Below are positions 1 through 64,000 of a stretch of 64,000 nucleotides of DNA, in pieces; within the stretch, counting starts at the first letter, position 1; each line of letters starts with the position of its first letter. Source of the stretch: Pseudanabaena sp. PCC 6802 (GTDB taxonomy: Bacteria; Cyanobacteriota; Cyanobacteriia; Pseudanabaenales; Pseudanabaenaceae); the NCBI RefSeq assembly GCF_000332175.1, contig NZ_KB235914.1, positions 3,964,868 to 4,028,867 of the forward strand, given 5' to 3'. Both the position numbers and the translations under genes were made by a program. The notes beneath the pieces were generated by a model. It made no database searches and was not told where the DNA came from. It was given only the letters and a program-made list of their open reading frames with translations.

Positions 1-2395
1 TAAACAGATTTTCATCCTTACGCACGAGCGTAAATGAGGTAACGATCAGATCTCGATCGAGGCAGGATGTTTTGAATGTCTCGACATCCTGGGCGCGATC
101 GCTGCCATGATGCACGGTGACGCGCAGATGCGGCGCAAATTTTTCGACTTCCTTTTTCCAGTTACCAACTACGGATGTGGGTGCAATTAATAAGGTTGGT
201 TTTAGCTCTGTTTTGTCGGCAACGGCGATCTCGATTTCATCTGCTTTGCTCTTACTGGTTTTGCTGGTTTTACCAGCAATCTTTGCCGCTGATTTAGTCG
301 CAGTTGTGCGGTTGGGTTTCTTTGTAATGGGCGTTTCCTTTGCTTCTGCTCGTTCGTTTACTAATCGTGCGATGACCTGGATGGTTTTACCCAAGCCCAT
401 ATCATCGGCGAGACAACCATTCAAGCCTAAATTCTCCAGATATTGCAGCCAGGATACGCCACGGCGCTGGTACTCCCGCAAAGTCCCATTGAGTTGCGGT
501 GGATTGGGAATTGGCTCAAATCGACTCTTATCATTGAGCTGCGCTAGCATTTCTTCGAGAGTGCTGTCGCGATCGACTTCGAGATTGTCATCTGAGGCAA
601 CCAATTTCATAAACTCGGTCAAGCTCATTTCTGGCTGCACCTGCTGATGCTGTTGCCAGAATTGCAACATCTCCTGCATTTTGTCGCGATCTAGCTCCAT
701 CCACTCACCGCGAAATTTAACGAGAGGGGCTTTAGCCTTAACCAACTGTTCCCATTCTTTCGCAGATATGCTTTCGCCTCCGATCGCCAGTTCGTACTGA
801 TACTCCACTAACCGATCTAAGCTGAAATAGCTCTGCTTTCCCTTTTGACTTCCAGCACTGAAACTTTTACCAACAGCTTTGAGGCGCAGCTTAGCCCGCC
901 TGCGTCCGGCAGGAGTCCACCAGGCAGGCACGATCACCTTATACCCTGCATCTTCTAATACCCAGGCCGACTCCTTGAGAAAGTCAAATGCCCGATCGAG
1001 ATTGAGGGACATGCCTATGGGGTGCTCGGTTTCCAGACCTTGCCACAGATCGTTGTAAATGCGAGCTGCATAGCCCAAATTTAGCAGTAAATCTTGCTCG
1101 AAGTTCTTGCCAAACTGTTTTTGCAGAGCCTTCTGCTTCGCCGGAGTCATGTTCCAGTAAGTTGACAGCGGTAGCTTGAGCGCAGGATCTTGCTTAGGTG
1201 CGACTTGAAATTCCAACTGCCACGGCTCTTCTTCTTTCAGCGGAGCTTGAAGTTGGAAACAGAGATAGAAGGATGAGTCGGTTTGGGTGCGACCGATCTT
1301 CTGCTGCCAAACCTGCCACTGTTGGTAGAGTTCTAAATCGGCTGCGGTTTTGCCAGGGGAATTGAGGGCATTGGGAGCTAAGCATCGCTCGAGGAGCGAT
1401 TCTGATAGCTTGCCTGCAAATGCAGCTGTGACTGGTGTATGAGTAACAAGATCGTGAAGCAGGCATTCCGAAAAATGACGTAATAGGGTTTCGCGATCGT
1501 GAAATTCCGGTTGGCTAACTGGCTGACTAAAGCCCGCTACGCAAGCAAAAGGCATGTAGTCGGTGTATTGTTGCATATCTGCCTCATACTGCTCTGAGAC
1601 AATTTGCCAGCCTGCATAGATCGCGAAATTAGATGTTGCTGGCGATGCTTCTGACGTTTCTAATGTTCTTGCGGATGCTTTTGGAGATGCCTTTTTCGCT
1701 GCGGTAGCTTTGGCTGCTATGTTTTTTGCCATAGCCGACGTTTTCTGTTTTCCTTTACTGGTAGCAATCGCTAATTCCTGATATTTAAGCGCGGGAATAT
1801 ACTGGTCTTTCTGGATAACTTGCAGAAAAGAGCGCGTATAGTGATACCAAAATAGAAGATCTGCACCTAACTGCACCTCTGCTAGATTGTTTAAGGCAAT
1901 AAAGTGCAGATCGTTCAAGAGGGCGATCGCATTAACGACGCGATCGTGGCGCAGCGACCCAGTAGCGGGGTTGGTTGTAACTTTGTAACAGTCAATTTGC
2001 CAGGATTGCAGCGCAAACGTCTCTGGAAGTTCTGTTTCCAGATATCGTGCTAATTCTAAGGATGGCAAAGCAGCGCGATCGGCTGTGGGCAAGAGAAAAT
2101 ATTTAGGCAAGATAGCAGTCTTATCATCTCTACGCACTGCATTGGTTAAAAGATCGTCTTTGATGGCCAGATCGTTGTACAAAAATTGCTTCAAGGCATC
2201 TGCGCGTAATGCATATGCGTGCATATCTTCTGGTACGCTGTCTGCCGCAGTTTTTTTCCTGGAGGCTCTACCTTTGGTGGCTGGGGATGCGGGTAGCTCT
2301 GCTAGCTCGGTTGATTCCACCCAAATATAGAAATTGCCCCTCTGGATAAAATCTGCTTCTGCATCCGGGATCCAGGTACCGTGAAGAATTTTCAT
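1..2395 (-). CDS. SNF2-family DEAD/DEAH helicase, 3' end cut by window edge
   Basis: About 798 codons are visible; the C-terminal helicase half lies beyond the left edge. The ATG at 2395 gives MKILHGTWIPDAEADF, a plausible N-terminus. The first ~600 residues form the long accessory region typical of bacterial SNF2 proteins with a DUF3670-like domain. The ATPase core begins near residue 640 (LREYQRRGVSWLQYL) and the Walker A motif DDMGLGKT lies near residue 663. Motif Ia (LLIAPTSVVGNW) follows. Two Ala/Lys/Thr-rich insertions, near residues 220-245 and 685-715 (the latter between motifs I and Ia), look like variable low-complexity linkers. The family uses ATP to translocate on duplex DNA and remodel protein-DNA complexes; its role in cyanobacteria is poorly known. 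No partner gene is adjacent. The family call is firm, the physiological role is not. Confidence 0.9.
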   Translation of the reverse strand, partial: MKILHGTWIPDAEADFIQRGNFYIWVESTELAELPASPATKGRASRKKTAADSVPEDMHAYALRADALKQFLYNDLAIKDDLLTNAVRRDDKTAILPKYFLLPTADRAALPSLELARYLETELPETFALQSWQIDCYKVTTNPATGSLRHDRVVNAIALLNDLHFIALNNLAEVQLGADLLFWYHYTRSFLQVIQKDQYIPALKYQELAIATSKGKQKTSAMAKNIAAKATAAKKASPKASARTLETSEASPATSNFAIYAGWQIVSEQYEADMQQYTDYMPFACVAGFSQPVSQPEFHDRETLLRHFSECLLHDLVTHTPVTAAFAGKLSESLLERCLAPNALNSPGKTAADLELYQQWQVWQQKIGRTQTDSSFYLCFQLQAPLKEEEPWQLEFQVAPKQDPALKLPLSTYWNMTPAKQKALQKQFGKNFEQDLLLNLGYAARIYNDLWQGLETEHPIGMSLNLDRAFDFLKESAWVLEDAGYKVIVPAWWTPAGRRRAKLRLKAVGKSFSAGSQKGKQSYFSLDRLVEYQYELAIGGESISAKEWEQLVKAKAPLVKFRGEWMELDRDKMQEMLQFWQQHQQVQPEMSLTEFMKLVASDDNLEVDRDSTLEEMLAQLNDKSRFEPIPNPPQLNGTLREYQRRGVSWLQYLENLGLNGCLADDMGLGKTIQVIARLVNERAEAKETPITKKPNRTTATKSAAKIAGKTSKTSKSKADEIEIAVADKTELKPTLLIAPTSVVGNWKKEVEKFAPHLRVTVHHGSDRAQDVETFKTSCLDRDLIVTSFTLVRKDENLF

Positions 2396-2492
2396 GTGTG
2401 CCACCACAGGCGATCGAAAGTCTTTATGCTTCAGCCTATCAAAAACTTATAGCCTTGCGGAGCCTTAATTTACAAAAATAAGCTTGGGATCT

Positions 2493-3506
2493 CTACTTGG
2501 ATCTGCCCCACGACCCAGCAAATTTCTGGACAAAGCTGAATATCCTGTTCTTGATTGGCATGTTGTTTTCCATCTTCACCACCTTAGACGGTGCATCGCC
2601 ATTCATGCCGACTAACTCATAAACAACCTTGTAATGGCCGCCGTCTTTTCCGCTCAGATCCATACTATAGCTGCGATTAATCTTAGCTTTTTCCTTTACC
2701 CGATCGTACACTGCCTCTGAGATCAACAACTCGCTTCCTAGTTTTTTATTCATGTTCTCAATGCGGCTGACAAAGTTTACCGCATCGCCAAGCGGCGTTA
2801 CTACTTCGGGTTTGGATGGATCTACGGAAACAAGGACGACAGAACCGTAATGTATGCCAATATTGACTTTGAGAGGACTGTAAGACAATTGCTGCAAGCG
2901 CGCGTTCAACTCTTTAACGAATTCCTGAATTTCTAAGCCAGCCCAAACGGCTCTTTCGGCGATCGCTTCATAGTTATCTATACCAAACACTGCCATTACC
3001 CAACCACCCATATAGTTGTTGGTAACGCCACCGTACTGGCTGATTACTTTATTGATGCCGTGAAAGTAGCGACTCATGATGTAAACAATATCGTAGGGAA
3101 AATTAACTTCATCAAAATTAGTCGCACCCCGAATCGCCGCAAACAAAATAGCGACCGTTTTCTCATTCCCAATGGAATCTTTGGATAGTTGTCCTTCAAC
3201 GATATCGATATCATCGTTATCGAGTACCATGCGGCGAATTGCCACATCACCCGATACCTTTGTCTGACAGGCAAGCCGCACGTGCACTGGAAAGTCTAAT
3301 TTTTTCGCCAGAATTTTCTCGGCACTAGTGGGGGTGCTGCAATGTTGAATACCATCCAGGATCATGATGCGACAGGTCGAACAGTAGGCATTCCCACCAC
3401 AAACATGGGTATGGGGGATTTCGTTGGTAAGCAGAGCCTCCAGGATCGTCTCCGATTTCTCAACCTCGATGAATTGGTTATCTGGCAAGCAAGTAATCTG
3501 TGGCAT
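2493..3506 (-). CDS. [2Fe-2S] ferredoxin domain fused to a degenerate class III nucleotide cyclase domain
   Basis: Numbered from the ATG at 3506, residues 1-95 are a plant-type ferredoxin with the cluster pattern C36-x5-C42-x2-C45 and C80. Residues ~115-300 have the class III adenylate/guanylate cyclase fold. The two metal-binding aspartates are absent: the usual FxDIxGFT reads FAAIRGAT, and the usual IGDxxMAVFG reads MGGWVMAVFG. The transition-state residues N and R in GDAVNFVSRIE remain. The domain is therefore probably a regulatory pseudo-cyclase or nucleotide sensor coupled to redox state. An in-frame ATG lies 9 bases upstream at 3515, but the AAGG of the ribosome binding site abuts it, while the same site lies about 9 bases before 3506, so 3506 is preferred. 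The family of ferredoxin-cyclase fusions is known; the loss of activity is my inference. Confidence 0.85.
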   Translation of the reverse strand: MPQITCLPDNQFIEVEKSETILEALLTNEIPHTHVCGGNAYCSTCRIMILDGIQHCSTPTSAEKILAKKLDFPVHVRLACQTKVSGDVAIRRMVLDNDDIDIVEGQLSKDSIGNEKTVAILFAAIRGATNFDEVNFPYDIVYIMSRYFHGINKVISQYGGVTNNYMGGWVMAVFGIDNYEAIAERAVWAGLEIQEFVKELNARLQQLSYSPLKVNIGIHYGSVVLVSVDPSKPEVVTPLGDAVNFVSRIENMNKKLGSELLISEAVYDRVKEKAKINRSYSMDLSGKDGGHYKVVYELVGMNGDAPSKVVKMENNMPIKNRIFSFVQKFAGSWGRSK

Positions 3507-3618
3507 GTTCCCCATCCTTAGTTCTAAATAGCCCCAACACTAATTACGTCATACCGGATAGCTTGGATCTGTAACCTATAGACTAAATTGCCACGACTTC
3601 TTACCCGCCTGACATAAT

Positions 3619-3732
3619 TCAGGCAGCAGTCTTCACAAAGTGGGCAATCAACGTCCAGATCTCAAACCCTATAAAGCAAACTAAAAACACGAAAATGAGG
3701 ATATTGAGGATATTTCTAAGGTTTGCCAGCAT
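3619..3732 (-). CDS. possible small single-pass membrane protein (37 aa)
   Basis: A 37-codon ORF lies in the 300-base gap between the ferredoxin-cyclase gene and the ABC permease pair. The product has a polar start (MLANLRNILN), one strongly hydrophobic stretch at residues ~11-31 with W26, and a basic end (HFVKTAA). This is the shape of small thylakoid or membrane subunits, but I do not recognise it as any known photosystem, cytochrome b6f or NDH small subunit. A weak GAG-type ribosome binding site (GAGTGG) precedes the ATG. The rest of the 3507-3818 gap shows no other gene. It may be a real microprotein or a chance ORF. Confidence 0.35.
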   Translation of the reverse strand: MLANLRNILNILIFVFLVCFIGFEIWTLIAHFVKTAA

Positions 3733-3818
3733 AAAAACCACTCAGTTTTGACGCAAGTTTGTACAAAAACACCATAGCAGCATTTGCCAGTGTAATGTAA
3801 TGTAAAGTAGTCGACTTC

Positions 3819-4739
3819 ATGCTGCGCAAGTTGCCTCGCAAACCTCACAAATCATCCGAAAAATTTCAGTGGACTCCCTATTTGTTCCTGTTACCAGCAA
3901 TTCTCTTGTTGGTGATTACTACGTTTTTCCCGGTATTTCAGGCGATTTATCTGAGCTTTACTGACTATGATTTTGTTAGTCATCCCAGTTTTATTGGCTG
4001 GAAGAATTACACGAATTTGTGGGGCGATCGCGTATTTTGGCAAGTCTTTTACAACACGCTGATTTACCTGGTAGTTGCAGTTCCCTGCTTGGTCGTGCTG
4101 CCATTGATTATTGCAATTCTGGTGAACCAGAAACTGCGGGGCATTCAAGCTTTTCGCGTCATTTATTATTTCCCGGTAATTGTTTCTGTGGTGATTGCGG
4201 GGCTGGCCTGGAAATGGATTTATGCTGAAAATGGTTTGCTGAATTACTTTGTCTCGTTATTAGCATTCCGTCCAATTAAAATCCCCTGGCTAACCGATCC
4301 GAATCTTGCGATTTATTCGATCGCAGCGGTAGTAATTTGGCGCGGCTTAGGTTATTACATGGTGATTTATCTAGCGGGCTTGCAAGCTATTCCCCAGGAT
4401 TTATACGAAGCGGCGGCAATTGATGGTTCGGACGGTTGGCGCAAGCATTGGGATATTACCGTTCCCTTGATGCGTCCCTACATTCTGTTGGTATCCGTGA
4501 TTTCCGCGATCGCTGCCATGAAAATCTTTGAAGAGGTTTATATTATGGCGCGAGGCGACCATACCAATAGTACGAAAACCCTGGTTTATTACCTCTACGA
4601 AAAAGGGATTGGCAGTTTGGAAATGGGCTATGCTTCCGCGATCGGCGTAGTTTTGTTTGTTGTAGTCTTTGCGATCTCCATCGCCACGGTCAAACTCACT
4701 AATACTACTTCCAGTACAGGAGTAAAACGATGGCAGTAA
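3819..4739 (+). CDS. ABC sugar transporter permease, MalF/LacF-like
   Basis: A 306-residue inner-membrane permease of the carbohydrate uptake type 1 (CUT1) family. Six hydrophobic segments are visible, the first at residues ~22-45. The conserved EAA loop reads EAAAIDGSDGWRKHWDITVPL near residues 197-217, which docks on the ATPase subunit. Its stop overlaps the start of the next permease gene by 10 bases, so the two are translationally coupled and should form a heterodimer. No solute-binding protein or ATPase gene is adjacent, so the substrate cannot be named. Cyanobacterial relatives import glucosylglycerol, sucrose/trehalose or other sugars and share one ATPase encoded elsewhere. Confidence 0.9.
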   Translation: MLRKLPRKPHKSSEKFQWTPYLFLLPAILLLVITTFFPVFQAIYLSFTDYDFVSHPSFIGWKNYTNLWGDRVFWQVFYNTLIYLVVAVPCLVVLPLIIAILVNQKLRGIQAFRVIYYFPVIVSVVIAGLAWKWIYAENGLLNYFVSLLAFRPIKIPWLTDPNLAIYSIAAVVIWRGLGYYMVIYLAGLQAIPQDLYEAAAIDGSDGWRKHWDITVPLMRPYILLVSVISAIAAMKIFEEVYIMARGDHTNSTKTLVYYLYEKGIGSLEMGYASAIGVVLFVVVFAISIATVKLTNTTSSTGVKRWQ

Positions 4740-5584
4740 ATCGCAAACCAATCGGCACATTCCTACCTAAGAACCTGCTGCGGTATTTGGTATTGTTCGC
4801 GATCGCTATCCTCACAGTCGCTCCTCTACTATGGCTGGTGAGTACGGCCTTCAAGTCACCCACTGAGAATATATTTCGGTTTCCACCCCAGTTCATCCCC
4901 GCTCAACCTACATTTGAGAACTTCATCAAGGTGTGGCGCGACAACCCTTTTCACATCTATCTATTTAATAGTTTCCTAGTTTCCAGCATCACGGTTGTCC
5001 TCAATCTCCTGTTTTGCTCCCTAGCGGCTTTCCCATTGGCGCGATCCGAGTTTAAAGGGAAATCCTGGCTATTTTGGGCAATTATCGGCACCAGCATCAT
5101 TCCGTTCCAAATCACAATCGTGCCGCTATATATTCTCGCAGTAAAACTCAATCTCTATAACACCTACGCGGGTTTAATCTTCCCCTATGTAGTTTCAGCA
5201 TTTGGCATCTTTTTGATGCGTCAGGCATTCCTGGGAGTACCGAAGGAACTGGAAGAAGCCGCTCGCATGGATGGGTGCTCCAGTTTGGGTATCTGGTGGC
5301 ATGTGATGTTACCGTCAACGCGCCCCGCCCTCACCACGCTAGCTGTATTTACCTTTGTTGCTATGTGGGGCGATTATTTATGGCCGCTCATTGTTGTCAG
5401 CGATAGCAACCCCGCCCTATTCACTTTGCCACTGGGGGTAGCAAAACTAGAAAGTGCCTTCGATCAAAACTGGCGACTGATTGCCGCAGGCGCAGTAATT
5501 TCGATTCTGCCGATCTTGATTTTCTTTCTGTTCATGCAACGCTACGTTATTCCCAGCGACACTGGTGCGGGTGTTAAAGGTTAG
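4730..5584 (+). CDS. ABC sugar transporter permease, MalG/LacG-like
   Basis: A 284-residue permease, the second half of the CUT1 pair. It has six hydrophobic segments and an EAA loop, ELEEAARMDGCSSLGIWWHV near residues 173-192. The ATG at 4730 lies inside the end of the upstream gene and is preceded by AGGAG about 8 bases away, supporting this start and coupled translation. It ends 20 bases before the convergent Rpn gene. As with its partner, the binding protein and ATPase are missing from the locus. Confidence 0.9.
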   Translation: MAVNRKPIGTFLPKNLLRYLVLFAIAILTVAPLLWLVSTAFKSPTENIFRFPPQFIPAQPTFENFIKVWRDNPFHIYLFNSFLVSSITVVLNLLFCSLAAFPLARSEFKGKSWLFWAIIGTSIIPFQITIVPLYILAVKLNLYNTYAGLIFPYVVSAFGIFLMRQAFLGVPKELEEAARMDGCSSLGIWWHVMLPSTRPALTTLAVFTFVAMWGDYLWPLIVVSDSNPALFTLPLGVAKLESAFDQNWRLIAAGAVISILPILIFFLFMQRYVIPSDTGAGVKG

Positions 5585-5605
5585 GTTTAATTTGGCGCGA
5601 TCGCT

Positions 5606-6475
5606 CTATTCCTTTAGTCGTTCTACCTCTGCAACGGTCAAACCAGTTTTCTGAGCGATCGTTTCCGCATCCAGTATATCCAGTAGGGAGCTAGCAATCT
5701 CCAGCCGTTCTTCTTGCCGTCCCTCTAATCGTCCTTCTTGTCGTCCTTCTTTATAGCCAGTTTGTTGCGCCAGTAGAATCATATTGCGACTGTCATGCAA
5801 GACTCTCTGGCGTTTCTCCAAAATCTCTAATTCCTGTCTGCTCAGCCTGCTTTGCTCTGCTACAACAAACGCATGGCCGATCGCTGGAACTTCTCCCATA
5901 TTTGGCGGTACCGACTCCAACTTATTCGCTGACTTCAAAAAGTAGATCCACTTATCTACTAATGTCTCCAGTCGATCTAGATCTTTCTGGAATTTTGGTA
6001 ACTCTACGAACACTAGCTCGATATCATCGCTGTAGTCGGTTAGATCGTCTTTTTCCTTCAAACGATAGCGCGATATGACGCGATCGCTATCTGAAAACAT
6101 CTCAAAATCAGTAATTGTCAGCGCAATTACTGGATTGAGCAAAGTGTAATCTTCACCTACATCTAGTTGAATCGAGAATGCTTTTGCTGCGTTATATAAA
6201 ATTCGTTTGTCAAACCCCAGGACATTCAAGACCTGCATCTCGATGATTACTGTTTTACCATTGGTTAACGTTGCTTTTACATCCAGGAATGATTCTTTTA
6301 TCCCTTCAATTTGTGGTGCTTGATATGGATCGAGAATCACCAGGTCTCGAATCATATTCTGAGCATCATACAAAATGGCATCCAGAAAACTGATTAAGAT
6401 ATCTTTGCTTTGCTCGGAGCCAAAGATTTTCTTAAAGGCAAAATCAGTTTTGGGGTTAATGAATACGTTTGCCAT
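5606..6475 (-). CDS. Rpn-family recombination-promoting nuclease / PD-(D/E)XK transposase-like protein
   Basis: A 289-residue protein with the typical start INPKTDFAFKKIFGSEQSKDIL and the nuclease core LDVKATLTNGKTVIIEMQ near residues 84-102, whose D, E and Q fit the PD-(D/E)XK pattern. Near residues 242-262 a Gly-Arg-Glu repeat (EGRQEGRLEGRQEERLE) precedes a short C-terminal helical region ending in TGLTVAEVERLKE. Such proteins are numerous in cyanobacteria and related to RpnA-E of E. coli, which promote RecA-independent recombination. Several are thought to be mobile or phage-defence related. It stands alone on this strand. Confidence 0.9.
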   Translation of the reverse strand: MANVFINPKTDFAFKKIFGSEQSKDILISFLDAILYDAQNMIRDLVILDPYQAPQIEGIKESFLDVKATLTNGKTVIIEMQVLNVLGFDKRILYNAAKAFSIQLDVGEDYTLLNPVIALTITDFEMFSDSDRVISRYRLKEKDDLTDYSDDIELVFVELPKFQKDLDRLETLVDKWIYFLKSANKLESVPPNMGEVPAIGHAFVVAEQSRLSRQELEILEKRQRVLHDSRNMILLAQQTGYKEGRQEGRLEGRQEERLEIASSLLDILDAETIAQKTGLTVAEVERLKE

Positions 6476-6521
6476 AACGCAAAATAAATTTAGCTATTAA
6501 CTATAGCCATAGACAGATCTG

Positions 6522-6629
6522 TTAGGACAGTGGGTGTGGGGGCTGCGCCCCCACGCAGGGGAGGCAGGGCGGTCTTGGGGGTTTCCCCCTAGAGCCACTG
6601 CCGTGTTTCACCCCTGCACCCCGTCCTAA
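6522..6629. repeat. GC-rich palindromic intergenic repeat element
   Basis: The 317-base gap between the Rpn gene and rpmF holds a G/C-tract element unlike its AT-rich surroundings. TTAGGAC (6522-6528) and GTCCTAA (6623-6629) form outer inverted arms. Inside, GTGGGGGC/GCCCCCAC (6536-6543 and 6547-6554) makes a perfect 8-bp hairpin and GGGGG/CCCCC (6577-6589) a second. The flanks carry a short direct repeat ACTATAGCCATA (near 6500 and 6647). This looks like a dispersed cyanobacterial REP/MITE-like repeat. It could also act as a terminator. Confidence 0.6.
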
Positions 6630-6792
6630 GCCTGTTGACTGTTGACTATAGCCATACTTCAACGTTAACCCAACTTATGCTCTAAGGATCGATAACCACA
6701 ACAAAACAAGGGCTAGAAAGCTTTGCCCTTGTTTGTGCTGCAATAATAATTCAATACCTAGCTAAAAGTGTCAAAAGCAGTTAATAGGTGCT

Positions 6793-6972
6793 CTATTCTT
6801 CGTCTTCGGCATCTTCTTCAGCCATAGGATAGATAAAGCCGTCGTTTCGGCCTGTCAGGATGGATTTACCGAGGGAAATGGCTTTTTTTGCTTCTGCCGC
6901 AGCTTTACGCTTCCAGTTAGCTTTGCGGCTATCGCGCTTAGATTTTGATGTTTTCTTCTTGGGGACTGCCAT
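6793..6972 (-). CDS. rpmF: 50S ribosomal protein L32
   Basis: A 59-residue ORF with the canonical bacterial L32 start [20 protein letters not shown], a basic N-terminal half and an acidic tail (AEEDAEDEE). The usual IxLGKSxxTGRxxGFxYP segment follows the basic region. Length fits cyanobacterial and plastid L32. Like many cyanobacterial L32 proteins it lacks the C-terminal zinc-binding cysteines. It is a monocistronic gene on the minus strand, with the GC-rich repeat element downstream. Confidence 0.95.
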
Positions 6973-7141
6973 GACTTTAGTTAGCTAGTTAAAATGATGA
7001 ATCTACAGCCTATCTATTCTAGGGCATGTGACTGCTCCCTGCGAAAAAATTACAAAATTAGCTATTAGCTATCAGCGGTCAGCTTTTAGCTGGGAATTTT
7101 ACAATTCAGATAGGATTGCTTGTCTAAATTGGTACTAAAAC

Positions 7142-8821
7142 ATGGTTAATAATCTGCATCCGTCCAGTCTCAGTGAGGAATTTGGGAAAAGTGAGGTAAG
7201 TAAGGCGCTGGTAGCTGAAATCGACCTCATGATTCGCGCTCGCTATCCCATCCTCTATATTGTGGCGGTGGAGGAGGAACCTGTAGATCGGATCCTGGAG
7301 CTAGTGGCAACCCAGGGCTTGCAAAGACGACGGGTTTTGTTCTGGGATATCGTGCGCGGCTGGAGTGACAGCGGTGCGGACAAAGGCTCGGTAATGGGTG
7401 CCCTGCTACGGGTGGGGAAAAACCTCGCGTCCGGGACTTCCCCTCATCCTAATTCTGCCAATGCCAACAGTGATGACCAGGACAATGCTATTTTTGTCCT
7501 GCGGGATCTGCACCCGATTCTCAAAAACCCGACCGTACCTACCAATGTGCCGGTTATCCGCGAACTCAAAAATCTCGCTCGCGAGTTAAAACGCAGTCGC
7601 CGCACCCTCATAATTACTAGCTACACTCTGGAAATACCGCCGGAGATGACAGAAGAAATCACTGCGATCGAGTTTCCTTTACCGGACGTGCAGGAAATTA
7701 ACTACCTGGTGCGCCAATCGATCGCGCCCGATAAGTTAAAAATAACTGGCTTAGCTTGGGAGCAGTTAGTCAAAGCCTGTCAGGGTTTGAGCCGATCGCG
7801 CATCCAGCGAGTACTGGCGCGGGCATTAGCCGACAAGCAATGCGTAAACGAGACCGACATCGAAAGCGTTCTGGCAGAAAAGCAGCAGGCAATTCGCCAA
7901 ACGGGGATTCTGGAATTTTTTACAGTTAAAGAATCTCTAAAAAGTGTGGGAGGTCTGGAAAACTTGAAACAATGGGTGCGGATGCGCCGCGACGCATTTA
8001 CCGAAGAAGCCAGAAGCTACGGCATTCCCAACCCTAAAGGTGTCTTGCTAGTTGGCATCCAGGGTACGGGTAAGTCCCTGTCTGCTAAGACGATCGCCCA
8101 TGAATGGCGTTTGCCCCTGTTACGTCTGGATACGGGACGCTTATTTGGCGGCATTGTCGGCGAGAGCGAAAGCCGCGTCAGACAAATGATTCAACTGACA
8201 GAAGCCGTCGCGCCCTGCGTGTTATGGATCGATGAAATTGATAAGGCATTTGGCAATATTTATGCTGGTGGGGGCGATGGAGACTCCGGCACCAGCCGCC
8301 GCGTATTTGGGTCGTTAATCACCTGGATGCAGGAAAAGACCAGTCCGGTGTTTATCGTGGCGACGGCAAATAATGTCCGGATTTTGCCAGCGGAGCTACT
8401 GCGTAAGGGGCGCTTCGACGAGATCTTTTTCCTGAACCTCCCCACCGAGGCGGAACGGCAGGATATTTTTAGGGTGCATCTGCAAAAATTACGCCCCAGC
8501 CGCATCCGCGAATTCGACCTGTCTTTATTAGCCAAACAAACTAGAAATTTCAGCGGTGCGGAAATCGAGCAGGTAATTATCGACGGCATCCACCATGCCT
8601 TTGGGCGCGGCAGCATTGGCGATCGCCAGGACTTCACCACCGAAGATGTAATTACGGCAATTCAGGAGACGGTACCGCTCGCGGCGATCGCCCGCGACCA
8701 GATCGAAGCACTGAAGCAATGGGCATCGGAGGCAGGTGCGAGAACCGCATCTAACGACGAGCAGTTATTAAAAGAGCTACGGCGCTTTACAGCTCAACGC
8801 GATATCGATTTTGATGAGTAA
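7142..8821 (+). CDS. ycf46: Ycf46-like AAA family ATPase
   Basis: A 559-residue protein. The N-terminal ~240 residues (LIRARYPILYIVAVEEEP-type start) are characteristic of Ycf46. The C-terminal AAA module has Walker A GIQGTGKS near residue 305, Walker B VLWIDEIDKA near 360, sensor ATANN near 405 and arginine-finger region RKGRFDE near 420. Homologues are encoded in red-algal plastids and cyanobacteria, and the Synechocystis protein has been linked to stress and carbon-uptake responses. Some C-terminal acidic extension (RDIDFDE) follows the lid. The gene stands alone on the plus strand. Confidence 0.9.
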   Translation: MVNNLHPSSLSEEFGKSEVSKALVAEIDLMIRARYPILYIVAVEEEPVDRILELVATQGLQRRRVLFWDIVRGWSDSGADKGSVMGALLRVGKNLASGTSPHPNSANANSDDQDNAIFVLRDLHPILKNPTVPTNVPVIRELKNLARELKRSRRTLIITSYTLEIPPEMTEEITAIEFPLPDVQEINYLVRQSIAPDKLKITGLAWEQLVKACQGLSRSRIQRVLARALADKQCVNETDIESVLAEKQQAIRQTGILEFFTVKESLKSVGGLENLKQWVRMRRDAFTEEARSYGIPNPKGVLLVGIQGTGKSLSAKTIAHEWRLPLLRLDTGRLFGGIVGESESRVRQMIQLTEAVAPCVLWIDEIDKAFGNIYAGGGDGDSGTSRRVFGSLITWMQEKTSPVFIVATANNVRILPAELLRKGRFDEIFFLNLPTEAERQDIFRVHLQKLRPSRIREFDLSLLAKQTRNFSGAEIEQVIIDGIHHAFGRGSIGDRQDFTTEDVITAIQETVPLAAIARDQIEALKQWASEAGARTASNDEQLLKELRRFTAQRDIDFDE

Positions 8822-8975
8822 AGAGACTCTATTAACTAATGATGCGTCCACCATCGCTGAGATGCTTTGGCTTCTTGCAAGGCAAAAAATGTTCGTTTAG
8901 CATTGGTGTCAAACAATCGGTTACACTGAAGCACGGGCAATCAGTTTTTTTACCTTCCGGCAAAGAGTGCTAATT

Positions 8976-9590
8976 ATGTCTACCAACGAGCGACACGAAT
9001 TCCCACGCTGGGAGGAACTCTACCAAGAAGCTCAGATCGAATCCATGCCCTGGTTCAACCCCGAGCTGGATGAAGATCTCAGAATAGCACTGGACGAACT
9101 TGGTCTGAAGGATGGGAGCGCGCTCGACCTCGGCACTGGCCCTGGTACTCAGGCTATAGAACTGGCGCGTCGGGGATTCAGCATGACAGCTACGGATCTC
9201 TCGGCGGCGGCGATCGCTCGAGCGCAGCAAAGGGTAGGGCAAGATGGACTGAAGATCGATTGGAAGCAGGATGATATCCTCGACACTTGCCTCGATCGCC
9301 AGTTCGACTTCATTTTCGATCGCGGCTGCTTTCACGTCCTCCCCCCTGAACGCAGGCAGGATTATGTCAGGACAGTTGGCGAGCTATTGAAAATGGGTAG
9401 TTACCTGTTCTTGAAATGCTTTAGCCGCTTGCAGTCAGGCGAGCAAGGGCCTTATCGCTTCACCCCAGAACAGATTCGGGAGATATTCGGAAGCCAACTG
9501 AAAGTTATCTCGATTAAAGAAACCGTTTATCAAGGTACATTGAAACCACTCCCCCAAGCACTGTTCTGCGTTATGCAGCGGGAGATGTAA
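8976..9590 (+). CDS. class I SAM-dependent methyltransferase
   Basis: A 204-residue Rossmann-fold methyltransferase. Motif I is ALDLGTGPGTQAIELA near residues 46-61, motif II ends in TATDLS, and FIFDRGCFHVLPP near 111-123 is motif IV/post-IV. The pattern resembles TehB/thiopurine-methyltransferase-like enzymes that act on small molecules or metalloids. A GTG start at 8967 is possible, but AAAGAG lies about 8 bases before the ATG at 8976, so that is preferred. Substrate is unknown and the neighbours give no hint. Confidence 0.88.
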   Translation: MSTNERHEFPRWEELYQEAQIESMPWFNPELDEDLRIALDELGLKDGSALDLGTGPGTQAIELARRGFSMTATDLSAAAIARAQQRVGQDGLKIDWKQDDILDTCLDRQFDFIFDRGCFHVLPPERRQDYVRTVGELLKMGSYLFLKCFSRLQSGEQGPYRFTPEQIREIFGSQLKVISIKETVYQGTLKPLPQALFCVMQREM

Positions 9591-9624
9591 TACCAAATCC
9601 TGTTTAGTTACCCTTTTTTACTTG

Positions 9625-9644
9625 AAGTCCGCCTGCGCGGACTT
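9625..9644. terminator. bidirectional hairpin between convergent genes
   Basis: AAGTCCGC and GCGGACTT form a perfect 8-bp stem with a 4-base loop, followed on the plus strand by TGTTTG. It sits between the convergent methyltransferase and transketolase-like genes. The stem and its flank (CATAGCCGCGACTTTCAG) resemble a dispersed repeat common in cyanobacterial intergenic DNA. Confidence 0.6.
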
Positions 9645-9670
9645 TGTTTGCATAGCCGCGACTTTCAGTT

Positions 9671-11884
9671 TTAGCCAAGCAAGGCCACTGCCCTACTCGC
9701 CAATGCATCCGCCGTCAAACCGTTAAACTCCATTAACTGTGCTGCCGTCGCCGTGGTTTCGCCGCGCTTCCAGGCAAACGTATCGCGCTTGGCGTTGCTG
9801 CGCAGCATAATCGGTTCGAGCGGTGCGCTCGCACCACCCGTAACACCAATTAAGACATCGCCTCCAAACATTTGCTCGAAGCCTGCATCATCCAGGAAAC
9901 CGCCATCAGGCACCGCGCAGGTATCCCACGCGACATCGTGAGGGCGATAGAGACGACGGGGACTGATCGCAGAAACAATTTTGGAACCAATGCCCTTTGC
10001 TTGTAGCTGTTCTGCTGCCGCATATACGGGCAGCAGGGTCATATCGCCAATGACAGCGAAGACGACGGTTTTATTGCCAGGAATTTCTTGCAAAGCGATC
10101 GCGCCATCTTGCAAACCTTTACGAGTTTGCTCGAATGTAGTGCGAATTGGTAGGGGTGATTTACTTGCGGTAATAACTACGCCCTTATTGTAGGTGCCGA
10201 GCGCCCATTCGTAACACGCTTGAATGCCATTGGCATCCGGTGGAAACAGAGGGAAAACGTTGCCGTTCCGCATCATGGCAGCAAAGTAGGCTTCGACTTC
10301 CGGGCGTTGGTGCGTCCATCCATTGCGCCCCTGCTCCAAAGCCCCCGCTGTAAACAGACAGATTGTGGAAGGGGTAGGGCGGCGCAATTCTGCCATCGCC
10401 TGCGTCACGGTTTGCCAGATCGGCAAGCCATTAATCGCAAAGGATTCGTAGGAGCACCAGAGCGTACGGCTGCCCAGCAGCGATAGGCCTGCGGCCAGAC
10501 CCGCACAGGCATCTTCGCTCAGCGGTTCGTAGACTTGTCCGTTTGGAGCCTGATTGTATAAGTCGTCAGTGGTGGGATGAACGATTTTGAGCGCCTGGTT
10601 GATGTTGGCAATGCCCGAAGCTTCGTTCCCATCAGCATTGGTGACGATAAATCCCGGATCTAACTGTCCCACCTTCCCAACAATAATTCCCATTGCGGTG
10701 GTAGAAACCTTGGCATCACCGCCAATTGGGAATTCCTCTAAAGGCAATCCATTAATCTCTGGGAGCGACAATATCGATTCGGTCACCGCTACTTTAGCAG
10801 CGGGGCCGCCGCCAGCGCGGACAAAATTTTCGCGCACTAGCTGCCATGCTTCTGGCGCGATCGCGATCGATTTCAACCCAGCTACGATATCGGCATTGTC
10901 GAGCGTATGGTGGGCGTAGAGATTGTGGGATTTTGCTCCCCGCGCGTGCACGCCAGCACCTTTGAGTTGTTTGATGATGAATACGGTCAGTTTGCCTGAC
11001 ATGGCGGACTTGTCGGCGCGATCGCAACCTGCCAATACCGCTTCCGTAAATGCCAATCTCTGTTCGAGCGAGAACATCGTGCTATCGACATATGCACCCG
11101 GTTGGTCGCGATCGTCGAAATCCTTGGCATCCACCAGAATGACTTCCTCAAAACCGTTACCCTGCCAGTAACTAATCATCTCCGCGTTAGTTTTGGTGGA
11201 AACCATGCTGTGGTGTTCTTGACTAAACCCATTCCAAACCAGAACGGGTAAGAAATTTGTCACTTCCGGATAGGCAACGTGAAAGTGCTGCATCGCACTC
11301 ATCGGATATGGTTCGCCCATACCGCCATCGCCCATGGTGAAGGGGAATAGCTTATCGCGGTGCAAGCGCGCCCCAGCCATAGCAAAGTGCTGTCCCTGAC
11401 CCAACGGCCCCGCCGGTGCCAGGATGCCTGGGATAAAGCCGGAGAGGTGCCCTAGCAGACCGTGCTTTTCTCGAAATCTCGCCCGCAGATCCAAGACGGT
11501 GTGGATGCCCATATCTTCCAGCGATCGATCCACGAACATGGCGCTGTAAAAGCCAGGGGCATGATGGCCGACCTCAGTGGGGATATTTTTGTGCCCCAAG
11601 AGAAATAAAGAAACATAGGCTTCGACCGAGCTAGCAAACCCGCCAGGGTGACCGGATGCCTTACTACCAGTAATTTGTAAAGCCAGGTAGCGCAGCGCGT
11701 CAGCGGCAAGTAAGGTTTGGAAGACAGCAGCAGGATCGTGGGGATCGGCGATCGCGCCAGTAGCGGAGTTAACGGCAGGGGATTTACCCAGAGTCTCGAA
11801 CCCAGGCAGAGTCTCGCCAAAATATTGAATACCTTCGCAAAAAGCGGGGGTGGTAAGTATAGATTCTGCTGGGGTTGCAACCAT
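9671..11884 (-). CDS. transketolase/phosphoketolase-like thiamine diphosphate enzyme
   Basis: A 737-residue ThDP-dependent enzyme. The N-terminal domain has SGHPGG near residue 77, the catalytic-loop region GPLGQGQHFAMA, and the ThDP/Mg motif GDGGMGEPYP...VLVWNGFS near residues 185-221. The C-terminal part carries RNGWTHQRPEVEAY and PPDANGIQA, which resemble the phosphoketolase C-terminal half more than true transketolase. It is shorter than canonical phosphoketolase (~790-820 residues) and lacks the housekeeping transketolase N-terminus. I therefore read it as a divergent member between the two families, perhaps acting on a ketose phosphate. It is monocistronic, convergent with the methyltransferase. 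Activity is not provable from sequence. Confidence 0.75.
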   Translation of the reverse strand: MVATPAESILTTPAFCEGIQYFGETLPGFETLGKSPAVNSATGAIADPHDPAAVFQTLLAADALRYLALQITGSKASGHPGGFASSVEAYVSLFLLGHKNIPTEVGHHAPGFYSAMFVDRSLEDMGIHTVLDLRARFREKHGLLGHLSGFIPGILAPAGPLGQGQHFAMAGARLHRDKLFPFTMGDGGMGEPYPMSAMQHFHVAYPEVTNFLPVLVWNGFSQEHHSMVSTKTNAEMISYWQGNGFEEVILVDAKDFDDRDQPGAYVDSTMFSLEQRLAFTEAVLAGCDRADKSAMSGKLTVFIIKQLKGAGVHARGAKSHNLYAHHTLDNADIVAGLKSIAIAPEAWQLVRENFVRAGGGPAAKVAVTESILSLPEINGLPLEEFPIGGDAKVSTTAMGIIVGKVGQLDPGFIVTNADGNEASGIANINQALKIVHPTTDDLYNQAPNGQVYEPLSEDACAGLAAGLSLLGSRTLWCSYESFAINGLPIWQTVTQAMAELRRPTPSTICLFTAGALEQGRNGWTHQRPEVEAYFAAMMRNGNVFPLFPPDANGIQACYEWALGTYNKGVVITASKSPLPIRTTFEQTRKGLQDGAIALQEIPGNKTVVFAVIGDMTLLPVYAAAEQLQAKGIGSKIVSAISPRRLYRPHDVAWDTCAVPDGGFLDDAGFEQMFGGDVLIGVTGGASAPLEPIMLRSNAKRDTFAWKRGETTATAAQLMEFNGLTADALASRAVALLG

Positions 11885-12163
11885 AATGATTAAGACCTAT
11901 CGATAGTTGTATGGAATGGGCTGGCTTTGCCAATTTCAAGCCTACATTATTAACGTGCAGGTATCCTGCGGACATTTAGTTAATCCGCAAGAAATAGCCA
12001 GGCGCTTTTGCGCCAGTTACAGCCGATCTCACCCTAAATTTACTATGCTTTTACGCAATCTGAGGTAACTAATGTCCTATGGATACGATAGACTAAAAAA
12101 CTTTTGTTTTTTTATCTGAGCTGCAAGGGCAAAGAACTGTTGAATAAATTAGACGAAATTCCT

Positions 12164-12571
12164 ATGACTTTTTCCGAATCGGTCGATCTAGCAGTAAATG
12201 GGACATTGATGCGCGGACTGGAGTTGAATCCTAATCTGCTGAATGTGGGAGCAACCTTTGTCCGGGAGACGACGACGGCTCCAATCTATCGGCTGTGGTC
12301 GATTGGCGATCGCCACCCCGCCATGCTGCGCGTGACAACAGGAGGAAGAGCGATCGCTCTGGAGATCTGGTCGGTTCCAGTTACGGGAGTTTGTCAGATT
12401 TTGCAACAAGAGCCTCCAGGTTTAAGCATTGGCAAAGTAATTTTGGCTGATGATGCTGTTGTGTTGGGCGTGTTAGGCGAGCCGTTCCTCTGCGAGCATC
12501 AACTAGAAATTACGGAATGGGGCGGCTGGAGAGTATACACGCAGGCGATCGCTTTACCCCAAGATATTTGA
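12164..12571 (+). CDS. AtzF/allophanate-hydrolase C-terminal-domain-like protein (gamma-glutamylcyclotransferase fold)
   Basis: A 135-residue protein starting MTFSESVDLAVNGTLMRGLE, with conserved NVGATFV, YRLWSIGDRHPAMLRV and LGVLGEPFLCEHQLEITEWGGWR. These match the gamma-glutamylcyclotransferase-like domain found at the C-terminus of allophanate hydrolases, here as a free-standing protein. An upstream ATG at 12104 would add 20 residues without family resemblance, so 12164 is chosen; neither has a strong ribosome binding site. In allophanate hydrolase this domain performs the second deacylation step. Without the amidase partner nearby, the role here is unknown. Confidence 0.7.
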   Translation: MTFSESVDLAVNGTLMRGLELNPNLLNVGATFVRETTTAPIYRLWSIGDRHPAMLRVTTGGRAIALEIWSVPVTGVCQILQQEPPGLSIGKVILADDAVVLGVLGEPFLCEHQLEITEWGGWRVYTQAIALPQDI

Positions 12572-13009
12572 ATGACTCACTATACTTAAGACTGGAGAAG
12601 CTTTTCTGCTCATACCAAATCCGGTATTGCTATCCCCTTTAAGAAGATATCAATTACACGACTTGGAAGGTTAGCACTCAGTTACAGGTCTGAAACCCAG
12701 TATCCTCGTTGAAAAGGCTAAGCAGTCCCGTCAATTGCTTGGTCAATTATCGTTTGCGGATTGATTGCCTACTGCCGCCAACCCAAGAAGCCTGCGATTG
12801 CCATCGATCGCAATTTGCTACCTTCGGCTTAACCCGAACTCACGTAGCGTACTAGCTAATCCCAATCTGTTAGCTGCTATTTTTGTGCTGTTTATGTAGC
12901 TTATACGACAATATTAAATTTGTCGCTACGTTTGCCCAAGTATTTGTCTTCAGCAGTGTAATTTGTTTGTAGACTAGATCATTATTATTTTCTTTTTAAG
13001 ATTAGCCTT
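12572..13009. other. 438-base gap upstream of dxs, no gene seen
   Basis: No convincing ORF, tRNA or known RNA motif is visible. The 12610-12850 part has higher G/C than the AT-rich final 120 bases and shows short stop-broken open stretches in both directions, so it may be a decayed coding remnant I cannot identify. The AT-rich end (12890-13005) presumably holds the dxs promoter and leader; no strong Shine-Dalgarno sequence precedes dxs. Confidence 0.5.
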
Positions 13010-14929
13010 ATGCGCCTGAGTGAAATTGTCCATCCCAACCAGTTGCACGGTTTATCAATACAACAGCTAGAGTCGATCGCAACGGAAATCCGAGAAAAGC
13101 ATTTGCAGACGATCGCAGCGACAGGCGGTCATTTGGGGCCAGGACTCGGCGTAGTAGAGCTAACCCTTGGCTTGTACCAAACTCTGGACTTAGATCGCGA
13201 CAAAGTGATATGGGATGTGGGTCACCAGGCATACCCCCACAAGATGCTGACGGGGCGCTACAAGAACTTTCACACTCTGCGACAAAAGAATGGTGTGGCG
13301 GGGTATCTCAAGCGTTGCGAGAATAAGTTCGATCATTTTGGGGCGGGGCATGCTTCTACCAGCATCTCGGCAGCTCTGGGTATGGCGATCGCCCGCGATG
13401 CTAAAGGCGAGAATTTCAAATCGGTAGCCGTGATCGGTGACGGTGCCCTGACTGGTGGTATGGCCCTAGAAGCAATTAACCATGCCGGACACTTGCCCAA
13501 GACCAACCTTTTGGTGGTGCTCAACGACAACGAAATGTCGATTTCCCCCAATGTCGGTGCTATCCCCCGCTACCTCAACCGGATGCGCCTCAGCCCGCCC
13601 CTAAAATTCATCACTAACAACATTGAAGATCAAATCCGCAACTTGCCCTTTGTAGGCGGTTCGATCGCTCCTGAGATCGATCGTATCAAGGACAATATTA
13701 AAATTCTGACCATGGTGCAGAATAAGGTGGGTGCAGTATTTGAGGAACTGGGCTTCACCTATATCGGTCCGATTGACGGGCACAACCTGCGCGATCTAAT
13801 TGAAACGTTTAATATGGCGCATAGCCTTCAGGGTCCAGTAATGGTACACGTCGCTACCACCAAGGGCAAAGGCTACAGCTATGCGGAAGAAGACAAAGTT
13901 GCTTATCATGCCCAAAATTCCTTTAACCTGGCAACGGGTAAGTCAGATGCCCCCAGCAAACCCAAGCCACCCAGCTACTCTAAGGTATTTGCCGATACTC
14001 TGATTGCTCTGGCAGAAAAAGATAAGCGCATTATCGGCATCACTGCTGCCATGGCAACGGGTACGGGTTTGGATAAACTGCAAGCCAAATTACCCGACCA
14101 GTACATTGATGTAGGTATTGCCGAGCAACATGCCATTACGCTCGCGGCTGGTTTAGCCTGTGAAGGTATGCTTCCCGTAGCGGCGATCTACTCCACCTTC
14201 TTGCAGCGTGCCTTCGACCAGATTATCCATGACGTGTGCATTCAAAACCTACATGTCTTTTTCTGCATGGATCGGGCTGGGATCGTCGGTGCAGATGGCC
14301 CCACCCACCAGGGTATGTACGACATCGCCTATCTGCGTTGCATCCCCAATATGGTGCTGATGGCTCCTAAAGACGAAGCGGAAATGCAGCAGATGATGGT
14401 GACTGGCATTCAACATAATGGGCCGATCGCCATGCGCTATCCCCGTGGTAATGGCTACGGCGTTCCTATGCAGTCGGGCGGTTGGGAAGCTTTACCAATT
14501 GGTAAAGCGGAAGTACTGCGCCAGGGTAATGATGTTCTGCTGGTGGCATACGGTTCGATGGTTTACCCTGCCATGCAGGTGGCAGAAATCCTGATGGAGC
14601 ACGGCGTACAGGCGACGGTTGTAAATGCCAGATTTGCGAAACCTCTGGATATCGAGACGATCGCACCTCTAGCCCGCCGGATCGGTAAAGTCTTCACGCT
14701 CGAAGAAGGCTGCACGATGGGTGGCTTTGGCAGCGCCGTGATGGAAGCTTTAATGGATGAGGGAATTGTCGTACCAGTGGATCGTATTGGCGTACCGGAC
14801 ATTCTGGTCGATCATGCTTCGCCCAACGAATCCTTTGCCGACCTGGGGCTGACCAGCGGACAGATCGGCGATCGCATCCTCAAGAAACTAAACGCGATCG
14901 GCGATCGGCAAGCGATTGCAAGTAGCTAA
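13010..14929 (+). CDS. dxs: 1-deoxy-D-xylulose-5-phosphate synthase
   Basis: A 639-residue ThDP enzyme that condenses pyruvate and glyceraldehyde 3-phosphate, the first step of the MEP isoprenoid pathway feeding carotenoids, phytol and quinones. It has the DXS signatures [14 protein letters not shown] near residues 40-53, [18 protein letters not shown] near 66-83 and the ThDP motif [16 protein letters not shown] near 144-159 with downstream NDNEMSIS. In the pyrimidine domain [17 protein letters not shown] holds the catalytic Glu, and [15 protein letters not shown] lies near 423-437. Length and all motifs are normal. A strong hairpin terminator follows 5 bases after the stop. Confidence 0.98.
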
Positions 14930-14934
14930 AACCT

Positions 14935-14961
14935 GGTAGGGTGGGCAATGCCCACCCTACC
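14935..14961. terminator. terminator hairpin after dxs
   Basis: GGTAGGGTGGGCA and its exact complement form a 13-bp stem around a single central A, followed by GTCTTTTTG. It serves the convergent dxs and ABM genes. Palindromes of this GTAGGGTGGGCA type are common dispersed cyanobacterial repeats. Confidence 0.8.
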
Positions 14962-14976
14962 GTCTTTTTGGGAAAA

Positions 14977-15552
14977 TCACGATCGAGTTTTGGGATAAAG
15001 CCAGCCTGCAAATAGCTTTGTCATGTATGGCATTGCGATATAGGTCATGATGGCAACCATCAGTAGTGTCACCACAAGCTTCCGCAAAAATATTGGGAGG
15101 GGGTTAATTAGGGGCAAAACCAGCATGTCGATCGAATTGATCAGAACGTAAATAGCGATCCCAGACACTACCATCATTTTGTAGCGAGGAGGAGCTGGCA
15201 GTCCAGGCTGTTGAGGCAGGGTGAACCAAGTTTCTAAGCCGGTGAGAATCGCAATCTGACCCGCACCCTCTGTGAACTGATGGGCACGCCTTAACAATTT
15301 TTGGCGAATCGGAGAAATTTCCCATTGTTTGAGATGGCTAATTCGAGCGAACTTGAATACAACTCGATATTCGGGATGTTTGGGATCGATAGGGCGAAAT
15401 ACGTTCACCCCCAAGTGACCTTCAAAGGCTTTGGCAGCTTCAATCAGGTCGCGCAATGCAGCTTCAAATGCGCCTTCACAGCCCGGCTTTACCCGTTGCA
15501 AAACATCAACTGTTGCGGGAGGATCTGAACTTGAGTTTTCGAGAATGTTCAT
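14977..15552 (-). CDS. antibiotic-biosynthesis-monooxygenase (ABM) domain protein with C-terminal membrane anchor
   Basis: A 191-residue protein. Residues ~15-110 form a ferredoxin-like ABM domain (VDVLQRVKPGCEGAFEAALRDL; YRVVFKFARISHLKQWE). Two hydrophobic segments lie near residues 127-147 and 155-178, so the domain is membrane-attached with a basic C-terminus (WLYPKTRS). Such proteins have been described as small heme-independent oxygenases or dimeric sensors; membrane-anchored forms are functionally unknown. It lies 87 bases downstream of the SMP-30-like gene and may share its transcript. Confidence 0.8.
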   Translation of the reverse strand: MNILENSSSDPPATVDVLQRVKPGCEGAFEAALRDLIEAAKAFEGHLGVNVFRPIDPKHPEYRVVFKFARISHLKQWEISPIRQKLLRRAHQFTEGAGQIAILTGLETWFTLPQQPGLPAPPRYKMMVVSGIAIYVLINSIDMLVLPLINPLPIFLRKLVVTLLMVAIMTYIAMPYMTKLFAGWLYPKTRS

Positions 15553-15639
15553 GGCAAGACTAGGGTTTACTGGGTTGGCTACCTCAACAAGAATCGCTAC
15601 AGGGCGTTGCTGAAACTGTAATGAAAGCTGTCACGCCCG

Positions 15640-16557
15640 CTACAGTAATGGCTGTCCAGCAATGCCAATGTCCAATCGCACGATTCTGGCAGGTTCCAGT
15701 CCTGTAGGTGGAGGAAAAGACATACCACCATTGGTGACAACGTAAATGCTGGTGAGATCGTTTTTTGTGCGTCCAAATGCCAGTGCCGTACTCCCAGTCA
15801 TGCCTTGTTCGGCTTGGGCGACGATCGTTACGCTCCCGTCAGGAGCAATCTTGACCACACTATTATAGATATGGGTTGTGCCATATAAATTGCCCTCCCG
15901 ATCGAAAGCAAAATCATCTAGATTAATTGGCTGGACAAAAATCTCTGGCTCACCTGGTTGCCCATCGGGTTGAATTGGGATTTTAACAAGTTGCATCTTT
16001 TCTGTATTCGAGGCATAGAGGACGTTGCCGTAGACTTTAAGTCCATTCACTGCCGGAAACTCTTTGTCCTCAGAGCTACGGGCAAGTGCTGGATGTTCTA
16101 GCCAAATTCTGACGCTCTTTTTTGGTTCGTTGAGTTCCCAAATAGTGCCTCGATAGGAATCTGCAATCAAGTAGGAGCCTTCTGCTAAAGGTGTTAAGCC
16201 ATTTAAGAAAACGGCATCAGGCAAGGTCACTAATACCGCTACATCCCCTTGGGGTGTAATGGTAAATACAGTAGAAAGGTTTTCAGAGTTCCAGGCTGTC
16301 AGTAACAAGTTGCCCAGCGGGGTCAACGTCAACCCAGTGGCTTTCCCCGCGATCGCAGCATGAACCACAGGCACTCCGTCAGATCCAATCCGCAAGATTT
16401 TTCCGTCCAAATGACTGCTAACAAACAAAGTGCCATCGGAACGAACCACAATGCTTTCCAGAAAGGTATTAACTGGCAATTCCGCAATGGGGTAAAATGG
16501 AGCAAGAGCGACAGGGGTTTCTGCAAAGATAGTTGGTAATTCGTCTGAGGCAGACAT
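15640..16557 (-). CDS. SMP-30/gluconolactonase-like beta-propeller protein
   Basis: A 305-residue protein with repeated beta-propeller blades (FLESIVVRSDGTLFVSSHL; GLTLTPLGNLLLTA; NGLKVYGNVLYASN; LDDFAFDREGNLYGT). SMP-30/YvrE-like enzymes hydrolyse lactones, though many homologues have unknown substrates. The open frame extends 33 codons upstream, but the ATG at 16557 follows AAAGGA with 6-base spacing and gives MSASDELPTIFAET, so it is preferred. No signal peptide is seen with this start. It lies just downstream of an AraC-family regulator on the same strand, which may control it. Confidence 0.82.
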   Translation of the reverse strand: MSASDELPTIFAETPVALAPFYPIAELPVNTFLESIVVRSDGTLFVSSHLDGKILRIGSDGVPVVHAAIAGKATGLTLTPLGNLLLTAWNSENLSTVFTITPQGDVAVLVTLPDAVFLNGLTPLAEGSYLIADSYRGTIWELNEPKKSVRIWLEHPALARSSEDKEFPAVNGLKVYGNVLYASNTEKMQLVKIPIQPDGQPGEPEIFVQPINLDDFAFDREGNLYGTTHIYNSVVKIAPDGSVTIVAQAEQGMTGSTALAFGRTKNDLTSIYVVTNGGMSFPPPTGLEPARIVRLDIGIAGQPLL

Positions 16558-16643
16558 ATGCGTTCCTTTCGACAAAGTGCAATTGCGTCGAGCTAATGTT
16601 AGCGTATCAGTAAAATATCGATAGGTCTTTCCCAATCTTTTGA

Positions 16644-16661
16644 AAAAATTGCACAATTTTT
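16644..16661. promoter_or_regulatory. perfect palindrome upstream of the SMP-30-like gene
   Basis: AAAAATTG-CA-CAATTTTT is a perfect 8-bp inverted repeat about 90 bases before the SMP-30-like start and 19 bases after the AraC stop. It could be an operator for the downstream gene or a weak terminator of the AraC gene. Confidence 0.35.
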
Positions 16662-16679
16662 CGATCGAATGATGCCGGA

Positions 16680-17567
16680 TTATTTCACCTCATTGCGATA
16701 GGTTTTAGGGGTAGTACCCAGATGTTTGCGAAACAAGCGCGTCAGATGGCTCTGGCTGGAAAATCCGCACTGAATCGCAATATCTGAGATCGCAGCATCT
16801 GATTTTTTGAGTAGGTGCTGCGATCGCTGCAAGCGACATCGAACAATGAACTGGTGGGGAGAAATGCCTGTGGCTTTTTTAAAGCTTGAGGCAAAATAAC
16901 ACGTACTCATCCCGACCAGTGCAGACAGGTCTGCTAACTTAAGGTCTTGCTCCAAATGTTCCTGGATATAAGCAGTCACCTGCTTCAAGACTGATTGAGG
17001 TAACTGTCCCGCTTGGGAAAAGGTTGGTGGAACTGCCGAGTACTTTCTGAGCAAGTGTATCCCCAGACAATTCACCAGCGCTTCAACGTACAAGCGATCC
17101 TGTCCCCCATTCATCTCCAACTCGGACTTAAGGGTTAACCCAATCTGCTGAATCAACGGATCGACCTGAGGTAGACAGGGCAGCAAATCTACTCGATCTG
17201 GTGCGATCGCCTCATAGGCAAGCTGGCTTAAAACATCAGGATCGAGCGTCAAGATCGAAAACTCCGATGTTCGATCCCACTGCACTTGATGTGTAACGCG
17301 AGCAGGAATTACGATCGCCTGTTCTGTTAAAACTTGCTCGCACTGCACTCGTCCATCCAATCGCCGCTTCACGTGCAGATTTGGAGAAATATGAGTATGA
17401 ATGGCAATTTTATGGTTTGCATAGGAGTACTCTGGAGTTTCAAAAGGTGGATAGCGAAAATGCTCTAGGGTTATCCCCTGCCAACCTGCTTCAACACTGG
17501 AGAGTAACGGAAGGCGTGGCAAAATTGGAGCCAGAGACGCTTGTCTAGTGTTGGGAACGTCTGCCAT
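16680..17567 (-). CDS. AraC-family transcriptional regulator
   Basis: With the ATG at 17567 the protein has 295 residues. The N-terminal ~185 residues form a sensor domain, and the C-terminal ~100 hold two helix-turn-helix motifs (DLKLADLSALVGMSTCYFASSFKKATG; ISDIAIQCGFSSQSHLTRLFRKHLGTTP), the second being the classic AraC signature. A GTG at 17648 would add 27 residues but would include the inverted repeat described upstream, so the shorter form is preferred. The family activates nearby catabolic or stress genes; the adjacent SMP-30-like and ABM genes are the obvious candidates. Confidence 0.9.
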   Translation of the reverse strand: MADVPNTRQASLAPILPRLPLLSSVEAGWQGITLEHFRYPPFETPEYSYANHKIAIHTHISPNLHVKRRLDGRVQCEQVLTEQAIVIPARVTHQVQWDRTSEFSILTLDPDVLSQLAYEAIAPDRVDLLPCLPQVDPLIQQIGLTLKSELEMNGGQDRLYVEALVNCLGIHLLRKYSAVPPTFSQAGQLPQSVLKQVTAYIQEHLEQDLKLADLSALVGMSTCYFASSFKKATGISPHQFIVRCRLQRSQHLLKKSDAAISDIAIQCGFSSQSHLTRLFRKHLGTTPKTYRNEVK

Positions 17568-17575
17568 GACAAAAG

Positions 17576-17620
17576 ATGAGCCGTTTAGTGATACTGCTAT
17601 TACAACTATAAGCGGCTCAT
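17576..17620. promoter_or_regulatory. inverted repeat upstream of the AraC gene, possible autoregulatory operator
   Basis: ATGAGCCG (17576-17583) and CGGCTCAT (17613-17620) are exact 8-bp inverted arms separated by 29 bases, 9 to 53 bases before the preferred ATG. The arms are far apart for a terminator and fit a looped or dimer-bound operator. Binding is inferred only from position. Confidence 0.35.
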
Positions 17621-17784
17621 TTGCCGCTTGTAACCTTTTGGACTCCACCAGCCAACTTGATACGGTCAGCGTGCAATGGGATTGTTATACGATGGCATGC
17701 TTTCCTATCTTTCCACTGAGCGATCCATTATTCTGTAACGATCTGCAAATCATACTTTCAAACCTGCTAAGGCAGTTTAGCAAA

Positions 17785-18150
17785 TTAGATGTTCTGTGCA
17801 ATTCGCCAAAGAACTCCACTCGGATCGTATAAAATAAAGTCTCTCATTTTCCATGGTCTGTCTTCAGGTTCTGTAACCTTAACCTGATATTTGTCCGCGA
17901 TCCCAACACTCAGGATATGTTGATACCAACTTTCAACATCTTTCACTAGCAAGTGCATCATAAAGTTATTCGCATGTTCTCTTTCGTAAAAGTCTTGCAG
18001 TAGAAAACTGTGGTTGCCGCAGTAGAAATAGGCTATCCCATCTTCATCAGAAGCCATGATAAATCCTAAATCACGGTAAAAGGCTTTGGATATCTCGAAA
18101 TTTTGAGCAGGTACAAATGCCTTGATTTCTACAACCTCTAATCTTTCCAT
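17785..18150 (-). CDS. VOC-superfamily (glyoxalase/bleomycin-resistance-like) protein
   Basis: A 121-residue single-domain protein with two beta-alpha-beta-beta-beta halves: VVEIKAFVPAQNFEISKAFYRDLGFIM and MMHLLVKDVESWYQHILSVG, ending RDFILYDPSGVLWRIAQ. The last part is the typical VOC C-terminal strand pair. Members bind metals or sequester small molecules; metal ligands are not clear here, so it may be a binding protein instead of an enzyme. It is monocistronic, 218 bases upstream of the AraC start on the same strand. Confidence 0.85.
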   Translation of the reverse strand: MERLEVVEIKAFVPAQNFEISKAFYRDLGFIMASDEDGIAYFYCGNHSFLLQDFYEREHANNFMMHLLVKDVESWYQHILSVGIADKYQVKVTEPEDRPWKMRDFILYDPSGVLWRIAQNI

Positions 18151-18283
18151 ACTAGATAACTCACTCTATGATTTTCCTGTTAGTTCCTTGAACTTCTAGC
18201 GATCGCCTCAAAGTAGCTGCCCTCACTGGGAATTGAAGTCGTTTAACGGCTCAGAACGAAAGGAGAAATTGACGTAAGCCCTA

Positions 18284-21199
18284 TTAGACTGTCTGGGAGG
18301 GCTGCTTGCGCTGCCGTTTCCGCAGCCAGACTTTGCGCAGTTCTTCCGCACCTAGTAAAATCGGCGGACAGACTAGCAACAATAACCATTGCCAAGCTGT
18401 TAGTGGTGCTGTAGAGAAAATACGACGCAGAGGAGCAATCTCGATAATCGCTAAAATTAACGTCCATTCCGTCAAAATCCCCAGCCAGATGAGAGGATTA
18501 GAAAAGAATCCCAATCGCAAGATGGAAGTTCGTTCAGAGCGACAAGCAAAAACGTTGCCATCTTGACAGGCAACGATAATTGCCAAAGTCATAGTCGTAG
18601 CTTGGGCGTAAATGAGGGTTATAGCTGGATCGGCAGTGCGCGAGAGAATGGTTGGAGCGATCGCTTGCAACGATGCTAAATCGTAACCGTAGCTTTGCCA
18701 AACTATGAAGAAGCCAATCATACCCAATGTTGCCTCAATTGCCCCCAGGAAACAGTAAGCGCGCAAGAGCAAAGAGCGATCGAGGAGCGGTTTGGATTTG
18801 GCACGGGGCGGCAACTGCATCGTACCGACTTCAGCGCGCTCGGCTCCTAGTGCTAAGGCGGGCAAAATATCGGTTCCCAAATCGACGATCAAAATTTGCA
18901 TAACGATCAGCGCTGGGGGGATTTTGAGGGCAACCATTGCCAGAAATGGCACTAATTCGGCAACGTTGGATGCCAAAATGTAGGTCATAAACTTGCGAAT
19001 ATTCTGATACACCGCCCGCCCTTGCTCGATCGCCGTGACGATGGTGGCAAAATTATCGTCTGTGAGTACGATATCGGCGGCTTCCCGTGCCACATCTGTC
19101 CCATTTAATCCCATCGCAACCCCAATATGCGCGGCACGCAGAGCAGGCGCATCGTTGACCCCATCGCCTGTAACTGCCACTACTTCGCCGATGTCTTTAT
19201 AAGCCTGTACCAGTCGCAGTTTGTGCTCGGGTGACATGCGCGCAAATACCAAGCCAAAGCGATATTTCACAATTTGCCGGAGTTGGGCATCGGAGAGATG
19301 CCCCATGCCTTCACCCGTCACCACGCGCACTCGTTCGCTCACCAGACCGATATTTCGGGCGATCGCTTCGGCGGTCAGTCCATAATCGCCGGTTACCATC
19401 GTGACTTTGATGCCAGCTTGATGGCATTTATCGATCGCCTCCTCCACCTCTGGACGGGGCGGATCGAACATCGCCACCAGACCGATAAAAATCAGGTTTT
19501 GCTCCAGATCCTGCGCCTTGAGATCGAGCAACTCCTGGTTGCCACGGCGCGCTGCCAACCCCAAAACGCGAAATCCCTGCTTTGCCAGATCGTCATTCGC
19601 CTGCACGGCAGCATCCCAATCGTCGTGGGTTAATTCCTGCACTCCACCATCGCGCAGGATGCTATGGCAGTGCTTCAGGACTTCCAAGGGAGCACCTTTG
19701 GTGAAGGCTAAATAGGGTGACTCATCCGGCCATAACTCCGCCGCTTGCCAGTTCAACACCACGGTCATCATGCGGCGGCGGGAATCAAACGGAACTTCGC
19801 GCAAGCGCGGCAATTGCTGTTGCAGGCGTTCTAAATTCAGCCCCGCTTTGGCGGCTGCCACTAGCAATGCCGCTTCTGTCGGATCGCCAATTTCTTGCCA
19901 GCGGCTAGGAGCTGTGAGGTGAACCAGGCGGGCGTTAGAACAAAGAGCAGACCCGACGAGCAAAAGATTTGCTTTCCAGGCAACAGTGGCATCCGATGGC
20001 AAATTGACCTGACCAGTGGTGGGATCGTAGCCCGCCCCCGTGACCTCGATCGGCGTGTTGGAGCTAGCAGGTTCGGATGGGTGTTCTTGAGGCAGCCAGA
20101 GATAGCGTACCGTCATTTCATTTTTCGTCAAAGTGCCTGTCTTGTCTGTGCAAATTACGGTGGTAGCGCTCAGGGTTTCCACCGATGACAGCCGCCGCAC
20201 CAGGGCATTTCGCCGCGCCATCCGTCGCACGCCGATCGCCAGGGATAAGGTTACGGTCGGCAATAATCCTTCTGGTACCAGCGCCACGATGATCCCGATC
20301 GCAAAAATGAAGCTTTCTTTTACCTCTATGCCCACCAGGAAGTACGCCAGCAAAAAGACAATAATTCCCATGCTGACGGCGATCGCGGTAATAATCCTGA
20401 CAATGCGCGCAACCTGAACTTCCAGGGTGCTGGGTTCGCGCTTCACCACAGTGGTCAAATGAGCTACTTGGCCGAACTCGGTCTGGGCACCTGTGGCATA
20501 GACTACGGCAATGGCGCGTCCCGCTGCTACGGTTGAGCCTGCTAAAACGAGGTTGGCAATTTCCGAGGGGTTCACCTTTTCTTGCAAGGGTTGCTCGCCT
20601 GGGCGTAGCAAGGTTTTACCGCCGCGAATCGGCACTGCCTCGCGCAGGCGCACTGGATAAGCGTTACGCGCTACGGGCAAAGACTCGCCCGTCATCACCG
20701 ATACATCTAAATACAAGCTATCGGCAGACACCAGTCGGGCATCGGCAGAAATGCGATCGCCTTCTTCGATCTGCATGACATCGCCGCGCACCAACTCCCG
20801 CGCCGGGATTTGCCTGAGTTCGCCATCTCGATACACTTTCACCTGCATCGGCAGTACTTTTTTCAATGCGGCAAGCGCCTGTTCTGCTTGAAACTCTTGC
20901 CAAAAGCTAAAGATGGCGTTAATCCAGATCACCGCCCAGATCGCCCAACCGAGTTCGGGCGTGCGCGAAATAAACGCTAAAATGCCTGCGACCCATAGCA
21001 GCAACGCCATGAAATGGGTGAGTTGGTCGGCAAACCGCAGCCACAGGGGGCGATGCACGGGTTCCGGTAACTCGTTAGCGCCGAATTGGGCAAATCTCCT
21101 TTGAGCTTCCTCTCCTGAGAGGCCATCCGCCGTGCTGCCGAGCGATTCGTAAACCGCCTTAACAGGTAATGCCCAGATAGGTTGATGAGGTGATGTCAT
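18284..21199 (-). CDS. P2-type cation-transporting ATPase with Na,K-ATPase-like membrane motifs
   Basis: A 971-residue pump with ten expected membrane segments. The N-terminal cation ATPase region begins WALPVKAVYESLGSTADGLS. The actuator motif is MTGES near residue 166, the phosphorylation site ICTDKTGTLT has its Asp near 353, and the hinge is TGDGVNDAPAL. Membrane helix 4 reads PEGLL, helix 5 SNVAELVPF and helix 6 DLGTDILPALALG. These match the Na,K/H,K-ATPase (P2C) pattern better than the PEGLP of SERCA or PacL calcium pumps. The start overlaps the end of the DUF192 gene by 4 bases (ATGA), so the two are coupled. The transported ion is not established. Confidence 0.92.
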   Translation of the reverse strand: MTSPHQPIWALPVKAVYESLGSTADGLSGEEAQRRFAQFGANELPEPVHRPLWLRFADQLTHFMALLLWVAGILAFISRTPELGWAIWAVIWINAIFSFWQEFQAEQALAALKKVLPMQVKVYRDGELRQIPARELVRGDVMQIEEGDRISADARLVSADSLYLDVSVMTGESLPVARNAYPVRLREAVPIRGGKTLLRPGEQPLQEKVNPSEIANLVLAGSTVAAGRAIAVVYATGAQTEFGQVAHLTTVVKREPSTLEVQVARIVRIITAIAVSMGIIVFLLAYFLVGIEVKESFIFAIGIIVALVPEGLLPTVTLSLAIGVRRMARRNALVRRLSSVETLSATTVICTDKTGTLTKNEMTVRYLWLPQEHPSEPASSNTPIEVTGAGYDPTTGQVNLPSDATVAWKANLLLVGSALCSNARLVHLTAPSRWQEIGDPTEAALLVAAAKAGLNLERLQQQLPRLREVPFDSRRRMMTVVLNWQAAELWPDESPYLAFTKGAPLEVLKHCHSILRDGGVQELTHDDWDAAVQANDDLAKQGFRVLGLAARRGNQELLDLKAQDLEQNLIFIGLVAMFDPPRPEVEEAIDKCHQAGIKVTMVTGDYGLTAEAIARNIGLVSERVRVVTGEGMGHLSDAQLRQIVKYRFGLVFARMSPEHKLRLVQAYKDIGEVVAVTGDGVNDAPALRAAHIGVAMGLNGTDVAREAADIVLTDDNFATIVTAIEQGRAVYQNIRKFMTYILASNVAELVPFLAMVALKIPPALIVMQILIVDLGTDILPALALGAERAEVGTMQLPPRAKSKPLLDRSLLLRAYCFLGAIEATLGMIGFFIVWQSYGYDLASLQAIAPTILSRTADPAITLIYAQATTMTLAIIVACQDGNVFACRSERTSILRLGFFSNPLIWLGILTEWTLILAIIEIAPLRRIFSTAPLTAWQWLLLLVCPPILLGAEELRKVWLRKRQRKQPSQTV

Positions 21200-21804
21200 T
21201 TACTGGTCACGACTATGCGATCGCCTACTTTTAAGCCTATTTCTTGAGTTAGACCGGCACGTAATTCAATTACGCGATCGGCAATTATGCCTTCGGCTGG
21301 ATAAATGGGGCATGGTTCGCGATCGCAGGGAGGGGCGGATGCCGCGATCGCAACTACTTTATCCTGGTGAATAAATACCATATCCAAGGCCACTGGCACG
21401 TTTTTCATCCAGAATGCCACTGGACGGGCGGGGAAGAAATTAAATAACATACCGCGATCGTCGGGTAAAGCTTGACGGTACATCAAACCTTTAGCTTGTT
21501 CGGCAGGCGTGCGCGTGACTTCGAGCGCGATCGCGCGATCGGCAATTTGCGCCGTTGCCGTTACGGGGAGAAATTGGGCTAGCTCAGAATTTTGATTAGC
21601 TTTTGCGGGCGTTGTGGTAGTAAGCTTAGATGTATCCGCACGAACAATTTCAGTACTGTCTCTGGTTTCTGGTTTAGGAACAGGATTGCTAGCAACCTCT
21701 GTGTTTTGAGGCGTGCAAGCAATCAGGAGTATGCAACTTGTACTCACTGATAACATTAGTACTCGGCGAGATGTGCCACAATCTTTAAAAACATAGCCAG
21801 CCAT
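21196..21804 (-). CDS. DUF192 lipoprotein
   Basis: A 202-residue protein with a signal sequence of charged start, hydrophobic core and lipobox LIAC at about residue 30, followed by a Ser/Thr/Pro-rich linker to residue ~75. The DUF192 domain follows (LEVTRTPAEQAKGLMYRQALPDDRGMLFNF; FWMKNVPVALDMVFI; GIIADRVIELRAG). DUF192 proteins are small extracytoplasmic domains of unknown function. The gene is upstream of, and overlaps by 4 bases, the P-type ATPase, suggesting a linked role. Its ATG lies only 4 bases from the divergent GH57 start. Confidence 0.88.
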   Translation of the reverse strand: MAGYVFKDCGTSRRVLMLSVSTSCILLIACTPQNTEVASNPVPKPETRDSTEIVRADTSKLTTTTPAKANQNSELAQFLPVTATAQIADRAIALEVTRTPAEQAKGLMYRQALPDDRGMLFNFFPARPVAFWMKNVPVALDMVFIHQDKVVAIAASAPPCDREPCPIYPAEGIIADRVIELRAGLTQEIGLKVGDRIVVTSK

Positions 21805-21808
21805 AAAT

Positions 21809-24031
21809 ATGCCCTTTCCCTTACATGTTGCGTTTATCTGGCATCAGCATCAACCTCTTTATAAAAGCCCAGTAGCTGGGAAGTATCACTTACCCTGGGT
21901 GAGACTGCACGGGGTAAAAGATTACCTGGATCTGGTGTTGCTTTTAGAAAGGTTTCCACAATTACATCAAACTGTCAATTTAGTACCGTCTTTAATTACA
22001 CAGTTACAAGACTACATTGACGGTACGGCGTTCGATCCCTACCTGGAACTAACGCTGAGAGCGGTCGAATCGTTTGACTTAGAACAAAAAAGGTTTGCGA
22101 TCGAACGCTTCTTTGATGCCAATCACCATACGATGGTGGAACCATACCCTCGCTATGCCCAGCTTTTAGATCTCAAAAAAAATAAAGGGTTAGACTGGTG
22201 CCTCGATAACTGGCAAGTGCAGGACTATAGCGACTTGCTAGCTTGGCATAATTTAACCTGGTTTGACCCCATATTTCGGGAGTCAGATGCCAAAATCGGC
22301 GAATGGTTCGAACGGGGACAGGGTTATACGCTTGCCGATCGCCAGCTTATTTATTCCAAGCAACGGGAAATTCTGGCGCGCATTTTGCCCCAGCACCGCA
22401 AAATGCAGGATGCCGGGCAGTTAGAGCTAACTACTACGCCTTACACGCACCCGATTATGCCATTGCTGGCAGATACCAAGGCGGGGCGCGTTGCCGTACC
22501 GCAAATGATGCTACCCGGCCTGAGGTTCCGTTGGGAGGGGGATATCCCTTTGCATCTGGACAAAGCCAAGCAGATTTATCACCAGTATTTTGGCAGGCAA
22601 CCGCGCGGGTTATGGCCGTCGGAGCAGTCCGTCAGTCCGGCGATTTTGCCCCACATTGCCAGACAGGGGTTTGAGTGGTTGTGTTCGGATGAGGGCGTAC
22701 TGGGCTGGAGCCTGGGGCATTACTTCCGCCGCGACGAGCACGGTCAGATTACGGAGCCGCAGTTACTTTATCAGCCCTATCGCCTGGAAACCGTGCATGG
22801 CGATCTGGCCATAGTCTTCCGCGATCGCCGCCTCTCCGACTTAATTGGTTTTAGCTACAGCGACATGACTCCTGAAGCTGCCAGCGAAGATTTATGCGAG
22901 CATCTGCGGTCTACCTATCACGCCTACTTAAATTATCAACATCACCAACAAAACAGCGATCGCCCCTGGCTGGTCACAATTGCGCTTGATGGTGAAAATT
23001 GCTGGGAGTATTACCGCAACGATGGCAAAGATTTTCTGGAAACACTATACAAACAGCTATCTCAGTTGGATTTCCTGCGCCTGGTATCCGTATCTGAATT
23101 TATCGATCGATTTCCACCCGTTGATAAAATTCCACCACATCAGTTACACAGTGGTTCCTGGATCGACTCCAACTTTACAACCTGGATTGGCGACCCGATC
23201 AAGAATCGGGCATGGGAATTACTAGCAGAAGCGCGTCAAGTTTTAGCCAATCATCCCGAGGCGACCCAAGACAACAATCCCGAGGCATGGGAAAATCTAT
23301 TTGCAGCGGAAGGCTCTGACTGGTTCTGGTGGTTTGGCGAGGGCCACAGTTCTACCCTGGATCATGTATTCGATCGATTATTTCGAGAACACTTACAAGC
23401 TCTCTATCGAGCCTTAAATGAATCTGTTCCCAATAACCTGCTCTATCCGCTAGAACCCCATCAAGTATCGGGCGACCAACATCCAACCCATTTTATCCAT
23501 CCTGTAGTTGATGGCATGGGAACAGAGCAGGACTGGCAAGGAGCAGGAAGGATCGAAATTAATGCGGCGCGGGGTACAATGCATAGAAGTGGTTTAGTAC
23601 AGCGCTTATGGTACGGGTTAAATCATTTTAATTTTTATCTGCGCTTAGATTTTGGAGCGATACAGCCAGAATTAAATACTAATTTGCATCTCCTCTGGTT
23701 TTATCCCGAGCGAACGCATTACAATAGCCCTATTCCCATGAGGAATTTACCCGATGTGCCACCGCTTAATTATCTATTCCACCACCACTTAACGCTATCC
23801 TTAGGGGAGCGCTCGGTACATTTACTGGAGGCAACAGAAAATAGTCAGTGGCAAAATATCTCCACTCATGCCAAAATGGGCTTTAATCAATGTTTAGAAG
23901 TGAGTCTGCCTTGGGGAGATCTTGCGATTCCACCAGGTAGCGCCGCAAGGCTAGTTATTTTACTTAGTCAAAACAGTATATTTCAGGCTTCGTTGCCAGA
24001 ACATACTGTAATTCCGATCGAAGTGCCATAG
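21809..24031 (+). CDS. glycoside hydrolase family 57 enzyme
   Basis: A 740-residue protein whose N-terminus PLHVAFIWHQHQPLYK is the GH57 motif 1. GLWPSEQSVSP near residue 265 is motif 2, FEWLCSDEGVLGW near 287-299 carries the motif 3 region, and LDGENCWEYY near 393 is motif 4. GH57 enzymes are retaining amylopullulanases, 4-alpha-glucanotransferases or branching enzymes; here the substrate is probably glycogen or maltodextrin. The C-terminal ~200 residues are a beta-rich accessory domain. No signal peptide is present, so it is cytoplasmic. No strong ribosome binding site is seen, and the promoter must lie within or beyond the divergent DUF192 gene. Confidence 0.9.
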   Translation: MPFPLHVAFIWHQHQPLYKSPVAGKYHLPWVRLHGVKDYLDLVLLLERFPQLHQTVNLVPSLITQLQDYIDGTAFDPYLELTLRAVESFDLEQKRFAIERFFDANHHTMVEPYPRYAQLLDLKKNKGLDWCLDNWQVQDYSDLLAWHNLTWFDPIFRESDAKIGEWFERGQGYTLADRQLIYSKQREILARILPQHRKMQDAGQLELTTTPYTHPIMPLLADTKAGRVAVPQMMLPGLRFRWEGDIPLHLDKAKQIYHQYFGRQPRGLWPSEQSVSPAILPHIARQGFEWLCSDEGVLGWSLGHYFRRDEHGQITEPQLLYQPYRLETVHGDLAIVFRDRRLSDLIGFSYSDMTPEAASEDLCEHLRSTYHAYLNYQHHQQNSDRPWLVTIALDGENCWEYYRNDGKDFLETLYKQLSQLDFLRLVSVSEFIDRFPPVDKIPPHQLHSGSWIDSNFTTWIGDPIKNRAWELLAEARQVLANHPEATQDNNPEAWENLFAAEGSDWFWWFGEGHSSTLDHVFDRLFREHLQALYRALNESVPNNLLYPLEPHQVSGDQHPTHFIHPVVDGMGTEQDWQGAGRIEINAARGTMHRSGLVQRLWYGLNHFNFYLRLDFGAIQPELNTNLHLLWFYPERTHYNSPIPMRNLPDVPPLNYLFHHHLTLSLGERSVHLLEATENSQWQNISTHAKMGFNQCLEVSLPWGDLAIPPGSAARLVILLSQNSIFQASLPEHTVIPIEVP

Positions 24032-24048
24032 TTTAAAGAGATAAGTCT

Positions 24049-24600
24049 GTGGAAAAGTCAAGCATAGAAAAAATTGTGGAGCAAGCTCTACACGATGGGT
24101 ACCTTACTCCCACAATGGAAGCGGAAGTAGGACGTATTTGCGATAGCGCTTTTGAACTATCTGTAGAGGAATATATGGCTCTAGATCGACTGATGGGGGC
24201 TCTACTCACGGGCGAAGTCGTAGCAGTCCCGCGCAAGCAATTCATCAACGTGATGGAGGAACTGGTGCTTGGTGAAGCGGTAGCTCGGGTGGCTGAAATT
24301 GAGGCTAACAGCAACCAGGTGCTGGATCTAGGTGACATTGCTGCCTATGCCCTCAACCGCCTTCCCCCATTGTATGCAACGACAGAGGAAGGGGCTATTT
24401 ACCAGCGAGAAAGGGCGATCGCCGATTTGCACGTCCTGATCGCGCAGCAAGTTAAAGAAGCGATCGAGCGCAATCAGGATAGGCCGCAATTCCACAAGGA
24501 ACGCAAGGTGATCAAGCAGAAAACTGAAGACACGGTTCTGACGCAACTCAATACCTTGCTGCAGGCATACGCTCCTAACTACGAGACTAAGCCAGAATAA
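24049..24600 (+). CDS. ComFB-family protein (late competence development protein)
   Basis: A 183-residue, mostly helical protein with a GTG start preceded by AAAGAG about 8 bases away. The region IEKIVEQALHDGYLTPTMEAEVGRICD to VMEELVLGEAVARVAEIEAN, followed by DLGDIAAYALNRLPPLYATTEEG, matches the ComFB family. Recent work on cyanobacterial ComFB proteins describes them as cyclic dinucleotide receptors controlling natural competence and type IV pili. The gene starts 17 bases after the GH57 stop and may be co-transcribed with it. No competence gene is adjacent. Confidence 0.85.
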   Translation: MEKSSIEKIVEQALHDGYLTPTMEAEVGRICDSAFELSVEEYMALDRLMGALLTGEVVAVPRKQFINVMEELVLGEAVARVAEIEANSNQVLDLGDIAAYALNRLPPLYATTEEGAIYQRERAIADLHVLIAQQVKEAIERNQDRPQFHKERKVIKQKTEDTVLTQLNTLLQAYAPNYETKPE

Positions 24601-24710
24601 TGCCAGAATTTGCACGTCAAATTGTGTCTGACGATCGCCCCTAGGATCGTCGCTTTTGGCACAAGATTGGCGCGATATTTGTTAACTATCTGGAATGAAT
24701 GACTGGAATT

Positions 24711-25844
24711 ATGTACGACTGTATTGTTGTGGGTGCTGGACCGGCTGGGGGTTCTGCCGCCTATCATTTAGCTAAACGCGGTCGCTCCGTGTTAGTACTG
24801 GAGCGCGAAAGTTTGCCGCGCTACAAACCCTGTGGGGGTGGTGTGTCGCCTATGGTGCAGCAGTGGTTTGATTTTGACTTCGCGCCCGCAATTTCATTAA
24901 CGGTTAAACAAATTCGCTATACCTGGCAGATGGGCGACCCGCAACTGGCGGAACTCGACACCGCCGCACCCGTATGGATGGTGCGCCGCGATGTCTTCGA
25001 CCATTACTTGATCCAGCAAGCGCAAAAACAGGGGGCGGAGATCCGCGACTCTACAGTCGTGACGGGGATTGAATGGCAGAGCGATCGCTGGCAAGTCAAA
25101 ACCGATCGAGAAGTACTTTCAGCCCGATATCTAATTGCGGCGGATGGTGCCAAGGGTTCGATGGCAAAGTGGCTGGGATTTAAAGATCGCAAGCGACGGA
25201 TGGGGGCTGCTTTAGAAGTAGAAGCTCCGGTTAACGATCATGACATCCAGGCCGCGCATTTTGATTTTGGCTCGGTCGTTAACGGCTATATCTGGAATTT
25301 CCCCAAAGCTGAGGGCTACTCAATCGGCATTGGTACGTTTCGCGGGAGCGATGAAAAACAGAACCTCAAGGAAATTGCGGCTAATTACGCCAACGGATTT
25401 GGCATCGATCTGAGCAGCATCAAGCAATACGGCCATCCCCTTTGTCTTTGGGACGGCCACCAAAATCTGCATGCGCAAAACGCAGTGCTGGCAGGCGAGT
25501 GCGCTTGTATCGTAGATCCCTTTACCGCCGAGGGTATCCGGCCTTCAATGCTCACCGGCGTGCTAGCAGCTGAAGCTGTAGACGAAGCGATTGGCGGTAA
25601 TGCCGATGCTCTGCCAAACTATACCCTAAAAGTACAAGAGGAATGGGGCGAGGATATGGCTTGGGCGCAACGCATTTCCGGTATCTTTTACCGCATTCCC
25701 GGTTTTGCCTACAAAATAGGGGTTAAGCGTCCATCGGCAACAAGGCGCATGGGGAAAATCCTCTGCGGCGAGATGCGCTACCGCGATGTGGCGGGCAACG
25801 CGATCGCCAAACTAACCAAGGGGTTAATCCCTGGCATGGGCTAA
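24711..25844 (+). CDS. geranylgeranyl-reductase-family FAD-dependent oxidoreductase
   Basis: A 377-residue flavoprotein. The N-terminal dinucleotide motif is DCIVVGAGPAGGSAAYHLAKRG, followed by LERESLPRYKPCGGGVSP, which is diagnostic of the geranylgeranyl reductase/halogenase-like group. VLAGECACIVDPFTAEGIRPSM near residue 260-285 is the second FAD contact. It resembles ChlP but is somewhat shorter, so it may be an isoprenoid reductase of another pathway. An ATG 12 bases upstream (24699) is possible; family alignment favours MYDCIVVG. Monocistronic on the plus strand. Confidence 0.87.
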   Translation: MYDCIVVGAGPAGGSAAYHLAKRGRSVLVLERESLPRYKPCGGGVSPMVQQWFDFDFAPAISLTVKQIRYTWQMGDPQLAELDTAAPVWMVRRDVFDHYLIQQAQKQGAEIRDSTVVTGIEWQSDRWQVKTDREVLSARYLIAADGAKGSMAKWLGFKDRKRRMGAALEVEAPVNDHDIQAAHFDFGSVVNGYIWNFPKAEGYSIGIGTFRGSDEKQNLKEIAANYANGFGIDLSSIKQYGHPLCLWDGHQNLHAQNAVLAGECACIVDPFTAEGIRPSMLTGVLAAEAVDEAIGGNADALPNYTLKVQEEWGEDMAWAQRISGIFYRIPGFAYKIGVKRPSATRRMGKILCGEMRYRDVAGNAIAKLTKGLIPGMG

Positions 25845-26522
25845 TCCCAAAATTGGCAAAAATGTAAGGATGTGGCTTGAATTTGGAATTCCTGACTTGA
25901 CAAAGTTTTGGGGATGATTGTCACTTCATTCAGATATAATTCTGACTGTGGTTTCAATCATTGACAAATGACAGTCAGTGAATACTATGCAACCAAATCT
26001 TATAGGAAGACTGAGATTAAAAGCAGATTTACCCATAACAATAGGTGTACTTGCAACTTTATTTGTAATTCTTTTTACATACCTTTTCCTGGTTGTGCCC
26101 AAAGAGCAAAAGCAAGATGTTGCTTATGTATCTGGTATTATTGCAACCGCATCAGCTATATATGCTGCATTTTATGCGGGACGTGCATTACATCAAAACA
26201 TTCATTCTAGGAAAGTTGATAGAACCGTGGAATGCTCTATACGCTGGCTTGACTCAAGCCTTGCTAATTCTAAGCAATTGACAACACGTATAGCAGCGCA
26301 AGTAGTATCAATTACAGATGAAGAGGCTCGTGGTAAAAAAATTACGGAGTTGATAGGTGACCCATCTGTTCCCGCTCAAGCAGAAGCAGCAGAAGCAAAT
26401 GAATTAGCTATATCAACTGTTTTTAATTTTTTTGAGCAGCTTGCTGTTTTTGTCGAGCAAGGTGTCATAGAGGAGACTTTGTTGCAAGAATTTTATCTTA
26501 CTATTTTAGTAAAGTACTATTA

Positions 26523-27397
26523 GAAGCCATTTAGGAAGTAAAAGGCGCACCAAAAGCAGGTATAAATACTGATGAAGTCTAGTATAAACCTGAAGAGATG
26601 CGCCGATCCTATAATACCGATTTATCCAACCAAGAATGGGAAATTATCGCACCCATGCTACCCAAACCATCAAAATGGGGTAGGCCACCCAAAACAAATA
26701 TGCGAGAGTTACTGAATGCCATTTTCTATATACTCAAAAATGGTTGTACATGGCAGAATCTACCCCATGACTTTCCGCCTTACTCAACGGTCTATTTCTA
26801 CTGGCAAAGGTGGGAAAGAACTGGGCTACTGGAGGAGATTAATCGCAAATTGAGCCAACAATTTAGGGAAAAGGTTAGTAAAGAGGCGACCCCAAGCTTG
26901 GTGAGTATCGATAGCCAGAGTGTGAAGACAACAGAAAGTGCGGGCAGTCGAGGTTTTGATGGCGGTAAGCAAATCAAGGGCAGAAAACGCTTCGCTATGG
27001 TTGACACCTTGGGCTTAGTTGTAAAGGTGTTGGTGTGTGCAGCTAACATCGGTGAAAGAGCAGGAGCTAAGCAGTTGTTACAGAATCTCACATCTCCATT
27101 ACCACGATTAGAGAAAATTCTGGTTGATGCTGGATTCTCTGGTGATGAAATCACACAATGGGTCAACGACAACTTCGGATGGCTTTGGGAAGTTAGCAAA
27201 CGGGCAGACAATCAGAAAGGTTTTGTAGTGGAGTCAAAGCGTTGGGTGGTAGAGCGAACCTTTGCTTGGTTAGGTAATTGTCGTAGACTAAGCAAGGATT
27301 ATGAATTTTATGAGCAAATGTCTGAATCGTTTATTTACTTGGCTTTAATCCGCAAAATGCTAAGAAATCTGGCAACTGCGACTTCCTAAATGGGTTC
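26523..27397 (+). mobile_element. IS5-type insertion sequence, complete (875 bp)
   Basis: The ends are inverted repeats: GAAGCCATTTAGGAAGT on the left (26523-26539) and the complement of GAACCCATTTAGGAAGT on the right (27381-27397), differing at one position. TTA occurs directly outside both ends (26520-26522 and 27398-27400) as a 3-bp target duplication, as in the IS1031 group of IS5. The single transposase gene fills most of the element. The intact ends, ORF and duplication suggest a recent and possibly active copy. Confidence 0.92.
26598..27389 (+). CDS. IS5-family DDE transposase
   Basis: A 263-residue intact transposase. The N-terminal DUF4096-type region is SYNTDLSNQEWEIIAPMLP...WRxxP-like (GCTWQNLPHDFPPYSTVYFY). 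Catalytic residues are visible as D in SIDSQSVKTTE (~102), D in ILVDAGFSGDE (~178) and E in RWVVERTFAWLGN (~216). It is encoded in one frame without a frameshift. The ORF ends inside the right inverted repeat, as is usual for compact IS5 elements. Confidence 0.95.
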   Translation: MRRSYNTDLSNQEWEIIAPMLPKPSKWGRPPKTNMRELLNAIFYILKNGCTWQNLPHDFPPYSTVYFYWQRWERTGLLEEINRKLSQQFREKVSKEATPSLVSIDSQSVKTTESAGSRGFDGGKQIKGRKRFAMVDTLGLVVKVLVCAANIGERAGAKQLLQNLTSPLPRLEKILVDAGFSGDEITQWVNDNFGWLWEVSKRADNQKGFVVESKRWVVERTFAWLGNCRRLSKDYEFYEQMSESFIYLALIRKMLRNLATATS

Positions 27398-27807
27398 TTA
27401 CGCATTTAAGCCTTGGATCGAAGAAAAGCAAAAGAATGCACGTTTAAGATCGAAAAGAGTATTCAAAAGCCTTTCAGCATTGTATGAGCGGTGGGATAGA
27501 AAGCTTAAAGAGAGCTAAAATACTCATAGCTTTTTTATGTTTTATCCAAAATGTATAAACCTATCCAGAGAGACTCAAACCTCAGAAGCATTGCCTAACT
27601 TAAAGTTGATCTAGTATATTGAAGCAGTTTAGGCTTAAGGCTTACCCCAACATGCTTTAGAGATACCTGAAAGAAACTTCATTCCTTTGGGTAAGTTCTA
27701 TAATGAATTTATAAGGTAGGTTATGTTAATTATGTATTATTTTTTACCAAACCAAACCAAATTCACTAGTACCATTGTGCCGTGTGCACAGAGGAGGAAA
27801 TAAAGTT

Positions 27808-27849
27808 ATGTCTGTATTTAGTTTTGATGATGGATACGCTGGGTTTTAG
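27808..27849 (+). CDS. 13-codon ORF with strong ribosome binding site
   Basis: The peptide MSVFSFDDGYAGF is preceded by GAGGAGG with AGGAGG 10 bases before the ATG, a better site than most real genes here. It may be the broken start of a lost gene or a leader peptide. A short GAGCT/AGCTC stem follows the stop within 25 bases. No plus-strand gene lies downstream for 1.2 kb. Confidence 0.25.
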   Translation: MSVFSFDDGYAGF

Positions 27850-27909
27850 GAGCTTTTTCTTATAGCTCTGAGTTACCAAAAATGAATGCGAGTTCTTGTT
27901 AATTGTAAT

Positions 27910-27963
27910 CTTTCGATTTGCCATCTCCCTCTTAAGCAAGAGAGATGTACGGTTCTGCGAAAG
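27910..27963. other. possible structured RNA hairpin
   Basis: CTTTCG (27910-27915) pairs with CGAAAG (27958-27963). Inside, CATCTC (27922-27927) pairs with GAGATG (27942-27947), and TCTT with AAGA around an AAGC loop, leaving a 2-base bulge. The 3' half (TGTACGGTTCTG) resembles domain V of group II introns but the 5' half does not match, so it is reported only as a hairpin. Confidence 0.3.
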
Positions 27964-27998
27964 TAGGTTTGAATGTCTCTACAATTTTTGTATTTTTT

Positions 27999-28034
27999 TA
28001 GCCTGTGGGGATGGCTTAGCCTGTGGGGATGGCT
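27999..28034. repeat. 18-bp tandem repeat, two copies
   Basis: TAGCCTGTGGGGATGGCT occurs twice head to tail without mismatch. It is more GC-rich than its surroundings. Function unknown. Confidence 0.85.
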
Positions 28035-28146
28035 TAGGAAGTAATCTAAATATCAACCCGATACTTTAGCTAAGACTAAAGACTGTCAGTGCATAGCTAG
28101 CAGTGGGAAATAATTTCCCTGTCTGCGTTAAGCTAACAGGGACGAT

Positions 28147-28174
28147 CGCAGGGGGAGGGTTCCCTCCCCCTGCG
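28147..28174. terminator. 13-bp palindromic hairpin downstream of heme oxygenase
   Basis: CGCAGGGGGAGGG pairs exactly with its complement around a TT loop, 26 bases after the heme oxygenase stop. On the plus strand it is followed by GTATTTTTAG; on the minus strand there is no T-run, so termination of heme oxygenase would be T-poor. It may also be a dispersed repeat. Confidence 0.55.
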
Positions 28175-28199
28175 GTATTTTTAGTTGTGGAAAAATTCC

Positions 28200-28928
28200 C
28201 TATGAAGCGGTCGATGATTGCGTCGCAGGGGTGCTGACACTGGGCTGCAAGCGACTCATCAGAGAATTCCAGGTTAAACGCCAGAGCGCCACTAACCAAT
28301 TACCCTTGAGTTCGTCAAACATTTGCATGTTGAGGTGAAAAGCATGATTGGCTTCATCAACAATGCGATCGGCTGTTTGTTTGTCCACAGGTAGAGTGTC
28401 TAAAGCTTCGCGATAGCCTTTCTTGAAGGCACCGTGGTTTTTAATCCCGTCAAAGTCATAGAAGGCTGTGCCGTTGCTTCCTTCTAGCTTCATAGCTTTT
28501 TTCGCAATATTTTTGAGAATCTGTCCGCCAGAGAGATCCCCCATATAACGAGTGTAGGCATGGGCAACTAAAAGCTCGGGATCGGTATCAGATACTTCCT
28601 TAATGCGCTGGAGATACTCCTTGCAAGCGGGCGAGGGTTGTACCTGCGATCGCCAATCATTACCGCAGTAATAAGCTAAGTCTTTCTCTAAGCTGCGCTC
28701 TCTCCACAATTCGCGATAAAACAGCTTGCTTAAAACCGGGTGATCCTGATGGCGAGTTATTTCAGCTTCTAGTGCTGCATAAATAAAATAGAAATTACCA
28801 GCTAGCTTACGATAAGAAGCCTTATCAACAACGCCTTTTAAAAAACCTTTAATAAAACTGGTACTCTCTGCCATAGTATGGGATTTTTGAGTACCCTCGC
28901 GCAGCATGGTTGCTAAACCTTGACTCAA
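28200..28928 (-). CDS. ho1: heme oxygenase (biliverdin-producing)
   Basis: A 242-residue HO-1 family enzyme that opens heme to biliverdin IX-alpha, iron and CO with ferredoxin as donor, supplying bilins for phycobilisomes and phytochromes. The proximal heme ligand is His17 in REGTQKSHTMAE, and the distal helix is YTRYMGDLSGGQILKNIA near residues 130-147. The start is TTG, supported by AGGAGG 6 bases upstream and by alignment with the canonical N-terminus. The last ~25 residues (Ser/Thr-rich) go beyond the catalytic core. It is divergent from ndhC, with 214 bases between the two starts. Confidence 0.96.
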   Translation of the reverse strand: MSQGLATMLREGTQKSHTMAESTSFIKGFLKGVVDKASYRKLAGNFYFIYAALEAEITRHQDHPVLSKLFYRELWRERSLEKDLAYYCGNDWRSQVQPSPACKEYLQRIKEVSDTDPELLVAHAYTRYMGDLSGGQILKNIAKKAMKLEGSNGTAFYDFDGIKNHGAFKKGYREALDTLPVDKQTADRIVDEANHAFHLNMQMFDELKGNWLVALWRLTWNSLMSRLQPSVSTPATQSSTAS

Positions 28929-29142
28929 TTTTGCCTCCTATTAGGTTATTTGATAGTAGTTATAAAAATATTTAGAGAATATTTAAAGTTAAGCCTGTCT
29001 TTTCGCTTTCGATTGCCAAGTATACTATTGGAGCTATAGAAAAGTTTTAAATTCGCAACAAATTTTCATGTCCGTAGTTTGCGAAGGGCTGAGCAATCTA
29101 TAATTAGTGTAAATAGAGGTAAGCGATCGGGAGGCAAGTCTA

Positions 29143-29502
29143 TTGGTTTTAAACGGTTACGAGTACCTTTTGGTATTCCTCATAGTCTGCGCTCTATTGC
29201 CAGCAACCGGTCTGATAGTTGCTAAACTACTCAGTCCACAGGTGGCTGGTGCTGCTAGTCGTACTACCTATGAATCTGGCTGCGAACCCATTGGTGGAGC
29301 CTGGATTCAATTTAATATTCGTTACTACATGTTTGCACTGGCATTTGTGATCTTTGACGTGGAAACTGTCTTCCTGTATCCCTGGGCAGTCGCATTTAGT
29401 CAGTTGGGGCTTTTAGCCTTTATTGAAGCAATTATTTTTATTGCCATTTTAGTATTGGGTCTTGTATACGCCTGGAGAAAAGGAGCTTTAGAGTGGTCAT
29501 GA
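29143..29502 (+). CDS. ndhC: NAD(P)H-quinone oxidoreductase subunit 3
   Basis: A 119-residue membrane subunit of NDH-1, the thylakoid complex for respiration, cyclic electron flow and CO2 uptake. Three hydrophobic segments lie at residues ~7-28, ~60-80 and ~90-112, with the conserved loop [22 protein letters not shown] near 44-65. Translation starts at TTG, with GGGAGG about 8 bases before it, giving the normal family N-terminus without Met at position 2. Its end overlaps ndhK by 10 bases. Confidence 0.96.
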
Positions 29503-30242
29503 AACCTGAGAATGTCGCCTTGGATTTCAGTATCGAAGAGCAAAAACAGCGTTTAATCAATCCGGCTCAGCAACCGCAAGTGACGCAGGATTTATCCAAC
29601 AACGTGATTTTGACGACGCTCAACGATATCTACAACTGGGCGAGAATGTCGAGCTTATGGCCGATGCTATACGGCACTAGCTGCTGCTTCATCGAATTTG
29701 CTGCCATGCTGGGCGCTCGATTTGATTTTGACCGCTTCGGTCTGTTACCGCGTTCTAGCCCCCGCCAAGCAGATTTAATTATTACAGCAGGTACGGTAAC
29801 CATGAAAATGGCACCAGCTTTGGTGCGCTTGTACGAGCAAATGTCCGAGCCCAAGTACGTGATCGCCATGGGTGCCTGCACGATTACCGGCGGCATGTTC
29901 AGTACCGAGTCCTACACAACCGTACGTGGTGTGGATAAGCTAATTCCCGTTGATGTCTACATTCCTGGTTGCCCTCCCCGCCCCGAGGCAATTATGGATG
30001 CCATCATTAAATTACGCAAAAAGATTGGAACGGAAGGGTTCACAGAACGCGCCAATATCCAGCGCACCCATCGTTACCACACGGTTAAACATGAAATGAA
30101 ACCAGTACCGGAAATCTTGACAGGTCAATATCTGGAGTTGCCAACCCGCATTGCGCCTCCCAAAGTTTTAGTGGAATCTGGTATTCCTTTACCCGCCCTC
30201 GAAGTTGCCAAACAGGAGGTAGAGATCGTTGGCACAAGATAA
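29493..30242 (+). CDS. ndhK: NAD(P)H-quinone oxidoreductase subunit K (4Fe-4S)
   Basis: A 249-residue peripheral-arm subunit carrying the terminal N2-type [4Fe-4S] cluster. Ligands are the tandem cysteines in [10 protein letters not shown] (C64, C65), the Cys of [10 protein letters not shown] (~129) and GCPPRPEA (~160). The GTG at 29493 is chosen because AGGAG lies 8 bases before it, whereas the ATG two codons later would be 14 bases away. It overlaps ndhC upstream and ndhJ downstream by 14 bases, so the three are translationally coupled. Confidence 0.96.
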
Positions 30243-30741
30243 TCAAGAAACAACAGCGATCGCCACTAAAAGCCAGGTGTCTGAGTGGTTAGCTGCCAAT
30301 GGCTTAGAGCATGAATTTTTAGGTTTGGATCGTCAGGGAGTCCCGATACTTAAGGTCGATCGGGAATTTTTACTGCCTTTTTCTACAGCGCTGTATGCCT
30401 ATGGGTTTAATTACCTGATGTGTCAATGCGGCTACGATGCCGGTCCAGGTGAAGATTTAGTCAGCGTCTATCATTTAGCCAAACTGACTGATAGCGCGGA
30501 ACGCGCTGAGGAAGTGCGGATCAAAGTATTTTTACCGCGCACCGATCCGCGCGTGCCCTCTGTTTATTGGATTTGGAAGACAGCCGATTGGCAGGAACGC
30601 GAAACCTTTGACATGTACGGCATTGTCTATGAAGGACACCCAAATCTGAAACGGATTCTCATGCCTGAAGACTGGATCGGCTGGCCGATGCGTAAGGACT
30701 ATATTACGCCAGATTTCTACGAACTACAGGATGCCTACTAA
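30229..30741 (+). CDS. ndhJ: NAD(P)H-quinone oxidoreductase subunit J
   Basis: A 170-residue 30-kDa-type peripheral subunit with the signature [36 protein letters not shown] near residues 124-159. It assembles with NdhK and NdhH in the connecting module of NDH-1. The start is TTG (TTG GCA CAA GAT), with AGGAGG 9 bases upstream. It overlaps ndhK by 14 bases and its stop shares one base with the next ATG. Confidence 0.96.
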
Positions 30742-31286
30742 TGCCTAGCGCTCTAGTACCGTTGGTGGAAGGATTTGAGGAGATCGAGGCCGTCACGATC
30801 GTCGATGTCCTGCGCCGGGGAGGCGTTGAGGTGATTACCGCTGGTCTGGAATCTGCGATCGTGGAGGGTTCCCACCAAATGACCATAATCGCCGATCGCG
30901 TGCTCGATCGCATCGATCCCACTACCTTCGATCTCATTGTCTTACCCGGTGGCCCTGGAACCTACAAGCTCAAAGAAGATCCGCGCATAGCAGAGATGCT
31001 AAAGCAACATGCTCAGGCTGGCAAGTTAACAGCAGCAGTCTGTGCCGCACCGCTCGTACTGTCGGAAGCAGGCTTGCTGGAAGGCAAGAAAGCCACTTCC
31101 TTCCCTTCGGTACGGGAGCAACTCAAGGTGGGCGAGTATTTGACAGTTCCTGTCGTAGTTGACGGTCAAATCGTTACTGGTCGCGGCCCTGGCGCGGCTA
31201 TGGCATTTGCCTTGAAACTGGTAGAGATACTGATGGGCAAAACCGTCGCGACTAAGCTAGCCCAGGATATGATTTTTAGCAGTTAG
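30741..31286 (+). CDS. DJ-1/PfpI family protein
   Basis: A 181-residue protein of the YajL/DJ-1 group. FEEIEAVTIVDVLRRGGVEV holds the conserved Glu near residue 14-16, and the nucleophile Cys101 lies in TAAVCAAP. FPSVREQL and GPGAAMAFALKLVE complete the fold. Members act in oxidative stress, with reported glyoxalase or chaperone-like activities that are debated. The ATG overlaps the ndhJ stop (TAATG), so it is the fourth cistron of the ndh operon. Two hairpins follow the stop. Confidence 0.9.
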   Translation: MPSALVPLVEGFEEIEAVTIVDVLRRGGVEVITAGLESAIVEGSHQMTIIADRVLDRIDPTTFDLIVLPGGPGTYKLKEDPRIAEMLKQHAQAGKLTAAVCAAPLVLSEAGLLEGKKATSFPSVREQLKVGEYLTVPVVVDGQIVTGRGPGAAMAFALKLVEILMGKTVATKLAQDMIFSS

Positions 31287-31326
31287 CGATCGGCTTTCGG
31301 CAGTTAGCCTTTAGCTTTTTAAGGAT

Positions 31327-31396
31327 AACGCCTGCCAGTTGCCTATAGGCTTCGGCAGGCGTTGCTTGTAGGGGCAGTGCCGTGCCTGCCCCTACA
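31327..31396. terminator. two consecutive hairpins between convergent transcripts
   Basis: AACGCCTGCC/GGCAGGCGTT (31327-31336 and 31354-31363) forms a 10-bp stem. TGTAGGGGCAG/CTGCCCCTACA (31367-31377 and 31386-31396) forms an 11-bp stem with an 8-base loop. They lie between the DJ-1 gene and psbQ. The second is a common type of cyanobacterial repeat. Confidence 0.7.
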
Positions 31397-31435
31397 TTTA
31401 TTGACTATTGATAGATATTTTTTGTGGAAATCAAC

Positions 31436-31942
31436 TTAGCTGTTAGCAAACAGATCTAAAATGCCCTGGTAGTCCTTCCGAATTTGCGCGTAGATAGATC
31501 TGGTGCTTGATTCATTACGATTCGAAACAGCAAAGTCGAGCGCAACTAGATCGTCGAACAGTTTCTTAGCGAGAGCCTTAGCACTAGATTGGGCTTTACG
31601 GGGAAGGGCACGAATCAGACGACTGACATCAGATCTAATTTCGCCTAAAGGCCCGTGAATTAATCCTGTAATATCCGACCAGCTATCTTTAGCGATATAG
31701 GCTTCTAACCTATCGAGGCTACTGCTCAGTGCTTCTACCTTTGCCAGGTAGGAATCTGGCTGGCTGGTCTGGGCGATCGCGCTGGGTGCGTATACCCCTG
31801 AGATAAAAATGCACAGAACCAGTGATAAAGCAATGGCAATGCGTTTGAGTGGCTTCCAATTAAACAAATTAAGCACGAATCTAAATATCCTTTTCTTAAA
31901 TACAAAGACTGCATCTAAGATTATCGTGGATTGTGAACCCAT
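31436..31942 (-). CDS. psbQ: photosystem II extrinsic protein PsbQ (CyanoQ)
   Basis: A 168-residue precursor. A signal peptide core (IAIALSLVLCIFISGVYA) near residues 35-52 ends at PSAIAQ. The mature four-helix bundle has the CyanoQ signature WSDITGLIHGPLGEIR near residues 88-103, and SIYAQIRKDYQGILDLF at the end. It stabilises the oxygen-evolving side of photosystem II on the thylakoid lumen side. Most CyanoQ precursors have a lipobox; here Cys44 lies mid-core, so lipidation is doubtful. The first ~30 residues are an unusual basic extension, and a later start may be used. It lies 20 bases downstream of the histidine kinase gene. Confidence 0.8.
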   Translation of the reverse strand: MGSQSTIILDAVFVFKKRIFRFVLNLFNWKPLKRIAIALSLVLCIFISGVYAPSAIAQTSQPDSYLAKVEALSSSLDRLEAYIAKDSWSDITGLIHGPLGEIRSDVSRLIRALPRKAQSSAKALAKKLFDDLVALDFAVSNRNESSTRSIYAQIRKDYQGILDLFANS

Positions 31943-31962
31943 TGCGACTACTCGGCAAAATG

Positions 31963-34900
31963 TTAAGTTCGATCGCTTGGATCGGCAATCAGGAGCGATA
32001 GAACGTGCTCCATCCCCTTGTGCATCTTGATCGACTTTTGTTGCTCGGCAAACTTAGCCGTGGCAAGGATTAGATCTGGCTTGGTGGCGATCGCTTGTTG
32101 GACTAACTCTTCAGCACTAGAGGTACTGGTAACCTTATATCCCTTGGCCTGAAATACTTCGCTCAGAGCGATCGCGCTGCCTTCATGCTCGTCGGCAATT
32201 AAAACGTTGCGTCCGGATGCACTTTCAACCAGTAAAGTATCGACATCCTGGATCAGCTTGTGCATGTCAATGGGTTTGGTGATATAGCGATCCGCGCCAA
32301 GGCGCAATCCGACACCGCGATCGTCCAGGACTGACACCATAACAATGGGGATATCGGCTGTCAGGGGATCTTGTTTCAAGAGGGCTGCCACAGCATAGCC
32401 ATTCATGTCAGGCATAATTACGTCCAGAGTAATTAAGTCGGGTTTGACTGACCGGATCTGGGCGATCGCATCGGTGGCATCCCTGGCTTCTCTAATGCCA
32501 TACCCCTTAGCTTCTAGCTCCTGGCGTAGTAATTTCCGCGTACTGGCATCATCATCTACGACTAAAATCGTTTTTACAGATGCGGGTGCTTCTAAATTAC
32601 TACTAAGCGGTAGTTGGAGCTGTCTGATTAAGGCATCAACATTGATGGCTTTGGCCTGGGTGCTGGTTACAGGATCGTGCACGGCAACCGCTGCTTGCGA
32701 CTCTGTTGTTTGTCTCATTAACAGTCGATCTATGGTGCGGTTCAGCAGATCGACATCAATTGGTTTGGTCAAATACTCCTTAACACCAAGACTGGCAGCT
32801 CTCTCCCTCTCTTCAATTCCCGATAAAATGACAACGGGAATATTAGCGGTGCTCGGATCGTTTTCGATCACCAGTGCCACATCTAAACCACTCATTTTAG
32901 GCATCATAATATCTAAGAGTATTAGATCGGGCTGGAGCGATTTAATTTGGGCGATCGCATCCGCACCATCCCTTGCCTCTCTGACTAGATATCCTTTGGG
33001 TTCGCATACCTGTCGCAGTAGCTGTCGAATATGAATGTCATCATCAACAATGAGAATCGATCTTTGCGCAGAATTGACTTTATTTAGCGCAGCAATCTCC
33101 ACAGAGCCAGATACAGGAGCATTTACCGAAGAACCTATTAATTCTGGCTGAGAAGATGGTTCGGACGGGGAAGCAGAAGCATCGGCTGTATTTGTAGTAT
33201 CCTTAATTGGTAATGTAAAAGTAAATGTCGTGCCTTTGCCCAATTCGCTCTCAACCCAGATTTTGCCGCCGTGATGCTCCACAATTTCTTTGGAGATGGG
33301 CAAGCCCAAGCCCGTACCCTGGGGCTTATTGGTGAGCGTGTCGCCTACCTGTTTGAACTTCTCGAATACCTTTGGTAAGTCTTCTGGGGCAATCCCAATC
33401 CCCTGGTCGACGACGCTAATAGTTAACGTGTCGCCTGCGTGCTTGACTCGACAAGTTACTGCTCCGCTGTCTTGAAATTTCACGGCGTTAGAGATCAAAT
33501 TGATCACCACCTGAATCAGGCGATCGCGATCGCCAATTGTCGGAGGAATGCCATCCTCAATATCCCTAATTGCCTGCAAGCCCTTATTCTCAAACAAAGC
33601 CGACGTGGCAGACATGGCGCGATCGACGATCTCTTCGACAGTCAACGGTTCCATATGCCAATCGGTTTTACCAGCTTCCATTTTGGCAATATCGAGTACG
33701 TCGTTGATTAGTTTTGTCAGCCTGGTGCCCTCAGCCACAATAATTTCAATATTCTCACCGACTTGACGTACGGCCTTTAGCGCTTTCTTATCTTCAGTTT
33801 GAACCAGCGGGAAAACCGTCTCCTCCAGTTTCTTTTGGATCAGCTTGGCAAAGCCCAACACAGATGTGAGGGGCGTTCTCAGTTCGTGGGAGACTGATGA
33901 GACAAATTCTGTCTTCATGCGATCGACTTGTTTCTCAACCGTGATATCGCGAACGAGCACTACCGAACCTAGATAGACCTCACTGTCATTATCGTGACTG
34001 GGAATCCGAATCGAAGAGACTGCAAGCTTACCCATCCGATCTTGAGGCAGATTCATATCGATTGTCATGGCGCGATCGTAGTTGCCTCTGCTGGCAGCAA
34101 TTAGATCGAATAATCCATCACCCAAAACCTCTTGATAGTGCTTGCCTTCAACCTGGTCTCTAGAGCGATCGAACATATTGAGGAAAGCGGGATTGCACTG
34201 GGCGATGCGATCGTGCGGATCGATCGTGACCAACCCATCCACCATATTATCCAGAATTGCCTTTAGCTCGATCGTGCGCTGCTCGACTTTTTGCTCTAAA
34301 GTACGATTATTTTCTTCTAGCTGGTCTTTAAATACCCTTAGTTGACCTGTCATTTCATTAAAGGCATCAGCTAGAACTCCTATTTCATTGTCGGCTAGCT
34401 TGGGTAGCCTGACTGTTAGATCGCCACTGGCAACCCGCACGGCTGCATTGGTAATCTTCATAATTGGTTGGGCAATGCGGCGATCGGCCATTAAAATAGC
34501 AACACTGGCAGCTAATAAAACACAACCTGCCACCACAAACACTAAATTAGTATTGTTTTGTCTAATTTCACTTAAATAATTCGATTCAGGAATGACAGTA
34601 CCAACTATCCAGTCGTGCTTGCCAAGTGGAGCTAAAGAGACATAGTACTTTTCCCCCGAAACAGGCTCCTGATAGACAAACTGCTTCTTCTCGCTTAAGT
34701 TAGCCCATGCCCGTGTTGGGTCGATCGCCCGATTTGCCAGTTGGAGATAATGGTTTTTAGTTTGTGCAAATGGCTTTAACTGAGGCGTATCTTTTCCCAC
34801 TACCTGCACGGTACTATCTTCACCTGGATCCATAGAGGCGATTAACTCGCCCTTGGAGTTAATAATGAAAACAGCCCCCTCCCTTCCTTTTTGTTGTTGT

Positions 34901-35673
34901 GCTTGTAAGTATAGAGAAATATGGTTGAGTTCGAATCCTACACCAACTACGCCTATGAGATCGTCTATGCGATCGTCATTATTTTTGTACAGGCTAGAGC
35001 TGGACTTGTGTAGAGTAACATTGGCATCGATCCCCGGAGTGTTGGTAGAGCGATAAACGTAAACAGTCCATGCCGTTTTGCCCGCAGCTTTAACTGCATC
35101 TTGGTACCAAGGTCGTTGGGGGGCATACCAACCAGGTTCCTGAATTTTCTCTTTCCCGATAGGGGTTAACTCTCGATCTTCAATCCTATATATGGTGGTA
35201 GTCTTATCAGTTATGCGCGTCTGGGGGTTCCACTTCCGGAAATGTAATTTCAGGATATTATTTTTCCCGCCTGCTGTCTTGACCCTCTGGGCACCCACAT
35301 AATCGCCATTGGGGTAAGCAAACTGGACAAATGTGAAGTTTGGATGCGTTTGCAAGACGCTGAGGAAAAAAGTATCTCGCTGCTGCGGATTATTTATATC
35401 GATCAGATCGCGTGTAATTGATAGACCGATCGCTTGTTGCGTGGATTGCACGCGATCGAAAATGCTCTCCACCTCTTGGGTGGTGTCCTGGGTAATATGC
35501 TCGTTTACCTGAGCAATAATGTTACTAATATTGCGCTGAGACGTGAGTAGCCACGGGATGTAGACTATAGCCGCCGTTACACTGACGGATAACAGCATAA
35601 CCCCCACTAATTCTGCCTTTAATCCGCCAGCTCTCAGTTTTTTCCTTGTCAGTGTATTTAACTTTTGTAACAT
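31963..35673 (-). CDS. hybrid sensor histidine kinase with Cache, HAMP, PAS and three receiver domains
   Basis: A 1236-residue membrane kinase. TM1 lies near residues 20-43, followed by a large periplasmic double-Cache-type sensor to ~370 ([26 protein letters not shown]), then TM2 near 373-395 and HAMP near 396-450. A coiled coil ([19 protein letters not shown]) leads to a PAS domain near 467-590. HisKA has the phospho-His in [12 protein letters not shown] near 594, and the ATPase core has [18 protein letters not shown]-type motifs near 697-815 ([16 protein letters not shown]). Receivers 1 and 2 keep the Asp (LLDIMMP, LDVIMP); receiver 3 (from ~1155) reads DLILATAKF and lacks it. The periplasmic domain senses an unknown small ligand. 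It is upstream of psbQ on the same strand. Confidence 0.93.
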
Positions 35674-35892
35674 GTTATCGTATGGGCGCAGTTATTCAGT
35701 TCCCGCGCAGCTTCATTATTCCCCATTGTCATTAAATATAGAGCAATTTCGCCTGTACATAATTTTCCCAAGAAACTGTTAACATTTGAGTATGGTTTAG
35801 GCTGGATCGTCCACCCCCGCCAAAATTTAGTAGTCAAAATTTAGCCAAAGATTTATTAAATCGATCGATTCGCATTTCCCAGGGGCAAATCT

Positions 35893-38073
35893 ATGAATAT
35901 TACTCAACTCAACGAATCTCAACAAGAAGATAGCAAGCCCTTAATCAGTGTTAGCGGTTTACTAAATGCTCTACGTCGCCAGTGGTTACCTGCCTCCATA
36001 GTATTTCTCTGCGTGTTTGGCGGTACGGCATATTACACGTCAAAGCAAAAGCCAATCTACGAAGCAACTGGTAGTCTCATTTTCAAAATAGACAGAGTAG
36101 CGCAACTATCTAGTGTAAATAATACTGACTCCAGCCAATCAAATAATGCTGATGCTCCTGCTTCAAACCCCATCAGTCTAGAAAACGAAGTTCTAGCTGT
36201 GCGTTCTGCCAGTGTAGTAGATGATGCTATTAAAAAGGCAGGGATCTCGTTAAAGCGAGATGAGGTTTTGGGTAACCTGAAAGTAGATATTAGTAAGGGT
36301 ACGGATATTCTGACTATTGCATATAAAGGTCGTAATGCTAAAGAGGTATCTACCTTTGTCAACCAGTTGATGAATAGCTACACGAACAATGCTTTAAAGG
36401 TCAGTAAGGAAGAAATCGTTAAAGCTAAAGAGTTCGTGCAGTCTCAGATCCAGAAGGTGGGGGAATCGCTGATGAAGTCAGAACTCGAACTGCGTAACTT
36501 TAAGGAGAAAAATGCGATCGCGGCGCTAGCTCAAGAGTCCTCAAACAATATCACCACAGCAGCAGGGCTAAGGCAAAAGATTTTAGATGTTAAAGTTCAG
36601 CTAAATAGTCTGGATGCATCTTCTAGGGCTTTAAAAAGCCGATTGGGCGTTACATCCGACCAGGCAGTTATCTTAAGTCGTCTCAGTGGCTCGGAAGCTG
36701 TGAAGCAAACGCTTGCAGAATTGCAGAAGGTAGAAGCGCAACTAGCTCTTCAGCGCACGCAGTATCAGGAAGAGCATCCAAGTATTAAGCGACTACAACG
36801 CCAAAAAAGTAGCTTGCAGGCTTTATTACAACAACGAGTTGATGAACTTGGGGGGGAGGGGAAATCGATCCCGCTTAGCGACTTGCAAGTAAGTGGGTTT
36901 GAGCTGAATCTGATTACAGACCTGGTTAAAGCAGAAAGCACTCGGGTTAGCCTGCAGGAGCAACTGGTTGCGCTCAACGAAGCCTTGAATGGCTACACGA
37001 GTTCCCTAAAAGTGGTTCCCCAGTTGGAACAACAGCAGCAATTTCTGGAGCGGAAAATTTTAATCGATCGCACTACCTACGAAAGCTTGCTAAAAAGGTT
37101 GCAAGAACTCCAGTTAGCGGAAAATCGAACCGTAAGCCGCGCCCGTATACTTTCAGAAGCTGACGTACCAACTCAACCGGTTTCCCCAAAAGTGGTAAAT
37201 AATTTGCTCTTAGGTGGGGTATTGGGTTTAGCGTTGGCGATCGCCACAGCACTCGGACTGCAAAGCCGAGATAAGGTACTGAGAACGACAGATGAAGTCC
37301 GGCGTTTGTTTGGTTATAACCTGCTGGGTGTATTGCCGAATTTTGGGAAGAAATGGGCAGCTAGACAGGCTGTTTTTGTACGCTCCAATCCCCGTTCACC
37401 GATTAGCGAAGCTTATCGGACGCTACAAACTAACCTGCGATTCCGCAAATCCGATTCATCTGCTAAAGGAGTCAAAGTCATTGTAGTTACGAGTTCGATT
37501 GCTGCGGAAGGTAAATCAACCGTGGCAGCTAATCTGGCAGCGACTACTGCCCAGTTAGGAAGACGAGCTCTCCTGATAGACGCTGACATGCGTCGTCCGT
37601 CACAGCAGTTGATTTGGAATATAGCTAACACTCAAGGTCTAAGCGATCTGATAGCAGGGAAAATTTCCGAGGAGGTAGCTACCCAGAAATCGGTTATGCC
37701 CAATCTGGATTTGCTTTTGTCAGGTACTATTCCCAGTAATCCTCTGTCACTGCTAGATTCAAACCGGATGACTGCTTTGATGAAAAACTGGTCTGAGGAC
37801 TACGATTTTGTAATTATTGACACTCCACCCCTACTAGCTGTAGCTGACGCTATGGTTCTGGGCAATTTAGCAAATGGCATATTACTGGTGGCTAGACCAG
37901 ATTTACTTAATTCTAATAATGCTAGTAGGGTAAGAGCAACTTTAGAACAATCGGGCATGGTTGTATTGGGCATGGTTGTTAATGCGGCTGTCACCGACGA
38001 TAAGAGTTACTACGAGCATCAATACGATTACGTTAGTAAGGAAGAGCCGTCCTCAACACCAATGGTTGGCTAA
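35893..38073 (+). CDS. Wzc-like polysaccharide co-polymerase and BY-kinase
   Basis: A 726-residue inner-membrane protein. TM1 lies near residues 30-49, a long periplasmic coiled-coil Wzz region spans ~50-430, and TM2 is near 436-457. The cytoplasmic tyrosine kinase domain has Walker A SSIAAEGKSTVAAN near 534, Walker A' LLIDADMRRPS near 560 and Walker B FVIIDTPPLL near 639. Tyrosines cluster at the C-terminus (SYYEHQYDYVS, ~704-714) for autophosphorylation. It controls chain length and export of capsular or exopolysaccharide. AGGGG precedes the ATG. It opens the plus-strand polysaccharide island. Confidence 0.95.
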   Translation: MNITQLNESQQEDSKPLISVSGLLNALRRQWLPASIVFLCVFGGTAYYTSKQKPIYEATGSLIFKIDRVAQLSSVNNTDSSQSNNADAPASNPISLENEVLAVRSASVVDDAIKKAGISLKRDEVLGNLKVDISKGTDILTIAYKGRNAKEVSTFVNQLMNSYTNNALKVSKEEIVKAKEFVQSQIQKVGESLMKSELELRNFKEKNAIAALAQESSNNITTAAGLRQKILDVKVQLNSLDASSRALKSRLGVTSDQAVILSRLSGSEAVKQTLAELQKVEAQLALQRTQYQEEHPSIKRLQRQKSSLQALLQQRVDELGGEGKSIPLSDLQVSGFELNLITDLVKAESTRVSLQEQLVALNEALNGYTSSLKVVPQLEQQQQFLERKILIDRTTYESLLKRLQELQLAENRTVSRARILSEADVPTQPVSPKVVNNLLLGGVLGLALAIATALGLQSRDKVLRTTDEVRRLFGYNLLGVLPNFGKKWAARQAVFVRSNPRSPISEAYRTLQTNLRFRKSDSSAKGVKVIVVTSSIAAEGKSTVAANLAATTAQLGRRALLIDADMRRPSQQLIWNIANTQGLSDLIAGKISEEVATQKSVMPNLDLLLSGTIPSNPLSLLDSNRMTALMKNWSEDYDFVIIDTPPLLAVADAMVLGNLANGILLVARPDLLNSNNASRVRATLEQSGMVVLGMVVNAAVTDDKSYYEHQYDYVSKEEPSSTPMVG

Positions 38074-38353
38074 ACAGGTAGTTGTTAAAAGCCTCAAAAA
38101 TTTCCCTAGTTTTTCACAATTGCCCGCTACTATTTAGCAAGGTATCAAAGTAGGGGGAGCTTAGTAATAAGTACGCATATTAATAATTAATGCTACAAAT
38201 TATTTGAGATATGAGATCTTCGCGATCGGACTGAAAATCAATCAATTGAATAATTCACTACTCAGGAGCGGGCTTTGACGGTCATTGAGATCTCAGTCTC
38301 TCCAACGTAATCTTCCGATTGTTGTTTTATTTTTGCGGATGCGGGAGGTCGAA

Positions 38354-38782
38354 TTGCAGAATAGGTGTGACCGAAATCGGAAACGTTCGAAACGTCGAGC
38401 TATTTACTGTCCTATACATGGCTGTTATCTTGATAGCGTTAGCCAAAAATATCCATTATTTGCAGATCGCCCCGAACAGTTACAACAAAGAGGGATGGCT
38501 AAACGAGATGCATTGATGCTTGTTGCATCACGAACAGCGGTGCCATTAAAGGGGGAGTGGGTAGAGTCTTTTTGGTGCGAACAGTGTCAGCAGACAAAGT
38601 GGTATCACATTAGAACTAGAGAAGATCGTACTTTTGAGGTCAAATTAGCACCACGCGAACTGTGGCAGTATGCAATGGGGGCAATTAATCCTGACGGGAA
38701 TCCTTCCGTAGGTGAGTTTACTCGTAGGAATTCGCGAATGGTTGCTTATAGTGTTATCAAGGGCTTCAAATTTGCTTGCTGA
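38354..38782 (+). CDS. uncharacterised protein with zinc-ribbon-like cysteine pairs
   Basis: I do not recognise this family. The product has a basic start (RNRKRSKRRAIYC) and cysteine motifs CPIHGC near residue 18-23 and CEQCQQTKWYHI near 75-86, which could bind one zinc. No membrane segment is present. An open frame begins earlier (TTG 38285, ATG 38339), but GGGAGG lies 5 bases before the TTG at 38354, which is preferred and gives 142 residues. The position just after the Wzc gene suggests a role in polysaccharide production or its regulation. Confidence 0.6.
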   Translation: MQNRCDRNRKRSKRRAIYCPIHGCYLDSVSQKYPLFADRPEQLQQRGMAKRDALMLVASRTAVPLKGEWVESFWCEQCQQTKWYHIRTREDRTFEVKLAPRELWQYAMGAINPDGNPSVGEFTRRNSRMVAYSVIKGFKFAC

Positions 38783-38931
38783 GTATTATAGCGATTTCTT
38801 CAGTTTTAACGAAAAATAGATAACGAGCTTCTTTGTCACCGCCCTATATCAATGCAAAAAACTATTTTGACTATTGTCCTATAATAACTCATTAGTAAAT
38901 TTGGATATTTAACGGCTTCTAAGAATATTAA

Positions 38932-40008
38932 ATGGATATTACTTTTTGGCATGGGAAGCGGGTGTTGCTGACTGGGCACACAGGATTTAAAGGCAGTTGG
39001 TTATCGCTCTGGCTCCAATCTATTGGAGTTGAGTTGTTAGGATATGCTCTACAACCACCTACAAATCCCAGCCTATTTGAGATTGCTCGTGTGGCAGACG
39101 GAATGACTTCTGTAATAGGCGATATTTGCGATCGCAAATATCTACAGGAGGTTATCATAGGTTTTCGACCTCAAATAGTTATCCACATGGCTGCTCAGTC
39201 AGTTGTAAGGGCATCCTACACCGATCCGGTGTTTACTTATAATACAAACGTGATGGGCACGGTCAATTTGTTCGAAGCGATTCGCCAGGTTGGAGGGGTT
39301 CGAGCTGTTGTTAATGTCACCTCAGACAAGTGTTACGAGAACCGGGAATGGTTTTGGGGATATCGAGAGAACGATCCGCTAGGTGGATACGATCCCTATA
39401 GTAGTAGCAAAGCTTGTGCTGAGTTAGTAACAACTGCCTACCGGAATTCTTTTTTTCACCCTAAGGATTACGCAGGGCATGGTGTTGCGATTGCCTCTGC
39501 ACGAGCTGGGAACGTTATTGGCGGGGGTGATTGGACTCCAGATGGCTTGGTTTCAGATATTGTTAAGTCACTTCTCAAACAACAGCCTGTTTTGATACGT
39601 AACCCTTATGCAACCCGTCCCTGGCAGCATGTACTGGATGCACTTAATGGATATCTAACTCTAGTTGAGCATCTTTATAGCAAGGGGCCTGCATTTGCTG
39701 AAGCCTGGAACTTTGGCCCCTATGAATCGGCTGTGAAGCCAGTAGGCTGGTTGGTCGAACAATTGTTATGTCTATGGGGAGAAAACTCCTCATGGGAGCA
39801 AGATAAAGCCCATCAGCCCCATGAAGCTAATGCCCTAAGTTTAGATTGTTCCAAAGCGCGCCTTAAACTGGGATGGGAACCAAAGTTATCTTTAGAGGAA
39901 GCTCTAGAGCAAATTACCACATGGACTAAGTCTTACCAGGCAGGAGATGATATGCATAACGTGACTAAGACATCCATACATCAGTTTATGGCAATAACAG
40001 CTAAATAA
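38932..40008 (+). CDS. rfbG: CDP-glucose 4,6-dehydratase
   Basis: A 358-residue extended SDR that converts CDP-glucose to CDP-4-dehydro-6-deoxyglucose. The start FWHGKRVLLTGHTGFKGSWL is the RfbG-type NAD motif, with HMAAQSVVRASYTDP near residues 87-101, the catalytic YSSSK near 157-161, and ASARAGNVIGGGDW near 185-198. These match RfbG better than dTDP-glucose dehydratase. It precedes the C-methyltransferase and epimerase genes and works with the cytidylyltransferase at 43401. No strong ribosome binding site is seen. Confidence 0.94.
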   Translation: MDITFWHGKRVLLTGHTGFKGSWLSLWLQSIGVELLGYALQPPTNPSLFEIARVADGMTSVIGDICDRKYLQEVIIGFRPQIVIHMAAQSVVRASYTDPVFTYNTNVMGTVNLFEAIRQVGGVRAVVNVTSDKCYENREWFWGYRENDPLGGYDPYSSSKACAELVTTAYRNSFFHPKDYAGHGVAIASARAGNVIGGGDWTPDGLVSDIVKSLLKQQPVLIRNPYATRPWQHVLDALNGYLTLVEHLYSKGPAFAEAWNFGPYESAVKPVGWLVEQLLCLWGENSSWEQDKAHQPHEANALSLDCSKARLKLGWEPKLSLEEALEQITTWTKSYQAGDDMHNVTKTSIHQFMAITAK

Positions 40009-40074
40009 ACTGCTCGATCGCAATAATCTACAACCTAAATTTCAAAACTTTTATCGCTATTCTGGAGGTAACTA

Positions 40075-41355
40075 ATGACTAAGCAAGCCCACTCCGTAAA
40101 GCTTCTAGACAAATCAACTGAGCAAGCCCCTAAATGCCGATTTTGCGGGACTGGCTTGCGACATACCTTGGTAAATTTAGGCATGTCACCCCTATGTGAA
40201 AGCTTTTTGGATAGCGAGCAACTCGATCGCATGGAGGCATTTTATCCATTGCATGTTCGAGTTTGTGAAAATTGCTTTTTGGCACAACTGGAGGCATATG
40301 TTAGCCCGGAGCATATCTTTACAGAATATGCATATTTTTCATCCTACGCTGATACCTGGTTAAGGCAATGTAAAGAATATAGCGATCGCGCGATCGATCG
40401 GTTTAATTTAAATGAAAACAGTCAGGTGGTCGAACTTGCTAGCAATGATGGCTATCTTTTGCAATACTTTGTAGAGAAAAATATTCCTGTTTTGGGTGTT
40501 GAACCTGCCACCAATATTGCCAAAGTGGCGATCGCTAAAGGCATGCCCACCCTAAATGAGTTCTTTGGAAGGGAATGTGCCCGAAGATTGGTGCAGCAGG
40601 GGAAGCAAGCAGATTTAGTAGCGGCAAACAACGTGCTGGCACACGTACCCGACCTGAATGACTTTGTCGCAGGCATCAAGATTTTGCTCAAACCGCACGG
40701 TGTTTTCACTGGAGAGATTCAGCATCTTGTGAAATTGATGGCAGCAAACCAGTTTGATACGATTTACCACGAGCATTTTTGCTATCACACCTTCACTACT
40801 CTTGAGAAAATTTTTGCTGCACACGGTATGACACTCTTTGATGTGGAAGAGTTGCCCACACATGGTGGGTCTTTACGAATTTATGCACGTCACTCCGATG
40901 ACCTATCGAAACCTGTGGGAGATCGCGTCACTGAGCTGAGAGACCGCGAAGAAGCTGATGGATTTACGACACTCGATCGCTATACCAACTTTGAAGAGCA
41001 GGTGCGAGAAACTAAACGCAAGCTTCTAGACTTTCTAATCAAAGCTAAGCGAGAGGGGAAAACAGTTGCGGGCTATGGTGCACCTGGCAAGGGCAACACG
41101 CTTCTTAACTACTGTGGCATTAGAACAGATTTTCTTGACTACACGGTCGATCGCAACCCTTACAAGCATGGCAAGTTTTTACCTGGAACCCATATCCCAA
41201 TCTATCCTCCTAGCAAAATTCAGGAAACCAAGCCAGATTATGTTCTCATCTTGCCCTGGAACTTTAAAGAAGAAATCATGGAACAAATGAGCTTTATTCG
41301 AGATTGGGGCGGTCAGTTCGTTATACCAATCCCTGAAGTTAAGGTCTATCCTTAA
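40075..41355 (+). CDS. sugar C-methyltransferase with N-terminal zinc-binding domain
   Basis: A 426-residue enzyme of the TylC3/NovU type. The N-terminus has paired cysteines CRFCGTG and VCENCFLAQ (zinc domain, residues ~22-70), then the SAM motif VVELASNDGYLLQYF near 119-133, the AANNVLAHVPDLNDFV segment near 183-198, and the C-terminal domain with GYGAPGKGNTLLNY near 334-347. This family adds a methyl group to C-3 of nucleotide-4-keto-6-deoxysugars. GGAGG precedes the ATG. It is coupled to rfbC 3 bases downstream. Confidence 0.9.
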   Translation: MTKQAHSVKLLDKSTEQAPKCRFCGTGLRHTLVNLGMSPLCESFLDSEQLDRMEAFYPLHVRVCENCFLAQLEAYVSPEHIFTEYAYFSSYADTWLRQCKEYSDRAIDRFNLNENSQVVELASNDGYLLQYFVEKNIPVLGVEPATNIAKVAIAKGMPTLNEFFGRECARRLVQQGKQADLVAANNVLAHVPDLNDFVAGIKILLKPHGVFTGEIQHLVKLMAANQFDTIYHEHFCYHTFTTLEKIFAAHGMTLFDVEELPTHGGSLRIYARHSDDLSKPVGDRVTELRDREEADGFTTLDRYTNFEEQVRETKRKLLDFLIKAKREGKTVAGYGAPGKGNTLLNYCGIRTDFLDYTVDRNPYKHGKFLPGTHIPIYPPSKIQETKPDYVLILPWNFKEEIMEQMSFIRDWGGQFVIPIPEVKVYP

Positions 41356-41358
41356 ACA

Positions 41359-41898
41359 ATGCTTTTCACTCAAACCAAGCTGCAAGGTTCTTACATTGTT
41401 GAGCCAGAAAAACTGGAAGATGGGCGTGGTTTTTTTGCTCGAACATGGTGCCAGCAGGAATTTAGTACTCTGGGGCTTGATGCTAACCTGGTTCAATGTA
41501 GCATTTCTTTCAATAACAAGAGGGGAACGCTACGCGGCATGCATTTACAAATTCCACCTTGTGCCGAAACAAAGTTAGTGAGATGTACGCAGGGAGGTAT
41601 TTATGATGTCATTATCGATCTACGCTCCCACTCAAGCACGTATATGCAGTGGACTGCCGTTCACCTGACTGCTAAAAATCGAAAAGCCCTATACATTCCC
41701 AAAGGGTTTGCACATGGCTTTCAAACTTTGGCAGATAACACAGAAGTCTTTTATCAGATGTCTGATTTTTATCGCCCAGATTTTGCCCGTGGTTTCCGCT
41801 GGAACGATCCAAACTTCAAAATTCAATGGCCCGAGCCAGTTACTATTATATCAGTGCGCGATCGAGAATACGAAGACTTTGAACCAAGTTGGTTATAG
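41359..41898 (+). CDS. rfbC: dTDP/CDP-4-dehydro-6-deoxysugar 3,5-epimerase
   Basis: A 179-residue cupin epimerase. The catalytic His is in RGMHLQIPPCAETKLVRCTQG near residues 57-77, and KALYIPKGFAHGFQTL near 109-124 has the second conserved His and the downstream Tyr in EVFYQMSDFYRPD. It inverts C-3/C-5 of 4-keto sugars, giving an L- or altered D-series sugar. The gene begins 3 bases after the C-methyltransferase stop, so the two probably act in sequence. Here the substrate is more likely a CDP sugar than dTDP. Confidence 0.9.
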   Translation: MLFTQTKLQGSYIVEPEKLEDGRGFFARTWCQQEFSTLGLDANLVQCSISFNNKRGTLRGMHLQIPPCAETKLVRCTQGGIYDVIIDLRSHSSTYMQWTAVHLTAKNRKALYIPKGFAHGFQTLADNTEVFYQMSDFYRPDFARGFRWNDPNFKIQWPEPVTIISVRDREYEDFEPSWL

Positions 41899-41977
41899 CC
41901 AGCACATCTTTACTTTAATCTGACACGCGCCATAATGCAATTGCTAATTTCAGACGTTCACGATAAAGCAAGTTGGT

Positions 41978-43327
41978 ATGAGTAGTATGAACATTTATGC
42001 GGAAGCACAGAATCTCCATCAACTTGGGTTGGAAATGTACGATCTGATCGCTAAACTATACCCCATTTGTCGGAGCATTACTGGCGATGGGGTTCGAAAA
42101 TCACTGCATATCCTCCAAGAACTAATTCCACTAGTAATTCATGAAGTGCCAACGGGTACGCAAGTCTTTGACTGGACAGTTCCCAAAGAATGGAATGTTC
42201 GAGATGCTTACGTGAAGAATGACTTGGGCGAAAAAGTAATTGACTTCCAAGTATTAAATTTACATTTGCTAAACTACAGTACTCCAATTCATCGAAAGAT
42301 GTCTTTATCTGAGTTAAAAGAACATCTGTTCACATTACCCGAACAACCCGATCTAGTACCATATCGTACTTCCTACTACAAAGAGAACTGGGGATTTTGC
42401 TTAAGTCATAATAGACTGAAGCAACTTGAAGATGGCGAGTACGAAGTATTCATTGATTCCTCGCTTGAAGATGGATACCTTACCTATGGTGAATACTATC
42501 TACCTGGAGAAATAGAAGATGAAGTTCTGTTTTCTTGCCATGTTTGTCATCCGTCATTGTGTAATGATAACCTCTCAGGTTTAGCTTTAGCGACTTTCTT
42601 GGCCAAATATCTTGGTTCGCAGCCAAATCGATACTCGTATCGACTTCTATTTATCCCTGGGACAATTGGCTCTATTACCTGGTTGAGTCTGAATGAATCT
42701 AAGACACATCACATAAAGCATGGTCTGGTAATATCTGGTGTAGGAGATGCAGGTGGCATGACCTACAAAAAGAGTCGTCGTAGCAATGCTGAAATTGATA
42801 GAGTAGTAGAACATGTTTTAAGCCACACTGAGCGGGAAAGCAAAATTGAAGAATTTTCTCCATACGGTTATGATGAGCGCCAATATTGCTCGCCAGGGTT
42901 TAACCTACCAATCGGACGTTTAACCAGAACGCCATTTGGGAAGTATGCAGAATACCACACATCAGCAGACAACCTGAAGTTTGTCAAACCTAGCTCTTTA
43001 GCAGATTCATTAGGAGTTTATCTAGAAGTTATTGACATTCTTGAAAGTAACAAAAGATATCTGAATATAAATTCAAAATGCGAGCCCCAATTAGGTAAAC
43101 GAGGCTTGTACGGTAATTTTGGTGGCAAGCAAGATAAGAGGGCTGATGAGATGGAAATGTTATGGGTACTTAATCTCTCAGATGGAACCCACTCATTATT
43201 AGATATTGCTAATCGGGCTGGAATAAAATTTCAGGCAATTAAGGGTGCGGCGATCGCATTGAAAAAAGCTGCGCTATTACAAGAATGTTCAGAAGAAGTA
43301 GTCAGTAGAAATGCTATAGAAAAATAG
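41978..43327 (+). CDS. DUF4910 aminopeptidase-like protein of polysaccharide loci
   Basis: A 449-residue protein of the DUF2172/DUF4910 group. After the N-terminal LYPICRSITGDGVRKSL segment, an M28-type metallopeptidase-like core has the ligands in FSCHVCHPSLCNDNLSG near residues 186-202 and DERQYCSPGF near 305. HTSADN near 328 provides a further His. A C-terminal winged-helix segment (~390-440) follows. Members occur in surface-glycan loci and may hydrolyse an amide or peptide on a sugar; no activity is proven. The ATG at 41978 or a second at 41987 could be used. Confidence 0.87.
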   Translation: MSSMNIYAEAQNLHQLGLEMYDLIAKLYPICRSITGDGVRKSLHILQELIPLVIHEVPTGTQVFDWTVPKEWNVRDAYVKNDLGEKVIDFQVLNLHLLNYSTPIHRKMSLSELKEHLFTLPEQPDLVPYRTSYYKENWGFCLSHNRLKQLEDGEYEVFIDSSLEDGYLTYGEYYLPGEIEDEVLFSCHVCHPSLCNDNLSGLALATFLAKYLGSQPNRYSYRLLFIPGTIGSITWLSLNESKTHHIKHGLVISGVGDAGGMTYKKSRRSNAEIDRVVEHVLSHTERESKIEEFSPYGYDERQYCSPGFNLPIGRLTRTPFGKYAEYHTSADNLKFVKPSSLADSLGVYLEVIDILESNKRYLNINSKCEPQLGKRGLYGNFGGKQDKRADEMEMLWVLNLSDGTHSLLDIANRAGIKFQAIKGAAIALKKAALLQECSEEVVSRNAIEK

Positions 43328-43400
43328 TAAAAAAGCTGAAAAACAGTAGAGCTAAATGTGATTTTGATTTCTTAATATAAACAATCAAAGGAGCTTGAAT

Positions 43401-44255
43401 ATGAAGGTAGTTTTATTCTGCGGTGGTCTTGGCACGCGACTGAGAGAACATTCTGAAACAATTCCGAAGCCAATGGTTGAAATCGGTTGTCGCCCGATTA
43501 TTTGGCACCTAATGCGGTACTATGCGCACTTTGGGCATAAGGACTTTATCCTATGTCTCGGTTACATGGGGAACTATATCAAGAACTATTTTCTTAACTA
43601 TAATGAATGTTTCTCTAATAACTTTACCCTTTCTAAAGGTGGGAAAAACATTCAGCTCCATAACAGTGACATTGAAGATTGGACAATTACGTTTGTTGAT
43701 ACTGGACTTAACTCCAACATCGGTCAGCGACTTGTGGCTGTAAAGCCATATTTAGAAGGAGAAGAAGTTTTCTTAGCTAACTATGCAGATGGTTTAAGCG
43801 ATCTCAACCTTGACGATTACCTCAATAACTTCCAGAGAAGAGGCAAAATTGCGAGTTTCCTCGCAGTACAACCATCACAATCTTTCCATGTGATTTCCTT
43901 GAGCGAAAATTCTCTAGTTCAAACTATTGAGCCGGTTGGCAACTCCGATCTCTGGATTAATGGTGGCTTTTTTGCCTTAAAGCAGGAAATTTTTGATTAT
44001 ATTCAGAACGGGGAAGAATTAGTTCTTGAGCCATTTCAGCGCCTAATTCGGAAAGAGCAATTGATTGCCTATCGAAATCCGGGGTTCTGGGCGTGTATGG
44101 ATACGCTAAAGGAAAAGATGATGTTTGACGAGATGCATGCTAAAGGCAATACTCCATGGTCTGTTTGGGAAACTTCTAAATCTGCAACTGGTGAAATCCT
44201 AAAACCTCAACTCTCTGATATGCAGCAAAAGCATCTTTTAGGGGTAAAGAAATGA
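43401..44255 (+). CDS. rfbF: glucose-1-phosphate cytidylyltransferase
   Basis: A 284-residue nucleotidyltransferase making CDP-glucose from CTP and glucose 1-phosphate. The start MKVVLFCGGLGTRLREHSE, IPKPMVEIG and the RfbF-typical IWHLMRYYAHFGHKDFILCLGY, together with ADGLSDLNLDDY, support the call. AAAGGAG lies 8 bases before the ATG at 43401; a TTG two codons earlier is not preferred. It is separated from rfbG by three genes yet provides its substrate. Confidence 0.95.
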   Translation: MKVVLFCGGLGTRLREHSETIPKPMVEIGCRPIIWHLMRYYAHFGHKDFILCLGYMGNYIKNYFLNYNECFSNNFTLSKGGKNIQLHNSDIEDWTITFVDTGLNSNIGQRLVAVKPYLEGEEVFLANYADGLSDLNLDDYLNNFQRRGKIASFLAVQPSQSFHVISLSENSLVQTIEPVGNSDLWINGGFFALKQEIFDYIQNGEELVLEPFQRLIRKEQLIAYRNPGFWACMDTLKEKMMFDEMHAKGNTPWSVWETSKSATGEILKPQLSDMQQKHLLGVKK

Positions 44256-44455
44256 ATCCTGAACCTCACCAGTAGCTGAAGTTCACTAAGCGACGTATAC
44301 ACTGCGTCTTCATCACCAATAATGCCCAGAGCATTTCATCGATGAAGCGCTCTAGTAGTGATTAAAGTAGTGCTTAAAGTCATCGCCAAAGAATCGGTAT
44401 CTATACATGCTACCGATGTCTGTACTTCCAGAACTTGATATTTCAGAGGTCAGCC

Positions 44456-45430
44456 ATGCCTAAGGTTAGCGTTGTTATTATTAACTATAACTACTCTCAG
44501 TATCTAGACGAACGCATTCAGAGTTTCCTAGGCCAAACCTATCGAGACTTTGAATTGCTTATTATTGATAATGGCTCAACGGATAACAGTGTTGATGTAA
44601 TTCAGCAATACACAAAAGATCCCAGAGTTTCTGTAAAATATTACGATGAAAACGATTCACCCTTGAAACGTTGGAATGAAGGCGTAGAATCTACTCAAGG
44701 TGAATATGTGATGATCGCTGCTTCCGATGACAGTTGCGATCCTAGACTCCTGGAGAGGCTTGTTGAAAAACTGGATAATCACCCTTCTGTAGGCTTTGCC
44801 TATTCTCAATCTTGGGAAATTGACGATCGGGGCAACAGGCTGTATCTATCCAAACAGTTGATGGATCATCTCCATCCAGGTCTTTGGGATACAGATTTTG
44901 TTGCAAGTGGTCGAGAAATGTGCCAGCACATGCTGTTTCTCAATATAATTCGATTCTCTGGGATTGCACGGCGATCTGTTTTTGTCAGCGCTGGTAAGTT
45001 TGACACACAATTGCCATACGAAGCGGATTGGCTGCTCTGGTCAAAAATCTTGCTCGTTTCAGATCTCGCCTACGTTGCTGAGCCTTTAACTTTTGGTAGA
45101 ACACATGCAAATTCACTCGGCAAAGTAGTAAAGAATGCATCAGTCCTTGAAGGAAGACTGATAGTCATTCACTATTTGCTATCTAACATTGAACCACCTG
45201 AACACTTCTGGGAAATAGTATATGTCCCAATCATAGCGTATTGGACAAGACTTATGTTATCGGGACAAGTTCCTCTCAACAAAAATCTAAGAATTTATGG
45301 TTTATTGAGAGTGATCGATCCTCATGTAAATTATCGGTTGGTTGAGAACCTTTATAGGGTTTCTACGAAAAAACTTGCATTACTCTATAAGATCTTCTCT
45401 AAAAAGCAAGAGGTTTCTACTTTAAAATAG
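44456..45430 (+). CDS. family 2 glycosyltransferase
   Basis: A 324-residue GT-A enzyme. PKVSVVIINYNYSQYLDERIQSFLGQ is the N-terminal nucleotide-binding region, LLIIDNGSTDNS near 37-48 follows and MIAASDDSCDP near 89-99 is the DxD-type motif. The ATG at 44456 has AGAGG 6 bases upstream; an upstream TTG is less likely. No membrane segment is obvious, so it probably adds a sugar to a lipid-linked glycan at the cytoplasmic face. The stop overlaps the next potential GTG, and translation is coupled. Confidence 0.9.
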   Translation: MPKVSVVIINYNYSQYLDERIQSFLGQTYRDFELLIIDNGSTDNSVDVIQQYTKDPRVSVKYYDENDSPLKRWNEGVESTQGEYVMIAASDDSCDPRLLERLVEKLDNHPSVGFAYSQSWEIDDRGNRLYLSKQLMDHLHPGLWDTDFVASGREMCQHMLFLNIIRFSGIARRSVFVSAGKFDTQLPYEADWLLWSKILLVSDLAYVAEPLTFGRTHANSLGKVVKNASVLEGRLIVIHYLLSNIEPPEHFWEIVYVPIIAYWTRLMLSGQVPLNKNLRIYGLLRVIDPHVNYRLVENLYRVSTKKLALLYKIFSKKQEVSTLK

Positions 45431-45441
45431 TGAGATATACA

Positions 45442-46206
45442 ATGAAAGTCCATGTCTTTTCAATGGCTCATAACGAGTCTCATTTAATTCCCTATTTTGT
45501 TCGTCATTATCAGAATTGCTTCCCCAATTGTGATATCACAATACTTGATAATGAGTCCACTGATGACACTGCAACCATTTGTAAAAACTTGGGCTGTGAA
45601 GTCATTCCTATTTTTTCAAATGGTTATGTCGATCAACTCCTTTCAGACATGAAGAATGAGCGGTGGAAAAATAGTCAGGCTGACTGGATAATCGCCTGCG
45701 ATGTAGATGAATTCTTGCAGATTGACCAAGTGGAACTAGAAAGGCTAAATGATTCTGGAGTAACGATTTTACGGACTCAGGGCTTTGATATGGTTGGCAG
45801 CAACGGTAACCCTGATAAGATTACAGCCAAGTATCCAAATGATTGGTTTAGCAAGTCTGTATGTTTTAAGCGAACTGAAATCGAAAATATTAACTACACT
45901 CCGGGAGCACATCACTGTTATCCAACTGGGCATGTTCAGTGGAGTCCATCAGCTTATGCATTGTTTCACTACAAGTATCTTTCACCAAGCTTAACCTTCG
46001 AAAGAATTAAGCTGCGGTGCGATCGCACAAGTGATGATAATCGGAAAAAAGGAATTGCCTACGAGTATTTTGAGTTTAGTGAAATTAAGGTACGCAGAGA
46101 ATTTGCTCGCGCACGACGGAAAGCCATCGGGTGGAGACTCCTCAGTAAAATTATCCCAAAAGATAAATATATTTTGGGGCATAAATTGATATCAAAAATA
46201 CCGTAA
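45442..46206 (+). CDS. glycosyltransferase, GT2/GT92-like
   Basis: A 254-residue protein with HVFSMAHNESHLIPYFVRHY near the start and TILDNESTDDTATICKNLG near residues 34-52. The acceptor/metal region is IACDVDEFLQID near 86-97. It ends in a basic, Arg-rich tail. The pattern fits GT2/GT92 enzymes of the 'glycosyltransferase family 92/DUF23' type. A GTG at 45430 overlapping the previous stop is an alternative start. Donor and acceptor are unknown. Confidence 0.85.
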   Translation: MKVHVFSMAHNESHLIPYFVRHYQNCFPNCDITILDNESTDDTATICKNLGCEVIPIFSNGYVDQLLSDMKNERWKNSQADWIIACDVDEFLQIDQVELERLNDSGVTILRTQGFDMVGSNGNPDKITAKYPNDWFSKSVCFKRTEIENINYTPGAHHCYPTGHVQWSPSAYALFHYKYLSPSLTFERIKLRCDRTSDDNRKKGIAYEYFEFSEIKVRREFARARRKAIGWRLLSKIIPKDKYILGHKLISKIP

Positions 46207-46265
46207 AGAGGCTCAATGTTAGCTTTCTATAACATCTACTAGATGATTGCGATAAAAACATCTCT

Positions 46266-46922
46266 ATGATTAATCTGTTAAATAATCGTCATCAAAATCC
46301 AATTCGCCAACTCCTTTGTCTAGGTGCCCACAGTGATGATGTTGAAATTGGGTGTGGTGGAACAATTCTCAAACTGATTGAAACTTATCCAGATATCAGT
46401 ATTTATTGGATCGTTTTTGGTGCCGCCGACAAGCGCCAAGAAGAGGCTTTAGCCAGTGCCCATGCTTTTTTAAAAGACGTAGAACACAAAACTATCGTAG
46501 TCAAGGGGTTTCGCGATCGCTTCTTTCCGTACATCGGTGCAGACATCAAAAACTTCTTCGATCAGCTCAGTAAAGATGTCCAACCCGATTTGGTTTTGAC
46601 TCACTATCGCCACGATCTGCATCAAGATCATAGAGTGATCTCTGACTTAACCTGGAACACGTTTCGCAATCACCTAATATTGGAATATGAGATCCCAAAA
46701 TATGATGGTGATATGGGCATTCCAAATATTTTTGTCCATCTTAACGAGTCAATTTGCCAGAGAAAAATAAATTACTTGATGGAGTACTTTGCTACTCAGT
46801 CAAATAAGCATTGGTTTTCCAGCGATACTTTTCTATCAATCCTTAGACTGCGCGGTATCGAGTCAAATGCTCCTGACAAGTATGCAGAGGCATTTTATTG
46901 CCGAAAAGCTGTCTTAATTTGA
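46266..46922 (+). CDS. PIG-L/LmbE-family deacetylase
   Basis: A 218-residue zinc-dependent N-deacetylase. The signature LGAHSDDVEIGCGGT near residues 19-33 holds the His and Asp pair, and LTHYRHDLHQDHR near 109-121 has the remaining His residues. The family removes acetyl groups from GlcNAc-linked intermediates. In this cluster it probably acts on an amino sugar of the glycan. It stands between two glycosyltransferase genes. Confidence 0.9.
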   Translation: MINLLNNRHQNPIRQLLCLGAHSDDVEIGCGGTILKLIETYPDISIYWIVFGAADKRQEEALASAHAFLKDVEHKTIVVKGFRDRFFPYIGADIKNFFDQLSKDVQPDLVLTHYRHDLHQDHRVISDLTWNTFRNHLILEYEIPKYDGDMGIPNIFVHLNESICQRKINYLMEYFATQSNKHWFSSDTFLSILRLRGIESNAPDKYAEAFYCRKAVLI

Positions 46923-47039
46923 TGCACATGTTTGGGGATCCCCAACTAAAGAGTAGTGGTAGCCTATCTCAAAGAATCATAGTCTGTTTTTACGTTAATT
47001 AACTCAGAAATTCGGCAAATGCTTGCCAAGGAAGCTAAT

Positions 47040-48224
47040 ATGAAAATAGCCTGGGTAACTGCGTACGATGCGCAGGATCTTAACTCTTATGGCACGCGTG
47101 GCTATTATGAACCTAAATCTCTCCAGGATCAATCGATCCCAGTTGAATATATTGGGCCTCTCCAAACTCCAAAATTATACCAACCTTTCTTTTATATAAA
47201 GCGCCGCCTTCATCATAATCGTTTCATGAAACCAAGTGACAGACGGTGGTACTCTGTTGAAAGATCTCCTCTCATATTGAAAGAATATGCCCGTCAAATC
47301 TCCAGAAAACTATCTAAGCTGGGTGATATAGATATAGTATGTAGCGGCCCCACCCCTTGGTCTCAGCCAGTTGCCTACCTCGAATCAGATCTTCCAATTG
47401 TGATTTGGACAGATGGTGTCTTTGCCAGTGTAATAGATTTTTACCCTGCATTCTTTAGAAATGTAATATGTCAAGAGAGTATAGAGAATGGAATTGCTAA
47501 TGAAAGATCGGCACTAAGCCGATGTAAGTTGCTTATTTATGCTTCAGAGTGGGCAGCTCAAAGTGCGATCGCGCATTACCAAATCGATCCTGCAATTATA
47601 CGAATTGTTCCTTGGGGACCTAATTTTGAGTGTAATAACACTCTAGATGACATCAAAACAATAATAAATGCAAGATCTACTAATTGCTGTAAATTATTGT
47701 TTTTTGGGCTTGATTGGTCCAGAAAGCGCGGGGATATTGCGATCCAGGTAGTTAAGCAGCTAAATCAAGCTGGGGTAAACGCGGAACTAACTGTTATTGG
47801 CGACTATCCATATCTAGACGAATCTATTCCACATTTTATCAAGTTAACGGCTCCCATCGATAAGACTACTAAAGAAGGATTAGATAGGCTTTTTAAATTA
47901 CTTGCTGAGTCTCATTTTCTAATTTTACCTACAATAGCTGATGCTAGTCCTTATGCTCTGCCTGAAGCCGGAGCCTTTGGCTTGCCTTGTTTAACTACGG
48001 ATGTTGGTGGCATTCCTACTATGATTTTGGATGATTTAAATGGTAAGAAATTCCCAGTTAACGCAAGTATTGACGATTACTGTAGTTACATCTCAAATTT
48101 ATTCGCTAATTACTCTCAATATAAAAAATTATCTTTATCTTCATTCAGCGAATATGAGACACGCCTAAATTGGTCAGTAGCTGGTAAAACAGTCAAAAAG
48201 CTATTAACAGATCTAATTTCTTGA
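47040..48224 (+). CDS. family 4 glycosyltransferase (GT-B)
   Basis: A 394-residue protein. The N-terminus KIAWVTAYDAQDLNSYGTRGYY resembles GT4 enzymes, and the C-terminal donor site includes CKLLFFGLDWSRKRGDIAIQVVKQL and ESHFLILPTIADASPYALPEAGAFGLP. AAGGAAG lies ~5-8 bases before the ATG at 47040; an upstream ATG at 47019 is possible. Donor sugar unknown. Confidence 0.88.
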   Translation: MKIAWVTAYDAQDLNSYGTRGYYEPKSLQDQSIPVEYIGPLQTPKLYQPFFYIKRRLHHNRFMKPSDRRWYSVERSPLILKEYARQISRKLSKLGDIDIVCSGPTPWSQPVAYLESDLPIVIWTDGVFASVIDFYPAFFRNVICQESIENGIANERSALSRCKLLIYASEWAAQSAIAHYQIDPAIIRIVPWGPNFECNNTLDDIKTIINARSTNCCKLLFFGLDWSRKRGDIAIQVVKQLNQAGVNAELTVIGDYPYLDESIPHFIKLTAPIDKTTKEGLDRLFKLLAESHFLILPTIADASPYALPEAGAFGLPCLTTDVGGIPTMILDDLNGKKFPVNASIDDYCSYISNLFANYSQYKKLSLSSFSEYETRLNWSVAGKTVKKLLTDLIS

Positions 48225-48534
48225 AGGAAAGATATCTTCATGGCTCAATCGCCTAACTCAAAGTTAGAACCAAAATCCTGTCTAATCGCTTTATAGTCTG
48301 CCAGCAGTTAATTTCTTGTTAATCTTCTTATAACGCTCCCCAGAAATCGGGCAGGAGAATAAAACTATTAAAACACTGGAAAAGTTTAGGGTTAATCTTA
48401 ATGTCGCCATACTGATTGCACTGAATCTTAACCACGCTTTTGGTAACTGCAATTACATTTTATATTAGCTAACAATACAAGTATGTTCACAACTCAAATG
48501 GAACCGCTATAGTGGTTTGCAATTTAATACTCAA
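48225..48534. other. 310-base gap in the polysaccharide island
   Basis: An 18-codon ORF (48241-48297, MAQSPNSKLEPKSCLIAL) with GAAGGAAAG about 8 bases upstream begins right after the GT4 stop and might be a leader or remnant. The remainder is AT-rich with no recognised element. A promoter for the DUF4038 gene probably lies here, but I see no clear -35/-10 pair. Confidence 0.4.
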
Positions 48535-50145
48535 ATGTCTAAATCTCAATATTTGCTTTCGAGAAAAACTATTGGGCTATTAGGACTTTTTGTTATTGTC
48601 CTATGTATTTCCCTTTTAGCAAATAAAATTCCTCGAATCGCAACTAAAATTCTTCACTTACCGAGCGAAATACAAAGAATTGTCAAGTTTAATTTAAGCC
48701 CTAATATTGCTGTTACTTCTAGGGATAAAATTTCAATCCAACCCTTAACAGAGATGCGAGCTACTTCGGCAACTGGAGTGTTACGGGTTAATCCAACAAA
48801 TCCACGCTACTTTACTGATGGTGGAGGTAAAGCTGTTTACCTGACTGGGTCGCACACATGGTCAAATTTGCAGGATAGTGGGGGTTCCCCCTTCCCCCCC
48901 AAGTTCGACTATGCTACCTATCTGGGTTTCTTACAGAAAAATAATCATAATTTTTTTCGTTTATGGACTTGGGAGACATCCGGTCCCTGGATACAAACAA
49001 CCGTTAAAAATTACTGGTTCTATCCAATACCATATCAGCGTATTGGTTCCGATAAAGCGCTAGATGGAGAACCAAAATTTGATTTAACTCAATTTAATCA
49101 AGCCTACTTTGATAGGTTGCGCGAACGGGTTAAAGAAGCAGGCAATCGGGGAATTTACGTTTCCGTGATGCTTTTTAATGGTTGGAGTGTAGACAATGGG
49201 AAAGGGAATTTCCATAGTAGCAATCCTTGGAGAACACACCCTTTTAATAAAGCAAATAATATTAATGGAATTGATGGTGATTTCAATGGTGATAACAATG
49301 GAGAAGAAATTCACACATTGGTTTCACCTGCAGTAACAGCAATACAGGACGCATACGTTCGTAAAGTTATCGACACTGTGAATGATTTCGATAATGTCCT
49401 TTATGAGATCAGTAATGAAAGTAATAAGGATTCTCAGGATTGGCAATATCACATGACTACCTATATAAAAAACTATGAGAGAAGAAAACCTAAACAACAT
49501 CCTGTTGGGATGACTGCATTTGACGAACTTAAGTCTAATTCACCTCTTTTTGATAGTCCCGCTGATTGGATATCTCCTATTGGAGATATTGACGAGCGTC
49601 CTGTTGCTAGCGGCAAGAAGGTAATTCTTGCAGATACAGATCATTTATGCGGAATTTGTGGGAATAACCCGCAGTGGGTATGGAAGAGCTTTACAAATGG
49701 AGAGAATCCAATTTTTATGGATGCTTATGATAATGCCTTTGTCTTAGGATCAACTTTGATAAATCAAGCACCACCAGATTCACTAAATTATAGTCCGTGG
49801 GTCGTGTTACGACGTTATTTAGGATACACTCTAACCTACGCCAATCGGATGAATTTGGCTGCAATGACCCCACAAGGCGATCTGGCATCTACGGGGTATT
49901 GTCTAGCTAACCCTGCGTCAAGTGGTGCGGAATATTTAGTTTACGCTCCCTCGGGTGGTAGAACGATCGTCGATCTATCAGCTACTAAGCATGAATTAGT
50001 AGCCGAATGGCTGAATCCAAGCACTGGCATAGTTACCAGTGGAATTAAAACGGCTGGAGGCGGCAATCGTTCATTTTTCCCTCCGTTTAGTGGAGAAGCA
50101 GTACTTTACATCAAAGATGCTTCCCCTACCTATTCACAGTCCTAG
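48535..50145 (+). CDS. membrane-anchored DUF4038-type glycoside hydrolase
   Basis: A 536-residue protein with an N-terminal membrane anchor near residues 13-33 (IGLLGLFVIVLCISLLANK). From ~80 it has the DUF4038 barrel: YFTDGGGKAVYLTGSHTWSNLQD, HNFFRLWTWETSGPW, and YEISNESN near 295-302 holding a candidate acid/base Glu. The C-terminal ~90 residues (EYLVYAPSGGRTIVDLS... VAEWLNPSTG) are the putative collagen-binding/beta domain typical of the group. Related enzymes (GH140-like) cleave unusual pentose linkages such as apiosyl. It may trim or edit the glycan outside the cytoplasm. A TTG at 48517 is an alternative start. Confidence 0.85.
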   Translation: MSKSQYLLSRKTIGLLGLFVIVLCISLLANKIPRIATKILHLPSEIQRIVKFNLSPNIAVTSRDKISIQPLTEMRATSATGVLRVNPTNPRYFTDGGGKAVYLTGSHTWSNLQDSGGSPFPPKFDYATYLGFLQKNNHNFFRLWTWETSGPWIQTTVKNYWFYPIPYQRIGSDKALDGEPKFDLTQFNQAYFDRLRERVKEAGNRGIYVSVMLFNGWSVDNGKGNFHSSNPWRTHPFNKANNINGIDGDFNGDNNGEEIHTLVSPAVTAIQDAYVRKVIDTVNDFDNVLYEISNESNKDSQDWQYHMTTYIKNYERRKPKQHPVGMTAFDELKSNSPLFDSPADWISPIGDIDERPVASGKKVILADTDHLCGICGNNPQWVWKSFTNGENPIFMDAYDNAFVLGSTLINQAPPDSLNYSPWVVLRRYLGYTLTYANRMNLAAMTPQGDLASTGYCLANPASSGAEYLVYAPSGGRTIVDLSATKHELVAEWLNPSTGIVTSGIKTAGGGNRSFFPPFSGEAVLYIKDASPTYSQS

Positions 50146-50164
50146 AGAGGGATATACTAATTAG

Positions 50165-52000
50165 ATGAATTATCTATCTAGATTTTTGTATGTTATTCCT
50201 GCCCAAAAAGCAAAACTTATACTGATTGTATTTCTTTTTATCACAATCTCTGCATTGGACGCTCTAGGCATTGGTCTCGTCGGTCCATTTATTGCTTTAG
50301 CAGTAAAACCAGAAATGATTCAACACAATATCTGGTTATTCAACTTTCAAGAGTATTTGGGATTAAAGAGTGCCAAACATTTTATTGCCTTATTAGGACT
50401 ATCAATTGTTGTAGTTTTTTACTTTAAATCATTTCTCTACTACCAAATACAGAATTATGTATTGAAGTTCTGCTATACTCAGCAGGTCTTGCTTCGCCTC
50501 AGGATGTTGCATACTTATCTATCGCTACCCTATACATTTTATCTAAAAACTAATTCCGCTCATGTAATTCAGAATATCTCCGGCGAGTCTGCAAATTTCA
50601 CCTATTCGATTGCCATCCCACTTTTGAATTCGATTGCCAATGCTTTTGTTCTCATCGTTCTTTTATTGTTGCTGGTAAAGACAGACTTACTAGCTACAGT
50701 CAGTGTTTTAGGGCTTCTTTTAGTAGGCATTGCTCCATTTCACTATTTCAGGCACAAAGTCGCTCGTTGGGGTAAAGAAGGGCTAGAGGCAAATACTGAA
50801 ACTATCAGGATTGTCAATCATGCAATTGGAGGATTAAAAGCAACAAAACTGATTGGATGCGAAGGCTTTTTTGAAAACCAATTAGTCGCTCAAGCCAATA
50901 AGTATGCAAGAGCAGCTAGCCTTTTTCATTCTTTTCAACAGCTCCCTCGAATTGTTATAGAAACTCTTTTAATTACGTTTGTTGTTGGGTTTGTTTCCCT
51001 ATCTTTAATTTTTGTAGAGAGATCGGAAAACTTAGTTTCGGTTTTGAGTATTTTTGCAGTTGCTTCAATTCGCATAATACCATCAGCTAGCCAGCTTGTA
51101 ACTTGTATGGGTGTGCTGAGAAATGCAAAGCCTACACTTGATAGACTCTATCTAGATTTGAAGGAATTAGAGAAACCAGATTCTGTGAGATATCTTGCAA
51201 TGTCCCCTACCTCGACTTCAAGTGACATTTCCAGAAATCATAATATCGATAGCTTGAATATTGATAGAGTAGGAGGGTCTCAAGCTTTCACGGATCGCAT
51301 AGCCATTGATAGAGTAAATTACTGTTACCCTGAAGCTTCTACAAATGCACTGAAAGATGTTGGCTTGACGATTCGAAAGGGGGAATCGATCGCTTTAATT
51401 GGTAAGTCAGGATCTGGCAAAACTACTCTCGTTGATGTTTTCTTAGGGTTATTGATTCCTCAGTCTGGTGATATTCAAGTTGATGGTTTGTCTATATACA
51501 ACAATCTGCGATCCTGGCAAAATCTGATTGGCTACATACCTCAGTCCATTTTTCTAATGGATGACACTATTGAGAGAAATATTGCATTTGGCTTACCAGA
51601 CAGTCAAATTGATAAGCAAAAACTCGATCGTGCGGTCAGAATGGCTCAACTCTCAGAGCTAGTAGAACAACTGCCAGATGGTCTGCAAACCTTTGTTGGA
51701 GAAAATGGAGTTCGTCTTTCTGGGGGGCAACGTCAAAGGATCGGCATCGCCAGAGCACTTTACCACGATCGCGAAATATTGGTGTTAGACGAGGCAACTT
51801 CTGCCTTGGATAATGAAACGGAAAGTTTGATTGGCGATGCACTGCGAGAATTAAGCGGTACTAAAACAACGATCGTGATTGCCCATCGTTTAACAACGGT
51901 AGAACATTGCGATCGCATTTATGAAATGAACAGTGGACGCATCGTTAGAAGTGGTAGCTATCAAGAAATTGTCATAGAAGGCCAAAACTACCAGAGTTAA
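50165..52000 (+). CDS. ABC exporter with fused permease and ATPase, HepA/MsbA-like
   Basis: A 611-residue half-transporter. Six TM segments lie in the first ~320 residues. The ATPase follows with Walker A GKSGSGKTT near 412, signature LSGGQRQR near 518, Walker B ILVLDEATSALDNE near 538 and the H-loop His in IVIAHR near 569. A polar linker near 345-375 is not conserved. Such proteins flip lipid-linked oligosaccharides (PglK, WlaB) or, in heterocyst-forming cyanobacteria, export envelope polysaccharide (HepA). No Wzx flippase is seen so far, so this is the probable translocator of the island. Confidence 0.92.
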   Translation: MNYLSRFLYVIPAQKAKLILIVFLFITISALDALGIGLVGPFIALAVKPEMIQHNIWLFNFQEYLGLKSAKHFIALLGLSIVVVFYFKSFLYYQIQNYVLKFCYTQQVLLRLRMLHTYLSLPYTFYLKTNSAHVIQNISGESANFTYSIAIPLLNSIANAFVLIVLLLLLVKTDLLATVSVLGLLLVGIAPFHYFRHKVARWGKEGLEANTETIRIVNHAIGGLKATKLIGCEGFFENQLVAQANKYARAASLFHSFQQLPRIVIETLLITFVVGFVSLSLIFVERSENLVSVLSIFAVASIRIIPSASQLVTCMGVLRNAKPTLDRLYLDLKELEKPDSVRYLAMSPTSTSSDISRNHNIDSLNIDRVGGSQAFTDRIAIDRVNYCYPEASTNALKDVGLTIRKGESIALIGKSGSGKTTLVDVFLGLLIPQSGDIQVDGLSIYNNLRSWQNLIGYIPQSIFLMDDTIERNIAFGLPDSQIDKQKLDRAVRMAQLSELVEQLPDGLQTFVGENGVRLSGGQRQRIGIARALYHDREILVLDEATSALDNETESLIGDALRELSGTKTTIVIAHRLTTVEHCDRIYEMNSGRIVRSGSYQEIVIEGQNYQS

Positions 52001-52084
52001 TGATACTGTAGCAGTACCTGCGTTCCCTTTTACTAAAACTTTGTGTAGATATTAATTCAAATACTTATTGTTCTATTAAAAGTA

Positions 52085-53722
52085 ATGATGATTGATGCGC
52101 GATCGCTACCACCAGATGAAGTACTGGAAACACATGTTTGCATTATTGGGGCTGGGCCAGCAGGCATTACCTTAGCCCGAGAGTTTGCCAACCAGGATTT
52201 TCAGGTTTGTTTGCTAGAAAGTGGCGGATTGGAATTCGATCCGGAAGTTCAATCTTTGAGCGCTGGCACTGTAATTGGCGATCCTTATCCCGAGGTCAGT
52301 AGTACACGCCTTCGTCAATTTGGCGGTACTTCTCATACTTGGGAAGGGCAGAATGGTTATAAGGAATACGGCTTTCGGTGCTTGCCCCTCGATGAAATTG
52401 ACTTCGAGCAGCGAGACTGGGTGCCTTATAGTGGCTGGCCTTTTACCAAGGCGCATCTAAATCCATTCTACGAGCGAGCGCATGAGGTTTGCCAAATAGG
52501 CCCTTATGCTTACGATCCTGAGGATTGGCAAGATCGACGAGCAAAGCCATTAGCTTTTAAGAGCGATCGCGTTACCACGTCCATGAGCCAATATGCTCCC
52601 CGCTATCCCTTTACGGAAGGGTATCGAGAGGAAATTAGGCGATCGCCAAATATCAAAACAATCCTTTATGCCAATGTAGTTGAAATCGTTACCGACGAAA
52701 CAAGGCAAGCAGTCACGCGCTTGCGTATTGCCTCATTCCCAGATCGACAATTCTGGCTGAACGCCAAGGTATTTATTTTGGCTACAGGGGGACTAGAAAA
52801 TGCCCGTTTAATGTTGGCTTCTAACCGCCAGCAACCAGCAGGATTGGGCAATCAAAACGATTTAGTGGGTCGATTCTTTATGGATCGCCCCATTTTAAGC
52901 TGTACGCTATTTCCGTACAGCCATAAACTACTGGAGCAAACTGCCCTGTACGATATTTATCGAACTAAGGGAGTTCCAGTTATGGCGAGAGTTCATCTCA
53001 CAGAGGATTTGATGCGCCGCGAACGCCTTTTGAATAACGGTGCTCAAATCTTCCCTCGACCGTTACAACATCAACGGGAGGCTACTCTTGCCCTCCGTTC
53101 TCTAGTCTCTGCAATTCGCGAGCGCAAACCGCTTGAGGATTGGTTTAAGCATGTGAGTGTAGCACTGAAGGGCAGTGACTATATTATGGCATCAGGATTC
53201 TGGGCAGCAATCCGACAGTTGCCGACACTGCGACGCGGTGCCTGGTCTTACCTACCCTACGAAAAAAGACGGTTTTCTCAGTTTGAGATCTTCTATCAAA
53301 TCGAACAAACTCCCGATCCTAATAACCGCGTGATGCTAAGTGCAGAGCGCGATCGCTTCGGTCAAAACAAAGTCGAGATTCACTGGCGTTTAAACGAGAT
53401 AGACATTCAAAATGCCACTCGGGTACAGGAGATTTGGGCAGAAGAGTTTGACAAAGCAGGGCTGGGTGAATTGCAGTTTGCGCGGAAACGAGAAGATTGG
53501 AAATTAGAGAAACCTGCGATGCACCACCACATGGGCACCACCCGGATGCACGACAATCCCAAACAGGGAGTAGTTGATGCCAACTGTAAAGTTCATAACA
53601 TTGCAAATCTATTCATAGCTGGTTGTTCTGTATTCCCCACCGCAGGGTATGCTAACCCCACACTTACAATTATTGCCTTATCTCTGAGACTAGCAGATCG
53701 TATCAAAACATTGATGCAATAA
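52085..53722 (+). CDS. GMC-family FAD oxidoreductase
   Basis: A 545-residue flavoprotein. The FAD motif is VCIIGAGPAGITLAREFANQ near residues 18-37. RQFGGTSHTWEG near 77-88 and ILATGGLENARLMLAS near 242-257 are further FAD contacts. The C-terminal GMC domain has MHHHMGTTRMHDNP near 480-493 with the active-site His, and GYANPTLTIIAL near 524. The enzymes oxidise alcohol groups; a sugar or lipid-linked sugar is likely in this context. It is followed by SDR and Gfo/Idh genes, a repeated arrangement in surface-glycan loci. Confidence 0.9.
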   Translation: MMIDARSLPPDEVLETHVCIIGAGPAGITLAREFANQDFQVCLLESGGLEFDPEVQSLSAGTVIGDPYPEVSSTRLRQFGGTSHTWEGQNGYKEYGFRCLPLDEIDFEQRDWVPYSGWPFTKAHLNPFYERAHEVCQIGPYAYDPEDWQDRRAKPLAFKSDRVTTSMSQYAPRYPFTEGYREEIRRSPNIKTILYANVVEIVTDETRQAVTRLRIASFPDRQFWLNAKVFILATGGLENARLMLASNRQQPAGLGNQNDLVGRFFMDRPILSCTLFPYSHKLLEQTALYDIYRTKGVPVMARVHLTEDLMRRERLLNNGAQIFPRPLQHQREATLALRSLVSAIRERKPLEDWFKHVSVALKGSDYIMASGFWAAIRQLPTLRRGAWSYLPYEKRRFSQFEIFYQIEQTPDPNNRVMLSAERDRFGQNKVEIHWRLNEIDIQNATRVQEIWAEEFDKAGLGELQFARKREDWKLEKPAMHHHMGTTRMHDNPKQGVVDANCKVHNIANLFIAGCSVFPTAGYANPTLTIIALSLRLADRIKTLMQ

Positions 53723-53787
53723 CGAACTGCTTCTTCGATCCGACTTAACTTAATTGTGTAAACTCTAGCTTTCTAAAGTAAACGATA

Positions 53788-54900
53788 ATGAAGATTGGTA
53801 TTGTAGGAGCCAACGGATTTGTTGGCAATCGGGCTGTTGAAATACTTCATCTTGAAGGAAACGAAGTGCGCCCGATCGTAAGGTCTGCTGCCAGTATCGA
53901 TCGCCTGACGCAAAAAAACTTAGACTGTCGCATTGCGGGTGCCTTCGATCGAGCTGCACTAGAAGCAGCATTTAAAGGCTGCGATGTTATAGTACACTCA
54001 ATTTTAGGCAGTCCTGGATTGATTCGCGGTAGCATTGCCCCTGCCTATGAAGCTGCCCAGCGAGCTGGAGTTCGTCGCATTATCTACTTAAGCTCGATGA
54101 TCGTCCATCGTTCTGCGCCAGCCGTCGGTACTACCGAAGCCAGCCCCTTTGTGGAAGATCAGCCTTTCCCTGCTCATTCTGCCAAAATCTATGCAGAGCG
54201 CAAACTATTGGAATTGCGAAAAAATGGTTCTGTAGAGGTTGTAATCTTTAGACCCGGAATTGTATTTGGACCGCGATCGAGATGGGTCATAGATCTGGCA
54301 AATCAACTTTCTCAGGGCACAGCATACTTTATCAATGAAGGTAAAGGCATTTGTAATAGCGTCTACATCGATAATCTCATTCATGCAATTCGATTAGCGA
54401 TGACGGTGCCAGAAGCGGATGGGGAAGCATTTTTTGTGGGCGATCGCGAGCGTGTTACGTGGTTCGAGTTCTATCGTCCTTTTGCCGAAGCTTTTGGAGT
54501 CGATCCAACGCAAATTCCGCATCTGAATGCCCCTGAGTTTAACCATAGCTGGAAGCAACAAGTTAAGGATACACTTTGGAACTCACAAGTTGTGCAAAAA
54601 GTTTTAGCAGCAGTATCTGACGATCTGAAGCAAAAAATTAAGTCTGCAATTCCAAAACGGAATAAACGGACAATAGAGATAGAGCCATTTCAGCAAGCTG
54701 AGACTAAACCACAACCTGTAGTAACTGAAATGATGGCTGAATTACAACAGTCTCAGTACAAACTTCCCTTTAGCAAGGCAGAAAAAATATTAGGCTATGA
54801 ACCCATCATTTCCTTCGACGAAGGTTGCCGTCGCTCTATAAAGTGGTTGGCAGAGACCAAACAATTCCATCAACTACTAAAGCTAGTTGAGATCGATTAA
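53788..54900 (+). CDS. NAD-dependent epimerase/dehydratase (SDR)
   Basis: A 370-residue extended SDR. The start KIGIVGANGFVGNRAVEIL is the dinucleotide motif, SSMIVHR near 107-113 contains the catalytic Ser and IYAERK near 133-138 is the YxxxK pair. VVIFRPGIVFGPRSRW follows. The region ~265-320 is a polar insertion (SAIPKRNKRTIEIEPF). Substrate unknown; with GMC and Gfo/Idh neighbours it may reduce or epimerise the oxidised sugar. Confidence 0.87.
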   Translation: MKIGIVGANGFVGNRAVEILHLEGNEVRPIVRSAASIDRLTQKNLDCRIAGAFDRAALEAAFKGCDVIVHSILGSPGLIRGSIAPAYEAAQRAGVRRIIYLSSMIVHRSAPAVGTTEASPFVEDQPFPAHSAKIYAERKLLELRKNGSVEVVIFRPGIVFGPRSRWVIDLANQLSQGTAYFINEGKGICNSVYIDNLIHAIRLAMTVPEADGEAFFVGDRERVTWFEFYRPFAEAFGVDPTQIPHLNAPEFNHSWKQQVKDTLWNSQVVQKVLAAVSDDLKQKIKSAIPKRNKRTIEIEPFQQAETKPQPVVTEMMAELQQSQYKLPFSKAEKILGYEPIISFDEGCRRSIKWLAETKQFHQLLKLVEID

Positions 54901-54937
54901 TACTAGACCTCCTCTATAAAATAAAGGGGATATCATC

Positions 54938-56038
54938 ATGACACTCAAAGTTGCAATTGCTGGGGCAGGACATATTGCTAACGTTCATGCCAAGGCTGTT
55001 ACCAATCAGGGATGTGAAGTGGTAGCATTGATTGAAAAATTTCCAGACAAAGCTGCCGCTTTTGCCCAAAAGTTCCACATAAGACACCAATATTCCACAT
55101 TAGAAGCAGCACTAGCTGAGGCAAAGTTTGACGCTTTAGTTATTGGTACCCCTAATTTCTTGCACGCTTCACAGGCGATCGCTGCTCTCAATGCTGGAGT
55201 GCCAGTGATGGTCGAAAAGCCAATGGCAATGAACGCTATTGAGGGCGAGCAAATGTTAGCGGCAAGCCTGAAATCAGGCACGGTGCTGATGGTAGCGCAC
55301 TGCTGGCGCTTTGATGAAGAGGTACTATGGCTCAGAGCGCAGACTGATAAATTGGGTAAGATCGTCCGTACGAAGAGTTACGGCGTGCATACCCACTGGG
55401 GGCCAGGCGGTTGGTTCGTCCAGAAAGAATTTGCTGGGGGTGGTGCAATCGCGGATATAGGTATCCACGCACTCGATACAGCACGTTTCTTGCTCGGCGA
55501 CCCGCAGCCTGTAAGCGTGTTTGCCCAGATTGGCACGCATTACCAGGATTTCGACGTGGACGACACTGGTCTTATCATCGTCAATTGGGATAGCGGTGCC
55601 ACTTCGTATATCGAATCAGGCTGGTGGCAGCCTTATGCCGATGGGCCACAAGCCAGTACGCAGCTCTATGGAACGCAGGGTTTTGGCCAGCTCTTTCCCA
55701 CTCGGTTGCTGCTTCCCAACCCGAAACCACAAAAAAGTTTTACTCAATTCCTTCCCAGTCGCCTGCGGTCGAGGCTAAGGAGTAAAGAAGTAGTGGAGGT
55801 TAAATCTGGTTTTCAGTTCCCACGCAAAGCACATTATCCACAGTCTATGTACGATCGACAGATGGCACATTTTTTTAAATGCATTCAAGCCAATTGCAAT
55901 CCTATCTCCGAAGCAGTAGGCGGAGCAATTAACATGAAGGTTATTGATGCAGCTTATGAGAGCGCAAAAACGGGGAAAGCGATCGAGCTTTCTAGAATTG
56001 CACAGAGTAATTTTGAAAAATTATCGAACAGGATGTAA
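54938..56038 (+). CDS. Gfo/Idh/MocA-family sugar oxidoreductase
   Basis: A 366-residue NAD(P)-dependent enzyme. The Rossmann start is KVAIAGAGHIANVHAKAV, MVEKPMAMNAIEGEQML near 91-107 contains the conserved EKP motif, and GGGAIADIGIHALDTARFLLG near 165-185 has the catalytic Asp/His. An AAGGGGA site precedes the ATG. Its stop overlaps the next ATG by one base (TAATG). It probably acts on a nucleotide or lipid-linked sugar. Confidence 0.9.
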   Translation: MTLKVAIAGAGHIANVHAKAVTNQGCEVVALIEKFPDKAAAFAQKFHIRHQYSTLEAALAEAKFDALVIGTPNFLHASQAIAALNAGVPVMVEKPMAMNAIEGEQMLAASLKSGTVLMVAHCWRFDEEVLWLRAQTDKLGKIVRTKSYGVHTHWGPGGWFVQKEFAGGGAIADIGIHALDTARFLLGDPQPVSVFAQIGTHYQDFDVDDTGLIIVNWDSGATSYIESGWWQPYADGPQASTQLYGTQGFGQLFPTRLLLPNPKPQKSFTQFLPSRLRSRLRSKEVVEVKSGFQFPRKAHYPQSMYDRQMAHFFKCIQANCNPISEAVGGAINMKVIDAAYESAKTGKAIELSRIAQSNFEKLSNRM

Positions 56039-56907
56039 TGGGACAGTTTATTCACTTCTTTCTCACCAAATTCAATGTCAGAAGTTTCCCGGAGCTGAAA
56101 CCTGGCTGCGATCCTATCTGGCTTAATAGAAGGTTTGAACTGTTTGACAAGTTCTGCTTTCCATCCGTCCGCAGCCAGTCCAATCAAAATTTCAAGTGGT
56201 TGGTTTTCTTTGACATTGACACACCAGAGCCTTTTAAACAAAAAATATCAGAATACGTTCAAACATGGGGAAATTTTGTGCCAGTCTATCTTGACTGCCC
56301 ATTACCCTATGGGGAATTTCCTGACGAGGTGAGGAAGGTAGTCAGTCAATACATTCCTGCTGATTGTGAATACCTGATTACAACCTGGCTTGATAACGAC
56401 GATGCTATCCATAAAGATTACGTCCAAATGATTCAGGACAATTTCGATTGCCAGGATGGAGAAACTTTGAATTTCTTCTTTGGTTACCAGTTAGCTGAAG
56501 GCAGGCTTTACTTTGATTTTGAGCTTGCCAACCACTTCATTAGTTTAATTGAAAAATATAACCCGGAATCATTTAATACTTGCCTTTGCAGACCGCACAA
56601 GGAGCTATATAGGGTATGCAAATCTGCTAAGAAGATATTTTGCAAGCCAGTTTGGGTTGAAGTTGTCCATAACTCCAACTATATGAATGTTTATCGCAAA
56701 GGTTTTCGCGTACCACCTGGAGACATTTTAGATGAATTTTCGATTAAGGTAGAGAAGAAGAACGATCGCGCAATTCCATTTCTGCTCGAACAAGCTAAAA
56801 TTGCAGTTTTCTTCCCCTACTACTTCCTTAGAAAGGTCTTTCTAAGAGTCAAGCACAAACAGCTTGAGGAGTTGACTATGAGTCGCTTCGAATTTAAGAA
56901 CTATTGA
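56038..56907 (+). CDS. rhamnosyltransferase-like protein (Rhamno_transf family)
   Basis: A 289-residue protein starting GQFIHFFLTKFNVRSFPELKPG, with RRFELFDKFCFPSVRSQSNQNFKWLVFFDIDTPEPFK near 31-65 and ITTWLDNDDAIHKDYV near 115-130. The DNDD resembles the DxD metal motif. This matches the putative rhamnosyltransferase family (PF11316). No signal peptide. Coupled to the preceding gene by a 1-base overlap. Acceptor unknown. Confidence 0.85.
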   Translation: MGQFIHFFLTKFNVRSFPELKPGCDPIWLNRRFELFDKFCFPSVRSQSNQNFKWLVFFDIDTPEPFKQKISEYVQTWGNFVPVYLDCPLPYGEFPDEVRKVVSQYIPADCEYLITTWLDNDDAIHKDYVQMIQDNFDCQDGETLNFFFGYQLAEGRLYFDFELANHFISLIEKYNPESFNTCLCRPHKELYRVCKSAKKIFCKPVWVEVVHNSNYMNVYRKGFRVPPGDILDEFSIKVEKKNDRAIPFLLEQAKIAVFFPYYFLRKVFLRVKHKQLEELTMSRFEFKNY

Positions 56908-56934
56908 TACTTAAAATTAACAGGAATTCTACCT

Positions 56935-58062
56935 ATGAAAATTCTCATTACTGGTGGAGCTGGCTTTATCGGCAAGTGGTTGATTGAGAAGATACCACCT
57001 GAAGTTGAGATTGTTGTCATAGACTCTCTAGACAAGCAAGTTCACCGCAAGTCTCAGGATTTTGCACCAGAGTTAATAGCACGTGCTAAATGCATTAAAG
57101 CCGACGTTCAAGAGATCGCCGATTACCGAGAGAGCGTAGAAGGGACGGATGTAATCGTTCATTTGGCAGCTCAAACTGGAACAGGTCAGTCAATGTATGA
57201 AATCAGCCGTTACGTGCAGGACAATGCAAATGGTACGGCAAAGTTACTTGAGTTGATTTCAGCGCTCGATCGCAAACCTCGTCGCATAGTCTTGTCTTCC
57301 AGTCGAGCAGTTTATGGTGATGGGGCTTATACCAACGGACAGAACGTCCTTTACCCCAAAGGGCGATCGCTAGAAAATTTACAACGAGGAATTTGGGAGG
57401 TTTGTGGCTCTGAAGGTGAAATATTAACGCCGTTGCCTATGCAGGAAACCCATCTCACCAAACCGACTTCTGTCTATGGCTTAACCAAACTATGGCAAGA
57501 GCAGTTACTAGAAAATTACTGCGAGAGCCAAGCGATCGATCTAGTGACGCTCCGTTTTCAGAATGTTTATGGCCCGAAGCAAGAACTAGGAAACCCATAC
57601 ACTGGGATTATTGGCATTTTCACCAATGCGATCTCGCAAGGCAGTCCGTTAGAAATTTTTGAAGATGGGCTGGTAACAAGAGATTTTGTATTCATCGGCG
57701 ATGTTGCTGATGCTGTAATTAAATGTGTCGCTGACACAAGACCGCTGACCACTACTATTAATGTAGGTAGCGGTCGAGCTGTTACTCTGATCGAAGTAGT
57801 AGAAACCATCGCCCAGCTTTTGCATAAAAAAGCAGACTTTAGTGTCTCAGGGCGTTTCCGTGTAGGGGATGTTCGCCATGCTGTTGCTGACATGAATCAC
57901 TATGAAACCATATTTGGGAAATGGCAACCCACATCTCTCAAAGCTGGACTAGCTCAATATCTTGAGTGGTATTTACATCAGGAGCCTCTTAACCCAAGTA
58001 CTTTACAAGCATCATTAAAAGAAATGGAGCAGAAAGGTTTGTTATTAGCTAAACATACTTAG
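56935..58062 (+). CDS. NAD-dependent epimerase, dTDP-L-rhamnose-4-epimerase-like
   Basis: A 375-residue extended SDR with NAD motif KILITGGAGFIGKWLIE. A ~45-residue insertion after SSSRAVYGDGAYT (residues ~122-165) is typical of dTDP-L-rhamnose 4-epimerases and contains the EVCGSEG remnant of their cysteine-bearing loop. VYGLTKLWQE near 178-187 is the YxxxK motif. The normal metal-like cysteines are mostly gone. It likely epimerises a 6-deoxyhexose. AGGA lies ~9 bases upstream of the ATG. Confidence 0.85.
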   Translation: MKILITGGAGFIGKWLIEKIPPEVEIVVIDSLDKQVHRKSQDFAPELIARAKCIKADVQEIADYRESVEGTDVIVHLAAQTGTGQSMYEISRYVQDNANGTAKLLELISALDRKPRRIVLSSSRAVYGDGAYTNGQNVLYPKGRSLENLQRGIWEVCGSEGEILTPLPMQETHLTKPTSVYGLTKLWQEQLLENYCESQAIDLVTLRFQNVYGPKQELGNPYTGIIGIFTNAISQGSPLEIFEDGLVTRDFVFIGDVADAVIKCVADTRPLTTTINVGSGRAVTLIEVVETIAQLLHKKADFSVSGRFRVGDVRHAVADMNHYETIFGKWQPTSLKAGLAQYLEWYLHQEPLNPSTLQASLKEMEQKGLLLAKHT

Positions 58063-58074
58063 GCTCTGAAAAAG

Positions 58075-59328
58075 ATGAAAGTTTTACACCTGAGTACTTC
58101 TGATGTTGACAACGGGGGGGCAAGAGCAGCTTACAGGTTACATCAAGGTCTACAATTGCTTGGCTGTTCTTCGCAAATGTTAGTGCGAGCTAAGTTCAGC
58201 CACGAAAATACGGTTATTGCCGAAAAGTCTTTACTAACCAAGCTAGCCCCCCCCATTTCTAGCTTTCCTCTGCGGATTTACCCCCAGCGTAATTCTGCCA
58301 TGTTCTCGCCACAGTGGTTTCCTGATGTACTAGAAAGAAGAGTCAAGCAACTCAATCCAGACATCATCAACCTTCATTGGGTTTGTAATGGGTATCTGCA
58401 AATTGAAACGCTTCCGAAATTTAGCAAACCTTTAGTATGGACCCTTCACGATATGTGGCCCTTTACTGGAGGGTGTGACTATATCAGAGATTGCGAAAAT
58501 TTTAAGGAATCTTGTGGAAATTGCCCGCAGCTACTAAGCAGATCGCCATGGGATCTTTCCCGTTGGGTATGGCAGCGAAAACATAAATCTTGGAAAAATG
58601 TAAACCTGACTGTTGTTGCAACTTCCTCATGGATGGCAGATTGCGCTCGATCGAGCTCGCTGTTCCAACATCTACGCATAGAAACAATTCCCCTTGGTCT
58701 TGATACGGAAAAATATAGGCTGATCGACAAACAGGTAGCCCGCAACTTACTAAATCTGCCTCAAGATAAACAACTCGTGCTTTTCGGTGCAGTTAACGCC
58801 ACCTCAGATCGAAGAAAAGGATTTCAGCTATTGCTGCCAGCTCTACAGCAACTTAGCAGTAGTGGATGGCAAGATCGTCTAGAACTAGTTGTTTTTGGTT
58901 CGTCAACGCCAGAACAATCGATTGATTTGGGTTTCAATACTCACTATCTGGGATTCGTACATGATGACATCGCGTTGGCATTAATCTATGCAGCAGCAGA
59001 TGTAGCGATCGTGCCATCAATTCAGGAGGCATTTGGACAAACTGCTTCTGAGTCTCTCTCCTGTGGTACCCCTGTTGTTGCTTTTAATACAACTGGACTG
59101 AAAGATATTGTCGATCACAAAAAGAATGGGTATCTTGCCACCCCTTTTGAAATTGAAGATCTGGCTAAAGGAATTGTTTGGGTTCTGGAAGACGTAGAAC
59201 GCCATCAAAAATTGCAGGACTCTGCCCGGGAGACAGGTTTACGGGACTTTGCTTCTAAAATTCAAGCTCGCCGCTATCTAACCTTATACGAAGAGATTTT
59301 AGGCGGCAGTAAACCAGGACGTACATAA
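58075..59328 (+). CDS. family 4 glycosyltransferase
   Basis: A 417-residue GT-B enzyme. MKVLHLSTSDVDNGGARAAYRLHQGLQLLG is the glycosyltransferase group 1 N-terminal pattern, LVWTLHDMWPFTGGCDYIRDC near 120-140 is typical, and QEAFGQTASESLSCGTPVVAF near 317-337 is the GT4 donor-binding E-x7-E. It starts 12 bases after the preceding stop and is in the same operon. Donor sugar unknown. Confidence 0.92.
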   Translation: MKVLHLSTSDVDNGGARAAYRLHQGLQLLGCSSQMLVRAKFSHENTVIAEKSLLTKLAPPISSFPLRIYPQRNSAMFSPQWFPDVLERRVKQLNPDIINLHWVCNGYLQIETLPKFSKPLVWTLHDMWPFTGGCDYIRDCENFKESCGNCPQLLSRSPWDLSRWVWQRKHKSWKNVNLTVVATSSWMADCARSSSLFQHLRIETIPLGLDTEKYRLIDKQVARNLLNLPQDKQLVLFGAVNATSDRRKGFQLLLPALQQLSSSGWQDRLELVVFGSSTPEQSIDLGFNTHYLGFVHDDIALALIYAAADVAIVPSIQEAFGQTASESLSCGTPVVAFNTTGLKDIVDHKKNGYLATPFEIEDLAKGIVWVLEDVERHQKLQDSARETGLRDFASKIQARRYLTLYEEILGGSKPGRT

Positions 59329-59356
59329 GTACAGAGAAATATTGCTAGCTAAGTTT

Positions 59357-60289
59357 ATGAAGTTAAATTCTCTACGATCGCATTTAAAGGCACTGCGGCC
59401 AAGACAATGGACAAAAAATTTAGTTGTATTTGCTGCACCTCTGTTTGCTTTTGAAATTTCAACTAAATCACTATTTGGAGGCTTATTGGCATTCTGCCTT
59501 TTTTGCGCAGCTTCTAGTAGTTTTTACCTGCTTAACGATATTTTTGATGTCAAATCCGATCGCCAGCACCCGGTTAAATGTAAACGCCCAATAGCATCTG
59601 GTGCCGTAGCAATTCCAACTGCGATCGCCATGGCAGCGATCCTCTTAATAACTGCACTGGCTATAGGTTGGTGGAATTCAACAGGTTTAGGGTTAGCAAT
59701 TCTTTGTTATGCCCTTTTGCAGGTTGCCTATAACCTCCGGCTCAAACATACAGTAATTTTGGATGTTATCGCGATCTCAAGTGGATTTATTCTCAGAGCA
59801 TTTGCGGGTGCTGCCGCTACCGATATTGTACTGTCTTCTTGGTTCCTGCTCTGTACTGCCATGCTAGCTCTATTTTTAGGAATTGAGAAGCGAAAAGCAG
59901 AGCTGAGACTTTCAGAGCTAAGAGGCGGTAAATCTCGTTCAGTTCTCCATCGTTATTCTCTTCCCTTGCTAAGCAGAATGGAAAGTGTCGTAACCAATGG
60001 CACGATTATTACCTATGCACTGTGGAGTTCTGGCCCCTTGGTGCGAGGTGCCTCTACAGCTTGGATGATGTTGACATTACCTTTTGTGTTGTATGGAGTC
60101 TTTCGCTATCAATTGCTAAGCGATCCCCAGGAGATCGCTCGCCGTAACAATGAGAGTGAAAGTGGAGGACAAACTGAGCGCCCAGAAGAAGTTCTACTGG
60201 GTGATAAGCCATTATTGCTAACCGTAATGGCTTGGGTAGCAACAACGTTTAGTATTTTATTTTTAAAACGATATGGATATATATCCTGA
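59357..60289 (+). CDS. UbiA-family polyprenyl-phosphate phosphoribosyltransferase (DPPR synthase-like)
   Basis: A 310-residue polytopic membrane enzyme. HLKALRPRQWTKNLVVFAAP is the start typical of decaprenyl-phosphate phosphoribosyltransferases. SSFYLLNDIFDVKSDRQHP holds the first Asp motif and KRPIASGAV follows; GIEKRKAELRLSEL near 173-186 is the second loop. This family transfers 5-phosphoribose from PRPP to a polyprenyl phosphate, the first step to lipid-linked pentoses such as decaprenyl-phosphoryl arabinose. A TTG at 59342 is an alternative start. The adjacent HAD phosphatase fits removal of the 5-phosphate. Confidence 0.85.
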   Translation: MKLNSLRSHLKALRPRQWTKNLVVFAAPLFAFEISTKSLFGGLLAFCLFCAASSSFYLLNDIFDVKSDRQHPVKCKRPIASGAVAIPTAIAMAAILLITALAIGWWNSTGLGLAILCYALLQVAYNLRLKHTVILDVIAISSGFILRAFAGAAATDIVLSSWFLLCTAMLALFLGIEKRKAELRLSELRGGKSRSVLHRYSLPLLSRMESVVTNGTIITYALWSSGPLVRGASTAWMMLTLPFVLYGVFRYQLLSDPQEIARRNNESESGGQTERPEEVLLGDKPLLLTVMAWVATTFSILFLKRYGYIS

Positions 60290-60382
60290 ATATTTTCTGA
60301 CAGCCAGAGTGATAGCAATCTGCAGGCTGTTTAAGAGACAATACTTTGAGGTGTATGCCAACTTACCTTTTGTGAAGAGTAA

Positions 60383-60976
60383 ATGTTAAATAGTTTAACT
60401 ATCATCCTCAAAAAACTCCTGTTCTTTATTCCACAATTCTCATTACGGCAATCAAGTGAGAGAATTCAAAAGAGGCAAGCGGCATATCTTCCAAGTCAGG
60501 CAGATATATTAGCTTCTATCGATCTGAGTTGCTTAATATCATTTGGAATTTGTGGGGTTATTCTCGACCTGGATAATACCATTGTCTCTGAAGACGATCG
60601 CTACCTGTCTCCCAATGCCGAAATTTGGATCGAGCAAGCCAAGGGTAACAACATCAAATTTTTTTTGTTGTCGAATGGTAAGAAGCGTTATCGTGTCGAA
60701 TATTGGTCGGCACGTTTGGATATACCAGCGATCAGCCCAGCTAGAAAACCGTTCCCTAAAGCATTTCGAAGAGCTATAAAGCATATGCAGCTTCAACCCA
60801 AACAGGTTGCTGTAATTGGAGATAGCCGCCATACTGACGTTTTGGGGGCATGGCTGGCGGGGTGTACGAGCATTCAAGTTGCGTCCCTACCCCATCCACC
60901 TCGTTGGTGGGAAAAACTGCTAGGAAAATACGTGCAAAAACCTTATCCTAAAGGTCTTAGTCTTTGGAATTTTTAA
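60383..60976 (+). CDS. YqeG-family HAD-IIIA phosphatase
   Basis: A 197-residue HAD phosphatase. GVILDLDNTIVSED near residues 59-72 holds the nucleophile Asp, FFLLSNGK near 93-100 is motif II, the Lys of ARKPFPKAF near 116-124 is motif III, and VIGDSRHTDVLGA near 143-155 is motif IV. Relatives dephosphorylate phosphatidylglycerol phosphate or other lipid and sugar phosphates. It follows the UbiA-type gene by 93 bases and could dephosphorylate its product. The N-terminus is basic and may touch the membrane. Confidence 0.88.
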   Translation: MLNSLTIILKKLLFFIPQFSLRQSSERIQKRQAAYLPSQADILASIDLSCLISFGICGVILDLDNTIVSEDDRYLSPNAEIWIEQAKGNNIKFFLLSNGKKRYRVEYWSARLDIPAISPARKPFPKAFRRAIKHMQLQPKQVAVIGDSRHTDVLGAWLAGCTSIQVASLPHPPRWWEKLLGKYVQKPYPKGLSLWNF

Positions 60977-61011
60977 CCATTTGACTCCTACAAGCGAAAT
61001 TGAGTTTTCTC

Positions 61012-61350
61012 ATGCCAAGTTATCTTTTACCGAGTTTACTGATTCTGATCACCGTTGGGTTAAATACTTTAGCACAATATCTGCTAAAACTCGGCTCTGG
61101 TCAAAATCTCCTGAACCTCTACTTAGTGGGGGGACTTTTTGCTTATGGATTAAGCACAATTTTCTATATCCTGGTTTTGGGTAAATTAAATTTATCTGTT
61201 GCCTATCCTATTGCAATTGGGTTGACTGTTACGTGCACCACCATTACTGGTGCAACTCTTCTAGGAGAAAAGGTAACTACTGTACAATGGTTTGGCATAG
61301 GGTTGATGTTAAGTGGGATTTCTGCAATCGCTTCTGGAGTCAAACAATAA
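61012..61350 (+). CDS. SMR/EamA-type small membrane transporter
   Basis: A 112-residue protein with four hydrophobic segments. GKLNLSVAYPIAIGLTVTCTTITGATLLGEKVTTVQWFGIGLMLSGI is the typical EmrE/ArnE-like C-terminal half. The family exports drugs or flips undecaprenyl-linked sugars. Beside the UbiA and phosphatase genes, a flippase role for a lipid-linked sugar is plausible. The ATG at 61012 is preferred over an in-frame TTG at 61000. No strong ribosome binding site is visible. Confidence 0.85.
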   Translation: MPSYLLPSLLILITVGLNTLAQYLLKLGSGQNLLNLYLVGGLFAYGLSTIFYILVLGKLNLSVAYPIAIGLTVTCTTITGATLLGEKVTTVQWFGIGLMLSGISAIASGVKQ

Positions 61351-61405
61351 TTAACTTGCTACTCTCGATTAATTTGTGCAACAGCAGAAATAGCAATTAT
61401 TGATT

Positions 61406-62554
61406 ATGATCGATCCTTTAGCTCAGCACGAATCGCAAGAAGAGAAACAATTAAAATTACCCCTAAAACAAACATCAAAATTTCATGGGTTTGATTTTTT
61501 GCGTGCCATTTTTTCAGTTGCAATAGTAGCAGATCACGCTGGTCTTTTTACTTTAGCAACTGTGCAAGGAGTAGATACGCTAACGAACCTGCTATATGGC
61601 AATTTTAGTTATCTTGCCGTTCCAACTTTTTTTCAAATTTCTCTCTTTTTGTTTTATTTCAAAAGTAAAAAAGTAGAGTTTCGTAGATTTTTTCAAAAAA
61701 GAATTATTAGACTGATCTCTCTTTATCTTTTTTGGGTTAGTCTTTTTGTATTGCTGAGGTTTTTATTTAAAGGAGGAAATGCTGGAACTGCTCAATTTGC
61801 ACCTATATCAGTAAGGGGATGGATAGAATTTATTGTAAGTGGTTGTAATTCCCCATTTTACTTCTTTTTTTCACTAATTTTCACAACCATTCTCGCAGCT
61901 CTTATAGCTTTATTTTTTAAAGCCTCGGAAAATAATTCAATAAGAGTGATTTACTTTTTGTTTGTTATCTCTTGTATTCTAATATTTCTCTTTTCGATAT
62001 TCGATCCAATTATTAGTAATAGTTATATTGGCGATCGAGAATCATCGCTTGTACAGACAATATCCGGTATTGCTCAGTGGGATTATAATCCCCTCAATTT
62101 CCTACCCTATGTTTTTAGCGCTGCTATTGTTGTACATGAGTTGGATCGGGGCAAGCTTGAAGAAATAACTCCACTATTCCAACTGAAACTATGGAGTTTA
62201 TTAACCTTATTTTTAATATTTACTTTGTTAGAGTGGATACTACTTGCAAGTTTAGTTCACTATTCCAGACTGTCGCTTGTTTTTGGTTCTTGGCTCCTCT
62301 TGTACCTTGCCTTGCTAACAACTAGGCAAGTCCCTTGTGTTGTTAAACTAATCTCAGACTGTTCTTTGGGACTCTACGCACTTCATTTATTTTTTACACA
62401 TATTCTCTTTGCGGAGAATACAAGCTTTCTGCACGCACTTAGCGCTCTAGTCCCCGGTCTAGATATATTAGTCGAGTTCTTACTGGCTTTAATCGGTTCG
62501 ATTGCCCTAACACTTCTTCTAAAGAAGATCGAAGGTTTGAAAAATTTTGTTTAA
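61406..62554 (+). CDS. acyltransferase family 3 (OafA/WecH-like) membrane protein
   Basis: A 382-residue integral membrane acyltransferase with about ten hydrophobic segments. KFHGFDFLRAIFSVAIVADHAGLF near residues 26-49 includes the conserved Arg and His of the family. It probably acetylates the glycan or a lipid-linked precursor. The gene is AT-rich, contains many TTT/ATT codons and has no GCGATCGC octamer, suggesting foreign origin. The start at 61406 lacks a clear ribosome binding site; a TTG at 61400 is an alternative. Confidence 0.85.
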   Translation: MIDPLAQHESQEEKQLKLPLKQTSKFHGFDFLRAIFSVAIVADHAGLFTLATVQGVDTLTNLLYGNFSYLAVPTFFQISLFLFYFKSKKVEFRRFFQKRIIRLISLYLFWVSLFVLLRFLFKGGNAGTAQFAPISVRGWIEFIVSGCNSPFYFFFSLIFTTILAALIALFFKASENNSIRVIYFLFVISCILIFLFSIFDPIISNSYIGDRESSLVQTISGIAQWDYNPLNFLPYVFSAAIVVHELDRGKLEEITPLFQLKLWSLLTLFLIFTLLEWILLASLVHYSRLSLVFGSWLLLYLALLTTRQVPCVVKLISDCSLGLYALHLFFTHILFAENTSFLHALSALVPGLDILVEFLLALIGSIALTLLLKKIEGLKNFV

Positions 62555-62633
62555 AGTATTAAGTAGTTAAAATTTTAGGGCTTAGGAGTAGTTACTGCGT
62601 CACTGCGATTGAATAACTGAAATATTAAATATA

Positions 62634-63236
62634 ATGAACCCTCGATTAATTCTAAAATCTATAATATGGTGCTATCAAAAGTATAGATTAGGTGCAATTG
62701 GACAAAAAACCAATGTGAGTGTTTTTGCCGACTTTCTTGGCGACAGAAAAAAAATATTTTTGGGGCAAGAGATCACAATATGTAAGTATGCCACTTTGGA
62801 AGTCGATCCGTCGGATACCGATCGCTCGAAGATTATTATTGGCGATCGCACGCTAATTAGTTCATTTGCAATTCTTCGTACCTATGGCGGCACGATTAAA
62901 ATCGGAAGCTCATCTTTTGTGAATTCCTTCTCGGTGCTCTATGGACATGGAGATCTCACAATTGGCAACGGTTGTTTGATCGGGCCGCAAGTAACAATCG
63001 TTCCAGTCAACTATGGTTTTCAAGACCGCAATATCCCGTTTAGGGAACAAATTCCCAGCTTAAAAGGAATTGTAATTGAAGATGATGTATGGATTGGCGC
63101 AGGAGTAACAATTTTAGATGGGTGCATAGTTGGAAAAGGTTCTGTTATTGGCGCGGGAGCAGTAGTAACTAAAAGTGTGGAACCTTACTCAATAGTTGCT
63201 GGCGTTCCAGCCAAGAAAATCGGGAGCCGAGAGTAA
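62634..63236 (+). CDS. hexapeptide-repeat acyltransferase
   Basis: A 200-residue left-handed beta-helix enzyme. Hexapeptide repeats include IIIGDRTLISSFAIL, IKIGSSSFVNSFSVL, LTIGNGCLIGPQVTI and IVIEDDVWIGAGVTILDGCIVGKGSVIGAGAVVTKSV, ending with the standard VAGVPAKKIG. Members O- or N-acetylate sugars. The unusual N-terminal ~65 residues precede the helix. It lies 80 bases after the acyltransferase-3 gene. Confidence 0.92.
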   Translation: MNPRLILKSIIWCYQKYRLGAIGQKTNVSVFADFLGDRKKIFLGQEITICKYATLEVDPSDTDRSKIIIGDRTLISSFAILRTYGGTIKIGSSSFVNSFSVLYGHGDLTIGNGCLIGPQVTIVPVNYGFQDRNIPFREQIPSLKGIVIEDDVWIGAGVTILDGCIVGKGSVIGAGAVVTKSVEPYSIVAGVPAKKIGSRE

Positions 63237-63252
63237 ACAAGATCGGGTGAAG

Positions 63253-64000
63253 ATGAACGGGATAAACGGAAAAGTAATGAATTTAAAGTTAGTGACTTTA
63301 CCACTGGTAAAGCATATTCGCCAGTATCGGATCGATATTGCGATCGCTATAAGTTTGTCGATTGCGATCGCAATTGCCACCTATTTCGGTACCTATGCAA
63401 TTCCTGACCCCATTTTTACCGATTTTTACGCTCAAGATGTCTGGTTCGGCAGCGATATTCCCACTGTGTTTGGGAATATCACTAGTGTAAACAGCGATTT
63501 TGGCCGCAATAACAAGCATCCCCTGTTTCCTCTGCTAGTCTTTCCATTAGTCTTTGCCGTAAGTAAGCTTTTTCACCTCGAGCCGCTCTCAGCAGCGAGA
63601 ATTGTAGCGGTTGGTGTGTCCGTGCTGTGGGTTAGCTCGCTCTATGCTCTATTCAGAGTTATGGGCTGCTATCGACTCGATGCCACTTTATTTAGTCTCG
63701 TAGGTGCAGTCAGTGCGGCAGGAATTTTTTGGCTCGTCATTCCCGAATCGTTTTCCTTTGGCTCTCTAACTATTATCCTGGGCTTAGTATTTGTTGCTTT
63801 AACCCAATTTCGTTCGCTGTCTACTGCTTGGTACGTTGCAGTCAATGTCCTCACGGTTAGCATTACGATCACAAATTGGATGGTTGGGATTCTCGCTACG
63901 TTTGCAAATCATCGCTGGCGCAAAATGCTTCAGATCCTGGCTATTTCTTTACTAGTAGCAACAGGGCTATGGATTTTGCAACGGATTGTCTTTACCAATT
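63253..64000 (+). CDS. polytopic membrane protein, possible membrane glycosyltransferase, cut by window edge
   Basis: About 249 codons are visible, open to the right edge. Hydrophobic segments lie near residues ~25-45, ~96-112, ~118-140, ~150-175 and ~200-225 (for example YRIDIAIAISLSIAIAIATYFGTY). The periplasmic stretch DPIFTDFYAQDVWFGSDIPTVFGN precedes the second helix. The shape resembles GT39/dolichyl-phosphate-mannose transferase-like or glycan polymerase proteins, but no diagnostic motif is visible, so no function is claimed. ATG at 63253 or 63277 are both in frame, with a weak ribosome binding site for either. Confidence 0.6.
   Translation, partial: MNGINGKVMNLKLVTLPLVKHIRQYRIDIAIAISLSIAIAIATYFGTYAIPDPIFTDFYAQDVWFGSDIPTVFGNITSVNSDFGRNNKHPLFPLLVFPLVFAVSKLFHLEPLSAARIVAVGVSVLWVSSLYALFRVMGCYRLDATLFSLVGAVSAAGIFWLVIPESFSFGSLTIILGLVFVALTQFRSLSTAWYVAVNVLTVSITITNWMVGILATFANHRWRKMLQILAISLLVATGLWILQRIVFTN

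Follow-up and report, generated by a model that had tools for sequence, protein, structure and literature searches.

A cluster of three adjacent genes in a glycan island of Pseudanabaena sp. PCC 6802, encoding a UbiA protein, a HAD phosphatase, and an SMR transporter, probably constitutes (at an estimated probability of about 0.72) a compact route to a polyprenyl-phosphoryl-D-ribofuranose donor, with which a GT-C enzyme then ribosylates an exported glycan. UbiA would transfer 5-phosphoribose from PRPP onto polyprenyl phosphate (probably undecaprenyl phosphate) at the cytoplasmic face; the HAD protein, a specialized YqeG paralogue, would strip the 5′-phosphate; the SMR protein would carry polyprenyl-P-ribose across the membrane; and the GT-C enzyme (the 1105-aa protein whose gene starts at 63196) would put ribofuranose on the exported glycan. 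The likely product, as judged from the genes present, would be polyprenyl-phosphoryl ribose without C2 epimerization, so that no oxidase/reductase pair would be needed. Of the lipid-linked pentose route that the original prediction had drawn, the part consisting of UbiA, phosphatase, and transporter is retained, as these fit a polyprenyl-phosphoryl pentose; the part in which a GMC flavoprotein and an SDR serve as oxidase and reductase is not.

Organization of the locus

The window, that is, the whole stretch of DNA analyzed, comprises 64,000 nucleotides. All genes described here lie on its + strand, and an ORF check confirmed that those for GMC, SDR1, UbiA, HAD, and SMR are intact. UbiA (310 aa; 59357–60289, the ATG at 59357 lying within an ORF that spans 59342–60289), the YqeG-type HAD-IIIA phosphatase (197 aa; 60383–60976), and the SMR/ArnE-like small transporter (61012–61350, with the ATG at 61012 in an ORF spanning 61000–61350) are truly adjacent, with gaps of ∼90 bp between UbiA and HAD and of 20–35 bp between HAD and SMR. 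In contrast, the GMC flavoprotein (52085–53722; 545 aa; PF05199) and SDR1 (53788–54900; 370 aa), an extended SDR of the epimerase/3Beta_HSD type (PF13460/PF01370/PF01073), which had been predicted to form part of the same pathway, are located 4.4–5.6 kb upstream of UbiA; they belong to the same island but lie outside the conserved module, and four genes intervene, encoding a Gfo/Idh protein, a putative rhamnosyltransferase, a second SDR (SDR2), and a GT4. Downstream of the triad follow a membrane acyltransferase (Acyl_transf_3; 61400–62554; PF01757, 69.1 bits), copies of which are 42–55% identical in same-family islands, and the gene for the GT-C-like glycosyltransferase (63196–63999), which extends past the window end; its complete ORF occupies 15196–18513 of locus L018. 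A PHROG search with the triad proteins gave weak matches or none, and no Rfam families were found within the window.

UbiA and its PRPP pocket

UbiA matched the model for decaprenyl-phosphate phosphoribosyltransferase (NF008978) with 259.7 bits, above the curated cut-off of 207, and stayed below the cut-offs of the sister models NF008977 (224.1 vs 234) and NF008976 (211.4 vs 474). It also matched a solved relative (PDB 8j8j; E = 1.4e-46). Ten key residues contacting PRPP are known for Rv3806c of Mycobacterium (PMC10994848), and all of them (R22, K28, Y70, N73, D77, K87, R90, Q135, Y138, and K143) are identical in UbiA. Y157 of Rv3806c is replaced by phenylalanine, which has also been reported at this position for some mycobacteria (PMC10994848). 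Across the 24 related loci compared, the ten residues were invariant, save that Q135 is asparagine in three distant loci. When the genome's five other UbiA proteins were compared over their full length, Y70 and Q135 differed in all five and K87 in four; R22 and K28 discriminate poorly, two of these paralogues having arginine at the former position and one having lysine at the latter. The model match and the retained pocket support the original assignment of UbiA as a DPPR-synthase-type enzyme (DPPRS/PPPRS), a predicted polyprenyl-phosphate phosphoribosyltransferase with PRPP-binding residues, which would fit a polyprenyl-phosphoryl pentose as its product.

Transporter and glycosyltransferase

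The small transporter scored above the cut-off of PF00893 (29.9 bits) and reached only 36 bits against the ArnE model, the cut-off of which is 92, a shortfall that counts against the proposed model. Its position beside UbiA and HAD is kept across loci and recurs across the phylum, which bears out the predicted adjacency; it is a putative flippase for lipid-linked ribose.

Homologues of the GT-C protein adjoin the triad in many genomes, although a GT-C candidate was recognized within 10 kb at only 36 of 60 deduplicated triad-like loci, which speaks against the proposed model. The fold assignment rests on the predicted model of a homologue (locus L157; pLDDT 84.8) rather than on the window's own 1105-aa copy. 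This model folds as GT-C and resembled ALG12 (Z 23.7; 3.2 Å over 322 residues), AftB (Z 20.5; 6.0 Å, 360 residues), ArnT (Z 20.0; 4.0 Å, 322 residues), and AftD (Z 17.9; 4.4 Å, 316 residues) in comparisons with VIA. In the homologue of the 1105-aa protein, the C-terminal half was modeled poorly (pLDDT 55.6), and no fold is claimed for it. At the sequence level, the GT-C alignment gave no convincing match in PDB or Pfam, and 4 of its 18 members matched DUF6080. To judge from the modeled fold, the GT-C component of a three-component pentofuranose system appears to be present, as a putative acceptor-side ribosyltransferase.

Distribution of the module and of DprE1/DprE2

Ninety cyanobacterial UbiA loci that had 3 kb or more of downstream sequence were surveyed. 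HAD and SMR were both found at 55 of them, HAD only at 8, SMR only at 3, DprE1 and DprE2 at 18, and none of these at 6; removal of duplicate UbiA sequences left 49, 8, 3, 17, and 6, respectively. The adjacency of the triad is not due to chance, because it recurs across the phylum. The 8 loci with HAD and no detected SMR, as well as the 6 loci without HAD, SMR, and DprE1, speak against the proposed model. DprE1 occurred at none of the 63 loci with HAD and at 18 loci without it, hence with no overlap, although these loci share descent and the counts do not represent independent events.

On the genome level, no DprE1 (E ≤ 1e-10) was present in the genome of the window, in G166, or in 11 of the 12 other triad genomes; the twelfth, G091, encodes DprE1 and DprE2 next to a second UbiA-like gene on a different contig. 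A hidden DprE1 was not found in the window's genome by searches with PF04030 and PF01565: there was no PF04030 match at all, and the four PF01565 proteins resemble GlcD, GlcD/GlcE-like, and MurB proteins. In 12 related genomes, the DprE1 model gave only partial matches to the FAD domain (20–42 bits), compared with 458–546 bits for true DprE1. The best DprE2 match in the window's genome, 27% identical (E = 7e-22), was not SDR1 but a protein encoded elsewhere.

The UbiA proteins of the DprE-type loci (e.g., L049, L053, L060–L062, L163, and L206–L210) are ∼50–70% identical to that of the window and have the same PRPP residues. These loci differ in that DprE1/DprE2, often together with a protein in which a HAD-IB phosphatase and a flippase-like domain are fused (14 of 18 loci), replace the YqeG-type HAD and SMR; the jobs of HAD and SMR may there be done by other proteins, namely this fusion.

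Candidate epimerases in the island

The triad might make polyprenyl-P-ribose which is then epimerized by SDR2 or SDR1 to another pentofuranose, e.g., xylofuranose. In Citrobacter youngae O2, a single GalE-like SDR, ORF13, performs such an epimerization, and its loss turns Xylf into Ribf (PMC11127046). SDR2 (56935–58062) is likewise a GalE-like extended SDR (PF01370, 145 bits; 121.5 bits against the galE model, below its cut-off) and, by analogy with ORF13, a possible candidate for a pentofuranose epimerase. However, neither SDR is kept with the triad beyond a few islands (SDR2 not outside same-family islands), SDRs of the GalE-like kind are frequent in glycan islands, and the likeness to ORF13 is drawn at the level of the described family. 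Such a step is, thus, considered unlikely.

It had also been proposed that GMC and SDR1 are counterparts of DprE1 and DprE2, GMC oxidizing C2 of polyprenyl-P-ribose and SDR1 reducing the product to polyprenyl-P-arabinose. DprE1 is a VAO-type FAD oxidase; GMC matched none of the DprE1-type models (NF053785, PF01565, and PF04030) and matched PF05199 instead. SDR1, an extended SDR of 370 aa compared with the ∼250 aa of DprE2, a classical SDR, had no match to NF053786 (DprE2) at E ≤ 0.001, which leaves superfamily kinship with DprE2 only and no homology of the pair to DprE1. In favor of this proposal, GMC is kin to sugar dehydrogenases and oxidases (glucose and fructose dehydrogenases, and pyranose oxidase; best PDB relatives 8hdd/6a2u and 7w2j), the genome lacks DprE1, and GMC and SDR1 co-occur near the triad at all five loci having either, upstream of it in L014–L016 and L018 and downstream, in a different gene order, in L136. 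These five, however, are among 66 triad-like loci, and the other 61 (some of which are incomplete) lack both genes within 10 kb. Of 11 surveyed genomes with a module-type HAD, 8 lacked GMC (E ≤ 1e-60) and 9 lacked SDR1 (E ≤ 1e-50). Conversely, GMC homologues occurred in 15 of 386 genomes, 12 of them without a UbiA relative (E ≤ 1e-30), and SDR1 homologues in 4 of 386, 2 of them without one; at the locus itself, four genes intervene. Because the pair is rare near the module, missing from most genomes that have it, and represented in genomes lacking a UbiA relative, the DprE-analogue proposal is not supported and is regarded as quite improbable. A further point against it is that true DprE1/DprE2 homologues sit beside a related UbiA in other cyanobacteria. 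A lineage-specific link of GMC and SDR1 to the module is possible, given the five loci at which both lie near it, L136 having them in another order; that they were recruited in the lineage of the window as a DprE-like polyprenyl-P-ribose epimerase, an independent invention using a GMC flavoprotein, would be a slightly longer shot still. Both enzymes probably act at a different step encoded by this glycan island. With the terms tried, the literature yielded no paper on GMC oxidoreductases of exopolysaccharide clusters in cyanobacteria.

A YqeG paralogue specific to the module

The HAD protein scored 155.3 bits against TIGR01668 (YqeG; cut-off 89.1), and its catalytic motifs DLDNT, SNG, KP, and GD.xHTD are all intact. 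The predicted phosphatase beside UbiA was, thus, confirmed in family and in position, the two genes adjoining at 63 of 90 loci. Together with a weak match to PF09419 (PGP_phosphatase), the score could also indicate an ordinary YqeG, a phosphatidylglycerophosphate-phosphatase-like enzyme placed beside UbiA incidentally. This is very unlikely: YqeG was present in all 25 genomes searched, but triad genomes (G363 apart) showed two copies, one of the module type (53–77% identical to the window's HAD) and one distant (∼30%), and the two kinds are split by one fully supported branch (SH-aLRT 100); moreover, the gap to UbiA is tight (median 88 bp). The window's HAD is not orthologous to the housekeeping YqeG but belongs to a separate paralogous group which, while sharing the family model and catalytic motifs, is linked to UbiA and has the motifs SNG and GD(S/G)xHTD where the copies found in all genomes have SNN and GDRxFTD. 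It is a putative 5′-phosphatase of polyprenyl-P-ribose-5-P.

That UbiA uses PRPP with a non-polyprenyl acceptor, its product not being a polyprenyl-P-pentose, is hardly credible: acceptor specificity is unreadable from sequence, but the most closely related enzymes that have been solved and assayed act on decaprenyl or farnesyl phosphate, and among the partners linked to UbiA are an SMR transporter and enzymes of the GT-C type, which are users of lipid-linked sugars.

Relation to known systems and implications

By analogy, the cyanobacterial module is best read as a variation on the pentofuranose systems termed “three-component” by Kelly et al (2024; PMC11127046), whose main text does not mention cyanobacteria. 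The system of C. youngae O1/O2 consists of ORF15 (PPPRS-PRP), ORF14 (flippase), and ORF12 (GT136) (PMC11127046). Both share a polyprenyl phosphoribose synthase, a HAD phosphatase, a small transporter (in the window a presumptive EmrE/ArnE relative), and a GT-C enzyme, and in Citrobacter ribose is the product where the epimerase is absent. They differ in that the phosphatase of the window is a separate YqeG-type protein, whereas that of Citrobacter is a fused PRP domain, and the GT-C family of the window lacks a convincing sequence match in Pfam or PDB. The mycobacterial decaprenyl-P-arabinose pathway (Rv3806c, Rv3807c, DprE1/DprE2, Rv3789, and Emb/Aft) has a homologous phosphoribosyltransferase whose PRPP pocket is the same, a small proposed exporter, and GT-C acceptor enzymes sharing the fold; in contrast, the system of the window lacks DprE1/DprE2, and its phosphatase stems from another family.

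These observations suggest that many cyanobacteria make lipid-linked pentofuranose donors by either of two interchangeable and, so far, mutually exclusive gene sets: a YqeG-type HAD with SMR, for which ribose is predicted, or DprE1/DprE2, in many cases accompanied by a HAD-IB/flippase fusion, for which arabinose is predicted. This would allow prediction from the genome of which strains should carry ribofuranose and which arabinofuranose. It also gives a YqeG paralogue a candidate new role and brings to light, as a candidate for assay, a GT-C family for which Pfam has no model.

Genes of the module and the predicted PRPP site of UbiA

All genes named in the original prediction of a lipid-linked pentose pathway were found intact on the + strand: the GMC flavoprotein (52085-53722), the extended SDR (SDR1; 53788-54900), UbiA (59357-60289, counted from the likely ATG), the HAD phosphatase (60383-60976) and the SMR transporter (61012-61350). 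The host genome comprises 5.6 Mb (completeness 99.7%). The described arrangement was confirmed: UbiA, HAD and SMR (the triad) are contiguous, and GMC and SDR1 both lie upstream, separated from UbiA by four other genes.

The window UbiA passed the cut-off of NCBIfam NF008978, and PDB 8j8j aligned with its residues 7-298. Of the PRPP-binding residues defined in Rv3806c, the decaprenyl-phosphate phosphoribosyltransferase of Mycobacterium (PMC10994848), R22, K28, Y70, N73, D77, K87, R90, Q135, Y138 and K143 map one-to-one onto identical residues, while Y157 corresponds to F. This pattern was constant across 24 related loci, except that Q135 is replaced by N in three distant ones. Y70 and Q135 differ in all five other UbiA proteins of the same genome and K87 in four of them; N73, D77, D81 and Y138 are common to all six proteins. 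As conservation of the phosphoribose sites does not extend to the UbiA superfamily at large (PMC10994848), their retention here points to PRPP as the donor. The family model, the alignment and the PRPP residues agree with the DPPR-synthase-like character originally proposed, that is, a predicted phosphoribosyltransferase of the mycobacterial type.

YqeG was present in all 25 genomes searched, with two copies in triad genomes (G363 excepted). One fully supported branch sets the module copies of HAD apart, the labels of this tree having been assigned by BLAST score, and the split therefore partly restating similarity. The module copies retain the motifs DLDNT, SNG, KP and GD(S/G)xHTD. Judged from its sequence, the window HAD is a member of the YqeG family, distinct from the copy that every searched genome carries. 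Reasoning from the family, the dephosphorylation step would suit a YqeG-type HAD with a lipid-linked phosphomonoester as its substrate.

GMC and SDR1

Gene distribution did not support the proposal that GMC and SDR are analogues of DprE1 and DprE2. Among 386 genomes, 15 carried a GMC homologue (E <= 1e-60), and a UbiA relative (E <= 1e-30) was missing from 12 of these; an SDR1 homologue (E <= 1e-50) was present in four of the 386, two of them without a UbiA relative. At five of the 66 triad-like loci (UbiA with HAD and/or SMR), GMC or SDR1 lay no more than 10 kb from UbiA. At eight loci with more distant GMC homologues (41-54% identical), no SDR1 or UbiA was recognised nearby. A lineage-specific link to the triad is possible, because both genes were present in all five triad loci having either, and at one of these (L136) they are located downstream, not upstream, of UbiA. 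That the pair was recruited in this lineage as a DprE-like epimerase, a reading which rests on the paired occurrence in these five loci, is highly improbable.

Probable acceptor side and other genes of the window

The gene beginning at 63196 continues past the window edge; the complete ORF, at 15196-18513 of locus L018, specifies a protein of 1105 aa whose N-terminal part is a membrane region. After deduplication, 27 of 60 triad-like loci had a homologue no further than 10 kb away (36 when PMT_2 and GT87 type proteins are included). The structure model of a 447-aa homologue (L157; pLDDT 84.8) matched the GT-C enzymes ALG12 (Z 23.7, 3.2 Å, 322 residues), AftB (Z 20.5, 6.0 Å, 360 residues), ArnT (Z 20.0, 4.0 Å, 322 residues) and AftD (Z 17.9, 4.4 Å, 316 residues). 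The acceptor-side enzyme is probably a GT-C glycosyltransferase, the common fold of the model leaving the substrate unspecified. In L018 the GT-C part is succeeded by roughly 650 further residues; the C-terminal model of a homologue contains mixed beta and helical regions (pLDDT 55.6, too weak for naming a fold).

Elsewhere in the window, genes at 38932-44255 for a CDP-glucose 4,6-dehydratase-like protein, a C-methyltransferase (Methyltransf_13/14), an RmlC-like epimerase and a nucleotidyltransferase resemble a cassette for a branched deoxysugar; DUF4910/HTH_47 and PIG-L genes lie close to it. At 48517-52000, a DUF6298/apiosidase-like protein adjoins an ABC exporter; the NCBIfam models that fit the exporter best (PglK, MsbA, HepA) all scored under cut-off. 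A diverged phosphoketolase-like protein (XFP, 49.7 bits) is encoded at 9671-11884 on the − strand, with dxs close by at 13010.

Triad and DprE loci among cyanobacteria

In Citrobacter, a UbiA-type synthase that also contains a HAD domain forms farnesyl-P-ribose from PRPP, a GT-C enzyme transfers it, and a GalE-like SDR converts ribose to xylose; homologues of DprE1/DprE2 accompany arabinose (Kelly et al, 2024; PMC11127046). The framework is thus already known. The main text of that study mentions neither cyanobacteria nor YqeG, and the cyanobacterial YqeG-type version is new within the open-access literature searched, with an earlier description elsewhere possible.

Loci were collected from whole-genome searches with inspection of 20-kb neighbourhoods, and from 80 named, annotated cyanobacterial loci; counts were restricted to the 90 UbiA loci for which 3 kb or more of downstream sequence was available. 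HAD and SMR accompanied UbiA in 55, HAD only in eight, SMR only in three, DprE1 and DprE2 in 18, and none of these in six. HAD and DprE1 occurred together in none of the 90 (Fisher value 1.2e-12, descriptive only, as related loci were counted as independent and a few duplicates were included). On the UbiA tree (95 distinct rows), the DprE label required 5 changes versus a shuffled mean of 16; it is clustered, with more than one switch on the best tree, of which well-supported branches alone force one.

At three loci (L049, L053 and L061), proteins scored 458-546 bits with the DprE1 model (cut-off 500; one of three passed), each near a DprE2-like SDR of 97-201 bits (under the cut-off of 250); the SDRs of L049 and L053 passed NF005489. 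By these matches, some cyanobacteria do possess true homologues of DprE1 and DprE2. Searches detected no DprE1 in G166, in the window's genome or in 11 of the 12 other genomes with the triad, and family-model searches agreed. The exception, G091, carries DprE1/DprE2 beside another UbiA-like gene on a contig distinct from that of the triad. In this genome (L048, L129) the triad is on contig C16 and the second UbiA-like ORF (507 aa) with DprE1/DprE2 on C3; L048 and L149 (Scytolyngbya sp. HA4215-MV1) are apparently one contig.

DprE-type loci often encode a fusion of a HAD-IB phosphatase with a flippase-like domain; this fusion stands beside UbiA, DprE1 and DprE2 in L061 (where the domain was scored as TIGR00374), L062, L210, L213 and L214. 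Mainly from the comparison of triad and DprE loci, we infer that the product of the window's module would be polyprenyl-P-ribose. Triad and DprE loci seem to solve dephosphorylation and export in alternative ways, and epimerisation would belong to the DprE kind only.
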